Below are positions 1-40,781 of a stretch of DNA of 40,781 nt, piece by piece. The stretch lies in NCBI GenBank assembly GCA_025056865.1, contig JANWVO010000030.1:1-40781 (forward strand), in the 5' to 3' direction. The stretch is from Bryobacteraceae bacterium (GTDB taxonomy: Bacteria; Acidobacteriota; Terriglobia; Bryobacterales; Bryobacteraceae). The notes under the pieces were generated by a model, which was given only the letters and a program-made list of their open reading frames with translations, ran no database searches and was not told where the DNA came from. Position 1 is the stretch's first letter. Every line of letters starts with the position of its first letter. A program made the translations under genes and the position numbers.

Positions 1-6
1 GGGTGC

Positions 7-816
7 TCAGGCAGTAACCCGATCGGGAGCCGATCCGCCAGCGGTGTGGATGACAAACCGGCGGTCGGCCGGATCGGGGCTGGCGCAGGGAACCAGAGTG
101 AAGGCGGAGGCGATCTTCTGCTCGAGGGGCTCGCGCGTGAGCACGAGCAGCCCCCGGTCCTCCTGGCTCTCGCGGACATACGCAGTGACTGCGTCCAAAT
201 GCGCCAGCCGGGACGCCAGCAGATCGCTGCGCAGCGAGGCGGCGGAGACCAGCGGGACGAAGAACGGATGCACCTGGATGATCTCTTCCTCGATCCAGCG
301 GCGATACATCGGCGCCTGCTGCTCCAGGAACGCCTCCGGATCTCCCGGAACCAGGAACTCCATGTACGATCCCCGTCCTCCCATCGCTGTCCAGACCGCT
401 TGCCGGTCCAGACGCTGCGCCCGCAGGCGGACGACGCTGAAGATCGGCGGACGCATCAGATCGCCCGGACCGAGCATCTCGAATTCCTCCGGAGTCCACA
501 GGGTGGGCGGCGGCTGATCCAGCCAGACGCCCACGCCGAAGTCTGGCTGCCAGGCTGCTCCGTTTCTGGCGAGAACCGCCGCGCCGTCGTTGTGATGGAT
601 GTGCCACATCTGCAAACCCGTGACCGGATTGGCCGCCGCGGGGAACACCAGCGGACGCAGGACGTTGTATAGCTCCAGCCACCGCCGCAGGAAAAGCGGC
701 CTGACGGGAAACTCTCCCTGCTCGAACACGTAGACGTGATATCCGTGCCGCGGCTCGAGCACGTGGAAAACCAGCGCGTCCAATGGCGGGCGCTCGAATC
801 CGGCGGGAACGCTCAT
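7..816 (-). CDS. Unknown protein A downstream of vgrG (paralogue of its neighbour)
   Basis: A 269-residue protein of unknown function, the last complete gene of the T6SS run before the left edge. There is no signal peptide or membrane segment, so it is probably cytoplasmic or a secreted cargo. The C-terminal half shares spaced identities with the preceding gene product: a GDPEA-x-L block followed by a basic helix, and an ES-x-EDRG-(L/V)-L stretch near the C-terminus. Both N-terminal parts have an FP...(W)L-rich helix. The two are therefore diverged paralogues. The start ATG overlaps the upstream stop by four bases (ATGA), so translation is probably coupled. Position after vgrG suggests a spike-associated adaptor, effector or immunity-like role, but no motif proves it. 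The call as a gene is firm; the function is open. Confidence 0.75.
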   Translation of the reverse strand: MSVPAGFERPPLDALVFHVLEPRHGYHVYVFEQGEFPVRPLFLRRWLELYNVLRPLVFPAAANPVTGLQMWHIHHNDGAAVLARNGAAWQPDFGVGVWLDQPPPTLWTPEEFEMLGPGDLMRPPIFSVVRLRAQRLDRQAVWTAMGGRGSYMEFLVPGDPEAFLEQQAPMYRRWIEEEIIQVHPFFVPLVSAASLRSDLLASRLAHLDAVTAYVRESQEDRGLLVLTREPLEQKIASAFTLVPCASPDPADRRFVIHTAGGSAPDRVTA

Positions 817-1679
817 CGTCTGGCCTCCAGGGGAAAGGGAATGTTCTGCTGTTCGAGGGCGGCCACGAGGGCGGCAATCGTCTCATCGAGCGAATCCTGC
901 GCCGCCAGCAGAACGCCGCGGTCTTCCGGGCTTTCGGCGAAGTACAGCGGGGACGCTTCGAAAAGGCCTTCCAGGGCGTCCTGCTCGATGTTGAAGAAAT
1001 CCGTGCTGCGGAGCCGCGGAAGCACAAACAGCAGCCCGCGGTATTCCACCCGGTCCTCCCAGCCGCGGCCGAAGACTTTCTTCAGCGTGCCAAGGAACCT
1101 GTGCCGGAGCATGAGGGCCTTGTTGAGTTCCGCTTCCGGATCTCCCATGGCGAAAATTTCCCGGAAATGCGGACTGTTGCGCACGCCCGGGGAGATCTTC
1201 AGCGGCGGAGCCGCCGTGTTCGGATCCGGGCCGGGGAACAGGATGGTGACGCCCCCGAAGCCAAGGAACTCCTCCAGAAACGGCTTCGGATCTGGCAGTG
1301 GGATCCAGTAGGTCTGCCCGTGGGTGTAGTTCGACAGGACGAACTGCTTCTCCTGATTGCGGATCGCGTCCAGTTCTTCCTGCGGAGGCGTGCCAGGCAT
1401 CGGAGCCCAGGGGCTGCGGGAGAAGCTGAAGACCGGGCGCAGATCAAGCGAGCGCTGAACGAACGCGTCCTGGCAGTACATGTTGATCTCCCGCAATTCC
1501 ATGAAGCACTGTGGCCTGAGCGCGCGGGGTTTCAGGTGATCGAACAACAGGTAGAGAAAAGCGCGGAGCCAGGCTCTCTCCTGCGTTCTGCTCGGAAAGG
1601 AAGACACAGGGAGCCAGTAGAGATGGCAGCGGGTGAGCGATTCCGCCTTGACCCAGGGGCGAGCATCCGGCACGGGCAT
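813..1679 (-). CDS. Unknown protein B downstream of vgrG (paralogue of protein A)
   Basis: A 288-residue soluble protein I cannot assign to a family. It is similar in its C-terminal third to the next gene product (GDPEAEL block around residue 190; AESPEDRGVL near the C-terminus). The N-terminal part is rich in Trp, Phe and Tyr with predicted helices, and the middle holds a Pro/Gly-rich stretch. It lies about 20 bp after the preceding gene and overlaps the following gene by 4 bp, so the three genes after vgrG look like one translational group. A tandem pair of related proteins beside vgrG could be adaptors that load cargo on the spike, or an effector with a related partner. Neither can be told from sequence alone. 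Confidence 0.75.
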   Translation of the reverse strand: MPVPDARPWVKAESLTRCHLYWLPVSSFPSRTQERAWLRAFLYLLFDHLKPRALRPQCFMELREINMYCQDAFVQRSLDLRPVFSFSRSPWAPMPGTPPQEELDAIRNQEKQFVLSNYTHGQTYWIPLPDPKPFLEEFLGFGGVTILFPGPDPNTAAPPLKISPGVRNSPHFREIFAMGDPEAELNKALMLRHRFLGTLKKVFGRGWEDRVEYRGLLFVLPRLRSTDFFNIEQDALEGLFEASPLYFAESPEDRGVLLAAQDSLDETIAALVAALEQQNIPFPLEARR

Positions 1680-1700
1680 TCTCAGGTCTCCGGGCGGGCA

Positions 1701-2423
1701 TTACATCGTGAAAGAGTTGACGGCGAACTTCAGGTTGGAGAGCTTCACCCCGGTATGCGTTTCCAGAGCCGCCAGTTCCGACTTGATGGCGCCAATCCTG
1801 GCTTCCAGCGGATTCGTCCTCTGGATGAGGGGAACCGTCCGGCTCTCGTAGACCTCGACGCCCAGGCAGGTTCCGGCCAGCTTGAGTTCAAGGCCGACGA
1901 TGCCGTTGGCGATTGCCTTGTGGTCGTTATTCAGGCCGCTGAGCGCGAACTTGTTGGCATAGGCTTCCGATGAATTCAGGCCGATGTTCTTCTCGTCGAT
2001 GAACGTCTTCAGGAACGAGACGATATTGTTCATGTTGCTGGTCGGCTCGTTCATCATCCTCGGGGCGCTGTGATTCTCGGTCAGCGGCGAAACGAACGTA
2101 TTCAGCGTCGGTCCGACGCGGTTGACGAGGCTCGGCCCGGTGACATCGCGCTTGTGGAGCCCGTTGGTCGCGTGCATGAAGATGGTGTCCTGGAGCTTCC
2201 GCATCGCCCCCACCGTGCACTGGAAGTTGACGTTGGTCTGGAAGGTGCGGTTCACGGTCACCGTGCTGATCAGGTTCACATCGATCTGTTCCTTTTTCGT
2301 GCCGTGAATCAGCGCCTCATCCGTCTGCGAGCCTTTGCCGAGCGCGCCCATCTTCGGCTTCCATGCGTCCTTGCCGATCTCAACGCGGGTCTTGGTCTTC
2401 GTCTTGCCGTCGAACGAGCCCAT
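1701..2423 (-). CDS. Unknown protein directly after vgrG, possible spike or baseplate accessory
   Basis: A 240-residue protein starting with ATG 28 bp after the vgrG stop, preceded by a GAGAGGAGGA ribosome-binding site. It has no signal peptide, no TM and few hydrophobic stretches. The N-terminal 40 residues are Lys/Gly/Thr rich, residues about 45-75 alternate in a beta-strand pattern, and the C-terminus is predicted helical then strand. It does not show PAAR-repeat features (no Pro-Ala-Ala-Arg motifs, no metal-site Cys/His pattern). Gene position suggests a spike-tip, adaptor or effector role. No family recognised. Confidence 0.75.
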   Translation of the reverse strand: MGSFDGKTKTKTRVEIGKDAWKPKMGALGKGSQTDEALIHGTKKEQIDVNLISTVTVNRTFQTNVNFQCTVGAMRKLQDTIFMHATNGLHKRDVTGPSLVNRVGPTLNTFVSPLTENHSAPRMMNEPTSNMNNIVSFLKTFIDEKNIGLNSSEAYANKFALSGLNNDHKAIANGIVGLELKLAGTCLGVEVYESRTVPLIQRTNPLEARIGAIKSELAALETHTGVKLSNLKFAVNSFTM

Positions 2424-2451
2424 GGATGTCCTCCTCTCAGAAAACGGATTC

Positions 2452-4095
2452 TCAGCCCACTTCCCGCAGGAACTGCTTGCAGCGGATGTGAACCGTGCCG
2501 CCGGCGTGGATGTTGATGTCGCCGTCGGAATGGATCAGCAGCGTCTTTTCCCCCTCGAACATCGAAATGCGGATGTGCTCCGGCGTGGCGACGACGATCG
2601 TCTCGCTGCCTTCCATGTCGTCCATGACGATGCGGTTGCCGCTCTTGGTGACGATCCGCTTGATGTCGTTGTTGCCCTGCTCGTCGCCGTGCAGCCCATC
2701 GTTGGGAGGCTTGTCATTGCCGTTCCATAGCGAGCCAAGGACGATCGGGCGGTTCGGGTCCCCCTGCTCAAAGGCAACGAGAACCTCGTCTCCGATCTCC
2801 GGCACGAAGTACATGCCCCGCCCGTTTCCGGCATGGGGTGTCACCACCGGCGCCCATCCGCCCTCGTTGCTTTCGCTTTCCCACGGGAACTGCACCTTGA
2901 CGCGGGCGGCGTCGATGGGATCCACGTTGTCGAGCACGCGGGCGACATAGACGCCGAAGTTGCGCCCCGAAATCGGCGGCGGCGCGGGTTCCGGCGGCAC
3001 GGCAGCCGGCGGCTGCGTAGGCAGGACGGGCTGCACCGCCAGCGGCGCTTCCCGGATCACCGAAGGCGCGGGCCGCTTCTCGTCGGCATACACCCGGAAA
3101 GGCATGCACCAGAACCGGTTCGAGTAGCCTTTCCCCAGCTCCCACAGATGCTCCAGCCTGTATACGCCGTATCTGCCGCCGACCTCGATGCTGCCATCGA
3201 TCTCCACCTTGCCGCCGATCAGGATGGACGCCTCGCGCGATTCTCCGTACGCCGTGCAGGCGTGGATGCGCCGGCGGCGGGCTTCCAGCCGGAGCTCATC
3301 TTCAAACTTGCCGTGGTCGCCCGACAGGAACTTGTCATACAGGGTGTCGGCCAGCTTGTGTTCCGAAGAACCGGCGTCCGAGCCTCCGCGCAGCGCGCCC
3401 AGCGAGTCCTCCGCCGGCGGGCTGTCCGTCACGTTTTCGAACTCCCGGCTCATCGCCTCGGCCCGGTCGTAGTTGACGCCGTGGATGGCGCATTCATACA
3501 GGCGCCCCTTCGTCCGGAACACGTGCAGGCTGCCCTCCTTGCGCCAGCTCAGCGGACAGATTTCATTGGTGAATTCCTTCAGCACATCCACTTTGCGGCC
3601 GGGCGCCCGCAGGAAGCAGCCGTGCCGGTCGGCGAGCCGGTGCAGGAAGCTCCAGTCGGTCTCGCCGTATTGCAGCAGCGTCAGCGGCGCGCCGCCAATT
3701 TTCAGGTCCCCGGCCCTGTCATCGAGCAGCTTGCCGGCGATCTCGCGGGGCGTCATCTTCAGGAAAGTCCGCGAGCGCTTCTTCACGTCCAGAAGGTAGG
3801 ACCACCCGATGCCCGAATACAGCAGCGTGCAGCCGCCTGCCATCCTGTACTCGGATTCCACGCCGAGGACCAGGCCGTCGAACAGGATCATCTCGAGCCC
3901 GTCCTGCGAGACGGCAGTCACCAGCAGCGGCTTGCCAATGTCGCTCTCGAACGGATGGCGGCTCTCCGGAGGCTGCCAGAAGCGCAGCAGGCAGGCGGAA
4001 TGCCGGTTCAGTTGATGGACGATGCCCACCTCCTGAAGGCTGATCTGCTCCGGTTCTTTCTCGTCGACGTAGATTCGCAGGAATGCAGGCCGCAT
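2452..4095 (-). CDS. vgrG: VgrG/TssI spike protein
   Basis: A 547-residue T6SS spike subunit. The N-terminal gp27-like part contains a Tyr-Gly-Glu-x-Asp-Trp-x-Phe-Leu-x-Arg-Leu block (about residues 143-154), the usual VgrG signature in the form YxExDxxFLxRL. After a Pro-rich linker (about 355-385) comes the gp5 OB-fold, with an ARVKVQFPW strand and the IGDEVLVAF...GDPNRPIVLGSLWNG motif. The last about 80 residues alternate hydrophobic and polar residues, as in the triple-stranded beta needle. No extra C-terminal effector domain is present; it ends soon after the needle. Start ATG has a GGAGG sequence about 10 nt upstream. It follows the FHA/DUF1080 gene by 81 bp. The trimer is expected to cap the Hcp tube and puncture target cells. 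Confidence 0.93.
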   Translation of the reverse strand: MRPAFLRIYVDEKEPEQISLQEVGIVHQLNRHSACLLRFWQPPESRHPFESDIGKPLLVTAVSQDGLEMILFDGLVLGVESEYRMAGGCTLLYSGIGWSYLLDVKKRSRTFLKMTPREIAGKLLDDRAGDLKIGGAPLTLLQYGETDWSFLHRLADRHGCFLRAPGRKVDVLKEFTNEICPLSWRKEGSLHVFRTKGRLYECAIHGVNYDRAEAMSREFENVTDSPPAEDSLGALRGGSDAGSSEHKLADTLYDKFLSGDHGKFEDELRLEARRRRIHACTAYGESREASILIGGKVEIDGSIEVGGRYGVYRLEHLWELGKGYSNRFWCMPFRVYADEKRPAPSVIREAPLAVQPVLPTQPPAAVPPEPAPPPISGRNFGVYVARVLDNVDPIDAARVKVQFPWESESNEGGWAPVVTPHAGNGRGMYFVPEIGDEVLVAFEQGDPNRPIVLGSLWNGNDKPPNDGLHGDEQGNNDIKRIVTKSGNRIVMDDMEGSETIVVATPEHIRISMFEGEKTLLIHSDGDINIHAGGTVHIRCKQFLREVG

Positions 4096-4176
4096 ATTCC
4101 GGTTCCCTCCGGGGCTGCTCCGTGCCGGCGCGCGCCTCGATGCCGCGCGGCAGCCGGCAGGGCGGCGCGCCCGCCG

Positions 4177-6249
4177 CTATTTCTTCTTCTTCCGCCTCTC
4201 AAACCCGACTTTCACCGTGCATGTGCCGGCGAAGGTGACGCGCGAACCGCCCTTCAGCGGCACCGGTTTTCCGGGCTCGATCCGTTTCTTGTCGACAAAC
4301 GTGCCGTTGTAGCTGTTCGTGTCCATGATGTAGAGCTTGCCGTTCCTGAAGTGGAACTGCGCATGGAAGCGCGAGATCATCCGCTCGGCGTCGCGCAGCA
4401 CGATGTCGTTCTTTGCGCCGCCGTCCTCGGGGATGGCGCCCACCAGCACCACTTCCTTGTCGATGTTGAAGCGCTTGCCCTTGTCGAGCCCCGCCACGAC
4501 CTCGACGTAGGGATCGCGGCGGCGCCGCATGGCGAAGATCCAGGCCAGCAGCGCGACGCAACCCGTGCCGGCGCCCGCCGCGCCGATGGCGAGAATCGAC
4601 GACCGCCGCTGGTTGGCGTAGTTGAGCCGCGACCGCAGCGCCTGCACCTGCGGATTGTCCGGCGCGATCCGCTCGGCGGCATTCAGCGCCTTCTCCGCCG
4701 CAAGCAGGTTGCCCGCCAGGAAGGCGGCTTCCGCCGCCTGGATGCTCTGCGCCAGCGTCATCTGCTTCTCCTGCTGGGCCCGCTCCTGCTCCGTGCTGGC
4801 TGCGGCCTTCTCCGCCTCCCGCCGCTGTTGCTCCTCGAGCTTCGCCATCGCCTCCTTGCGTCCGTTGAATGCCACCTGGTTGTTCGGGTTGAGCGCGAGG
4901 ATCTGGTCGAAAATTGCGATCTGCCGGGCCGGGTCGGACTCCTTCAGCGCCTGCTGGAGCAGCATGGCTTCCTGCTGCGTCCGCTGCTCCTGCTTCATCT
5001 GGGCCATCTGCTGCTGCTGGAGCTGCTGCTGGAGCGCGGCGGCGCCGGCATCGGGCGCGCCCGGAGCCGCGGCCGGCAGCGAAGGCATGGAGGGAACGGC
5101 CGGAGCCTGGGGCAGCGAGGTGATCTCGGTCTTCTTCGGTCCGAGGCCGAACGTCTTCGGCAACTGCACGGCGCGCACGTTGCGGATGTCAATGTCGGCA
5201 TCGTCTTCCGGCGTGTAGAACGCAATGACGCCCGGCGTGCTGCGCGCGTCCTTCTTTGGATTCGTGCCCTCGGGGCGCGCGTCGTTGAAATCCGTGACGG
5301 CGACGCCGTCGGCCCACACCTGGATGTGGCGGCCATGCGCGGCGATGGTTACGGTGACGAACTGGTTCGCCGCGCCGATGTTCTTCCGCGCCGTCGTCAG
5401 CCCCATCAGCGCGCCGGTCGCGCCCGGCTGCACGTTCACCTCATAGCCGGAGCCGAGCTGGCCCGGATCGCCGCGGAACAGGATGCCGTAGCGGCGGCGC
5501 TCGCCGGCCCGCTTGGAGTTGATGCGGATGTCGGCCTGGAAAAGGAAGTCCCCGAACTGGAGCAGGGACTCCAGTTGGCCGGGGCCGTCCGAGCCGTGGA
5601 TCATTCCGCGCGCCACCGTCCACTTGGCCTCCTTCGGCTTGCCGCCGCCGAACAGGCGGCCCAGGCCGCTTTTCTGTTTGGCCGGCTCGCCCGTCGACTT
5701 CCACCCGGACAGGTCGTTGCCGTTGAACAGCAGGTCCGGCTTGAGCAGCCGCAGCCGCATGTTCCGGATCTCGACGCGGCCGCCGCCGCGCGCCTCCAGA
5801 ATGAAGAAACCCGCGGGCGCCACCGGCGCCGTGGAGTGGTCGATCATGCGGCCGGAAACGCGCACGCCCACGCCGCCGCCGGATGCCTCCACGTCTACCG
5901 GCACCCACGAGCTCGACGCGAGCGAGGAGAATTCGATGCCGTAGCCCGTCTCCTTCGGGTTTCCGTCACGGGCGGCGCGCACGTAGAGCGCGCCAGCAGC
6001 GCCCTTCTCGGCCCGGATCTCGAAATGAAGCAGAAAGTCCGCGAAAGGAGTATTCGAGCGGAGCTGCCCCTGGCCGCCTTCGGCCACCAGCACCCCGCGC
6101 GCGGCCGACCACGCGGAGCCGGACAGCGTCCAGCCGAAATGCGATTCGCCGTCGTGCAGCACGATCCAGCCCTCTTCGGGCGGCGGAGCCTGCGCGCCCA
6201 GCCACCCAAGCAGGAGGACCGCAACCGGAATGGCGATGACCCGTTTCAT
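4177..6249 (-). CDS. Bitopic DUF1080-DUF1080-TM-FHA protein of the T6SS cluster
   Basis: A 690-residue membrane protein with a signal peptide or anchor at residues 1-20. Two consecutive jelly-roll domains of the DUF1080 (3-keto-disaccharide hydrolase/laminin-G-like) type follow at about 26-168 and 172-362; the second opens with the typical LFNGNDLSGW motif. Next are a Gln-rich coiled coil (about 403-435) and TPR-like helices (435-540). A single TM helix lies at about 550-573, followed by basic residues. The C-terminal FHA domain (about 580-685) carries the SRFH and NSYNGT motifs that bind phosphothreonine. Topology is therefore sugar-binding-like domains in the periplasm and FHA in the cytoplasm. 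Canonical T6SS loci often encode a soluble FHA protein; the envelope-spanning form here could link wall or glycan sensing to kinase signalling, or replace part of the missing TssL/TssM anchor. Confidence 0.88.
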   Translation of the reverse strand: MKRVIAIPVAVLLLGWLGAQAPPPEEGWIVLHDGESHFGWTLSGSAWSAARGVLVAEGGQGQLRSNTPFADFLLHFEIRAEKGAAGALYVRAARDGNPKETGYGIEFSSLASSSWVPVDVEASGGGVGVRVSGRMIDHSTAPVAPAGFFILEARGGGRVEIRNMRLRLLKPDLLFNGNDLSGWKSTGEPAKQKSGLGRLFGGGKPKEAKWTVARGMIHGSDGPGQLESLLQFGDFLFQADIRINSKRAGERRRYGILFRGDPGQLGSGYEVNVQPGATGALMGLTTARKNIGAANQFVTVTIAAHGRHIQVWADGVAVTDFNDARPEGTNPKKDARSTPGVIAFYTPEDDADIDIRNVRAVQLPKTFGLGPKKTEITSLPQAPAVPSMPSLPAAAPGAPDAGAAALQQQLQQQQMAQMKQEQRTQQEAMLLQQALKESDPARQIAIFDQILALNPNNQVAFNGRKEAMAKLEEQQRREAEKAAASTEQERAQQEKQMTLAQSIQAAEAAFLAGNLLAAEKALNAAERIAPDNPQVQALRSRLNYANQRRSSILAIGAAGAGTGCVALLAWIFAMRRRRDPYVEVVAGLDKGKRFNIDKEVVLVGAIPEDGGAKNDIVLRDAERMISRFHAQFHFRNGKLYIMDTNSYNGTFVDKKRIEPGKPVPLKGGSRVTFAGTCTVKVGFERRKKKK

Positions 6250-6344
6250 CGGCGTCTCCCCTGTCTGCCTGCGCGTCGGCTCCCGTCTTCAATAACGGAA
6301 TCCGGACTGCGGCTGTGTTGCCGGCGCTGGCAGCAACATGATTC

Positions 6345-9029
6345 CTAATCCGGCGTGACCACGCTGAACGTCAATCCTTCGCCTTCGCGGACGGTGACCG
6401 GTTCGGCCCCTTCCGCGCCTTCGATCACCTTCTCGACTCCCGGGTCGTAGTCGATGCAGATCGACTGCCCTGCCGCGGCCTCGCCCGACAGCAGGATGCC
6501 GGCCAGCGGCGACAGCACCATCTGCTGCATCGTGCGCTGCACCGGCCGCGCGCCGTAGGCGGGGTCGTAGGATTCCTTCGCCAGATAACTGAGCGCAGCC
6601 GGCGTGATCTCAAGCCCGATCTCGCGGTCTTCGGCCAGCTTCTTTTTCAATTGCCTGACGTTCTTCATCACGATCGCTTCCAGCTCCCGCTCGGTGAGCG
6701 GATTGAACGTGATCACCTGGCCGATGCGGTTGTACAGCTCCGGCCGCAGGTTGCGCTTCACCACTTCCACGATGACCTGCTTCTGCACCTCGGGATCATC
6801 GCTGGCTTCGATGGCCTCGCGCACGCCGAGGTTCGACGTGAACAGCACCATCGTGTTGGAGAAGTCGCAGAAGCGGCCCTTGGCGTCGGTGAGGCGGCCT
6901 TCGTCGAGCACGCCAAGCAGCAGGTCGAGAATCTCCGGCGCGCCCTTTTCGACCTCGTCGAACAGCACGATCGAATACGGATTGCGGCGGACCTGCTCGG
7001 TGAGGAAGCCGCCCTCCTCGCTTCCGACGAGGCCCGGCCGGCTGCCGATCAGGCCGGAAACGGAGCTCTTGTCCTTGTACTCGCCCATGTCGATGCGGAT
7101 GAGCGCGTTCTCGTCGTCGAACAGCGCCTCGGCTAGCGCCTTGGCCAGCTCCGTCTTGCCGACGCCCGTGGGCCCCACGAAGAGGAAGCTGTTCGGCTTG
7201 CGGCCCGGCTGAAGGTCGGCGCGCATGCGGCGCGCGGCGTCGGCCACCGCGCAGACGGCCTCGTCCTGTCCGAAGACGCGCTCCTTCAGGCGCTCCTCGA
7301 GCTTCATCAGCCGCTCCTTCTCGCTCTCCATCATGCGGCTGGACGGGATGCCGGTCATGTCGGCGATGACTTCGGCCACATGCTCCGGCAGCACCGTGTC
7401 CGGCACCAGCGAGACGCCGGCGGTCTGCTTCTCCAGATCCGCCAACTGCTGCTCGAGGTACTTCAGCGACCCGTAGCGGATCTCGGCCGCCTTGGTGACG
7501 TCGCCTTTCTTCTCGGCCGCCTCGAGCGCCGCGGTCTGCTCCTGGATGGCCTGCTTGGTCTTCTGGAGCATGTCCAGCGCGTTCTTCTGGCTGTTCCAGT
7601 CTTCGACAAGCCTGGTCACCTGCGGCTCGAGCGCGGCAATCTCGGCGCGCAGCGCCTCGACGGCGCGCAGCGCAGCGGGCGTCGACGCGGAAGACTCCAG
7701 CGCCTCCAGCTCCGCCTTCTTGCGCAGCAGCAGGCGCTCCTTCTGGTCGATGTGCGTCGGCTTGGACTCCTTCTGCATGCGGATGCGCGCGCAGGCCTGG
7801 TCGATGACGTCGATGGCCTTGTCCGGCATCCAGCGGCCGCGGATGTAGCGGCGGCTGAGCTTGATCGCCGCCTGAAGCGCATCGTCGGTGAGCTTCACGC
7901 CGTGGAAGGCCTCGAAGCGCGGCCGCAATCCGCGCAGCATGACCATCATCATCTCGTCGTTGGGCTCTTTGATCTGGACGACGTCGAAGCGGCGGGCCAG
8001 CGCGCCGTCCTTCTCGATCTTCTCGCGGTATTCGTCGAACGTCGTCGCGCCCAGGCAGCGCAGCTCGCCGCGCGCGAGCGCTGGCTTCAGGATGTTGGCC
8101 GCGTCCATGCCGCCTTCGGTGCCGCCGGCGCCCACCAGCGTGTGCAGCTCGTCCAGGAACAGGATGATCTCGCCCTTGCGCGCGCGCACCTCGTCGACGA
8201 CGCCCTTGATGCGCTCCTCGAACTCGCCGCGGTACTTCGCGCCGGCCACCATCGCCGTGAGATCCAGCGCAATCACCTTGCACTTCTTGAGCGACTCCGG
8301 CACGTCGCCCGCGGCGATGCGCTGCGCCAGCCCTTCCGCGATGGCCGTCTTGCCGGTGCCCGGCTCGCCGACCACCACCGGGTTGTTCTTGCTCTTGCGC
8401 AGCAGCGTCTGGATCACCTGCCGGATCTCGTCATCGCGGCCGATGACGGGCATCAGCTCGCCCCGCGCCGCGGCGGCGGTGAGATCGCGGCCGTATTTCT
8501 CCAGCAGCTTTCCGCCGGTGAGCGGCTTCGGCGCGGCGCCGGGCATGGACCGGCCGGCCTGCTTCTCGCCCAGCGTCTCGCCAATCTCGGCGCGTGTCTC
8601 CACCGTCTTCTCGATGACCTGCTTCGTCAGCCCGTTCTGGCGGAGATCGCCGCGCAGGGCCTCCTCGCCGTACTCGACGGCGGCCATGATGAAGTCGATC
8701 GGCTCGGCGCGCTCGGCCCCGCGGCGCTCCATCATTTCGAAGGATTTTTCGATGAGATTGCGAAGCGCGCTGCTGGCTGTGGGGCGCCGCCCGGGTTCGA
8801 GCGGCGCATTGCGCTCGGTGTTGAGACGCGTGGCGAAGGTCTCCAGCAGCGCATCGACGGCGATGCCTGCCTTGTCCAGCACGGCGGCGAGCGGCGATTC
8901 CGCGTCCAGCAGCACGTAAAGCATGTGGAGCGGCGTGATCTGCGCCTGCTTGCGCTGCTCGGCCAGCAGGCGCGAGCGTTCGAGGGCGTCCTCGAGCTCG
9001 TTGGAGATCTTGTCGAGGTTGATGGCCAC
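6345..9029 (-). CDS. tssH: TssH (ClpV) AAA+ sheath-recycling ATPase
   Basis: An 894-residue Hsp100 protein that would extract and unfold contracted TssB/TssC sheath. An N-terminal Clp repeat domain (1-150) is followed by the first AAA+ module with Walker A GEPGTGKT (221-228) and Walker B (IILFLDELH, 288-296). A coiled-coil middle domain lies at about 415-535. The second AAA+ module has Walker A GPTGVGKT (619-626) and the usual C-terminal small domain. Both ATP sites look intact. The start ATG has an AGGAGG sequence upstream. General ClpB disaggregases have the same layout; position between tssK and the vgrG segment is the main reason for the T6SS call. Operon spacing is 83 bp after tssK. Confidence 0.92.
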
Positions 9030-9112
9030 GGGCTTCCTCCTGGGAGTTGGCGAAACGATGCTGGGATGTCAAACACCGGCGCGGGCCGCTCTGGCGGAGC
9101 AGCCCGGAAAAC

Positions 9113-11047
9113 TCACTCCAGCCTGCGCCGGCGCGGAGGCGGCGGCGCAGGCGGTTCTTCGCCCTGGTCGAAGCGGGGCCGCGGCGGCCCCGGCTGCCGC
9201 GGCGGAGCCTGCGGCGGCGTGACGGGCGGCTCGGGCGGAGGCGGCGCGCCGGTGGCGCGCCGGAAGAATTCCCACGGCGCCCCGCCGCGTTTCGGCTCCT
9301 CGGGCGGAGGCGGCGGCTGCTGCTGGAACGGCGGAGCCGCCGGCGGCGCGCCGTGCGGAGGGGCGTAGGGCGGCGGCTGCTGCGGCGGCGCTCCGTAGGG
9401 CGCGGCCGGGGGCGCGTAGGGAGAAGCCGCCTGCGGTGGCGCCGCTGGCGGCGGCGGAGCTGCCTGCGGCGGCGGAGCATACGGCGGAGGCGCGGGTTCC
9501 GGAGCGCGCTCGATCGGCTGCACCGGCCGCGCCGCCGCCTCCTGCGCGCGTCCGGCATAGAAGCGGTGCCGCGCAAACAGCAGCGCCGTCCGGATGGGAA
9601 GGTGCGCCGGCACGGCCACGCGCACGTCGGTGATGGTGGGCACGTCCGGCGCTTCGAAATCGAACTCGAAGTTGGTCTGGCCGGGGATCACCGCCTCGCT
9701 CACCAGGTTCAGCGGCGCGCGCTGGAAGCCGCTGCCCTCGTTGATGCGGATCTCGGCCGGGATGCGCGTGCCCTTCTCGAACGTCGCGTTGTGCTCGCCG
9801 ACGAGGATCAGCCGGTACTTGTCGCGCCCTTCCAGCCGGAGCTGGCTGAAGAAGGTGACCATGTCGTCGCCGACGCCCTGCACCCGGCTCGGCTTCGCGG
9901 CCAGCTTGTAAAGAACGTTGCCGCCGCGGTCGAAGACGAAGTTCATCGCTTCGAGCTGCGGGCTGACGCGGAAGTCGACGTACTTGCCCTCGAGCGCCCG
10001 CTCCAGCCGCTGCAACGCCGCCAGCGATGCCAGCGCCGAGCGCACCTCGATGCCAAGGTCGTCCTGCACGCGCCAGGTGCGCGTCATCCGCAGGATCCGC
10101 TTCTGCTGGTTGATGAGCTGGATGAACTCTGTCTCGCCTACTTCCTTCAGCGTGTCGTAGTAGGTCTGCAAACCGGGCGTGAGGTCGAAGTACACCGCGG
10201 CCGAATGCAGGAATTTCCGCAGCTCGCCAAAGAAGCGCTGCGGCGGCTGCGTCCAGTCGAGCAGCTCGTATACCAGGTCCTGCAATGCCGCCACCATGCG
10301 GTCGACGAACTGCACCGTCTGCGTGTCGACCTCCGTCTCGATGCCGCGTTCGGTGAAAAGGATGAGGTACTCGCGCATCGCGCGGTGCAGCTCGGCGTAG
10401 CGCTCGGCGAGGAACGTGGCTTCCTCGACGATCTTCCGCCAGCCCGCGGCCAGTTCGCTGTGCGAGGCCATGGTGGTGCAGGCGGGAATGAAGTCCGGGT
10501 TCTTTTCGAAGCCCGCGCCATACCGCTGGCGGCGGATCTGCGCCGCCACCAGGGAGTAGGGAATCGACTCCGCCGACGGCTGGAGGCTGAGCCGGTAGTT
10601 CCACTGCCGCTCGGTCTGCATCTGCGGGTTGAACTCGTCGGCCTCGCCCTCGGCAGGGTTCTTGTCGTGCGGCGCTGCCAGGATGTAGACGGGCGCCTCC
10701 TGAATGCCTTCAAGGTCCGCCCGCGGGAAGCGCCGTGACACGGGGCTCGAAGGATCGATGTCGATGATGCAGCCGGCGGGCGTGATGCCGCGGCACTGCG
10801 AGACGGTGATGGTGAGCTGTTCCTCGTCCTCGTGGAGGCTGACCACCGGATCATGGCGCGCGGCGCCGATCTCGTTCTCCGGCACCCGCGGCCCCGCGCC
10901 GACGAGTCCGCGCGCATTGGTCATGTAGCGGAGAATCCACAGGAAGAGCGAATCGAAATAGCGCTCCTGCCGGAGAAAATGGTCCGGCGCGAGGAGCATG
11001 CCATGCTCCCAGTTGACGCTACGAAGCTTGAGATCGGAGGAGTTCAT
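9113..11047 (-). CDS. tssK: TssK baseplate protein with long proline-rich C-terminal tail
   Basis: A 644-residue TssK, the baseplate subunit that connects the baseplate to the membrane complex in characterised systems. The N-terminal signature VNWEHGMLLAPDHFLRQERY is the TssK hallmark. The TssK fold runs to about residue 510, ending in LFARHRFYAGRA. About 134 further residues are almost entirely Pro, Ala, Gly, Gln and Tyr with repeated PPP/APPP units, interrupted by one basic-aromatic patch (GGAPWEFFRRATG). Usual TssK proteins are about 440-450 residues, so the tail is an addition. I chose the ATG at 11047, which has an AGGAA sequence 8 nt before it and overlaps the tssG end by 29 bp; an upstream in-frame start would add 22 residues of basic low-complexity sequence. 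Confidence 0.92.
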   Translation of the reverse strand: MNSSDLKLRSVNWEHGMLLAPDHFLRQERYFDSLFLWILRYMTNARGLVGAGPRVPENEIGAARHDPVVSLHEDEEQLTITVSQCRGITPAGCIIDIDPSSPVSRRFPRADLEGIQEAPVYILAAPHDKNPAEGEADEFNPQMQTERQWNYRLSLQPSAESIPYSLVAAQIRRQRYGAGFEKNPDFIPACTTMASHSELAAGWRKIVEEATFLAERYAELHRAMREYLILFTERGIETEVDTQTVQFVDRMVAALQDLVYELLDWTQPPQRFFGELRKFLHSAAVYFDLTPGLQTYYDTLKEVGETEFIQLINQQKRILRMTRTWRVQDDLGIEVRSALASLAALQRLERALEGKYVDFRVSPQLEAMNFVFDRGGNVLYKLAAKPSRVQGVGDDMVTFFSQLRLEGRDKYRLILVGEHNATFEKGTRIPAEIRINEGSGFQRAPLNLVSEAVIPGQTNFEFDFEAPDVPTITDVRVAVPAHLPIRTALLFARHRFYAGRAQEAAARPVQPIERAPEPAPPPYAPPPQAAPPPPAAPPQAASPYAPPAAPYGAPPQQPPPYAPPHGAPPAAPPFQQQPPPPPEEPKRGGAPWEFFRRATGAPPPPEPPVTPPQAPPRQPGPPRPRFDQGEEPPAPPPPRRRRLE

Positions 11048-11969
11048 GGGGGGATTCCTGTCTGGGCGGCTCGCCGGCCGGCGCGGCCGGGCCGAGCCAC
11101 GTGTTGAGTCCAAGGCGGGAGTTCAGCGCCTCCACGCCGAGCCGCGGCGCGCGGCCGCGGTCGGCCACGCTCCATTCCACCGTCCACTTCTGGTGGCAGG
11201 TCGTCACCAGATAGAGCGTGGCGTTGAGAAGATACCGCTGGTCCTCCTGCTGGAACCAGTAGTAGGTCTCCAGCGGCACCGGACCAAGAACGAGCACGAG
11301 CTGCGCCAGATCCTCGATGTGGTCGCCGAGCGCGAAGTCGACGCCGAGCCGGCTGTGCGCCCCGCCCAGCAGGCTGAGATCGTCTTCAGACAGGTACCGC
11401 AAACGCGGCTTGCGCCGGATGGTTTCCAGCGGCAGGTCGAGCAGCAGTTGAAGCGCAAAACGGATGCCGTGTTCCTTCCCGGCCAGCGATTGCAGGCTCG
11501 GCAGCAGCAGCGACAGGCGGAACCACAGCTCCTGCGGCCAGATCTCCGGATCGACGCCGAACAGCGAGATCCAGCGCGCGCAGGCGTCCAGGTTCCGCTC
11601 GCTGATGTCGAACAGCCGCGCGCCCTCGCGCAGCCAGTGCGCCGCCTTCTGGAAAGGATCGTCGATCACGGAGACGATCTCGCGCGTCCCGATCTCGGCC
11701 TCGCCGCCCGAGTCCCAGCAGGCCACCGGCAGGTGATGGAAATAGCCCATTCCGGCGATCCGGAGCTGGATCGTGTCGCCGGGCGCCAGCGGCGCGCCCG
11801 CTGGCGGCGATTGCGCCACCACCCAGCGCGACGGATAGCCGGGTCCGTCCATGGCAAGCGTGATGCGGTGCGGAGAGATGCCCAGGTTCGACAGCACCTC
11901 CAGCGCCGAGTCCACCGTGTGATGGAAGCCGTGGTAGCTGGAGGAAAGATCGGGCATCACGACGCTCAT
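11019..11969 (-). CDS. tssG: TssG-like baseplate protein with N-terminal PASTA-like domain
   Basis: A 316-residue protein placed between tssF and tssK, as tssG usually is. The C-terminal two thirds carry TssG-like features, including the LGVDFALGDHIED...VLGP block and a terminal SRLGLNTWLG motif. Residues about 4-72 resemble a PASTA domain: a short MPDLS start, a helix ending in LSNLGI, then VVAQSPPAGAPLAPGDTIQLRIAG-like strands (positions 50-73), matching the PASTA core pattern QSPxxGxxxxxGxxIxLxI. PASTA domains are known from penicillin-binding proteins and Ser/Thr kinases, where they act outside the membrane; here no export signal is seen. The ATG overlaps the tssF stop by four bases (ATGA), which fixes the start. 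Confidence 0.8.
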   Translation of the reverse strand: MSVVMPDLSSSYHGFHHTVDSALEVLSNLGISPHRITLAMDGPGYPSRWVVAQSPPAGAPLAPGDTIQLRIAGMGYFHHLPVACWDSGGEAEIGTREIVSVIDDPFQKAAHWLREGARLFDISERNLDACARWISLFGVDPEIWPQELWFRLSLLLPSLQSLAGKEHGIRFALQLLLDLPLETIRRKPRLRYLSEDDLSLLGGAHSRLGVDFALGDHIEDLAQLVLVLGPVPLETYYWFQQEDQRYLLNATLYLVTTCHQKWTVEWSVADRGRAPRLGVEALNSRLGLNTWLGPAAPAGEPPRQESPHELLRSQAS

Positions 11970-13666
11970 GGCTCCACCCATTCGGTGCGGACGCTCAGGC
12001 CGATGTCGTGCAGGAAACGCTTCTCGAGCAGCTCCTGCAATTCGTCTCGCAGATAGGCGGCCTCGAGGTCCGGGTCGGTGAAGTCCTCGCGCGCCAGGCT
12101 CACCGTGACGCGTTCCACGCGGCGCAGCGCGCCGCCGACGCGCTCGACGATCGAGGAGATGCGGGCGTCGCGGATGCGCCGGTCGAATGCGCGCACCACC
12201 GCGAACAGATCGGCGCGCGTCACGACGCGGTCGCGCGACAGCAGCGCCGCGGCGAAGCGCTCCTGCGCCGAGGCGTAGGATTCGCTGCTCGTGCCGCCGG
12301 CGGCCGACGTCGGGTTCAGCACCCGCAGCGCGCCGCCGCCGCGCAGCTCAAGCGAAGTGATCATGCCGGGCCCCACCTGGTTGGCCGCCTCGCCCGCGGA
12401 GACCCAGACGCGGATGTTGACCAGCGACTGCGGGCGCCCGTCCGGCCAGCGCGCGGGCGTGATTTCGATGCGCCCGTTGCGGATCGCGTACCGGCCGGCC
12501 AGCGGGTTGGTGGAAGGAACCGTCTCCTCCAGATACGGAGTGTCGTTCTCGCCGATCAGTGACAGCGGCGACACCAGTTGCCAGTCCGTGCCGCCCTCCC
12601 GGCTGATCGGAATGGCCGTTCCGTGCTTGTCGAAGACGATGGTCTGGTTGAAGCACTCGACATTGGACGCCGTGATCGCATGCAGATACACGCCGCCGAT
12701 CGCCGTGTGCAGCGGCGGAATGTCGCGCGGAAACACGATGCGGAACCACGCGCGGGGCTGCGCGAACAGCGTCTGAGCCTCGCGGCCGAAAATGCGGCCG
12801 AGCGGCGCCTCAAGCCCCCGCGGAACCGCGCACACGAACTGCCGCTCTGGAGCGATGGCGGGCAGCAGGAAGACGCGGCCCGCGTAAAAGCCCGGCGGCA
12901 ACATCGGCGTCTTGTCCTGGACTTCCTCCTCGCCGTTGGCCGCGCCGGCGGTCCGCAGCAGCCACTCCAGCCGCCGCAGCCCCGCATTGGCCGGCCGGGG
13001 CCGCAGGATGCCGGGGCCCGAAAACTCGCCCTGCGGCCCGGCCAGGCACCAGGTCTCGGTTGCCAGCGCCTCCTGCACAGGCCGTGCGTCCGGCGTCAGG
13101 TCGAAGTAGAAGCTGTGTCCGCTCAGGTGCTCCTTCCCCGCAGGCTGCACGGCGAGGAACAGCGCCGGGTTCGGCCCCAGATTCACTTTCACCGGATCCA
13201 GCGCGGGCCGGGCGGCCAGAAATGGCTCCGGCATCTCCACCCCGGGCAGCAGCCGCAGCAGGCCCTTCTCGTATGCCGCTGCCATCACGATCTGCGCGCC
13301 GGAGACCGTCACAGGCGCGTCCGTGCTGAAGTTGAAGCGCTCGCCTGTGGGCGTCTGGCTGCGCAGCACCGCCCCGGCGTCGACGTGAACCGGCGAGGAT
13401 GCCCCCAGGATGCGCACCACGGCCTGCGCCGGGCGCGCCTTGCGCGGCTCGATGCCCAGGCCTGCGATCAGCTCGTCCAGCAGCGCCAGCCGGATGCGCC
13501 CGGTGTCGCTGTACAGGTTCTCCATCTGCTGGGCGAAGGTGCGGAACAGCACGGCGAGCACGGGATCGGTGGCTTCCGCGCTGACGCCATATTCCTTGAG
13601 GCGCTTGCGGAAATCCTCCCGCATCTTGCTGTCGATTTCGATCGCCGTGGCTCGTTGGTATGGCAT
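11966..13666 (-). CDS. tssF: TssF baseplate protein
   Basis: A 566-residue T6SS baseplate wedge component. The N-terminus has the family pattern of an acidic helix, then DPVLAVLFRTFAQQMENLY and a LLDELIAGLGIEP...ARPAQAVVRI block where TssF proteins read dDP..erLl..fA...a...PxPsx..v. The C-terminal part (after about residue 455) resembles the phage baseplate J fold, with RFAAALLSRDRVVTRADLFAVVRAFDRRI. Start at ATG 13666 is preferred over a TTG four codons upstream, because the protein then begins MPYQRATAIEID; a weak GGGAG lies just upstream. It is coupled to tssG by an ATGA overlap and follows tssE by 39 bp. Confidence 0.88.
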   Translation of the reverse strand: MPYQRATAIEIDSKMREDFRKRLKEYGVSAEATDPVLAVLFRTFAQQMENLYSDTGRIRLALLDELIAGLGIEPRKARPAQAVVRILGASSPVHVDAGAVLRSQTPTGERFNFSTDAPVTVSGAQIVMAAAYEKGLLRLLPGVEMPEPFLAARPALDPVKVNLGPNPALFLAVQPAGKEHLSGHSFYFDLTPDARPVQEALATETWCLAGPQGEFSGPGILRPRPANAGLRRLEWLLRTAGAANGEEEVQDKTPMLPPGFYAGRVFLLPAIAPERQFVCAVPRGLEAPLGRIFGREAQTLFAQPRAWFRIVFPRDIPPLHTAIGGVYLHAITASNVECFNQTIVFDKHGTAIPISREGGTDWQLVSPLSLIGENDTPYLEETVPSTNPLAGRYAIRNGRIEITPARWPDGRPQSLVNIRVWVSAGEAANQVGPGMITSLELRGGGALRVLNPTSAAGGTSSESYASAQERFAAALLSRDRVVTRADLFAVVRAFDRRIRDARISSIVERVGGALRRVERVTVSLAREDFTDPDLEAAYLRDELQELLEKRFLHDIGLSVRTEWVEP

Positions 13667-13705
13667 GGATCCCAGCAACTCCCAGGCATGAATGCCGGCC
13701 GCGTC

Positions 13706-14065
13706 TCAGCGGCCGTCCAGCCGCGCCGACCACGTCATCGACGGGTCGGCCGTTGAAACCAGCGTCACCGTGTAGACGTCGGTGTCGGGGTTCGGGCCCG
13801 GCTCCTTCTGGATCGACTTCACCCGGTAGTGGGTGATGCCGAGGTCGGCCAGCGCGTCGTTGATGGACTTCTCGGCCTGGCGCAGCCCTTCGGGCTTCGT
13901 CCGCATGGCCTCGAACAGGTGGCGCACGCCGAACGACGGGCATCCGGCCCAGCTCCCGCCGGGCGTGCGCGCCATCAGCTCGATCAGGCGCAGCACGGCC
14001 TCCGCTTCCCCGGTGCGCCGGAGAAAGCCGTTTTCCAGCCGGAGCGGGAACGCGATGAACGTGAT
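13706..14065 (-). CDS. tssE: TssE (gp25-like baseplate protein), probable ATC start
   Basis: A 119-residue gp25/GPW-family protein that would nucleate sheath assembly on the baseplate. The family starts with a hydrophobic PLR-L segment, a helix, then a G-x-x-P-x-FG motif. All are present only if the protein begins at an ATC codon at 14065-14063: it then reads (M)TFIAFPLRLENGF, then EAVLRLIELMARTPGG and GCPSFG. The ATC is preceded by an excellent AAAGGAGG six bases upstream, and no ATG, GTG or TTG lies in frame between this ribosome-binding site and a GTG at 13996. The GTG would remove the conserved N-terminal strand. ATC starts are allowed but very rare. A base error (ATG read as ATC) is the main alternative. 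Confidence 0.8.
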   Translation of the reverse strand: MTFIAFPLRLENGFLRRTGEAEAVLRLIELMARTPGGSWAGCPSFGVRHLFEAMRTKPEGLRQAEKSINDALADLGITHYRVKSIQKEPGPNPDTDVYTVTLVSTADPSMTWSARLDGR

Positions 14066-14123
14066 GGCGCGCCTCCTTTCCGCGCGGCGCGGGGCGGCTT
14101 GCGCCGCCTCGCGCCCGCCGGCG

Positions 14124-14561
14124 TCAGCTCGTGAGCTGGATGTCGGGGTAGTTCTGCTGGTTCATCACCGGCTCGAGGTCCATCACGAGCATGTGGTTGA
14201 GCGCCTCGCCGCTGCCGGCCATCTGCAAGGGCGGGTTGGAGACTTCGTAGTTCGAAATCCAGCCCTTGAACTTGTAGCAGCAGAGCGCGTCCTCGTGGGT
14301 GTCGTCCTTCCAGAACTCGATCTTCATGTCCTTGATCTTGTCGCGCGTGGCGACATTGGCCAGGTCGAAGAACTTCTGGAGGCTCGAGTACGGCAGGTTC
14401 TTGTCGTCGTGGAAATCGGCCCAGACCCGGATGCGCGAACGCAGGCTCCCCATTTCGGGCATCCCCGCGTGATCCTTGTCGGTGGTGAACACCACCTGCG
14501 CGCTGACGGCTTCGAATTTCGTTCCGTCGATCGTGACGGTGCAGCGGTACGGACTCGCCAT
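14124..14561 (-). CDS. hcp: Hcp/TssD tube protein, copy 2
   Basis: A 145-residue Hcp-like tube subunit, the second of two tandem copies. It shares with copy 1 the opening YRCTVTIDGTKF, the block DFHDDKNLPxSxLxKFFDLANV, and the sequence EYW/EFWKDDTHEDALxxxxFxGWIS. Hexameric rings of this protein would stack into the tube expelled by sheath contraction. It is shorter than copy 1, lacking about 14 residues after the GWIS block. The family looks closer to the TssD type found outside Proteobacteria than to classical Hcp. ATG has GGAGGAAACAG upstream. The gap to copy 1 is 38 bp. Confidence 0.87.
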   Translation of the reverse strand: MASPYRCTVTIDGTKFEAVSAQVVFTTDKDHAGMPEMGSLRSRIRVWADFHDDKNLPYSSLQKFFDLANVATRDKIKDMKIEFWKDDTHEDALCCYKFKGWISNYEVSNPPLQMAGSGEALNHMLVMDLEPVMNQQNYPDIQLTS

Positions 14562-14599
14562 TTCTGTTTCCTCCTCTTCCGTTGTTCCCCTTCTGACGC

Positions 14600-15082
14600 C
14601 TACTTGCTGATCTGGATGTCCTTGAACTTCTCCTTGCTGAGCGTCGGCACCAGATCGAGCACAAGGACGTGGTTGAGCTGCGGATAGGCGGCCGCCGGAT
14701 TGTTGGCGAAGTCCTCATCCGTGCGGAGGCCGGCCAGTCCCAGCGGGTGCGGGTTCGCCGTTTCAAAGCGGCTGATCCAGCCCTGGAAGGAGAAGCTGAC
14801 CAGCGCGTCCTCGTGCGTGTCGTCTTTCCAGTACTCGATCTTCATCTCCTTGATCTTGCTGCGGTCGACGACGTTGGCCAGGTCGAAGAACTTCTTCAGC
14901 GCCGAAAATGGCAGGTTCTTGTCATCGTGGAAATCCGCGATGACCCGGATCCGGGTGTCGAGGCTGCCCATCATCGGCATGCCCGTGCGGTCCTTCTCCG
15001 TGTGGAAGCGGATGGACGTCGAAACCGCGTCGAACTTGGTGCCGTCGATGGTCACCGTGCACCGGTATGGCTGTGCGGCCAT
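14600..15082 (-). CDS. hcp: Hcp/TssD tube protein, copy 1
   Basis: A 160-residue Hcp/TssD tube protein, first of a tandem pair. It carries the same core as copy 2 (TVTIDGTKFDAVS, ADFHDDKNLPFSALKKFFD, KDDTHEDAL). It has a distinct insertion of about 14 residues (around 112-135, including LRTDEDFANNPAAAYPQ) before the final strand, a loop expected on the ring surface or lumen. The pair could form mixed tubes, or each could carry different cargo. Ribosome-binding sequence GGAGGAAG precedes the ATG. The genes lie after tssB, tssC and a small unknown gene, in usual T6SS company. Confidence 0.87.
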   Translation of the reverse strand: MAAQPYRCTVTIDGTKFDAVSTSIRFHTEKDRTGMPMMGSLDTRIRVIADFHDDKNLPFSALKKFFDLANVVDRSKIKEMKIEYWKDDTHEDALVSFSFQGWISRFETANPHPLGLAGLRTDEDFANNPAAAYPQLNHVLVLDLVPTLSKEKFKDIQISK

Positions 15083-15096
15083 GAATCTCTTCCTCC

Positions 15097-15591
15097 TTAT
15101 TTCTTTCCGAACAGAGCAAACAGCTTGCCAAGCCAGCGCTTCGCAAACGGCGGGGAAGCGGGCGGCGGAGCCTCGGCTCCGGGCGCCGCTCCGCTGCCTG
15201 CGGCGCGGGCCTCCTCTGCGCTGCCGGCCGCCCCGGCAGGCACCGGGTCGCCTTCCGGCGTCAGCCTGCCCTGGGCGATCAGCTGCGCTTTCAAAGCGGG
15301 CGGGAGATAATCGGAGGCCTTCCTCTGCGAAAGGTCCGCGGGCGGAGCGGCCGGAGCCGCCAGCCTGGCCCCGACGACGCGCGGCAGGTTGAGCTGCATC
15401 GAGCTGCGGTATTCGCTCCGCGGCGCCGTGCGGATGCCGTGCGCCTCGTTGATGAGGTCGCCCTCGGCCTCCGCCTTGCGGGCGGCATCGCCCCCGGCGG
15501 GCAGGGGCATCTTGCCCGCCGGAACGTTGCCGCCCGCCTTCTCGTGCTGCCGGGCGGCTGACCCGGCCATGTGCTCTCGTCCGTCGCTCAC
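15097..15591 (-). CDS. Small Ala/Pro-rich protein with amphipathic cationic C-terminus
   Basis: A 164-residue protein between tssC and the hcp pair; family not recognised. Most of it is Ala, Pro, Gly and charged residues and is probably disordered, with a more structured middle (DLINEAHGIRTAPRSEYRSS, then QLNLPRVVG). The last 16 residues, FAKRWLGKLFALFGKK, form a cationic amphipathic helix pattern that could bind membrane or another protein. There is no signal peptide. It sits where some systems keep tssA or accessory tube genes, but shows no ImpA/TssA motif. An alternative start at the eighth codon (ATG) is possible. Gene spacing (33 bp after tssC, 14 bp before hcp) supports it as real. Confidence 0.65.
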   Translation of the reverse strand: MSDGREHMAGSAARQHEKAGGNVPAGKMPLPAGGDAARKAEAEGDLINEAHGIRTAPRSEYRSSMQLNLPRVVGARLAAPAAPPADLSQRKASDYLPPALKAQLIAQGRLTPEGDPVPAGAAGSAEEARAAGSGAAPGAEAPPPASPPFAKRWLGKLFALFGKK

Positions 15592-15624
15592 CGATTCACT
15601 CCAACCTGATTACGGAATCGCGCC

Positions 15625-16956
15625 CTACTTCTGCTCCTGCTTGGAGAATTCCGGCGTGTCGATCTTCAGCACGAAGGTCTCCGCCGGACCCGTCGGCATC
15701 ACGTTCAGGCTGATGTCGCAGATGCCCTGCATCCGCTTGTTCGAGTCCTTGTCGACGAACAGGTCGTAGCCAAGGATCGTGCCCTGCTCCACCTGCTCGT
15801 CCAGCAGGCGCTTGAGCGGCTTCTCGATGCTCTCCTCCATGAAGTCGCGCGTCAGCACCTGCCCCGCCACCTGGAGCAGATAGTGGCGGCAGCAGCGCTC
15901 CAGGTAGCGCAGGATGCGGTAGCTCGTGAAGAACTTCAGCACGCCGTTGGGATCTTCGGCCTGCGTGCGGCAGCCGAAGAAGCACAGGTGGTTGTCGGCG
16001 TCGCGGATGATCGGAATGAGCTGGCGCTCCATCGAAAGGTGCTCCATCTCGCCGATCAGCGGCTCGAAGCGCACCTTCTCGACCCCCACGATCTGGCCGA
16101 AGCGGGAGCCGATGGGCCCCTGCGCCATGCCCTGCCCGTCGTCGGCGCGCGCCACCGCGCCGGCGAAGACCAGCGAAGGCGGCACGTACAGGTCGTCGCC
16201 TCCATCCACCGTCTTCTCGAACCAGTGCTTCGGCCGCGCCATCAGGTAGCCGGCGCAGACGACATCGGCGGCGGCGCGGTCCTCGGGCCGCTTCATGAAC
16301 TCGTACTTGCCGCCCGGCAGGAAGTTCCGTTCGAGATTCTTGAACGACTTCTCGTCGTCGACGTCCGTGATCAGCAGCATGCCCCACTGGTTGGCGATGT
16401 CCTCGAACTTCTCCCGCACCGGCTGCGGCACGAAGCCAGGCACCACCAGGTTGCAGATGTCGTCGCGGAAGTTGAAATTGTCATTGCGCTTGCGGACAAA
16501 GTTCTCCACCGCGGCGATGTTCATCGAAAAGACGTCCTTCATCGCCTTGGTGTCGGCGTTGAACACGTACAGCTCCACCGGCTTGCGCACCTTGCCGTCC
16601 ATCACCTTCGAGTTCTCGAAGAAGAGCTGGATCTGGCGGTAGCTGCGCTCGATCGGGCGGATCTGCGCGAAGAGCTTCTCGAGAATCTCGTCGCGGATCG
16701 CCTCGGCCTTGTCGATCTGCTCCTGGATCTTCTTCACCGTCTGCTCGTAGGTGTCCTCCACCGAGAGCAGGTTCTCGAGATCCATCAACTGCTTGAGGAA
16801 GTCGGCAGCCGACTGCGGCGTGAAGATCGAGGCGATCGTCCGGGTCTCGTCCATGAAGCCCGGGTGGAGGTCGGAAAAGATCTCCTGCAGGAGGTCTTTG
16901 GCGGCGCTTTCCCCGAGGATCTCAGCCGTCGTGCGGGTTTCAACGAGCTCGGCCAT
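15625..16956 (-). CDS. tssC: TssC (VipB) contractile sheath large subunit
   Basis: A 443-residue TssC sheath protein. Diagnostic blocks are an N-terminal acidic helix, the INQLxxxxDxQLxxQLNxILHHPEFQ-like region replaced here by DLENLLSVEDTYEQTVKKIQ, and the C-terminal segment LTRDFMEESIEKPLKRLLDEQVEQGTI, typical of TssC. With TssB it forms the contractile sheath around the Hcp tube. It begins immediately after the TssB stop, with no intergenic base, as expected for a strictly co-translated pair. Sequence divergence from proteobacterial TssC appears considerable; I rely on the C-terminal block and the TssB partner. Confidence 0.87.
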   Translation of the reverse strand: MAELVETRTTAEILGESAAKDLLQEIFSDLHPGFMDETRTIASIFTPQSAADFLKQLMDLENLLSVEDTYEQTVKKIQEQIDKAEAIRDEILEKLFAQIRPIERSYRQIQLFFENSKVMDGKVRKPVELYVFNADTKAMKDVFSMNIAAVENFVRKRNDNFNFRDDICNLVVPGFVPQPVREKFEDIANQWGMLLITDVDDEKSFKNLERNFLPGGKYEFMKRPEDRAAADVVCAGYLMARPKHWFEKTVDGGDDLYVPPSLVFAGAVARADDGQGMAQGPIGSRFGQIVGVEKVRFEPLIGEMEHLSMERQLIPIIRDADNHLCFFGCRTQAEDPNGVLKFFTSYRILRYLERCCRHYLLQVAGQVLTRDFMEESIEKPLKRLLDEQVEQGTILGYDLFVDKDSNKRMQGICDISLNVMPTGPAETFVLKIDTPEFSKQEQK

Positions 16957-17463
16957 TTACTGTGCCCCTCCTTTCGCGGCCACCTTCTGCAACTCCTCGC
17001 GCAGGCGGCCCAGTGCGCGGATGATCTCGGCCCGCTGCTCCTCGCTGTTCCAGGCGCGGCGCACGGCAGGCAGCTTCCAGCGGTCCTTCAGGCGGTACAG
17101 CAGATCGATGTTCGCCTTCAGGTCCGCAATGTCGTTGCGGGCATACGTGATGTTGCCCTCCTCGTCGCGGAACTCCTGCTTCTTTTGCAGGTTTTCCGGG
17201 TCGAAGTCCTTCATGGACCGGAACTTGAATTCGGCGCGGAATTCCGTCTCCTCCGGCCCGGCGGTCGCCTTGAAATTCAGCTCGGGCTTGAACTTGGCGA
17301 ACGCGTCGTTGAGGTCTTCCACCTTGACGGGTTCTTCGTTTTCCGACGCCACCTCCTTGCCGACCCGGTTCAGGGTCATCGGCAGGAGCACGGCGGCGGT
17401 CGATGTGGGCACCTTTCGCACCGAGGGCGTCACCCCCTTGCGAATCACCTTGACAAGCGGCAT
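16957..17463 (-). CDS. tssB: TssB (VipA) contractile sheath small subunit
   Basis: A 168-residue TssB. The family pattern is present: a basic N-terminus, the segment PVKVEDLNDAFAKFKPELNF, then FRSMKDFDPENLQKK, corresponding to the TssB blocks ending in FxSMxDFxPxxv. A C-terminal helix pair with KDRWKLPAVRRAW follows. TssB and TssC interlock into the sheath that is later disassembled by TssH. A GAGGAG sequence lies 10 nt before the ATG. The 77 bp before it contain no larger gene. It opens the structural T6SS block, after the vWA gene. Confidence 0.92.
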   Translation of the reverse strand: MPLVKVIRKGVTPSVRKVPTSTAAVLLPMTLNRVGKEVASENEEPVKVEDLNDAFAKFKPELNFKATAGPEETEFRAEFKFRSMKDFDPENLQKKQEFRDEEGNITYARNDIADLKANIDLLYRLKDRWKLPAVRRAWNSEEQRAEIIRALGRLREELQKVAAKGGAQ

Positions 17464-17540
17464 TGGGTTGGTCTCCTCTCTCGCTTACCAGTCAGCAGTC
17501 GTCATGCACTTCACACAGGCTGCGGCCGGAGCGCCGCCGC

Positions 17541-19007
17541 CTAGAACGGCTCCCGCGGGCCCGGCCCCTGGCGGTTGCCGAGCCGCGTCTGGGAAAAATC
17601 GCGGTGGGCCTGCGGATTGACTACGGTCGCGTCGGCGGCGCTGCGCGGCGGCATCGCCACGCCGCCAGGCCCTTTCTGGAAGCCCGGCGGCGCAGGCCGG
17701 CCGGCGATGACGCCATTCACGATCCGCGTCTGCGATCCCCACTTCGTCTGGCCTGTGCCGGGCATCACGCCGATGTACTGCTCTGGCCACACCAGCCGCG
17801 GCACCCAGTGCCACAGCACCAGCAGCAGCAGCGCCAGCCCGCAGAAAACTCCGATCGGGCGGATGATCGACGTCCATCCCGCGCTCACCGGCAGCGCCGC
17901 CAGCACCGCCTTCATCTCTTCCGGCGTGCACTTGCCCGCATACACCGGCACGCCCATCTGCGGCGCAGACCACTGCACCTCGGGCGACTTCAGCACCTGC
18001 CCGTTCGGCAGCGCAAGCTCCACCGTGACCGGCAGGTTCTGCCCGGCCAGCGAGGCGCGGTCCGGGTAGGGCGAGGAGAACGTCGCGGCCAGCCGGTTGT
18101 TCAGAAACGTGCGCGTGAACGTGAAAATGCGGCGCAGCCCGTCGAAATCGCTGGCAAGGTAATACTTCGTGCTGATCTGCCGCAGCGCGTTCTCATCCAG
18201 CGCCCCGGGTTCGCCAAAGCCGATGGCGATCACCGGGAACGGCGCCTGCTTCACGCGCCGCGCCGCTTCCTCCATGCCCGCCGGACCGGCCAGCAGCCCC
18301 AGATCGTCGCCTTTCAGCACCTCGTTGTTGCCGTCGGTGAGCACGATCACCATCGCCTCCGGCGACTCGCCCATTTCCTTCTCGATGCCCGGCAGCGCGC
18401 GCTGTAGCGTCTCGATGCCGAACACCACCGCCGAAAACAGCGCCGTGTTGTTGCGCAACTCCGGCTCAGGAAGCTGGTCGACCTGCGCCAGGGCGGCGGC
18501 CCGTGTCCGCGCGAACGCGGCCGAGCGGATCCGCTCCTCTACCAGATGGCTCTCGAACGGCACGATCGCGATGCGGTCTGCGCCCTCTTCGAACTGATCC
18601 AGAAAGCCTCGCACCGCGGCCTTGGCGGCGTCAAACCGCGTCTGGCCGGTGGGCAGCACCTTCTTCATGCTGCCGGAGATGTCGACGATGATCAGCGCCG
18701 CGCGCCCGCGCACCTTTGCCACGGACTCGCCCGCTGCCGAGGCGTAGAACGGCTTCAGCGGCTGCCCGCCCATCGTCACCGTGATGGCCGAAGCCAGCCG
18801 CTCCGGCGGCGGCAGTTGCGCGTTGTAAGGCTGGCCCCGCCCGTCGACCAGATTGAGCTTCATCCGGAAGCACGGCACCGTCGACGCGGGCTCGCAGGAG
18901 ACCAGCTTCAGCGGCTCGGCGAATTCAAGTCCCGGGTTCTGGGCGCCGGCGGGCGCCATGGCCGCGGCGGCCAGCGCTGCCGCCAGCCCGAGCCTGAAGG
19001 CATGCAT
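17541..19007 (-). CDS. Secreted vWA-domain protein with single TM segment
   Basis: A 488-residue protein. A signal peptide (1-22, ending AGA-QN) is followed by a vWA domain at about 102-305 whose metal-ion-dependent adhesion site is intact: DISGS at 109-113 and the TDG at 225-227. A beta-rich domain follows (about 320-360). A TM helix spans about 381-403 and a Pro/Gly-rich cytoplasmic tail ends the protein. The vWA domain is therefore placed in the periplasm. PpkA kinases in other T6SS loci can carry vWA domains, so this could be a split version, or part of a replacement trans-envelope complex. It lies directly upstream of tssB and 23 bp after the multi-TM FHA gene. Confidence 0.87.
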   Translation of the reverse strand: MHAFRLGLAAALAAAAMAPAGAQNPGLEFAEPLKLVSCEPASTVPCFRMKLNLVDGRGQPYNAQLPPPERLASAITVTMGGQPLKPFYASAAGESVAKVRGRAALIIVDISGSMKKVLPTGQTRFDAAKAAVRGFLDQFEEGADRIAIVPFESHLVEERIRSAAFARTRAAALAQVDQLPEPELRNNTALFSAVVFGIETLQRALPGIEKEMGESPEAMVIVLTDGNNEVLKGDDLGLLAGPAGMEEAARRVKQAPFPVIAIGFGEPGALDENALRQISTKYYLASDFDGLRRIFTFTRTFLNNRLAATFSSPYPDRASLAGQNLPVTVELALPNGQVLKSPEVQWSAPQMGVPVYAGKCTPEEMKAVLAALPVSAGWTSIIRPIGVFCGLALLLLVLWHWVPRLVWPEQYIGVMPGTGQTKWGSQTRIVNGVIAGRPAPPGFQKGPGGVAMPPRSAADATVVNPQAHRDFSQTRLGNRQGPGPREPF

Positions 19008-19030
19008 CGTATCTCCTCCTCATGGCTGCT

Positions 19031-19975
19031 TCAGCCTTCCTTCTTCGTCATGAACCGGATCGCGGTGCGCCCGACGAGGATGTCGTCGCCCGCCTTCAGC
19101 TCCTGCGAAGTGGTCACCGTGCGTCCCCTGACCCGCAGGACGTAGCGCGCCAGGCCCTGCGGGTTGTTGATGTCAGGGTGCCGGGCGATGTAGAACCGCC
19201 CCTCCTTGCCGAACAGGATCGCGTGGCGCGGCGCGATGGCCGCGTCGGGAATGAACACCTGCACGCCTACGGCGAACGCCGTCTTGTTCAGGTCCAGCGG
19301 CTGCGAGCCGATCAGCAGCGTGTCGCCCTGCCGGATCTCCCACTCCTTGCCGCTGCGCCCGAACTTCGCCTGCGCGCGCGCATCGCCGCTCGAGACGAAC
19401 TTCAGCAGCCCGTCCCGCAGCAGGATTGGCGCCAGCGTCACCCCGAAGCAGATGCCCACGCCCACCAGCACGAAGCCGAGCGCCTGCGTCAGATCGGGAA
19501 TCCGGCTGCCGAGAATGTGGAACAGCGAGCCGCCAATGGCCCCGCCCACCAGCCCGCCCAGGCAGGCATGCACCACCCGCATCTTGTTCGCCATCACCCA
19601 CCGCAGCCCCAGCCCCAGTCCAATGAGGCTGCCCGTCAGCATCCAGCTCAGCAGCCGCGCCAGGAATGGGAGCTGCGCGCCCAGATTCTCGCTGATGGGA
19701 ATCATCGCCAGGCCGCCCAGCAGCCCGGCCACAAGGCCGATCGCGCCCCCCGCAATCACGTACCGGGCCACGACGCGGTTGCCGGACCACCGGTCGGAGA
19801 ACGCCACCGTCAGGAGGCCGATGATCAGCCCGAGCAGCGCTGCGGCGGTCAGGTCCGCCAGCGCCGGCTTGTTGGCGAGGACGGTTGCTGACAGCAGCGC
19901 CGTCAGCGCCCACGACAACAGCCCGGCGAAGCCTCCCGCCAGCGACATGAAGTACAGCGTCTGGTAGAGGCTCAT
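19031..19975 (-). CDS. Multi-TM protein with C-terminal FHA-like domain
   Basis: A 314-residue integral membrane protein. The first about 195 residues hold six or so hydrophobic helices, several Gly-rich (for example GLLSWALTALLSATVL and AGGAIGLVAGLLGGLAMIP). Residues about 210-312 form an FHA-like beta sandwich in the cytoplasm; the core RHAILF (with the conserved Arg-His) and GDDILVGRTAIRFM fit, but the usual Ser before the His is Pro-Arg-His here and the NG motif is weak, so phosphothreonine binding is uncertain. It is the second FHA protein in the cluster and the likely partner of the kinase encoded upstream. A promoter-like sequence lies just before it. Confidence 0.83.
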   Translation of the reverse strand: MSLYQTLYFMSLAGGFAGLLSWALTALLSATVLANKPALADLTAAALLGLIIGLLTVAFSDRWSGNRVVARYVIAGGAIGLVAGLLGGLAMIPISENLGAQLPFLARLLSWMLTGSLIGLGLGLRWVMANKMRVVHACLGGLVGGAIGGSLFHILGSRIPDLTQALGFVLVGVGICFGVTLAPILLRDGLLKFVSSGDARAQAKFGRSGKEWEIRQGDTLLIGSQPLDLNKTAFAVGVQVFIPDAAIAPRHAILFGKEGRFYIARHPDINNPQGLARYVLRVRGRTVTTSQELKAGDDILVGRTAIRFMTKKEG

Positions 19976-20006
19976 CCTTGCGGCTCCTCCTCGGGCATAT
20001 GCAACG

Positions 20007-20035
20007 ATTGTACGCCAGGCGCATTCTTATTGCAC
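20007..20035 (-). promoter_or_regulatory. Possible internal promoter before the multi-TM FHA gene
   Basis: On the minus strand GTGCAA and TACAAT are separated by 17 bp in the 77-bp gap between the caspase gene and the FHA gene. The -10 matches five of six consensus positions and the -35 only three. The gap is one of the few in the run without gene overlap, and a GAGGAGG ribosome-binding sequence follows. Weak call. Confidence 0.3.
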
Positions 20036-20052
20036 CAGTCCCTTCCTCAAAG

Positions 20053-22149
20053 TCAAGGGGCGGCTCCCCCGGCGCTGAGCTGCGTCACCACCTGCCGGAT
20101 CCGCGCCAGATAGGCGCGGCTGCGTTCGGCTTCGCCCGTGTCCGGATTGATCTCGATCACCTTCTCGAAATGCGCGCGCGCGGCCGACAGGTAGCCGGCC
20201 GAGGAAGACTCGTTGAATTTTTCGGTGAAAATCAGGCCCAGCGCGTAATGCGCGTACAGGTCGGCGGGGTCCAGCCGCAGCGCCCGCTGGCACCAGCCCG
20301 CGGCGGCGTCGAAGCGGCGGCTGATGCGCTCGCAGTCGCAGAGCCCGAAGTTGGCCATGAACTGGAGCTCGCGCCAGATGTCGGTCTGCGCCGCGCGCTT
20401 CTTGCGGCCGATGCCAGCCAGGTAGCCAAGCACGTAGTAGTTCAGCTTGCCGGCCAGCTTCGAGTCGAAGTCGCTCAGCTTCAGATACTGCTGGTATTCG
20501 GGAATGGCGTCGGCGCAGCGCCTGCTGAAGCGCAGCGCCTCCGCCAGCCAGAAATGGGCCTCGGCGTGGCCGGGGTTCAGCCGGATCGCCTCGCGGGCGT
20601 GCTTCGCGCCCTCTTCGTAGGCGCCCTTGCGCGTGAAGGCCTGCGCCAGCAGCGCCGGCGTCAGCGAGTTGGCCGGATCGCGCTGCCAGGCCGCCGTCAG
20701 ATGGCGGATGGCCGCGTCCAGGTCGCCGACGTCCAGCAGCATCCCGCCGTAGGAGGCCTGCGCCTCGGCGTAGTCCGGATCGATGGCGATCGCCTGCTCG
20801 AAGGCCTTCCGCGCCCGGTCGTAGTCGTACAGCGCATGATAGGCGCGGCCCAGATACAGCGCCGCCTGGCTGTATTTCGGATCTTCATTCAGCGCTTTCC
20901 GGAAAAATTCCGCCGCTTTCAGGTAGTTTTTCTCGAAGCCTTTCTGGTAATATTCCATGCCTTCGTTGAAGGCGTCCACCGCGGAGCGCTTGCGCGTGCG
21001 CGGAATCACGATGCGCAGCGTCACCGTCGTCTCCTGGCCCGGATAGACGGTCTCCTCGCGCGGCCCGTCCGGCTCGTAGCCCATCCGCACGCCCTGGATC
21101 ACGTGCACGCCCGGCGTGATGCCCGGCAGCCGCAGCGGCTTGCCCCGGTTCACGATCCCCTGCGACTTGCCGTCGACGAACACTTCCACGCCGTCCATGT
21201 TGCTCTCGATCACCAGCGAGCCGAACTTCGGCGGCTGCAATGGCGCCGCCGGCGCGCGCGCCGGATTGTAGGCGAGGATCATGTTCGGGTCGTAGCTGCC
21301 GCGCTCCGCCGTCGGGTTCTGCCGCGCCTGCGTGTCGCGCCGCACGTTGACGCGGACGTATTCGCCCAGCTCGTCAGCGGTCACCACGCCGTCGCGGTTC
21401 TCGTCCGCTTCCCCTTCGATTCCCTTGATCAGGTAATACGTGAACACGCCGTGGCCCCCGCCCCAGATCTCGCTCTCGAACGACTGCTCGCGGTCGCGGC
21501 TGGCCGTGAGAGAAAACAGCGAACGGTCCAGTTGCAGAAGGCTCGCGTTGATCTGCCGCGTGTCGGCCTCCGGCGTGATCGCGCCCGAGTGGCACGCGTC
21601 GGTGAGCAGCACCTTCCACTTCGCGCGGATGTCCGTCCCGATCACCCTCCCGAGCCGCTCCATCGGATAGGACGTGCCGGGGATGTTGGCCGGGTCGATG
21701 TCGTACGGGGCCAGATACGCCTTGCCGCCGCTGACGAAGCCGTGCCCGGCGAAGTAGATCACCACGCGGTCGTCTTCCTTCGACACCGACGGCAGCCACT
21801 TCTCGAGCGCCTCGCGCAGGTTGGCCAGCGTCGCGTCCCGGCCGATCAGCCGCCTCACGTTTTCCGGCGGGAACTGGCCCCCCTCGGGACTGATCAGCGC
21901 GGCGTAGATGGCGGCCGCGTCGCGGGCCGGAAAGCGGAGCTGCCCCTGCGGCGGCAGCTTGGGATACTCGCTGATGCCCACCACCAGCGCGTAGCTGCGC
22001 GGGATGGTCACGCTCTCGCCGGGCTTCACCACCGGCGCGGCGGGCTCGCGCGTGAACTTCAGATCGCGCTGCTGCCCGCCGCCGGGCGGGGCGGGGGCCT
22101 GCGCCTGCGCGCTCATCGCGAGCGCCAGCAGGAGTACGGGGGCTGTCAT
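20053..22149 (-). CDS. Secreted caspase-like (C14) protease with PEGA domain and TPRs
   Basis: A 698-residue protein. After a signal-like N-terminus (1-18, ending AQA) comes a C14 caspase fold (about 50-245) with the catalytic dyad His136 in IYFAGHG and Cys186 in DACHSG. An EF-hand-like DENRDGVVTADE loop (249-260) follows, then a PEGA domain (about 310-380), and about eight TPR units from 390 to the end. I start at the ATG at 22149, which has GGGAGAAGG just upstream; a longer start at 22212 would overlap the preceding gene and has no ribosome-binding site, but would give the signal sequence a basic N-region, so export is likely rather than certain. Bacterial caspase-like proteins cut at Arg/Lys or Asp; specificity cannot be read here. 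DUF4384 genes upstream are common companions of such proteases. Confidence 0.87.
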   Translation of the reverse strand: MTAPVLLLALAMSAQAQAPAPPGGGQQRDLKFTREPAAPVVKPGESVTIPRSYALVVGISEYPKLPPQGQLRFPARDAAAIYAALISPEGGQFPPENVRRLIGRDATLANLREALEKWLPSVSKEDDRVVIYFAGHGFVSGGKAYLAPYDIDPANIPGTSYPMERLGRVIGTDIRAKWKVLLTDACHSGAITPEADTRQINASLLQLDRSLFSLTASRDREQSFESEIWGGGHGVFTYYLIKGIEGEADENRDGVVTADELGEYVRVNVRRDTQARQNPTAERGSYDPNMILAYNPARAPAAPLQPPKFGSLVIESNMDGVEVFVDGKSQGIVNRGKPLRLPGITPGVHVIQGVRMGYEPDGPREETVYPGQETTVTLRIVIPRTRKRSAVDAFNEGMEYYQKGFEKNYLKAAEFFRKALNEDPKYSQAALYLGRAYHALYDYDRARKAFEQAIAIDPDYAEAQASYGGMLLDVGDLDAAIRHLTAAWQRDPANSLTPALLAQAFTRKGAYEEGAKHAREAIRLNPGHAEAHFWLAEALRFSRRCADAIPEYQQYLKLSDFDSKLAGKLNYYVLGYLAGIGRKKRAAQTDIWRELQFMANFGLCDCERISRRFDAAAGWCQRALRLDPADLYAHYALGLIFTEKFNESSSAGYLSAARAHFEKVIEINPDTGEAERSRAYLARIRQVVTQLSAGGAAP

Positions 22150-22162
22150 CGCGTCCTTCTCC

Positions 22163-22927
22163 CTAGCGGTGCGCCAGCCGCAGCGTGTAAATGAACGGCT
22201 CTTCGCTGTCATCGCTCACGCTCACGGCCGCCGTCCGGTTCGACTTCACGAAGGTCAGCTCGCGCGACGCCGCGCCGGAAAACGGGGCCAGGTTCTCGGG
22301 CAGCGCCGCGTCCTTTTCCACCGGCTTCAGCCCGGCGGCATGATCAATGCATTCGCCGCGGGCGCGGAAGATCGTGTCGTCGCAGCGCGGCGTGATGGAG
22401 GGGTTCAGCGCGGGCGCGGCCGCAGGCAGCTTCGGCACCGGCAGCGCGCTGCGGCCGTCGCTCAGCCGCACCGGGCTCACCAGCCAGTAGACCACCTCGT
22501 AACCCGGCGGGCCTTCCAGGCGGAACCAGCCGTTCTCGGTCATCGGCACCAGATACTCGCGGCCCGCCTCGATGCGGTTCATCGTGCCGGTCTCTTCCTT
22601 CGGGAACAGCAGCGTGAAGCTGCCGGTGGTGCCGTGGTTCATCACATACAGGTAGCCGTTGAACGTGGCGCGGAAGCGGAACCGCACCAGGTCTCCGGTG
22701 GCGAACACCTGGTTCGGATCCACGCGCCGGGCCGCGCCCCGCTCGTTGCGCTCGACGATGATCTCGATGCGCTTGGCCGCCGCCGCCGGCCGCGCGTCCA
22801 GCCCGCCGCGCACAGGGGCCGGCTCAGTGGGCAGTGTTCCTGGCCGCACCGCGCCGCCCGGCGGCGGGGCCGCCCAGCCGGCCAGCAGCAGCAGCCATCC
22901 GGCGGCCGTCAAGCCTGGCAATCCCAT
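22163..22927 (-). CDS. Secreted DUF4384 protein 1
   Basis: A 254-residue protein with a signal peptide (1-20, hydrophobic core AAGWLLLLAGWAA). The DUF4384 core at about 55-150 is recognised by FATGDLVRFRFRATFNGYLYVMNHG...LLFPKEE followed by IEAGREYLVP and a WFRLEGPPGYEVVYWLVS block. DUF4384 is a small beta domain often paired or fused with caspase-like or kinase proteins; its molecular role is unknown. This copy also has a C-terminal extension (about 185-254) ending in FIYTLRLAHR that resembles the end of the other copy. It stops 13 bp before the caspase gene. Confidence 0.83.
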   Translation of the reverse strand: MGLPGLTAAGWLLLLAGWAAPPPGGAVRPGTLPTEPAPVRGGLDARPAAAAKRIEIIVERNERGAARRVDPNQVFATGDLVRFRFRATFNGYLYVMNHGTTGSFTLLFPKEETGTMNRIEAGREYLVPMTENGWFRLEGPPGYEVVYWLVSPVRLSDGRSALPVPKLPAAAPALNPSITPRCDDTIFRARGECIDHAAGLKPVEKDAALPENLAPFSGAASRELTFVKSNRTAAVSVSDDSEEPFIYTLRLAHR

Positions 22928-22957
22928 CTCTCCTCCTCCCTCCCCGGCTCCTCCGGC

Positions 22958-23890
22958 TCACCGGTGCCGGAGCGTCAGCTCGGCCACCACGCGGCCCTCT
23001 CCGGCGGCGCTGCCTGCCGTCGACGCATTCACCACATAGACAGCCGCCTCGGGGCCTCCTCCCACCGGAGACGGAGCCGAGGCCGCGTCCTTGTCCACCT
23101 TCGTGAACACCAGATCGCGCGACTGGATCCGGTTGCGGAGCTGCTCCACCCACGCGTCGTCATACCGGCCGGCCGAAAGCGTCGGCGGCGCGGCCGCCTT
23201 CGCAGGCCGGTCCGGCAGCACCGGCTTCTTCCCGGAAAGGCCGCCGATCAGCTCCTCCAGATCCTCCACAGGCTTCAGCGAGAAAACCAGGAACAGACGC
23301 TCGTCGCCGGGCTGCTCATCGAAAGTGAAATACTCGCCTTCGCCGCCGGGAATCTGGTACAGCCGCCCCGGAACGATTTCATTGCCGGGCTGCGACGACT
23401 CGGGGTGCGGGAACAGCGGCGACCACACTCCGCTCGACCCGCGCGCAATCACGTACAGGTAGCCGCGCCGGTTGCCCATCACGCTCAGCCGGATGCTGTC
23501 GCCGGCGCGGAACTCCGTCTCGGTGCTCACTTCCACCAGCCCCTGCGGCGTGCGCTTCAGCAGGCTGTAGCGCAGCCCCAGCGGCGGCTGGTTCTGCGGC
23601 GTCAACGACACCTTCTGGAAATACGCCTCCGCCTGCGACAGCGGCGGCGCGGCGGCCAGCTCGGGCTTCGGCCCGCCCGTCTTGCCTGGCTCGCGCGCCG
23701 GCTCCGGCCGGCGCGCCGGAGCCGTCTTGGCGGCCTTCTTCGCCGCCGTCTTCTTCTGCACCGCCACCATGTCGGCGGCGGAAAAGAACGCGTCCCTTGC
23801 GTTGATCAGCGGCTCCTGCGCCCCGGCCAGATACCCGGCGAGGGCGGCCAGCAGAAGTCCGGACAGGCTCGTTCGTGTGTTATTGGGCAT
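22958..23890 (-). CDS. Secreted DUF4384 protein 2
   Basis: A 310-residue secreted protein with a signal peptide (about 1-24) and a Lys/Ala/Pro-rich linker (40-80). A DUF4384 core at about 105-215 reads FRAGDSIRLSVMGNRRGYLYVIARGSSGVWSPLFP, then PGRLYQIP and LFLVFSLKP. It matches copy 1 at these blocks and at the C-terminal ELTLRHR. The start overlaps the kinase stop by 11 bp, so translation is coupled. Proximity to both the kinase and the caspase suggests these are periplasmic partners of one of them. No enzymatic motif is visible. Confidence 0.83.
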   Translation of the reverse strand: MPNNTRTSLSGLLLAALAGYLAGAQEPLINARDAFFSAADMVAVQKKTAAKKAAKTAPARRPEPAREPGKTGGPKPELAAAPPLSQAEAYFQKVSLTPQNQPPLGLRYSLLKRTPQGLVEVSTETEFRAGDSIRLSVMGNRRGYLYVIARGSSGVWSPLFPHPESSQPGNEIVPGRLYQIPGGEGEYFTFDEQPGDERLFLVFSLKPVEDLEELIGGLSGKKPVLPDRPAKAAAPPTLSAGRYDDAWVEQLRNRIQSRDLVFTKVDKDAASAPSPVGGGPEAAVYVVNASTAGSAAGEGRVVAELTLRHR

Positions 23891-25703
23891 CTTTCACGCA
23901 CCGGAAACCGATCGCTGCATGCGGGAGGCCGGCGGGCCAGCCCCTCCGCATATACAAACGGAAAAACCTGTCGTCCTTCAGGAGGAAGCTGCCCCCCTTG
24001 ATGCAGTACCACTCGCGGCTCACCTCGCCGCCGCCCAGCGCGCGCCGCAGATCCTCGATTTCGCGCTCGGTGGCCGGGAAAGGCGTGTCCACCCACTCGA
24101 ACACGTTGCCGGCCAGCCCGAGAATCCGGTACGGGCTTTGCCGCTCCGGGTAGTCGTCCACCGGGACCAGCGTGCCGGGGTTCGGCATCGGCTGGTTGCC
24201 CCACGGATAGATGCGGCCGTCGGTGCCCCGGCCCGCCTTCTCCCATTCCTGTTCCGTTGGCAGCCGCTTGCCCGCCCACGCGCAGTAGGCGCGCGCGTCG
24301 GCCAGGGTCACGTGCGTCACCGGCAGGGAGGGCGAGGAGCGGAAGTCCTCCGAGGATGGCTCCGCGTGTCCCGTGGCCTGCACAAAGCGGGCATACTGCG
24401 CATTGCTCACCTCGGTAGCGTCCATGTAGAAGGCCGGAAGCCGCAGCTCCTGCCTCCGGTTCGGCGATTCGGGACTGTCGTCGCCGAACACAAAGGTTCC
24501 TTCCGGAACCAGGAACATGGTCACCCCCTCCCTCTGGATCACCTGCGGCAGTTCGCGCGAAGCCGATTCCGCCTTCTGCGCCGCCTTCCCAGATTTCGGC
24601 CCATTATCGCGCGATTTCGAAACAAAGTAAATGCCCGCTGAAACGGCTGCCACCACGGCGAGCGCCGCCCCCGCCAGCAGCGGAACGCGGCTCTTCTTCG
24701 CCGGGGCCGCCTGCCGCCGCTCCGGCGCTCCCGGCTGCCAGGCGGGAGGGGCCTCGGCCGCCGGCGCAGGCTCCGCCGCCGCGCCGCTGCGTGCTGCCTC
24801 CAGCAGGTCGGGGCGGTCCACCACGGGCTGAAGCCGCACCTCGGTCTCCAGCCGGTACGAACGCCGCAGGTCGTCCAGCAGCTCGCGCGCGGATGAATAC
24901 CGCTTTTCGCGGTCCTTCTCCAGCAGGCGGTTGACGATCCGCTCCAGCTCCGGGTCGATGTCCGGCACCAGAGTGCTCAGCGCCGGCGGAGCCTTCTGGC
25001 AGTGGCCGATCTCAATGGCGCGGAAGCTGTCGCCGGTGAACGGCTTCATGCCGGTGAGCAGCTCGAAGAAGATGACGCCCAGCGAGTACAGGTCGCTGCG
25101 GTGGTCGCACGGCTCGGCGCGGATCTGCTCCGGCGACATGTAATACGGCGTGCCCAGCGTCTCGCCGGCGCGCGTGCGGGCGCTCGGCGCGTCGCCCGCC
25201 TTGGCGATGCCGAAATCCAGCACGATCACGCGCCCGCTCAGGTCGATGCGGATGTTGGCGGGTTTCAGGTCGCGGTGGACGAAGCGCCGTTCCCCGGCCC
25301 AGGCCAGCGCCTCGGCCACCTGCCGGATGATCGACACCGCTTCCGGCGGCGAAAGGCGCCCGTGGCGCTCCAGGTAGCTCTTCAGATCCTCGCCCTCGAT
25401 GTAGGGCATGATCAGCCAGTGCAGCGAGCCCCATTCGCCCACGTCGTACACGGGCGCGATGTTGGGATGCCCGCCCAACGTGGCCGCCGTGCGCGCCTCG
25501 TCCATGAAGCGCGCCACGATTTCCGGCTCGTCCGCCAGCGCCTCGGCCAGCACCTTGACGGCAAACAGCCCGCCGTGCGCGCGGTGGCGGGCCAGAAAGA
25601 CTTCGGCCATGCCCCCGCCGCCAATCCATTCCAGAATTTCGTACTTCTCACCAAGCACCTGGTTCAGGGCGGTGCGGATCGCATGACGGGAAGCGTTCGA
25701 CAT
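23880..25703 (-). CDS. Ser/Thr protein kinase with TM and periplasmic FGE-sulfatase-like domain
   Basis: A 607-residue PknB-type kinase. The kinase domain (20-285) has the glycine loop IGGGGMAEV (27-35), Lys50, Glu69, HRDLKPAN (143-150), DFG (163-165) and GTPYYMSPEQ, so all catalytic elements are intact and it is an RD kinase. After a Pro/Ala-rich linker, a TM helix lies at 340-361. A formylglycine-generating-enzyme-like (FGE-sulfatase) domain fills 385-605, with FYMDATEVSNAQYARFV, LPTEQEWEKAGRG and GFRCVKD motifs. FGE catalysis needs a pair of Cys in the C-terminal half; only two Cys outside the final RC are visible there and the pairing is not clear, so it is more likely a sensor or ligand-binding version. 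Likely to phosphorylate targets read by the two FHA proteins. Confidence 0.93.
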   Translation of the reverse strand: MSNASRHAIRTALNQVLGEKYEILEWIGGGGMAEVFLARHRAHGGLFAVKVLAEALADEPEIVARFMDEARTAATLGGHPNIAPVYDVGEWGSLHWLIMPYIEGEDLKSYLERHGRLSPPEAVSIIRQVAEALAWAGERRFVHRDLKPANIRIDLSGRVIVLDFGIAKAGDAPSARTRAGETLGTPYYMSPEQIRAEPCDHRSDLYSLGVIFFELLTGMKPFTGDSFRAIEIGHCQKAPPALSTLVPDIDPELERIVNRLLEKDREKRYSSARELLDDLRRSYRLETEVRLQPVVDRPDLLEAARSGAAAEPAPAAEAPPAWQPGAPERRQAAPAKKSRVPLLAGAALAVVAAVSAGIYFVSKSRDNGPKSGKAAQKAESASRELPQVIQREGVTMFLVPEGTFVFGDDSPESPNRRQELRLPAFYMDATEVSNAQYARFVQATGHAEPSSEDFRSSPSLPVTHVTLADARAYCAWAGKRLPTEQEWEKAGRGTDGRIYPWGNQPMPNPGTLVPVDDYPERQSPYRILGLAGNVFEWVDTPFPATEREIEDLRRALGGGEVSREWYCIKGGSFLLKDDRFFRLYMRRGWPAGLPHAAIGFRCVKDAQ

Positions 25704-25715
25704 GGCGGGTTTCCA

Positions 25716-26228
25716 TCAGCTTAAACGTTTTCTCCGCGGCTCCGGCAGAAAAGCGGCGCTGCGCTCCAGCTCATAGCCCGGCGGCGGCAGCACCGGATCA
25801 TAGGGAAGCGGGGGGCGCACGCCCGCCTCCGGCTGCATCAGGTGGTCCGCCGACAGATTGAACAGCTCCCAGGAAACCACCCGCTGGAGCTGACGGACCG
25901 CCTCCACCAGCGACGTTCCTTCCTGCCGCATGTCCCACAGGCAGACGAAGCCGTTTTCCGGATGCACATTCGGATGAAGCACGGGAAATGCAAGCCAGGC
26001 TTCCAGCGGAACGGACGGGTAATATTCGGGAAATTCAAACCGCACGGCCACGCCCCGCGCCGCCGTGCCGTCCATGCGGTAGTGGGGCGTCTCCGGCAGC
26101 CGCACCAGCCCGCCGGGCTCCGCCGGCAGCACGAGCCGTCCGGGGTTGGCGGCCTCGGCCCGCCGGAGCCACTCCCATTCGTTGCGGATGCGCCGCTCGC
26201 GGATCCGCTCGAAGGCTGCCCGCGCCAT
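25716..26228 (-). CDS. E2-like ubiquitin-conjugating (UBC-fold) protein
   Basis: A 170-residue protein with a UBC-type core. Its ATG shares one base with the stop of the Ubl gene (TGATG), fixing the start. An N-terminal basic helix (about 1-25) precedes strands, then EFPEYYPSVPLEAWLAFP (65-82), HPNV (85-88) and the GFVCLWDM segment with Cys96. This matches the E2 order FPxxYPxxPPxxxF...HPNIxxxGxICL, in which the Asn of HPN stabilises the transition state and the Cys carries the Ubl thioester; here Asn87 and Cys96 are nine residues apart, one more than in UbcH5-type E2s. A helix (SLVEAVRQLQRVVSW) follows, as in E2s. The C-terminal 40 residues are Pro-rich and basic. Function as an E2 is inferred. 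Confidence 0.87.
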   Translation of the reverse strand: MARAAFERIRERRIRNEWEWLRRAEAANPGRLVLPAEPGGLVRLPETPHYRMDGTAARGVAVRFEFPEYYPSVPLEAWLAFPVLHPNVHPENGFVCLWDMRQEGTSLVEAVRQLQRVVSWELFNLSADHLMQPEAGVRPPLPYDPVLPPPGYELERSAAFLPEPRRKRLS

Positions 26229-26488
26229 CAGCCGTTGGTGGCGACGGTGGAGACGCGCAGCACGTCGTTCGGCCGCACGCCCTGCTCCGGCAGCGGCCGG
26301 CGGAAATCCAGCGCCACCCCGTTCCAGACCACCTGCGGCTCCCCCTCGCCCTGAAGCACGTCGCCGCGCTCGCGCAGGTCGTACAGGATTTCGTGCAGCA
26401 CGTCGTCGAGAATTTCGTGCTCGTCGATGTCGACGTTGTATTTCGTTTCCCCGTTGATGGTGTCGAAATACATCTGATATTTCGGCAT
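26228..26488 (-). CDS. Ubiquitin-like (beta-grasp) protein ending in Gly
   Basis: An 86-residue protein with the secondary-structure order of ubiquitin: two strands (YQMYFDT, TKYNVDI), a helix (residues about 25-41, DDVLHEILYDLRERG), then VVWNGVALDFRRPLPEQGVRPNDVLRVS. The last part parallels ubiquitin [20 protein letters not shown] and also the L-x-x-x-G(I/V)-x-x-x-D-x-L pattern of the YukD/EsaB type. The final residue is Gly86, in VATNG; no residues follow, so no processing protease would be needed before activation. A GGGGGAGG ribosome-binding sequence precedes the ATG. It sits between the RING-like and E2-like genes. Confidence 0.87.
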   Translation of the reverse strand: MPKYQMYFDTINGETKYNVDIDEHEILDDVLHEILYDLRERGDVLQGEGEPQVVWNGVALDFRRPLPEQGVRPNDVLRVSTVATNG

Positions 26489-26500
26489 GATTTCCTCCCC

Positions 26501-27199
26501 CTACTGAACGTCCACCAGGAATTTCCTGAGCGCGTCCGGCAGCGCCTGCACCCGCCAGCCGCAGCGGGCGCACAGGCCGTTGGCATCGTCCCAGCACTCG
26601 ATGCACTGCGGCCGGCCGCACCGCGGGCAGGCGCGCAGCTCGGCCTCCTCCGGGCCCGTCTGGCACACCTGGCATCGGCCTGCCGTCACGCCCGGCCCCA
26701 CATGGCGGTCCCACCACTGCCGGCTCGGCGGAAACAGCGGCACCGCGTTCTGCACGCAAAGCCGGCAGCGGATTTTTTCAAAATCCCAGCACCGCGTCTC
26801 GCAAACCTCCAGGTTGCACCGCGGGCACACAAACGAAATTCTCCCCGCCAGCCGGCAATTGCACAGCCCGCACCGGCGCGCGTCGCGGTTCTGCCACCAG
26901 ACCACCAATGCGGAAACAGCCGGCGCCAGCATCGGCGCCAGCCAGTACAGCCGGTCGAGCCGCGGCTGCGCCAGGCTCCACACCGCCACGCCGAGCGCGC
27001 CCGCCGCCAGCGGCGGAACCACCGCCAGCCAGGGATTCGGCAGCTCGGCTTCGAACGCACGCAGCAGGAACACCGACAGCCCGCCCACGGCCAGCGCCGA
27101 CGCCAGCGCGATGCCCGCTCCGCCCATGCATGCGAAAAACTGCACGAGCCACAGCAGGAACGTGGTCGCGGCGAATACCGTCATCGAGCGGGCGTTCAT
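26501..27199 (-). CDS. Four-TM protein with two tandem RING-like Cys8 modules
   Basis: A 232-residue protein. Residues 7-102 hold about four hydrophobic helices. Residues 110-148 and 176-213 each contain eight cysteines in matching spacing. Module 1 has Cys110, 113, 125, 128, 133, 137, 145, 148 and module 2 has 176, 179, 191, 194, 199, 202, 210, 213. Both read C-x2-C-x11-C-x2-C-x4-C-x(2-3)-C-x7-C-x2-C. That is the paired-zinc cross-brace order of RING and related binuclear treble-clef domains, here all Cys instead of the usual single or double His. The modules should face the cytoplasm, where the Ubl and E2 are. A role as E3 is plausible but not shown. ATG overlaps the E1-like stop by four bases. 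Confidence 0.85.
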   Translation of the reverse strand: MNARSMTVFAATTFLLWLVQFFACMGGAGIALASALAVGGLSVFLLRAFEAELPNPWLAVVPPLAAGALGVAVWSLAQPRLDRLYWLAPMLAPAVSALVVWWQNRDARRCGLCNCRLAGRISFVCPRCNLEVCETRCWDFEKIRCRLCVQNAVPLFPPSRQWWDRHVGPGVTAGRCQVCQTGPEEAELRACPRCGRPQCIECWDDANGLCARCGWRVQALPDALRKFLVDVQ

Positions 27200-28242
27200 G
27201 CGGGCTCCTCCCGTTTCCGTCCTTTCCGAATACTATACAGGTGATCCGGGGGCAAGCCCAGCTCGGGCGGCTGAAACCCCGCCAGCGGCTCCTCGTATGC
27301 CACGGCGCACCGCGTGTCCAGCTCGAGCAGGCGGCGGCTGCCGCACGCCGGGCAGGCGCCCTCGCGCCGCAGCTTCGCCGCCCTCTGCCGCGGGCTCCAC
27401 TCGCCGCCGCACTCCAGGCACCGCGCCCGCAGGCAGACCGCCCACTCCCAGCACGCTTCCTCGCCCTCGCGCAGCACTGCCCGGAAGGGCCCTTCCACCG
27501 GCACGAGCCGCCACTGCCCGCCCTCATGGAACGGGCAGGCTTCGTTCAGCGGCAGCCGGAGCTCTTCCAGCCGCAGCGGCGCATCGAGCCGGAATTCCAC
27601 GCTGCGCGCCTCGCGTTCCCCGCGCCGGATCCACTCCGCGGCAAAATGCACCTGCAACGCCGCCGTCATCGCTGCCAGAGTCGGCGTCGCCGTCCAGCCG
27701 CCCGGCTCCTCCGGCACGCGGCACGGATGCGCCGCGCTCGACCATGTCCGCAGCCACTCGCGCCGCCGCGCCGCCGTCAGGCGGCATCCGTGGCAGGCGC
27801 CTTCGCGGCCCGGATACCAGCTCACGCGTCCCCCCGCCCCGGCCGTGTCCATGCCGCCGTCGCACAAGGGCACGTCCAGCCGCGTGGCGATCCTCGCCAT
27901 CTCCAGCCGTGCCGACTCGCGGTCCACCCCGGCGAACAACGCGTGCCTTCCGGCCAGCTTCTGCCACCCCACATCGGCGACCTCGGCCGCCACAGCCAGC
28001 CATCGCGTGCGCGGAAACCACTCCTGCCCCACCTCTGCCAGCACCTCCGCCTTCGGACGCCCGCACGCTCCGCGCCTGCGGAACAGGGCGCACTTGGCGA
28101 GATTCGCTTCCTCCACGACGTCCGGATCCACCAGCAGCGCCTCGCCCACGCCCAGCAGCCCCAGCTCCCGTACCAGCTCATTGCCCAGCGCGCCCAGGCC
28201 AACCACGGCAACGCGCCAGCTCTCTGGCCGTTCGGCTCTCAT
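27196..28242 (-). CDS. E1/ThiF-like activating enzyme with C-terminal zinc ribbon
   Basis: A 348-residue Rossmann-fold protein of the ThiF/MoeB/E1 family, expected to adenylate a Ubl C-terminus. GLGALG (15-20) binds nucleotide; VDPDVVEEANLAK (38-50) gives the Asp41 and Asn47 of the family; Lys64 in GRPK aligns with the conserved MoeB Lys, and Asp107 in GVDRES with its Asp. A CHGC motif (150-153) could bind zinc. Cys174 in HPCRVPEEP, before the TPTLAAMTAALQ helix, sits at the MoeB-type conserved Cys and is the best thioester candidate. A C-terminal zinc ribbon uses Cys275, 278, 297 and 300. It is first in the operon and starts a long minus-strand run; no good promoter was found in the 166 bp before it. 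Confidence 0.88.
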   Translation of the reverse strand: MRAERPESWRVAVVGLGALGNELVRELGLLGVGEALLVDPDVVEEANLAKCALFRRRGACGRPKAEVLAEVGQEWFPRTRWLAVAAEVADVGWQKLAGRHALFAGVDRESARLEMARIATRLDVPLCDGGMDTAGAGGRVSWYPGREGACHGCRLTAARRREWLRTWSSAAHPCRVPEEPGGWTATPTLAAMTAALQVHFAAEWIRRGEREARSVEFRLDAPLRLEELRLPLNEACPFHEGGQWRLVPVEGPFRAVLREGEEACWEWAVCLRARCLECGGEWSPRQRAAKLRREGACPACGSRRLLELDTRCAVAYEEPLAGFQPPELGLPPDHLYSIRKGRKREEPA

Positions 28243-28319
28243 GGGCGCTGTCCTGTTCTACCGGGCAGGCGCCGGTTCTGCATCACCGACACCGAATCTT
28301 GGAATTTCATTTAAGTCCC

Positions 28320-28348
28320 TTCACCCTTGCGTCCTCCTCGTGTATCAT
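28320..28348 (+). promoter_or_regulatory. Candidate promoter for the secreted-protein operon
   Basis: TTCACC and TATCAT are separated by 17 bp, matching the sigma-70 consensus at four and five of six positions. It lies in the 166-bp intergenic region facing the first plus-strand gene. The GTATCATAC core is nearly palindromic; on the minus strand a corresponding promoter towards the E1-like gene was not convincing. Confidence 0.45.
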
Positions 28349-28408
28349 ACGGGAGATTCGTGAAAATGGGCTTCCGCGTTCCTCGGGCGGCAGCTCGCGG
28401 AGGACGTC

Positions 28409-29023
28409 ATGTCTGGGTTCTGTTCAGGGTTGAGGGTGCAGGTTGTGGCCTGTGGAATGGCGCTGCTGCTCGTTTGTCCGGCTGCGCCGGCGCGCGCGGT
28501 GCAGCAGCCGGAAGGCGGCCTGCGGATCACAATCGTCGAGGGCGACGAAGCCATCTTCAATGTGCGCCAGCGCGTGGCCCGCGAAGCGATCATTCAGGTG
28601 GAAGATGAGAACCGGCGCCCGGTGGCCGGAGCGCTCGTCACGCTCACCGCGCCCCGCGACGGCGCCAGCGCCATCTTCAGCAACGGCCTGAACAACATCA
28701 CTCTCACCACGGACGACGCCGGCCGGGTCGTGGTCCGCGGCATCCGGCCCAACAGCGTGCAGGGCAGGTTCTCCATCCGTGTCACCGCGGTCAAGGAAGG
28801 GTTGCGGGGCATGACCCAGATCAACGTCACCAACGCCGCTGTCGCCGCCGCTGCGGCGGGAGCCACCGCGAAGATCATCACCTTCCTGGCGATCGTCGGT
28901 GCCGGAGCCGCCGCCGGAGCCGTCGCCGCCACCCGCAACGGAGGCGGGACCGGCCCGGCGGCGGCAGCGCCTCCCGCCACCACCATCACCCCAGGCACGC
29001 CCACCGTGGGGCCGCCCCGCTGA
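28409..29023 (+). CDS. Secreted beta-domain protein 1 (carboxypeptidase-regulatory-like), duplicated
   Basis: A 204-residue protein with a signal peptide (about 1-30, cleavage near ARA) and a beta-sandwich of the carboxypeptidase-regulatory type (about 38-140): IQVEDENRRPVAGALVTLTAPRDG and TTDDAGRVVVRGIRPN. A hydrophobic helix follows (about 155-175) and a Pro/Thr/Ala tail. The fold usually acts as a passive adhesive or stalk domain. It is a close paralogue of the gene at 32513. A GGAGGACGTC ribosome-binding sequence precedes the ATG. It starts the plus-strand operon opposite the E1-like gene. Function unknown. Confidence 0.8.
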   Translation: MSGFCSGLRVQVVACGMALLLVCPAAPARAVQQPEGGLRITIVEGDEAIFNVRQRVAREAIIQVEDENRRPVAGALVTLTAPRDGASAIFSNGLNNITLTTDDAGRVVVRGIRPNSVQGRFSIRVTAVKEGLRGMTQINVTNAAVAAAAAGATAKIITFLAIVGAGAAAGAVAATRNGGGTGPAAAAPPATTITPGTPTVGPPR

Positions 29024-29047
29024 CAGCCCGCCTCAGGAGGAGACGTC

Positions 29048-29971
29048 ATGAAAATCCCCGTCCTGTTCATCTGCTGCGCGGCGCACGTCCTCGCGCAGAC
29101 GGCAGCCGTGCCCCGTCTCGGCTGGGCGCTTGGCCCGCAGCCGGGCCGCGTCCATGAAGTGATCGGAGTCGCCGGAGCGGCCCAGCTCGGCCCGCCGCTC
29201 GAGCTGGGCGATGTCCGCCTGCTGGCCCTCCGCCCCGGTTCCGGCCTCGCTCTTCTCGTGCGCTCTGACGGCGCGTCCGGCCTGCTGCGTCTTGTGCCCG
29301 GAGAGCAGGTAGCGGCCTGGGAGCCGCTCGAAAACGCCCTTCCGCAAGCCGGAATCGCCGTCTGGAGTCCGCTGGGCCGCGCACTCGTTCTGGCCTCGGC
29401 CGAATCGGGCCGTCTCCAGGTCTGGCAGTTCACGCCCGACAATGCCCGCCTGCTCTGCGAGCTCCCTCTGGCCGTCTCGCGCGCCGCGGTCAGCGATGCA
29501 GGCGACGTCCTCGCGGAAATGGATGGAATCCTTTACCACGTCAGCCCGGATGGCTCGATGGCCGTCGTCAGCCAGCGGCCTGCCGTTGCATTCACCTTCC
29601 TGGCTGGAAGCGGACGCTACGCCTGGCTCGAAGACGGCCTGCTCCGCCTGGAAGGAGGCGGCGAGCCGCCGGCGGCGCTGGAACTGGAAAGCGGCGGCGA
29701 TCGCCCGGTGTTGCTCTTCAGCGCCCGCGGCCTGCCGCTGGCCAGCGTCCAGCCCCATTCCGGGGCTTCGCGCATCGTCGCATGGGATGAGAAGGCCCGC
29801 CCGCTCGGCCAGTGGGATCTCCCGGCTGTCGTTTCGCAGGTGGCCCCCGCCGGGGCCGATGGCGCCGTGCAGCTCATCTCCGGCGGCGGCCCCGTCTGGA
29901 TGGCCTCGCTGGCGGCCTCTTCCACGCGCGTCTTCTTCGTGCCCGGACTTCCGCAGGAGGAGCAGCAATGA
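29048..29971 (+). CDS. Secreted propeller-like protein of unknown function
   Basis: A 307-residue protein with a signal peptide (1-16, ending LAQ). It has repeated beta-strand units of about 40 residues, such as AGIAVWSPLGRALVLASAES, AVSDAGDVLAEMDGILYHVSPDG and GRYAWLEDGLLRLEGGG, suggesting a beta-propeller, though no WD or NHL signature is clear. It follows the duplicated beta-domain gene by 24 bp with a GGAGGAG ribosome-binding sequence, and overlaps the next gene by four bases (ATGA). It is probably periplasmic or surface bound and may work with the Ig-repeat protein encoded next. Confidence 0.75.
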   Translation: MKIPVLFICCAAHVLAQTAAVPRLGWALGPQPGRVHEVIGVAGAAQLGPPLELGDVRLLALRPGSGLALLVRSDGASGLLRLVPGEQVAAWEPLENALPQAGIAVWSPLGRALVLASAESGRLQVWQFTPDNARLLCELPLAVSRAAVSDAGDVLAEMDGILYHVSPDGSMAVVSQRPAVAFTFLAGSGRYAWLEDGLLRLEGGGEPPAALELESGGDRPVLLFSARGLPLASVQPHSGASRIVAWDEKARPLGQWDLPAVVSQVAPAGADGAVQLISGGGPVWMASLAASSTRVFFVPGLPQEEQQ

Positions 29972-32346
29972 AACGCTTCGCCTTCGCCGCCGCGCTGCTG
30001 CTGATGGCCATCGCGGGCCGGCTTCCCGCGCAGGCTCAGCCGCAGATCATTCCGAACGCCTCCTTCTTTCAGGCTTTCACCGGCCAGCCTTTCAGCGTGT
30101 CTTTCTCCGTGCAGAACCCGCCCACCGGCGGAACCCCCACTCCGTGGTCCATCGTCTCGGGCACGCTTCCTGCCGGTCTCTCCTTCAGTCCTTCCGGAGT
30201 CCTTTCGGGCACGCCTTCCACGCCGCAGGTAACCACCTTCACGGTCTCGATCACCTACAACTTCTTCTCCGCAACGGCCGCGCTGCCTCCATTGGTGCTC
30301 ACCCGCACTTACCAGTTCAACGTCGACAACGAGCTTCGCATCTTGACCCCCACGCCGCTGCCTGCCGCCACGGCAGGCACGCCCGTCGCCTTCGTCATCA
30401 CCTCCTCTCTGCCAGCCACGTGGGGCTTCGAGACGAGCGATCTGCCGCCCAGCATCCAGGTCAACCTGACCAACAACTCGACCACGATGTCCATCACCGG
30501 CGTGTTCCCCTCCGTGTTCTTTCCCACCACCTACTCCATTGACCTCTACGCGTTCGGCGGCACCTTCATCCCCCAGTCTGCGAACAGGCTTTTCACCGTC
30601 ACCGTGAATCCGGCGCCCACGCTGTCCCCGCCGGCCTCCCTCGCCGCCGCCGGAGCGTTTTACTCCAGCACGATGGTTGTTTCCGGAGGGACCCCGCCCT
30701 TCACGTTCAGCATCCTTTCCGGTTCGCTCCCGCCGGGACTCTCGCTCAACTCCTCCACGGGCAACATTTCCGGAACGCCCTCCGCAGCCGGCCAGTATGG
30801 CTTCACCGCCAGGGTCACGGACGCCAACGGAGCCACCGCCTCCGGGCAGTTCTCCATCAACGTCGCGCCCCCGCCCCTTTCCATCACAACTACCTCGCTG
30901 CCGAATGGAATGGTCGGCAGGCCCTACAGCGTCACGCTGGCCGCTTCGGGTGGCTCTCCTCCCTACAGTTGGAGCGTCACTTCCGGGTCCCTGCCTCCGG
31001 GGCTTTCGCTCGGCTCAGGCGGAACACTCTCCGGCCAGCCTTCCACGCCGGGCCTTTTCACATTCACTCTCACCGTCGCCGACTCGGCCCAGGGCAGCGT
31101 CTCCCGCTCCTTCACCGTGCGCGTCCACGACACGCTCCGGATCCTCACGTCCCTTCTGCCGGACGCAACCGTGGGCCTCCCCTTCTCCGCGCCCATCGAT
31201 GCCACGGGCGGAGTTCCGTCTTACTCCTTCTCGCTGGCCGGCGGCGCGTTGCCTGCCGGTGTCTCGCTGTCCTCGGGCGGCCTGCTCTCCGGTTCTCCCA
31301 CCGCCGAAGGCGACTTCCTGTTCCGCGTTCGCGTCACCGATGGGGATGGCTTCTCCGCAGACCGGGATCTTGCGCTCAAAGTCCACCCCAGGCCCGCCAT
31401 CCTCACGCAGGCGCTGCCGGAGGGCAGGCTCGGCGACGCCTACAGCGCCACCCTGATCGGACGCGGCCGCGCGCCGCTGTCCTGGACCATCACCTCCGGC
31501 TCGCTCCCTGCGGGGCTCACTCTGGATGCGCAGACCGGCGTCCTCTCCGGCGTCCCCTCCCAGCCAGGCGACTTCACCTTCCAGGTCACGCTGGCTGATG
31601 CCAACCAGCCGCCCCTGTCCGACCTCCGGAGCTTCACCCTCCGCATCGCGCTCCCGCCTCTGCCCAGCCTGCTGCTGACGCTGCCGGGCGATACCGTCCC
31701 GCCCGCCACCCAGCCCTCGTTCGGAATTCAGCTCGAACGCCCCTTCCCCGTCGACCTGAACGGCACGGTCACGCTCTCCTTCACCCCGGACGGCGATCTT
31801 CCACCGGACCCGGCCATCCGATTCGCCAACGGCGGCTCGTCGGTCAACTTCACCCTCCCCGCCGGACAGACCGGGGCCATCCCTGCTGCCGGCAGCCTGT
31901 TCGCCTTCCAGACGGGCACCACTGCCGGAACCATCACGCTCCGCGTCACGCTCCGGCTCGGCTCCACCGTGCTCGACCCGGATCCGGCGCTGGTCCGCAC
32001 CATCCGCATTCCGCCCTCGGGGCCCGTCATCACCAGCGTCGTCATTGTGAGAACGCCGGCTGGCTTTGAAGCCCGCGTGACCGGCTACTCCAACATCCGC
32101 CAGATCACCGGCGCCACGTTCCGCTTCAATCCCTCGCCAGGCAGCTCGCTGACCACCTCGGAATTTAGCGTGCCAGTGGCCTCCGTCTTCCAGGCATGGT
32201 TCGGCAGCGCCGAGTCCCGCCAGTACGGGGGACAGTTCCTCCTCGTGGTGCCATTCACCGTCCAGGGCAGCTTCGGCAGCCTGCTCTCGCTTCAGGTGAC
32301 GCTGTCCAACAGCGCCGGTTCGGGGTCGGGCGTCGCCTTCTTCTGA
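29968..32346 (+). CDS. Secreted multi-domain putative-Ig repeat protein
   Basis: A 792-residue secreted protein with a signal peptide (1-23). At least five, perhaps six, units of about 80-90 residues run from about residue 30 to 560. Each carries the putative-Ig (He_PIG) core S-G-S-L-P-x-G-L-x-L then G-x-L-S-G-x-P-x-x-x-G-x-(F/Y)-x-F-x-(V/A)-x-(V/L)-x-D. Unit 2 is degenerate. The last 230 residues are a different beta-rich domain. The start at 29968 overlaps the previous stop by four bases and gives a proper signal peptide; a longer in-frame start upstream lies inside the previous gene and was not used. Such cadherin-like stalk proteins are common in Acidobacteriota; an adhesive role is inferred. 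Confidence 0.88.
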   Translation: MKRFAFAAALLLMAIAGRLPAQAQPQIIPNASFFQAFTGQPFSVSFSVQNPPTGGTPTPWSIVSGTLPAGLSFSPSGVLSGTPSTPQVTTFTVSITYNFFSATAALPPLVLTRTYQFNVDNELRILTPTPLPAATAGTPVAFVITSSLPATWGFETSDLPPSIQVNLTNNSTTMSITGVFPSVFFPTTYSIDLYAFGGTFIPQSANRLFTVTVNPAPTLSPPASLAAAGAFYSSTMVVSGGTPPFTFSILSGSLPPGLSLNSSTGNISGTPSAAGQYGFTARVTDANGATASGQFSINVAPPPLSITTTSLPNGMVGRPYSVTLAASGGSPPYSWSVTSGSLPPGLSLGSGGTLSGQPSTPGLFTFTLTVADSAQGSVSRSFTVRVHDTLRILTSLLPDATVGLPFSAPIDATGGVPSYSFSLAGGALPAGVSLSSGGLLSGSPTAEGDFLFRVRVTDGDGFSADRDLALKVHPRPAILTQALPEGRLGDAYSATLIGRGRAPLSWTITSGSLPAGLTLDAQTGVLSGVPSQPGDFTFQVTLADANQPPLSDLRSFTLRIALPPLPSLLLTLPGDTVPPATQPSFGIQLERPFPVDLNGTVTLSFTPDGDLPPDPAIRFANGGSSVNFTLPAGQTGAIPAAGSLFAFQTGTTAGTITLRVTLRLGSTVLDPDPALVRTIRIPPSGPVITSVVIVRTPAGFEARVTGYSNIRQITGATFRFNPSPGSSLTTSEFSVPVASVFQAWFGSAESRQYGGQFLLVVPFTVQGSFGSLLSLQVTLSNSAGSGSGVAFF

Positions 32347-32512
32347 GGCGCTGCCGCGCGGGCGGCTCCCGTCCCGGGCTGTCGCAGGCTGCCGCCAAAA
32401 AAAAGCCCCCGATTCCGTTAACAGGGCAGGAAGCGCCGCCGGCGCGCTGGCGCGTGCGCCGCTCTGCCCGTCGCTTCCCCATGGAACTTCGCCCGGGAGG
32501 TCTGATCTGCCC

Positions 32513-33097
32513 ATGCGGGAATTGTCGTCTGCGAAAAGCTGCCTGTCCCTGTTCGTCTCCGTCTGGCTCGTCCTCCAGCCTGCCGCGGCCCGTCCTGCGG
32601 CCCTCGAGGAGCAGGAGCGGCTGCGGATAGTCATCGTCGAAGGGGACCAGGCCCTCTTCAACGTGCGCCAGCGCGTCGCGCGGGAAGCCATCATCCAGGT
32701 GGAGGACGAAAACCGCAGGCCCGTCGCCGGAGCGCTCCTCACGCTGACCGCCCCGCGCGAGGGCGCCAGCGTCGTCTTCGCCAACGGGCTCAACAACGTC
32801 ACGCTCGCCACTGACGAAATGGGCCGGGCTGTGGTCCGTGGCATCCGGCCCAACCAGGTGCAGGGCAGCTTCCGCATCCGCATCACCGCCGTCAAGGATG
32901 GCATGAAGGGGTCGGCCGAGATGCAGGTCTCCAATGCCGCTGTCGCCGCCGGCAGCAACGCCGTCTCCGCGAAATTCCTCACGATTCTCGCCGCCGCCGG
33001 GGCTGCGGCGGCGGGCATCGCCTTGGCGGCGCGCACCGGGGATGGCCCGCAGTCATCGCCCGCCATCCCGACAACGCCCGGCTCCGGCCGCCGCTGA
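32513..33097 (+). CDS. Secreted beta-domain protein 2, paralogue of the gene at 28409
   Basis: A 194-residue protein with a signal peptide (about 1-27) and the same beta-sandwich as the gene at 28409: FNVRQRVAREAIIQVEDENR and PVAGALLTLTAPREGAS are nearly identical, and the matching DNA is also alike (about 28519-28860 against 32621-32950). A hydrophobic helix (about 155-178) and a short Ser/Pro tail follow. The signal peptide and tail differ from copy 1, so divergence is confined to the ends. It lies 166 bp after the Ig-repeat gene; that gap has no other coding signal. The duplication is recent or maintained by gene conversion. Confidence 0.8.
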   Translation: MRELSSAKSCLSLFVSVWLVLQPAAARPAALEEQERLRIVIVEGDQALFNVRQRVAREAIIQVEDENRRPVAGALLTLTAPREGASVVFANGLNNVTLATDEMGRAVVRGIRPNQVQGSFRIRITAVKDGMKGSAEMQVSNAAVAAGSNAVSAKFLTILAAAGAAAAGIALAARTGDGPQSSPAIPTTPGSGRR

Positions 33098-33328
33098 GGT
33101 CCGCAGCCGGCTGCGCCCGCCCGGCCAGACCTCGCCCCCGTCCGCCGCAGCGTGCGCGCTTTTCCTGCTACGCCCGGGCGCCCCTTCCGGCGGCACTGCC
33201 CCGGTTGTCCGCATAATGGTTCTGAAAGGCAGTGCGGACCCGCGCCAGACCCGCGCCTCCGGGCCGGACGGCCGCGAGTCGGTGAAACGGATCCGCCGGG
33301 AGGCACATCTGGCTTAGGGAGGGGATTC

Positions 33329-34810
33329 ATGGCCGTGCGGCTGATACGCTCGAACCGGAAGTGTTGCTGCTGGTTGTTCTGCTTCCTGCTCGGCCTCGTG
33401 GCAGCCCGCGCACAGCCCTTCCAGGGAGCTTCCACCGGCGAGGGCAGGGACGATCCCACGGATCCCGAAAGGACGGATGACACGGCGGGCGTCGTACGAA
33501 CCGTCAGGCCCGCCGCGCGCTCGGAGGTGTGGACACGCCCCGAACGCGGCTCCGGGATCGATTGGGATGGACTCGGCCGCCAGTCCAGCATGTTCCTCGG
33601 CGTCCAGCACGCCTTCCGCCTCGCCACCGAACCCGGAACCCGGCAGGGCATGCGCGGCCCCTTCTTCCGCGGCTGGATGGAATCGGTCGGCAACCTCCAC
33701 GGCTGGTCGGATGGCGACCCCTTCTACGTCAACTACATCGGCCATCCCATGCAGGGCGCCGTCAGCGGCTACATCTGGACTCACAACGACCGCGATTACA
33801 TCGGAGCCGAAATCGGCAGGAATTCCTTCTACTGGAAAAGCCGCCTGCGCGCCACCGCCTACTCCTGGGCCTACAGCACGCTGTTTGAGATCGGCCCGCT
33901 CAGCGAGGCGTCCATCGGCAAGATCCAGAGCCGCTACCCGCAGCAGGGCTTCGTCGATCACGTCGTCACCCCGGTCATCGGCCTGGGCTGGATGATCGGC
34001 GAGGACGCTCTCGACAAATACGTCATCCAGAGGTTCGAAGAGAAATTCGAGAACGCCTATCTGCGCCTCCTCGTCCGCGGCGTGCTCAACCCTTCGCGCT
34101 CCTTCGCCAACATGATGCGTTTCCGCGTGCCGTGGGCCCGCGACGACCGGCCCGGCGTCTTCTCCCCCGTGCTCTCCTCGTATCTCGCGGACAAGCGCTC
34201 CGGGGCCATCCCTGCCAGGACCAGCCCGCAGCCCGAGCTCGACGGCCCGTTTGGCATCTCCGCCTTCGAGTTGGCGGCGACAGCGCGGCCCATGTTCTAC
34301 AGGGGCGGTACCGGCGCCTGCGTCGCTGGCGGCGGCGAGGGCGCCTTCCGGCTCGCGCCCTCCTGGCAGTTGGTGGCCGACGTCTCCGGCTGCATGCTCA
34401 ACGGCCTCGGGCCCAACCGCAGCGGCGACACTCTCAGCTACCTCTTCGGCGCCCGGTGGTCGGCGCGCCCCGCTGGCCGTGTCAACCCCTATGCGCACAT
34501 CCTGGTCGGCGGGCTGAAAGTCACCCACGAACAGGTCGACCCTGTCCTCCGGGACCAGCTCCTGCGCACCGCCCGCATCGAGAAACGCAACGCCTACGAG
34601 GATCACCAGCTCTACGCCCGGCGCTGGTCCGCCAACGGCTTCAGCATGGCCGCGGGCACCGGCATGGACCTCCGGCTGAACCCCGTGGTCGCGCTCCGCC
34701 TGGCCAACCTGGAATACCGCAAGGCGTGGCTGCCGCCGGTCAATGGCCGCAGCTACAACGACGGCGTCGCCCTCACCATGGCCGTCGTGCTCCGCACCGG
34801 CACCTGGTAA
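33329..34810 (+). CDS. DUF3943-like outer-membrane-associated protein
   Basis: A 493-residue protein with a signal peptide (about 1-28, hydrophobic core after a Cys-rich stretch, ending ARAQP). The middle has the DUF3943-type sequence with DPFYVNYIGHPMQGA and an Asn-Asp-Arg-Asp-Tyr motif, then a long helical segment. The C-terminal 170 residues alternate polar and hydrophobic residues and end in a Trp after a Leu/Arg-rich strand, like outer-membrane beta barrels. The ATG at 33329 has an AGGGAGGGG ribosome-binding sequence; an in-frame ATG 59 codons upstream would precede the signal peptide and was rejected. The 231 bp before it hold no gene I can support. Role unknown; probably a structural or porin-like outer-membrane protein. 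Confidence 0.72.
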   Translation: MAVRLIRSNRKCCCWLFCFLLGLVAARAQPFQGASTGEGRDDPTDPERTDDTAGVVRTVRPAARSEVWTRPERGSGIDWDGLGRQSSMFLGVQHAFRLATEPGTRQGMRGPFFRGWMESVGNLHGWSDGDPFYVNYIGHPMQGAVSGYIWTHNDRDYIGAEIGRNSFYWKSRLRATAYSWAYSTLFEIGPLSEASIGKIQSRYPQQGFVDHVVTPVIGLGWMIGEDALDKYVIQRFEEKFENAYLRLLVRGVLNPSRSFANMMRFRVPWARDDRPGVFSPVLSSYLADKRSGAIPARTSPQPELDGPFGISAFELAATARPMFYRGGTGACVAGGGEGAFRLAPSWQLVADVSGCMLNGLGPNRSGDTLSYLFGARWSARPAGRVNPYAHILVGGLKVTHEQVDPVLRDQLLRTARIEKRNAYEDHQLYARRWSANGFSMAAGTGMDLRLNPVVALRLANLEYRKAWLPPVNGRSYNDGVALTMAVVLRTGTW

Positions 34811-34829
34811 AACAGCCCGGAAGCCTCGC

Positions 34830-35180
34830 TCACGCCCCGAGGTTCAGCAGCGCCACTCCGGCAAGGATCAGCAGAATGCCACCCGCCTTGCGCCTGGTCA
34901 GCGGCTCGCCGAAAAACAGCCTCGACCAGAACATCGTCCAGATGTAGCCCAGGGCCACCATCGGGTACAGCACGCTCAGCTCGCCCTCGCGCACCCCCAG
35001 GAAGTAAAACACGAACGACAGCAGATACAGCGCCACGCCCGCTGCCAGCCGCCAGTTCAGCAGCAGCGTCGCGATCTGCCGGTGCAGCCGTCCCGCGCCC
35101 AGCTTCAGAAACACCGCGCCGAAGCTGCCGATGAAGCTCGCCATCAGCACCAGCAGGATGGACTTGGCCGGCGTGCTCAC
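34830..35180 (-). CDS. Small DMT/SMR-type transporter subunit 2
   Basis: A 116-residue protein with four TM helices of the DMT/small multidrug resistance fold. GTG start at 35180 overlaps the previous stop by four bases (GTGA), so the two form a coupled pair. Motifs such as REGELSVLYPMVALGYIW and GEPLTRRKAGGILLILAGV match the paired-SMR and ArnE/ArnF group. It lacks the membrane-embedded Glu of EmrE-type drug antiporters in TM1, as does its partner. A function in lipid-linked or other amphiphile flipping is more likely than drug efflux; substrate unknown. Confidence 0.83.
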   Translation of the reverse strand: MSTPAKSILLVLMASFIGSFGAVFLKLGAGRLHRQIATLLLNWRLAAGVALYLLSFVFYFLGVREGELSVLYPMVALGYIWTMFWSRLFFGEPLTRRKAGGILLILAGVALLNLGA

Positions 35181-35554
35181 TGGCTTCTCCCCTTGCCGAG
35201 CAGCGCCACCCCGCAGCAGATCGTCGCGATCCCCGCCACCTTGGGGCCCGTCAGCTTCTCGTGGAACACCAGCACCGACAGCACCGTCACCCACACATAC
35301 GTCAGCGAAATCACCGGATACAGCAGCGACAGCTCCCCGTCCCGCAGCGCAAGGATCAGCAGCCCCGTGCTCACCCCGTACAGGCTCAGGCCCGCCCACA
35401 GATGCCAGTTGGTCAGCAGCGACGCCAGCGTGATCTGCGCCATCTGCATGCCGCTCGACTTGATGAAATACTGCGCCGCCACGCCGAACAGCGTGCACAG
35501 GAAGACAAGCCCCACAGACTGGCGGTGCGAAAACCGGAACGATTCCCGAGGCAC
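35177..35554 (-). CDS. Small DMT/SMR-type transporter subunit 1
   Basis: A 125-residue four-TM protein homologous to its partner (matching DGELSLLYPVISLTYVW and EKLTGPKVAGIATICCGVALL blocks). The start is a GTG at 35554 with a TAGAAT box nine bases upstream and no ribosome-binding sequence, so it may be translated from a leaderless message. The two subunits probably assemble as an antiparallel heterodimer, as paired SMR proteins and ArnE/ArnF do. It lies head to head with the JAMM peptidase gene (88 bp apart). Confidence 0.83.
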   Translation of the reverse strand: MPRESFRFSHRQSVGLVFLCTLFGVAAQYFIKSSGMQMAQITLASLLTNWHLWAGLSLYGVSTGLLILALRDGELSLLYPVISLTYVWVTVLSVLVFHEKLTGPKVAGIATICCGVALLGKGRSQ

Positions 35555-35563
35555 TGGATTTCC

Positions 35564-35569
35564 ATTCTA
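35564..35569 (-). promoter_or_regulatory. -10 box for leaderless start of the DMT pair
   Basis: TAGAAT lies nine bases before the GTG start on the minus strand. No ribosome-binding sequence is present, so transcription would begin at or near the start codon. -35 not convincing. Confidence 0.4.
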
Positions 35570-35630
35570 ACGGAAAGGCCGCCTCCCTCCGCGCCGCCAG
35601 CCGCACTGCCCGCTGCCGCTGCCGTCATGC

Positions 35631-35636
35631 TACATT
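35631..35636 (+). promoter_or_regulatory. -10 box for leaderless start of the JAMM peptidase gene
   Basis: TACATT lies six bases before the GTG at 35643, with no ribosome-binding sequence. Same arrangement as at 35564, 37120, 38057 and 40120. Confidence 0.4.
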
Positions 35637-35642
35637 GCCACA

Positions 35643-36059
35643 GTGCTGCGTCTCGCCCCGCCAGCTTGGCAGGCCATTGCCGCCCACGCCCGGCAGGCGG
35701 CGCCCGAAGAAGCATGCGGCATCCTCGTCGGGCGGCACGAAGCCGGGGAGTGGCTCGCGCTCCGGGCCGAACCCTGCCTCAACGTCCATCCCGGAGATAG
35801 GCGGCGCCATTTCCTCATCGACCCGGAAAGGCATCTGGCCCTTCAGCGCGAAGCGCGCCAGCAGGGGCTGGAAATCGTCGCCTTCTACCACTCCCATCCG
35901 GAAGGCCCGTGCAGCCCTTCGGAGGAAGACGGCAGAATGGCCCACCCCTGGGCTCCCATGCTCATCGTCGCCCTGCGCGCCGGTGACGTGGCAGAGGCCC
36001 GGGCGTGGCTCTGGCAGCAGGGCGCCGCCCGCGCAATCCCGCTCGCCGTCGCGCCCTGA
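35643..36059 (+). CDS. JAMM/MPN+ metallopeptidase (M67-like)
   Basis: A 138-residue JAB domain with a complete zinc site: Glu23 (in PEEACGIL), His83 and His85 (HSHPEG), Ser93 and Asp96, giving the JAMM pattern H-x-H-P-x6-S-x2-D. In bacteria such stand-alone proteins release sulphur-carrier or Ubl proteins (for example Mec+ acting on CysO) and in eukaryotes cut ubiquitin. The next gene, a rhodanese, starts at a TGATG overlap, so sulphur-carrier chemistry is the simplest role. It is also the only JAMM enzyme in a window with a Ubl system about 7.5 kb away, transcribed in the other direction. A GTG start with no ribosome-binding sequence is used. Confidence 0.88.
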   Translation: MLRLAPPAWQAIAAHARQAAPEEACGILVGRHEAGEWLALRAEPCLNVHPGDRRRHFLIDPERHLALQREARQQGLEIVAFYHSHPEGPCSPSEEDGRMAHPWAPMLIVALRAGDVAEARAWLWQQGAARAIPLAVAP

Positions 36060-36409
36060 TGTCACCCGCGGCCGCGTTGCCGCATCCCTGCATTCAGATG
36101 CTGCAATCCCTCTTCTACAGGCCAACCGAAGTGTCGCCGGCCGAGGCCCGGCGCCTGATGCAGGAAGACCGCTCCGTGCAGTTCGTCGACGTCCGCGAAC
36201 ACCACGAGCGCATGGCGCGCCATATCCCCGGCACTCTCCACATCCCCCTCGGCGAGCTCCCGCGGCGCCTGCACCAGCTCGATCCCGCCCGGCCTGTCAT
36301 CGTCCACTGCAAGAGCGGCGCCCGCTCGGCCGCCGCCTGCCATCTGCTCGAAAAGATGGGCTTCCGCCAGGTCTACAACCTCCGCGGCGGCATCGACGCC
36401 TGGGGCTGA
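36059..36409 (+). CDS. Rhodanese-like sulphurtransferase
   Basis: A 116-residue single rhodanese domain. The active-site loop is CKSGARS with Cys84, and VDVREHHERMARHIPGTLHIPLGEL (44-68) is the other family hallmark. The catalytic loop form, C-K-S-G-x-R-S, fits GlpE- and MoeB-linked rhodaneses that carry persulphide. Start ATG overlaps the JAMM stop by one base. It probably supplies sulphur to a ThiS/MoaD-type carrier or detoxifies sulphide/cyanide; partner not seen here. Confidence 0.88.
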   Translation: MSPAAALPHPCIQMLQSLFYRPTEVSPAEARRLMQEDRSVQFVDVREHHERMARHIPGTLHIPLGELPRRLHQLDPARPVIVHCKSGARSAAACHLLEKMGFRQVYNLRGGIDAWG

Positions 36410-36418
36410 TACTGTAAA

Positions 36419-36446
36419 GGGCAGGGCCCCGTGGCGGCCCCTGCCC
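36419..36446 (+). terminator. Strong GC-rich hairpin between rhodanese and methyltransferase genes
   Basis: GGGCAGGG pairs with CCCTGCCC, with an inner CCG/CGG stem closing a three-base loop. There is no T tract, so an intrinsic terminator is uncertain; it could be an mRNA-stability or attenuation structure. It ends four bases before the next ATG. Confidence 0.4.
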
Positions 36447-36450
36447 GGCC

Positions 36451-37044
36451 ATGATCCTGCTCCTGCTTCTGTCCCTGCTCGCCGAGCCTTACTCGGAGGA
36501 GCGCGCCCGCGCCGTCCTCGAATCCCTGCGGAAAGACGCCCGCCGCTACATGAGCGTCGATCCCGAGGACGGCCAGTTCTTTTACCGCCTGACCCTCGAA
36601 CTCAGGGCGAAGCGCGTCCTCGAAATCGGCACCTCGGCCGGCTACAGCGGCGGTTGGTTCGCCATGGCCCTCAGGAAGACCGGCGGCCGCCTCATCACGC
36701 TCGAAATCGATCCCGAACGCCATGCCGCCGCGCTCAGGAACTTTGAAGCGATGGGCCTCGCCGATGTCGTCGACGCCCGCCTCGCCAACGCCCTTGTCGA
36801 AGTGGCCCGCCTCGAAGGCCCGTTCGACATCGTCTTCATCGACGCCTGGAAGCCGGACTACCTCCGCTACTACGAGCTCGTGCTGCCGAAGGTGCGCCGC
36901 GGCGGGGCCATCCTCGCCCACAACACGCGCAACGCCGCTTTCACGCTGAAGCCGTTCCTCGAGCGCATCCGGAACGACCCGGCCGTGCGCACCGAATTCC
37001 TCCCCGGGTCCCCGCAGGGCCTCTCCATCTCCTGGAAGAAATAG
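36451..37044 (+). CDS. Class I SAM-dependent O-methyltransferase-like protein
   Basis: A 197-residue Rossmann methyltransferase of the O-methyltransferase family 3 type. The SAM loop is EIGTSAGYSG (58-67), Glu85 follows as the ribose-binding acid (LEIDPER), and FIDAWKPDYLRYYELVLPKVRRGG (129-152) plus HNTR (157-160) carry the metal-site-like Asp131 and Asn158. The first about 12 residues are all Leu with no basic residue, which looks like a signal or anchor, or the start may be later. Substrate unknown; small aromatic or catechol-like compounds are usual. A hairpin lies immediately before the start and no ribosome-binding sequence is visible. Confidence 0.82.
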   Translation: MILLLLLSLLAEPYSEERARAVLESLRKDARRYMSVDPEDGQFFYRLTLELRAKRVLEIGTSAGYSGGWFAMALRKTGGRLITLEIDPERHAAALRNFEAMGLADVVDARLANALVEVARLEGPFDIVFIDAWKPDYLRYYELVLPKVRRGGAILAHNTRNAAFTLKPFLERIRNDPAVRTEFLPGSPQGLSISWKK

Positions 37045-37119
37045 GCGCGCGCGCAGGGCCTCCGCCCGGCTCCCGCCCCGCGCGCTCCGGCCCGGGGTTC
37101 CGTTTCCGCGGCGTTCCGG

Positions 37120-37125
37120 TACAAT
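37120..37125 (+). promoter_or_regulatory. -10 box for leaderless start of the CDF transporter gene
   Basis: TACAAT lies six bases before the GTG at 37132; no ribosome-binding sequence. Confidence 0.42.
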
Positions 37126-37131
37126 TCGGCT

Positions 37132-38046
37132 GTGGATCACTCGGCGCATGGAGGCGCGGCGTCGTCCGCCATGCGGCTCTCTCTTGCCTTCGGCGTCCTG
37201 ATGCTCATCGGGAAGGCCGCCGCATGGCATCTCACCAACTCCTCGTCGATCTTTTCTGATGCCATCGAGAGCGTCGTGCATGTCGCCGCGGTCGGCTTCG
37301 CCGCCTTCGCCCTGCGCCTGAGCCGGCGCCCCGCCGGCGGCCGCTACCACTACGGCCTCGAGCGCGTGGCCTTCTTCTCCGCCGGATTCGAAGGCGCGCT
37401 CATCGCCGCCGCTGCCGTCTCCATCCTCGTCACCTCCATCTACCAGTGGCGGCAGGGCCTGCCCTTGCAGCGGCTCACCCTCGGCGCCGGCATCACGCTC
37501 GCCCTCGGCCTCGCCAACGGAGCCCTCGGCTGGCACCTCATCCGCACCGGGCGCCGCCACCACTCGCTCATCCTCGAGGCCAACGGCAGGCACGTGCTCA
37601 CGGACTGCATCACCAGCGTGGCCGCCTTCGCCGGCGTCGGCCTCGTCATCCTCACCGGGTGGAAGCCGTTCGATCCCATCGTGGCCATCCTCGTCGCCCT
37701 TCAGATCCTTTACTCCGGCGCCCAGCTCGTCTGGCGCAGCGCGCAGGGGCTGCTCGACTACGCCGACCCCGAAGTCGAGCGCGCCCTCCGCGACGCGCTC
37801 GACGGCCTCGCCCGCCAGCATGGCATCGAATATCACGGCCTCCGCCTCCGCGCCACCGGCGGCCGCTTCCTCGCCGAGGCCCATCTCATCTTCCCCTACG
37901 CCACCAGCCTCGGAGCCGCGCACCACACCGCCACGCTCATCGAAGAGGCCCTCGCCCGCAGCTTCGCCCATCCGCTCGAAGTCACCACCCATCTCGAGGC
38001 CGCCGAGGACCACGACGAACGCCACGCGGCCGGTCACGGGCGCTAG
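37132..38046 (+). CDS. Cation diffusion facilitator (CDF) transporter
   Basis: A 304-residue CDF protein with six TM helices and a cytoplasmic C-terminal domain (about 208-300). TM5 carries HVLTD (154-158), the His/Asp pair of the usual zinc site. TM2 reads DAIESVVH (43-50), so the usual acidic or His/Asp pair is replaced by Glu46 and His50. YHYGLERVAFFSA (72-84) and the GLLDYADPEVERALRDAL segment of the C-terminal domain are family features. Substrate could be Zn, Mn, Fe or Co; the altered site makes Zn alone uncertain. The GTG start has a TACAAT box six bases upstream. Confidence 0.85.
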   Translation: MDHSAHGGAASSAMRLSLAFGVLMLIGKAAAWHLTNSSSIFSDAIESVVHVAAVGFAAFALRLSRRPAGGRYHYGLERVAFFSAGFEGALIAAAAVSILVTSIYQWRQGLPLQRLTLGAGITLALGLANGALGWHLIRTGRRHHSLILEANGRHVLTDCITSVAAFAGVGLVILTGWKPFDPIVAILVALQILYSGAQLVWRSAQGLLDYADPEVERALRDALDGLARQHGIEYHGLRLRATGGRFLAEAHLIFPYATSLGAAHHTATLIEEALARSFAHPLEVTTHLEAAEDHDERHAAGHGR

Positions 38047-38056
38047 CTGCCGGTGG

Positions 38057-38062
38057 TATCCT
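38057..38062 (+). promoter_or_regulatory. -10-like box before the histidine-kinase-like gene
   Basis: TATCCT lies seven bases before a GTG at 38070, again without ribosome-binding sequence. Supports the GTG over the ATG nine bases further on. Confidence 0.3.
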
Positions 38063-38069
38063 GCTCAGG

Positions 38070-38750
38070 GTGCCGGCAATGCATTCCGCAGGCAGTCTGG
38101 GCAGCAACAGCACCGGGCATGAGGAAGCGGAACTCGTCCGCCATCTCGCGCACGAGCTGCGGCAGCCGCTTTCGGGCATCGAAGCCTCGGCCTACTACAT
38201 CGACATGCTCGCCAGCGAGGCGCGGCCCGAGCTCATTCCCTACTGCCGCCGCCTGCGCCGCATGGTCCAGCAGGCCAGTTGGCTCCTCGACGACGCCTCT
38301 CTCAGCGCCTGCTTCCGCCCTGAGCCGCGCCGGACCTTCCCGCTCGCGGAAATCTGCGCGCAGGCCGCGGCCAGGCTGCTCGCCGAAGAGGAGGCTGTGC
38401 TCGACCTGCACCTGTCCGGGCCGCTGCCGCCCGTGGTCGCGCCCGAGCCGCTGCCCCGGCTCGTCGATCACATCCTCTCGTTCTTCCGGGATGCCGCCGG
38501 CTGCCCCGGTCCCATCCATCTCCGGCTCGAGGCCGATGCCCGGCTGCTCACCGCCACGTGGTGGTGCGACGCCTGCGAGGATCCCGAAGAGGCCGCGCGG
38601 ATGGCGGCGCCCGGCGGCGGCTGCGGCTACCTCCAGCGTTTTGCGCGCGCCGCGGGCGGGACCCTGCGCGCCGAAGCCTCTTCAGGAAGGCTGCTGGTGG
38701 CTCTCTCGCTGCCCGTGGCTGCCGAGCAGGGCCGCGAGTTCGGCGTCTGA
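38070..38750 (+). CDS. Histidine-kinase-like protein with degenerate ATPase domain
   Basis: A 226-residue protein. The phosphoacceptor helix has the H-box HLAHELRQPLSG (His28 predicted) and a paired helix, as in HisKA. The C-terminal part (about 110-215) has the overall size of a HATPase_c domain and its G2-like stretch GGGCGYLQRFARAAGGTLRAE with a final LPVA strand. The N-box Asn, expected in the ILSFFRDAAG helix, is absent and no clear DxGxG is seen, so ATP binding is doubtful. No sensor domain or TM. It may be a phosphotransfer or regulatory pseudokinase. Its 3' end overlaps the convergent MobB-like gene by 69 bp. Confidence 0.72.
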   Translation: MPAMHSAGSLGSNSTGHEEAELVRHLAHELRQPLSGIEASAYYIDMLASEARPELIPYCRRLRRMVQQASWLLDDASLSACFRPEPRRTFPLAEICAQAAARLLAEEEAVLDLHLSGPLPPVVAPEPLPRLVDHILSFFRDAAGCPGPIHLRLEADARLLTATWWCDACEDPEEAARMAAPGGGCGYLQRFARAAGGTLRAEASSGRLLVALSLPVAAEQGREFGV

Positions 38751-39110
38751 CGGCGGCTCGCCCGCGCCCGCCACCAGCACCGCATCGCACGGAATTTTCT
38801 TCGACGCCCGCGTCGACTCCACGATCCAGTGGCCCGCCGCCGCCAGCAGCCGCTCCAGCTCCGGCAGCGCCGCCTCGAAGTCGCCCCGCACCCAATAAGC
38901 CCGCGCGGCGCCCGCGGCCAGATACCGCCGCGTGTCCCCCGCCTCCCCGGGCGCCGTCTCTTCCACAATCTCGTACGCGGCGCCCGACTCCGGCGCGTGA
39001 TGCGAGATCTTGACCGCCGTCCAGCCCAGCTCCGGCCGCAGCCGCAGAATGCGGCACACCAGCGCCGTCTTGCCCGACTTGCGCCCCGTACCCGCCACGA
39101 TCACCCGCAT
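38682..39110 (-). CDS. MobB-like P-loop protein
   Basis: A 142-residue P-loop NTPase with GTGRKSGKT (7-15) at the N-terminus. VKISHH (33-38) and a D-T-x-R-x-x-x-A-G-A motif (59-68) fit MobB, the GTP-binding accessory of molybdenum guanine dinucleotide synthesis. Its C-terminus is short. The ATG at 39110 lies inside the lpxD end (10-bp overlap). No other molybdopterin gene is near, so the assignment is by motif only. Confidence 0.72.
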
Positions 39111-40090
39111 GGGCCGCGCTGCTTCTCCAGCTCGCTCACCCGGCGCCGCAGCTCTTCCACCTCGCGCCGCAACTGCGGCAGCCGCCCCACGTTGGCCAGC
39201 GTCTCCAGATACTCCTTCAGCGGCCGCGCCGGCGTGCCCCACCACACTTCGCCGCCGCCCCGCACCACCTTCGAGCTGAGAATGCCCGCGCCGGAGCCCA
39301 CCACCGCGCCGCTCTTCACCGTCACGTTGTCGCCCATCCCCACCTGCCCGCCGATCACCGCGTAGTCCTCGATCACCGTCCCGCCCGCCAGGCCCGTCTG
39401 CGCCGCGATCACCACGTGCCGCCCAATGCGGCAGTTGTGCGCGACGTGCACCAGGTTGTCCAGCTTAGTCCCGTCGCCGATGCTCGTCACGCCCAGCGCC
39501 GCGCGGTCGATCGTGCAGTTGGCCCCGATCTCCACGTCGTTGCCGATCACCACGCGCCCCACCTGCGGAAACTTCTCATACCGGCCGTTCTCGAAGACGA
39601 AGCCGAATCCGTCGGCTCCAATCACCGTCCCCGAGTGGATGATGCAGCGTTGGCCGATCTCCACGCCCGGATACACGTGCACGCCCGGGTGCAGCACCGT
39701 GCCTGCGCCAATCCGCACGCCGTCGCCGATCACGCACAGCGGCCCGATCGAAACGTCCTCGGCGAGGTTGCAGTCCTCGCCGATCAGCGCCGCCGGATGG
39801 ATGCCCCGCGGCGGCTGCGGAATCGGGTGCAGCCACGGGATCACCTTCGCGCAGGCGGCGCGGGGGTCCGGGCAACGGATCACCGTGCGGCCTCCGGGGT
39901 TCTCAAAGTCCAGCGGCACCAGCAGGCACCCGGCTGACGAGGATTGCGCCTCGCGCACCGCCCGCCGGCTGTTGGCAAAGGCCAGCTCGCCCGAGCCGGC
40001 GCTGTCCAGCGGAGCCACGCGCAGCACCTCGCGCTCCCCGTCGCCTTCCCACGTCAGCCCAAGCCTCTCGGCGATCTCGCGGACTTTCAT
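39101..40090 (-). CDS. lpxD: LpxD, UDP-3-O-(3-hydroxyacyl)glucosamine N-acyltransferase
   Basis: A 329-residue left-handed beta-helix acyltransferase of lipid A synthesis. The N-terminal uridine-binding domain (1-95) precedes hexapeptide repeats (about 97-295) with the catalytic VAHN motif (His218; the equivalent in E. coli LpxD is His239). GADGFGF (158-164) is a family signature. A C-terminal coiled coil (about 300-325) follows. GGGGAGGG precedes the ATG. It transfers a second acyl chain to UDP-acyl-GlcN in the cytoplasm. It lies head to head with lpxA, 44 bp apart. Confidence 0.95.
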
Positions 40091-40119
40091 GCCGCCCTCC
40101 CCTGCCCGGCTCGCGCCGG

Positions 40120-40125
40120 TATCAT
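40120..40125 (+). promoter_or_regulatory. -10 box for leaderless start of lpxA
   Basis: TATCAT lies nine bases before the lpxA ATG at 40135, in the 44 bp between lpxD and lpxA. No ribosome-binding sequence. Confidence 0.42.
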
Positions 40126-40134
40126 ACCCAGTGT

Positions 40135-40781
40135 ATGCCTGTCGACCCCTCGGCCTACGTCGCGCCCACGGCGAAGGTGGATCCGGACGCCGTCATCGGC
40201 CCCCAGACCCGCATCGGCGAGTTCTGCGTCATCGAGCGCGACGTCGTCATCGGCGCCCGCTGCCTGCTCGAGCCTTACGTCTTCATCAAACGCTGGACCA
40301 CCCTCGGCGATGACAACGAAATCAGCGCCGGCGCCGCCCTCGGCACAGACCCCTTCGACAGGAACTTCACCGGCGAGCGCAGCTACCTCGTCATCGGCTC
40401 GCGCAACCGCATCCGCGAGCACTTCACCATCAGCCGCGGCACCGCTCCGGAAAGCGTCACCCGCGTCGGCGACGACAACTTCATCATGAGCAGCGGCCAC
40501 ATCGCCCACAACGCCTCCATCGGCAGCCGCACCGTCATTGCCAGTTGCGCCCTCATCGCCGGCCACGTCACCGTCGAGGACCAGGCCTTCATCAGCGGCT
40601 GCGTCGTCGTCCATCAGTTCTGCCGCATCGGAAGGCTCGCCATGATCGGCGGCGGCGTCCGCGTCAACCAGGACCTGCCCCCGTTCTTCCTCTACAGCGG
40701 CGTCTACGCCAGCCCCGTGGGACTGAACCTCGTCGGGCTGAGGCGCGCCGGCTTCTCGACGGAGGAAATCACCGCCATCAA
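40135..40781 (+). CDS. lpxA: LpxA, UDP-N-acetylglucosamine O-acyltransferase (3' end outside window)
   Basis: The first 215 codons of LpxA. Hexapeptide repeats begin at once ([22 protein letters not shown]), and the family hallmarks are present: [11 protein letters not shown] (120-130) with His125 as the catalytic base, [17 protein letters not shown] and a QDLPPFF block followed by [11 protein letters not shown]. LpxA catalyses the first committed step of lipid A synthesis. The C-terminal helical domain is cut by the window end. A complete protein of about 260 residues is expected. A -10-like TATCAT lies just upstream. Confidence 0.95.

Follow-up and report, generated by a model that had tools for sequence, protein, structure and literature searches.

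Does a bacterial ubiquitin-like cascade control a T6SS? The question is raised by a 40,781-nt stretch of DNA from a Bryobacteraceae bacterium (the window), in which an apparent E1–E2–ubiquitin-like cassette lies upstream of T6SS genes in a host described as a soil bacterium. Bacterial ubiquitin-like cascades have so far been studied mainly in defence. Four open reading frames and the kinase gene that follows them are present where the first-pass annotation had placed them:

27196..28242, minus strand: E1-like (ThiF family) enzyme, 348 aa, with C-terminal zinc-ribbon cysteines and an invariant Cys174
26501..27199, minus strand: membrane zinc protein (E3 candidate), 232 aa, with three TM segments predicted by hydropathy and two cysteine clusters
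26228..26488, minus strand: ubiquitin-like modifier (Ubl), 86 aa, with C-terminal Asn85-Gly86
25716..26228, minus strand: E2-like enzyme, 170 aa, with HPN at 85-87 and Cys96
23880..25703, minus strand: Ser/Thr kinase joined in one protein to an FGE-sulfatase domain, with a single TM (Pfam Pkinase 3.2e-47, FGE-sulfatase 6.8e-41)

The joins within the cassette are ATGA, 12 nt and TGATG, as annotated, and the kinase gene starts 12 nt past the E2 stop codon. Judged by this spacing, it is plausible that the cassette and the genes downstream form a single transcription unit. No Rfam match was found anywhere in the window.

The identities of three of the four products are settled by sequence profiles together with structural models. 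The E1/ThiF-like enzyme holds up: the single window protein matches Pfam ThiF (6.2e-19), and its profile matches eukaryotic E1s (UBA7 and UBA3) as well as MoeB and ThiF in the PDB. Cys174, invariant in 28/28 aligned rows, is probably the reactive E1 cysteine. For the E2 and the Ubl, the structural comparison that the first-pass annotation had suggested finds both folds in predicted models, a UBC fold and a ubiquitin/SUMO fold, respectively, with matches taken from a VIA-align re-examination of the Foldseek top 1000. The single window E2 stays below threshold in Pfam (UQ_con 4.8e-5, 23.4 bits, cut-off 27). It carries the HPNV and Cys96 ascribed to it; across 29 aligned E2s, Asn87 and Cys96, the latter at the catalytic position, are invariant, and neither His85 (at least 90%) nor Pro86 (missing in some) is universal.

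The Ubl, annotated as a beta-grasp protein with a C-terminal Gly, fits that description in the fold of its model, its 86-aa length and its final Gly86. As a single protein it matches no Pfam family, and its sequence profile has no significant match in the PDB (best 0.048); Pfam YukD (PF08817) matches 0/29 Ubls at 0.1, and the Ubl fold is compatible with the YukD family. In 27/29 cases the Ubl is 86 aa long and already terminates in Asn-Gly, and it should therefore need no processing. The other two (G282 and L056) lack the Asn-Gly and are fused to the E2, with a JAB gene following the fusion. Across 18 loci the Ubl is as conserved as the sheath protein TssC (mean identity 0.75 versus 0.76), and the E1 and E2 have mean identities of 0.38 and 0.40; in four comparisons dN/dS was 0.00 to 0.12 for the Ubl and 0.13 to 0.23 for the E2. 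As the E1 belongs to the ThiF family, the cassette might instead be a ThiS/ThiF-like sulfur-carrier or cofactor pathway. This is barely credible, and we reject it because of the E2: a UBC-fold enzyme with an invariant cysteine has no role there, and the neighbouring genes are those of a T6SS and the envelope.

The fourth product had been annotated as a tandem RING-like membrane protein. Its membrane character and two cysteine clusters stand; its RING likeness is weak and confined to the second cluster. The single window protein narrowly misses the Prok-RING_2 cut-off (1.8e-4; 22.1 bits against 22.4), and among 28 members of the family Prok-RING_2 is matched in 11/28 and Prok-RING_1 in 6/28. 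Against the PDB, its profile finds the NOT4 and Arkadia RINGs at 0.006-0.007, and its top match, ribosomal aS34 (0.0039), falls on the first cluster. The second cluster thus seems weakly RING-like, and we treat the protein as a candidate E3.

Beyond the kinase lie three further genes, of which the first-pass annotation named all correctly by Pfam except the FHA protein beside the vWA protein, where the match is sub-threshold:

20053..22212, minus strand: caspase-TPR protein (Pfam Peptidase_C14 3.3e-14, plus TPR families)
19031..19975, minus strand: multi-TM protein with C-terminal FHA-like domain (FHA 0.034, sub-threshold; five TM-like segments by hydropathy)
17541..19007, minus strand: vWA protein (VWA 4.6e-15; one TM predicted by hydropathy near the C-terminal third)

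These are followed by the T6SS genes:

16957..17463, minus strand: TssB, sheath (T6SS_VipA 6.6e-6)
15625..16956, minus strand: TssC, sheath (TssC PF17541 5.1e-29)
14124-14561 and 14600-15082, minus strand: two Hcp/TssD candidates, paralogous by alignment
11966..13678, minus strand: TssF candidate, adjoining TssG (Baseplate_J 0.0073, sub-threshold)
11019..11981, minus strand: TssG with a PASTA-like N-terminus (T6SS_TssG 6.5e-10)
9113..11113, minus strand: TssK, start codon uncertain (T6SS_VasE 5e-6)
6345..9029, minus strand: ClpV/ClpB-type AAA+ ATPase (AAA_2 4.8e-54, ClpB_D2-small 4.3e-21)
2452..4095, minus strand: VgrG (Phage_base_V 4.3e-27, Phage_GPD 1.2e-10)

Sheath, baseplate, spike and Clp-type ATPase are all represented, with TssF and Hcp as candidates only, and by their profile matches the genes are divergent yet recognisable. 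Against the PDB, the TssC profile has no match at 0.001, and the top match of the Hcp/TssD candidates, a Bacteroidales TssD, is not significant (0.44). The AAA+ gene lies inside the cluster and is kept in 3/4 relatives of the genus on the stretches fetched.

In a search that covered the envelope components TssL and TssM, each of the two was found in 0/12 cassette genomes, with a positive E. coli control; the TssL and TssM expected of the canonical envelope complex of subtypes i/ii are accordingly not detected in these genomes. TssN, the subtype iii marker, was found in 0/12, but the control genomes likewise all fell under the cut-off. Subtype iv, as outlined in passages of PMC10433429, similarly lacks TssL and TssM; it also lacks ClpV, whereas the cluster in the window contains a Clp-type AAA+ gene (ClpV or ClpB).

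Several observations bear on whether cassette and T6SS belong together. First, the second refuting check named in the first-pass annotation is passed, since the four genes adjoin tssB/tssC in relatives: the stretches fetched include TssB for 25/30 distinct cassette loci, and in the remainder the contig ends first (4/30) or no T6SS gene was found (1/30, genome G282). The description of the cassette as the head of a T6SS operon applies within this genus and among the relatives closest to it; many other relatives have cassette and T6SS genes in divergent orientation, and TssB is kept nearby in co-linear and divergent layouts alike. Because TssB is present in 25/30 loci and the layouts differ, we reject chance adjacency. 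Second, presence matches across 396 Acidobacteriota genomes: the Ubl occurs in 7/396, and a strong TssC of the window type occurs in 6/396, all among the seven with the Ubl. These counts are not independent, because related genomes inherited one locus. G037, like G282, has no TssC, though its contig stops just after the vWA gene.

The linkage suggests that the T6SS is controlled by ubiquitin-like tagging. We lean towards a reading in which a Ubl-conjugating membrane platform, together with the FHA and vWA proteins, serves a T6SS without detectable TssL and TssM. The strictest partners of the cassette are these two membrane proteins: the FHA protein, the strictest partner of the Ubl, is found in the identical 7/396 genomes, and the vWA gene adjoins the FHA gene in at least 25/30 loci. 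The cascade might thus conjugate the Ubl and yet belong to the FHA–vWA pair, in general envelope signalling, with the T6SS a frequent neighbour and not the target. FHA tracks the Ubl exactly and TssC not quite; in G282, from another class, the E1, zinc protein, fused Ubl-E2, JAB, FHA and vWA genes occur, but TssC is missing from that genome even when matches with E-values as high as 1 are admitted, and the module has no TssB or TssC profile match beside it. By contrast, every strong TssC among the 396 genomes comes with the Ubl, and TssB stays close across different layouts, so we consider this alternative unlikely.

Conjugation itself could be questioned. The Ubl might be a structural or adaptor subunit of a non-covalent membrane complex, like YukD or the EccD Ubl domain of the T7SS, with the E1 and E2 acting as a scaffold or loading the Ubl without conjugating it. 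Invariant cysteines in both enzymes, the Asn-Gly tail kept in 27/29 Ubls and the JAB gene adjoining the fused Ubl-E2 form all argue for conjugation and make such a complex rather improbable. Passages of PMC1779556 describe a secretion system accompanied by a beta-grasp Ubl and a kinase, as here; the YukD/EccD T7SS has no E1 or E2, unlike the cassette.

An anti-phage system of the Bil or E1–E2 sort, beside the T6SS by chance, is distinctly improbable, even though the E1 matches the PADLOC E1–E2 models (best 1.1e-8) and BilD (3e-5), the kinase and caspase match defence models, and passages of PMC7159879 describe a conflict system with E1, E2, RING and Ubl plus a caspase. The kinase and caspase matches are to generic domains. 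We reject the defence reading on the PADLOC search at 0.01, in which the zinc protein, the Ubl and the E2 have no match, nor do the FHA and vWA proteins; the cassette in the window also has no JAB, and TssB/TssC linkage is retained in those 25 loci. According to passages of PMC11354881, Bil operons share E1, E2 and Ubl with the cassette, but their Ubl is tandem, their E2 is of the CEHH type and they include a JAB, whereas the cassette has a single Ubl, an HPN-type E2 and a T6SS context.

As far as inspected, no JAB gene stands in the cassette loci of 27/29 rows. The window does contain one elsewhere:

35643-36056, plus strand: JAB gene, overlapping a rhodanese gene

We rejected it as the missing deconjugase and take it to be a housekeeping gene, because it overlaps the rhodanese gene, such a JAB is present in at least one copy in 12/12 cassette genomes, and in G001 it lies ~1.87 Mb away from the cassette. 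It may act on the cascade in trans.

Comparable cascades are known outside secretion. Caldiarchaeum subterraneum has an archaeal E1/E2/RING/ubiquitin cascade, and we know of no tie between it and a secretion system. Work by Burroughs in 2011 reportedly treats prokaryotic tri-ligase Ubl systems, and similar operons from acidobacteria may already be covered there. Among the open-licence literature matches listed, we recognised none linking a T6SS to an E1–E2–Ubl cassette; one of them, PMC11217815, mentions YukD as well as type VI secretion. Tri-ligase systems comprise E1, E2, RING and Ubl, often with JAB, in passages of Iyer 2006 (PMC1779556), and passages of PMC7159879 include the FtsH-ternary systems in this kind. 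Similar to these, the cassette has an E1 gene separate from that of the candidate RING-type protein, an E2 and a Ubl, and the Ubl-E2 fusions with JAB in G282 and L056 resemble a fusion described in PMC7159879. Unlike them, it has a free 86-aa Ubl with a mature Asn-Gly end, is mostly without JAB, and combines a membrane-anchored zinc protein with FHA and vWA membrane partners and T6SS linkage.

How might such a platform work? We infer the thioester chemistry, the E3 role, covalent conjugation, its target and its effect. At the inner membrane, together with the multi-TM FHA protein and the vWA protein, the E1 would adenylate Gly86 of the Ubl and then accept the Ubl on Cys174, handing it on to Cys96 of the E2; the membrane zinc protein, as E3, would direct transfer to a lysine of a neighbouring membrane or T6SS protein. 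A T6SS or envelope component would thus presumably be covalently modified, as the first-pass annotation had proposed, with the FHA and vWA proteins as first candidates and the baseplate or sheath next. Phosphorylation input could come from the kinase and FHA, as in PpkA–Fha control of canonical T6SSs. In passages of PMC10433429, that control works by threonine phosphorylation, and there too kinase and FHA adjoin T6SS genes; here the FHA protein is multi-TM and a Ubl cascade is added. The effect of the Ubl mark would be to license the apparatus, to anchor it or to take it apart.

More tentatively, and in our view doubtfully, the platform could stand in for TssJLM as the anchor of a T6SS subtype distinct to Acidobacteriota, the Ubl mark building or licensing membrane attachment, with Ubl cascades coupled to T6SSs more than once. 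Repeated coupling is suggested because two other Acidobacteriaceae genomes (G219 and G548) have a canonical T6SS cluster headed by a different cassette, DnaJ-E1-Ubl-E2-JAB.

If the favoured reading is true, ubiquitin-like conjugation would control a bacterial injection machine, and bacterial Ubl cascades would gain a defined machine as partner. Cultured material should exist, because the loci include named strains (Granulicella mallensis X5P3, Granulicella sp. S156 and S190, and Edaphobacter modestus DSM 18101). The attachment target of a bacterial Ubl, and how a T6SS functions without TssL and TssM, would then become testable.

The first-pass annotation proposed a ubiquitin-like cascade encoded by four consecutive genes (window 25716–28242) with joins of ATGA, 12 bp and TGATG, and the cassette is present as described, on the − strand. 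In Pfam searches with the single window sequences, the E1 matches ThiF strongly (6.2e-19), the matches of the zinc protein to Prok-RING_2 (22.1 bits against a cut-off of 22.4) and of the E2 to UQ_con (23.4 bits against 27) are marginal, and the ubiquitin-like protein (Ubl) matches no family. By simple hydropathy, the zinc protein and the FHA and vWA proteins are predicted membrane proteins. Across 28 aligned E1 rows, no variation is seen at Cys174, which we take to be the counterpart of the ThiF reactive cysteine, or at the cysteine pairs 150/153, 275/278 and 297/300. Asn87 and Cys96 of the E2 are invariant across 29 rows (His85 is kept in at least 90%), and Asn-Gly is the C-terminal end of 27 of 29 Ubls. 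At the 18 loci with all genes, mean identity is 0.76 for TssC, 0.75 for the Ubl, 0.69 for TssB, 0.50 for FHA, 0.44 for vWA, 0.41 for the zinc protein, 0.40 for the E2 and 0.38 for the E1. A slow modifier with faster enzymes is the pattern expected for a modifier with many constrained contacts, and other causes are possible.

All 5 genomes of the window's genus have the E2, as does 1 of 36 relatives outside it; in the window's four congeners, the kinase, two DUF4384 genes, caspase, FHA, vWA, TssB and TssC lie co-linear with the cassette. Two alike, secreted-looking proteins are encoded opposite to the cassette (28409–29023 and 32513–33097, + strand), the former gene staying adjacent to E1 in genus relatives. 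A pattern-based scan across 84,980 species, which misses distant relatives without the patterns (including G282, a genome of another class), gave 23 cassette loci, all with acidobacterial record titles except one MAG labelled Arcobacter. This record (DYJN01000050.1, Arcobacter sp.) is the same contig as in G002, of the window's genus, with matching length and gene order, and is probably mislabelled. TssB lies on the fetched stretch in 19 of the 23; in the others (L042, L043, L045 and L056) the stretch stops at a contig end. Conservation beside tssB/tssC, the check that the annotation had asked for, holds in 25 of 30 distinct loci by presence of TssB on the fetched stretch (the 23, the window, and genomes G001, G004, G089, G179, G281 and G282). 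In the window's group the cassette is co-linear with the T6SS genes, whereas Acidobacteriaceae and some others have the divergent layout; E2, JAB and FHA point one way in G282 and L056. Adjacency has outlived rearrangement. Among 396 Acidobacteriota genomes, the Ubl occurs in seven, the FHA protein in exactly these seven and a strong TssC of the window's type in six, all of them among the seven, counts that are not independent because the genomes are related and carry one inherited locus. A further TssC match, in G241, is 24% identical, in a genome without the Ubl.

Several loci argue against a pure T6SS role. The order in G282 is E1, zinc protein, Ubl–E2 fusion, JAB, FHA, vWA and then an opposite-strand ORF. 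TssB and TssC profiles had no match on the first 10 kb of its locus stretch, and TssC was not found genome-wide at E up to 1 (90% complete, 950 contigs). Nor was TssC found in G037, another cassette genome, whose contig stops about 95 bases past vWA. The fusion recurs in L056, again with a JAB (Prok-JAB 9.1e-14, against 9.6e-12 in G282). This leaves E1, zinc protein, Ubl, E2, FHA and vWA as the core module. A JAB gene adjoining a fused Ubl is compatible with Ubl release, for which PMC7159879 argues in another system. The window has a JAB gene overlapping a rhodanese gene (35643–36409, + strand), probably a housekeeping sulfur pathway.

None of the 12 cassette genomes had a match to the TssM or TssL families, and the positive control genome did match; TssN likewise had no match in the 12, nor one over the cut-off in its control. 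T6SS subtype iv, as characterized in PMC10433429, is without ClpV, whereas the window's cluster has a Clp-type AAA+ gene. Within that cluster, the protein encoded at 4177–6249 (− strand) combines domains of the 3-keto-disaccharide hydrolase type with an FHA domain at its C terminus. Past VgrG, three genes (7–2423, − strand), possibly an effector module, range from about 25% to 82% identity between genus members, varying far more than structural genes.

The E2 profile matched 13 of the 396 genomes, the six beyond the Ubl's seven more weakly. One of the six, G219, has a second cassette type, shared with G548:

Ubl cassettes with T6SS genes in two Acidobacteriaceae
L072:7941–19919 (G219): DnaJ, E1, YukD-like Ubl, E2 and JAB upstream of TssK and TssL
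L092:7717–20000 (G548): DnaJ, E1, YukD-like Ubl, E2 and JAB upstream of TssK and TssL

Both T6SSs are canonical. The G219 cassette matches DnaJ (3.9e-12), ThiF (3.8e-46), UQ_con (2e-9) and JAB (6.7e-12), with a sub-threshold YukD match for the Ubl (0.0054); downstream lie a TssJ-like gene without a Pfam match, TssK (1.3e-33) and TssL (2.2e-25), and two further ORFs were taken by eye for TssM and TssA. Relatives of this E2 occur in 12 of 150 family genomes, G219 included. G509, among the 12, has the window's own cassette type, and seven have a third arrangement of E1, JAB and E2 (L093, L094, L095, L096, L097, L098 and L099), with no TssK, TssL, TssM or TssA match on the stretch; by eye, further ORFs there resemble a YukD-like Ubl, a protein with a zinc finger and a membrane protein of the GYF type. 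The G219-type cassette is also present in G501 and G538, where the contigs that bear it (5.5 and 5.2 kb) contain no T6SS genes. In genome G065 (L074:5700–9487), an E1 (ThiF 1.1e-50) and an ORF TIR-like by eye accompany a protein whose Rad60-SLD-like and UQ_con domains mark it as a Ubl–E2 fusion in another context.

The component parts are of known kinds. Coupling of such a cassette to a T6SS was not found in the open-licence literature searched, a 2011 RING-finger paper lying outside that search. As read from sequence, a cascade for putative Ubl conjugation, with putative target and effect, is genetically bound to a membrane FHA–vWA pair and, in the main lineage, also to a T6SS without detectable TssL or TssM.
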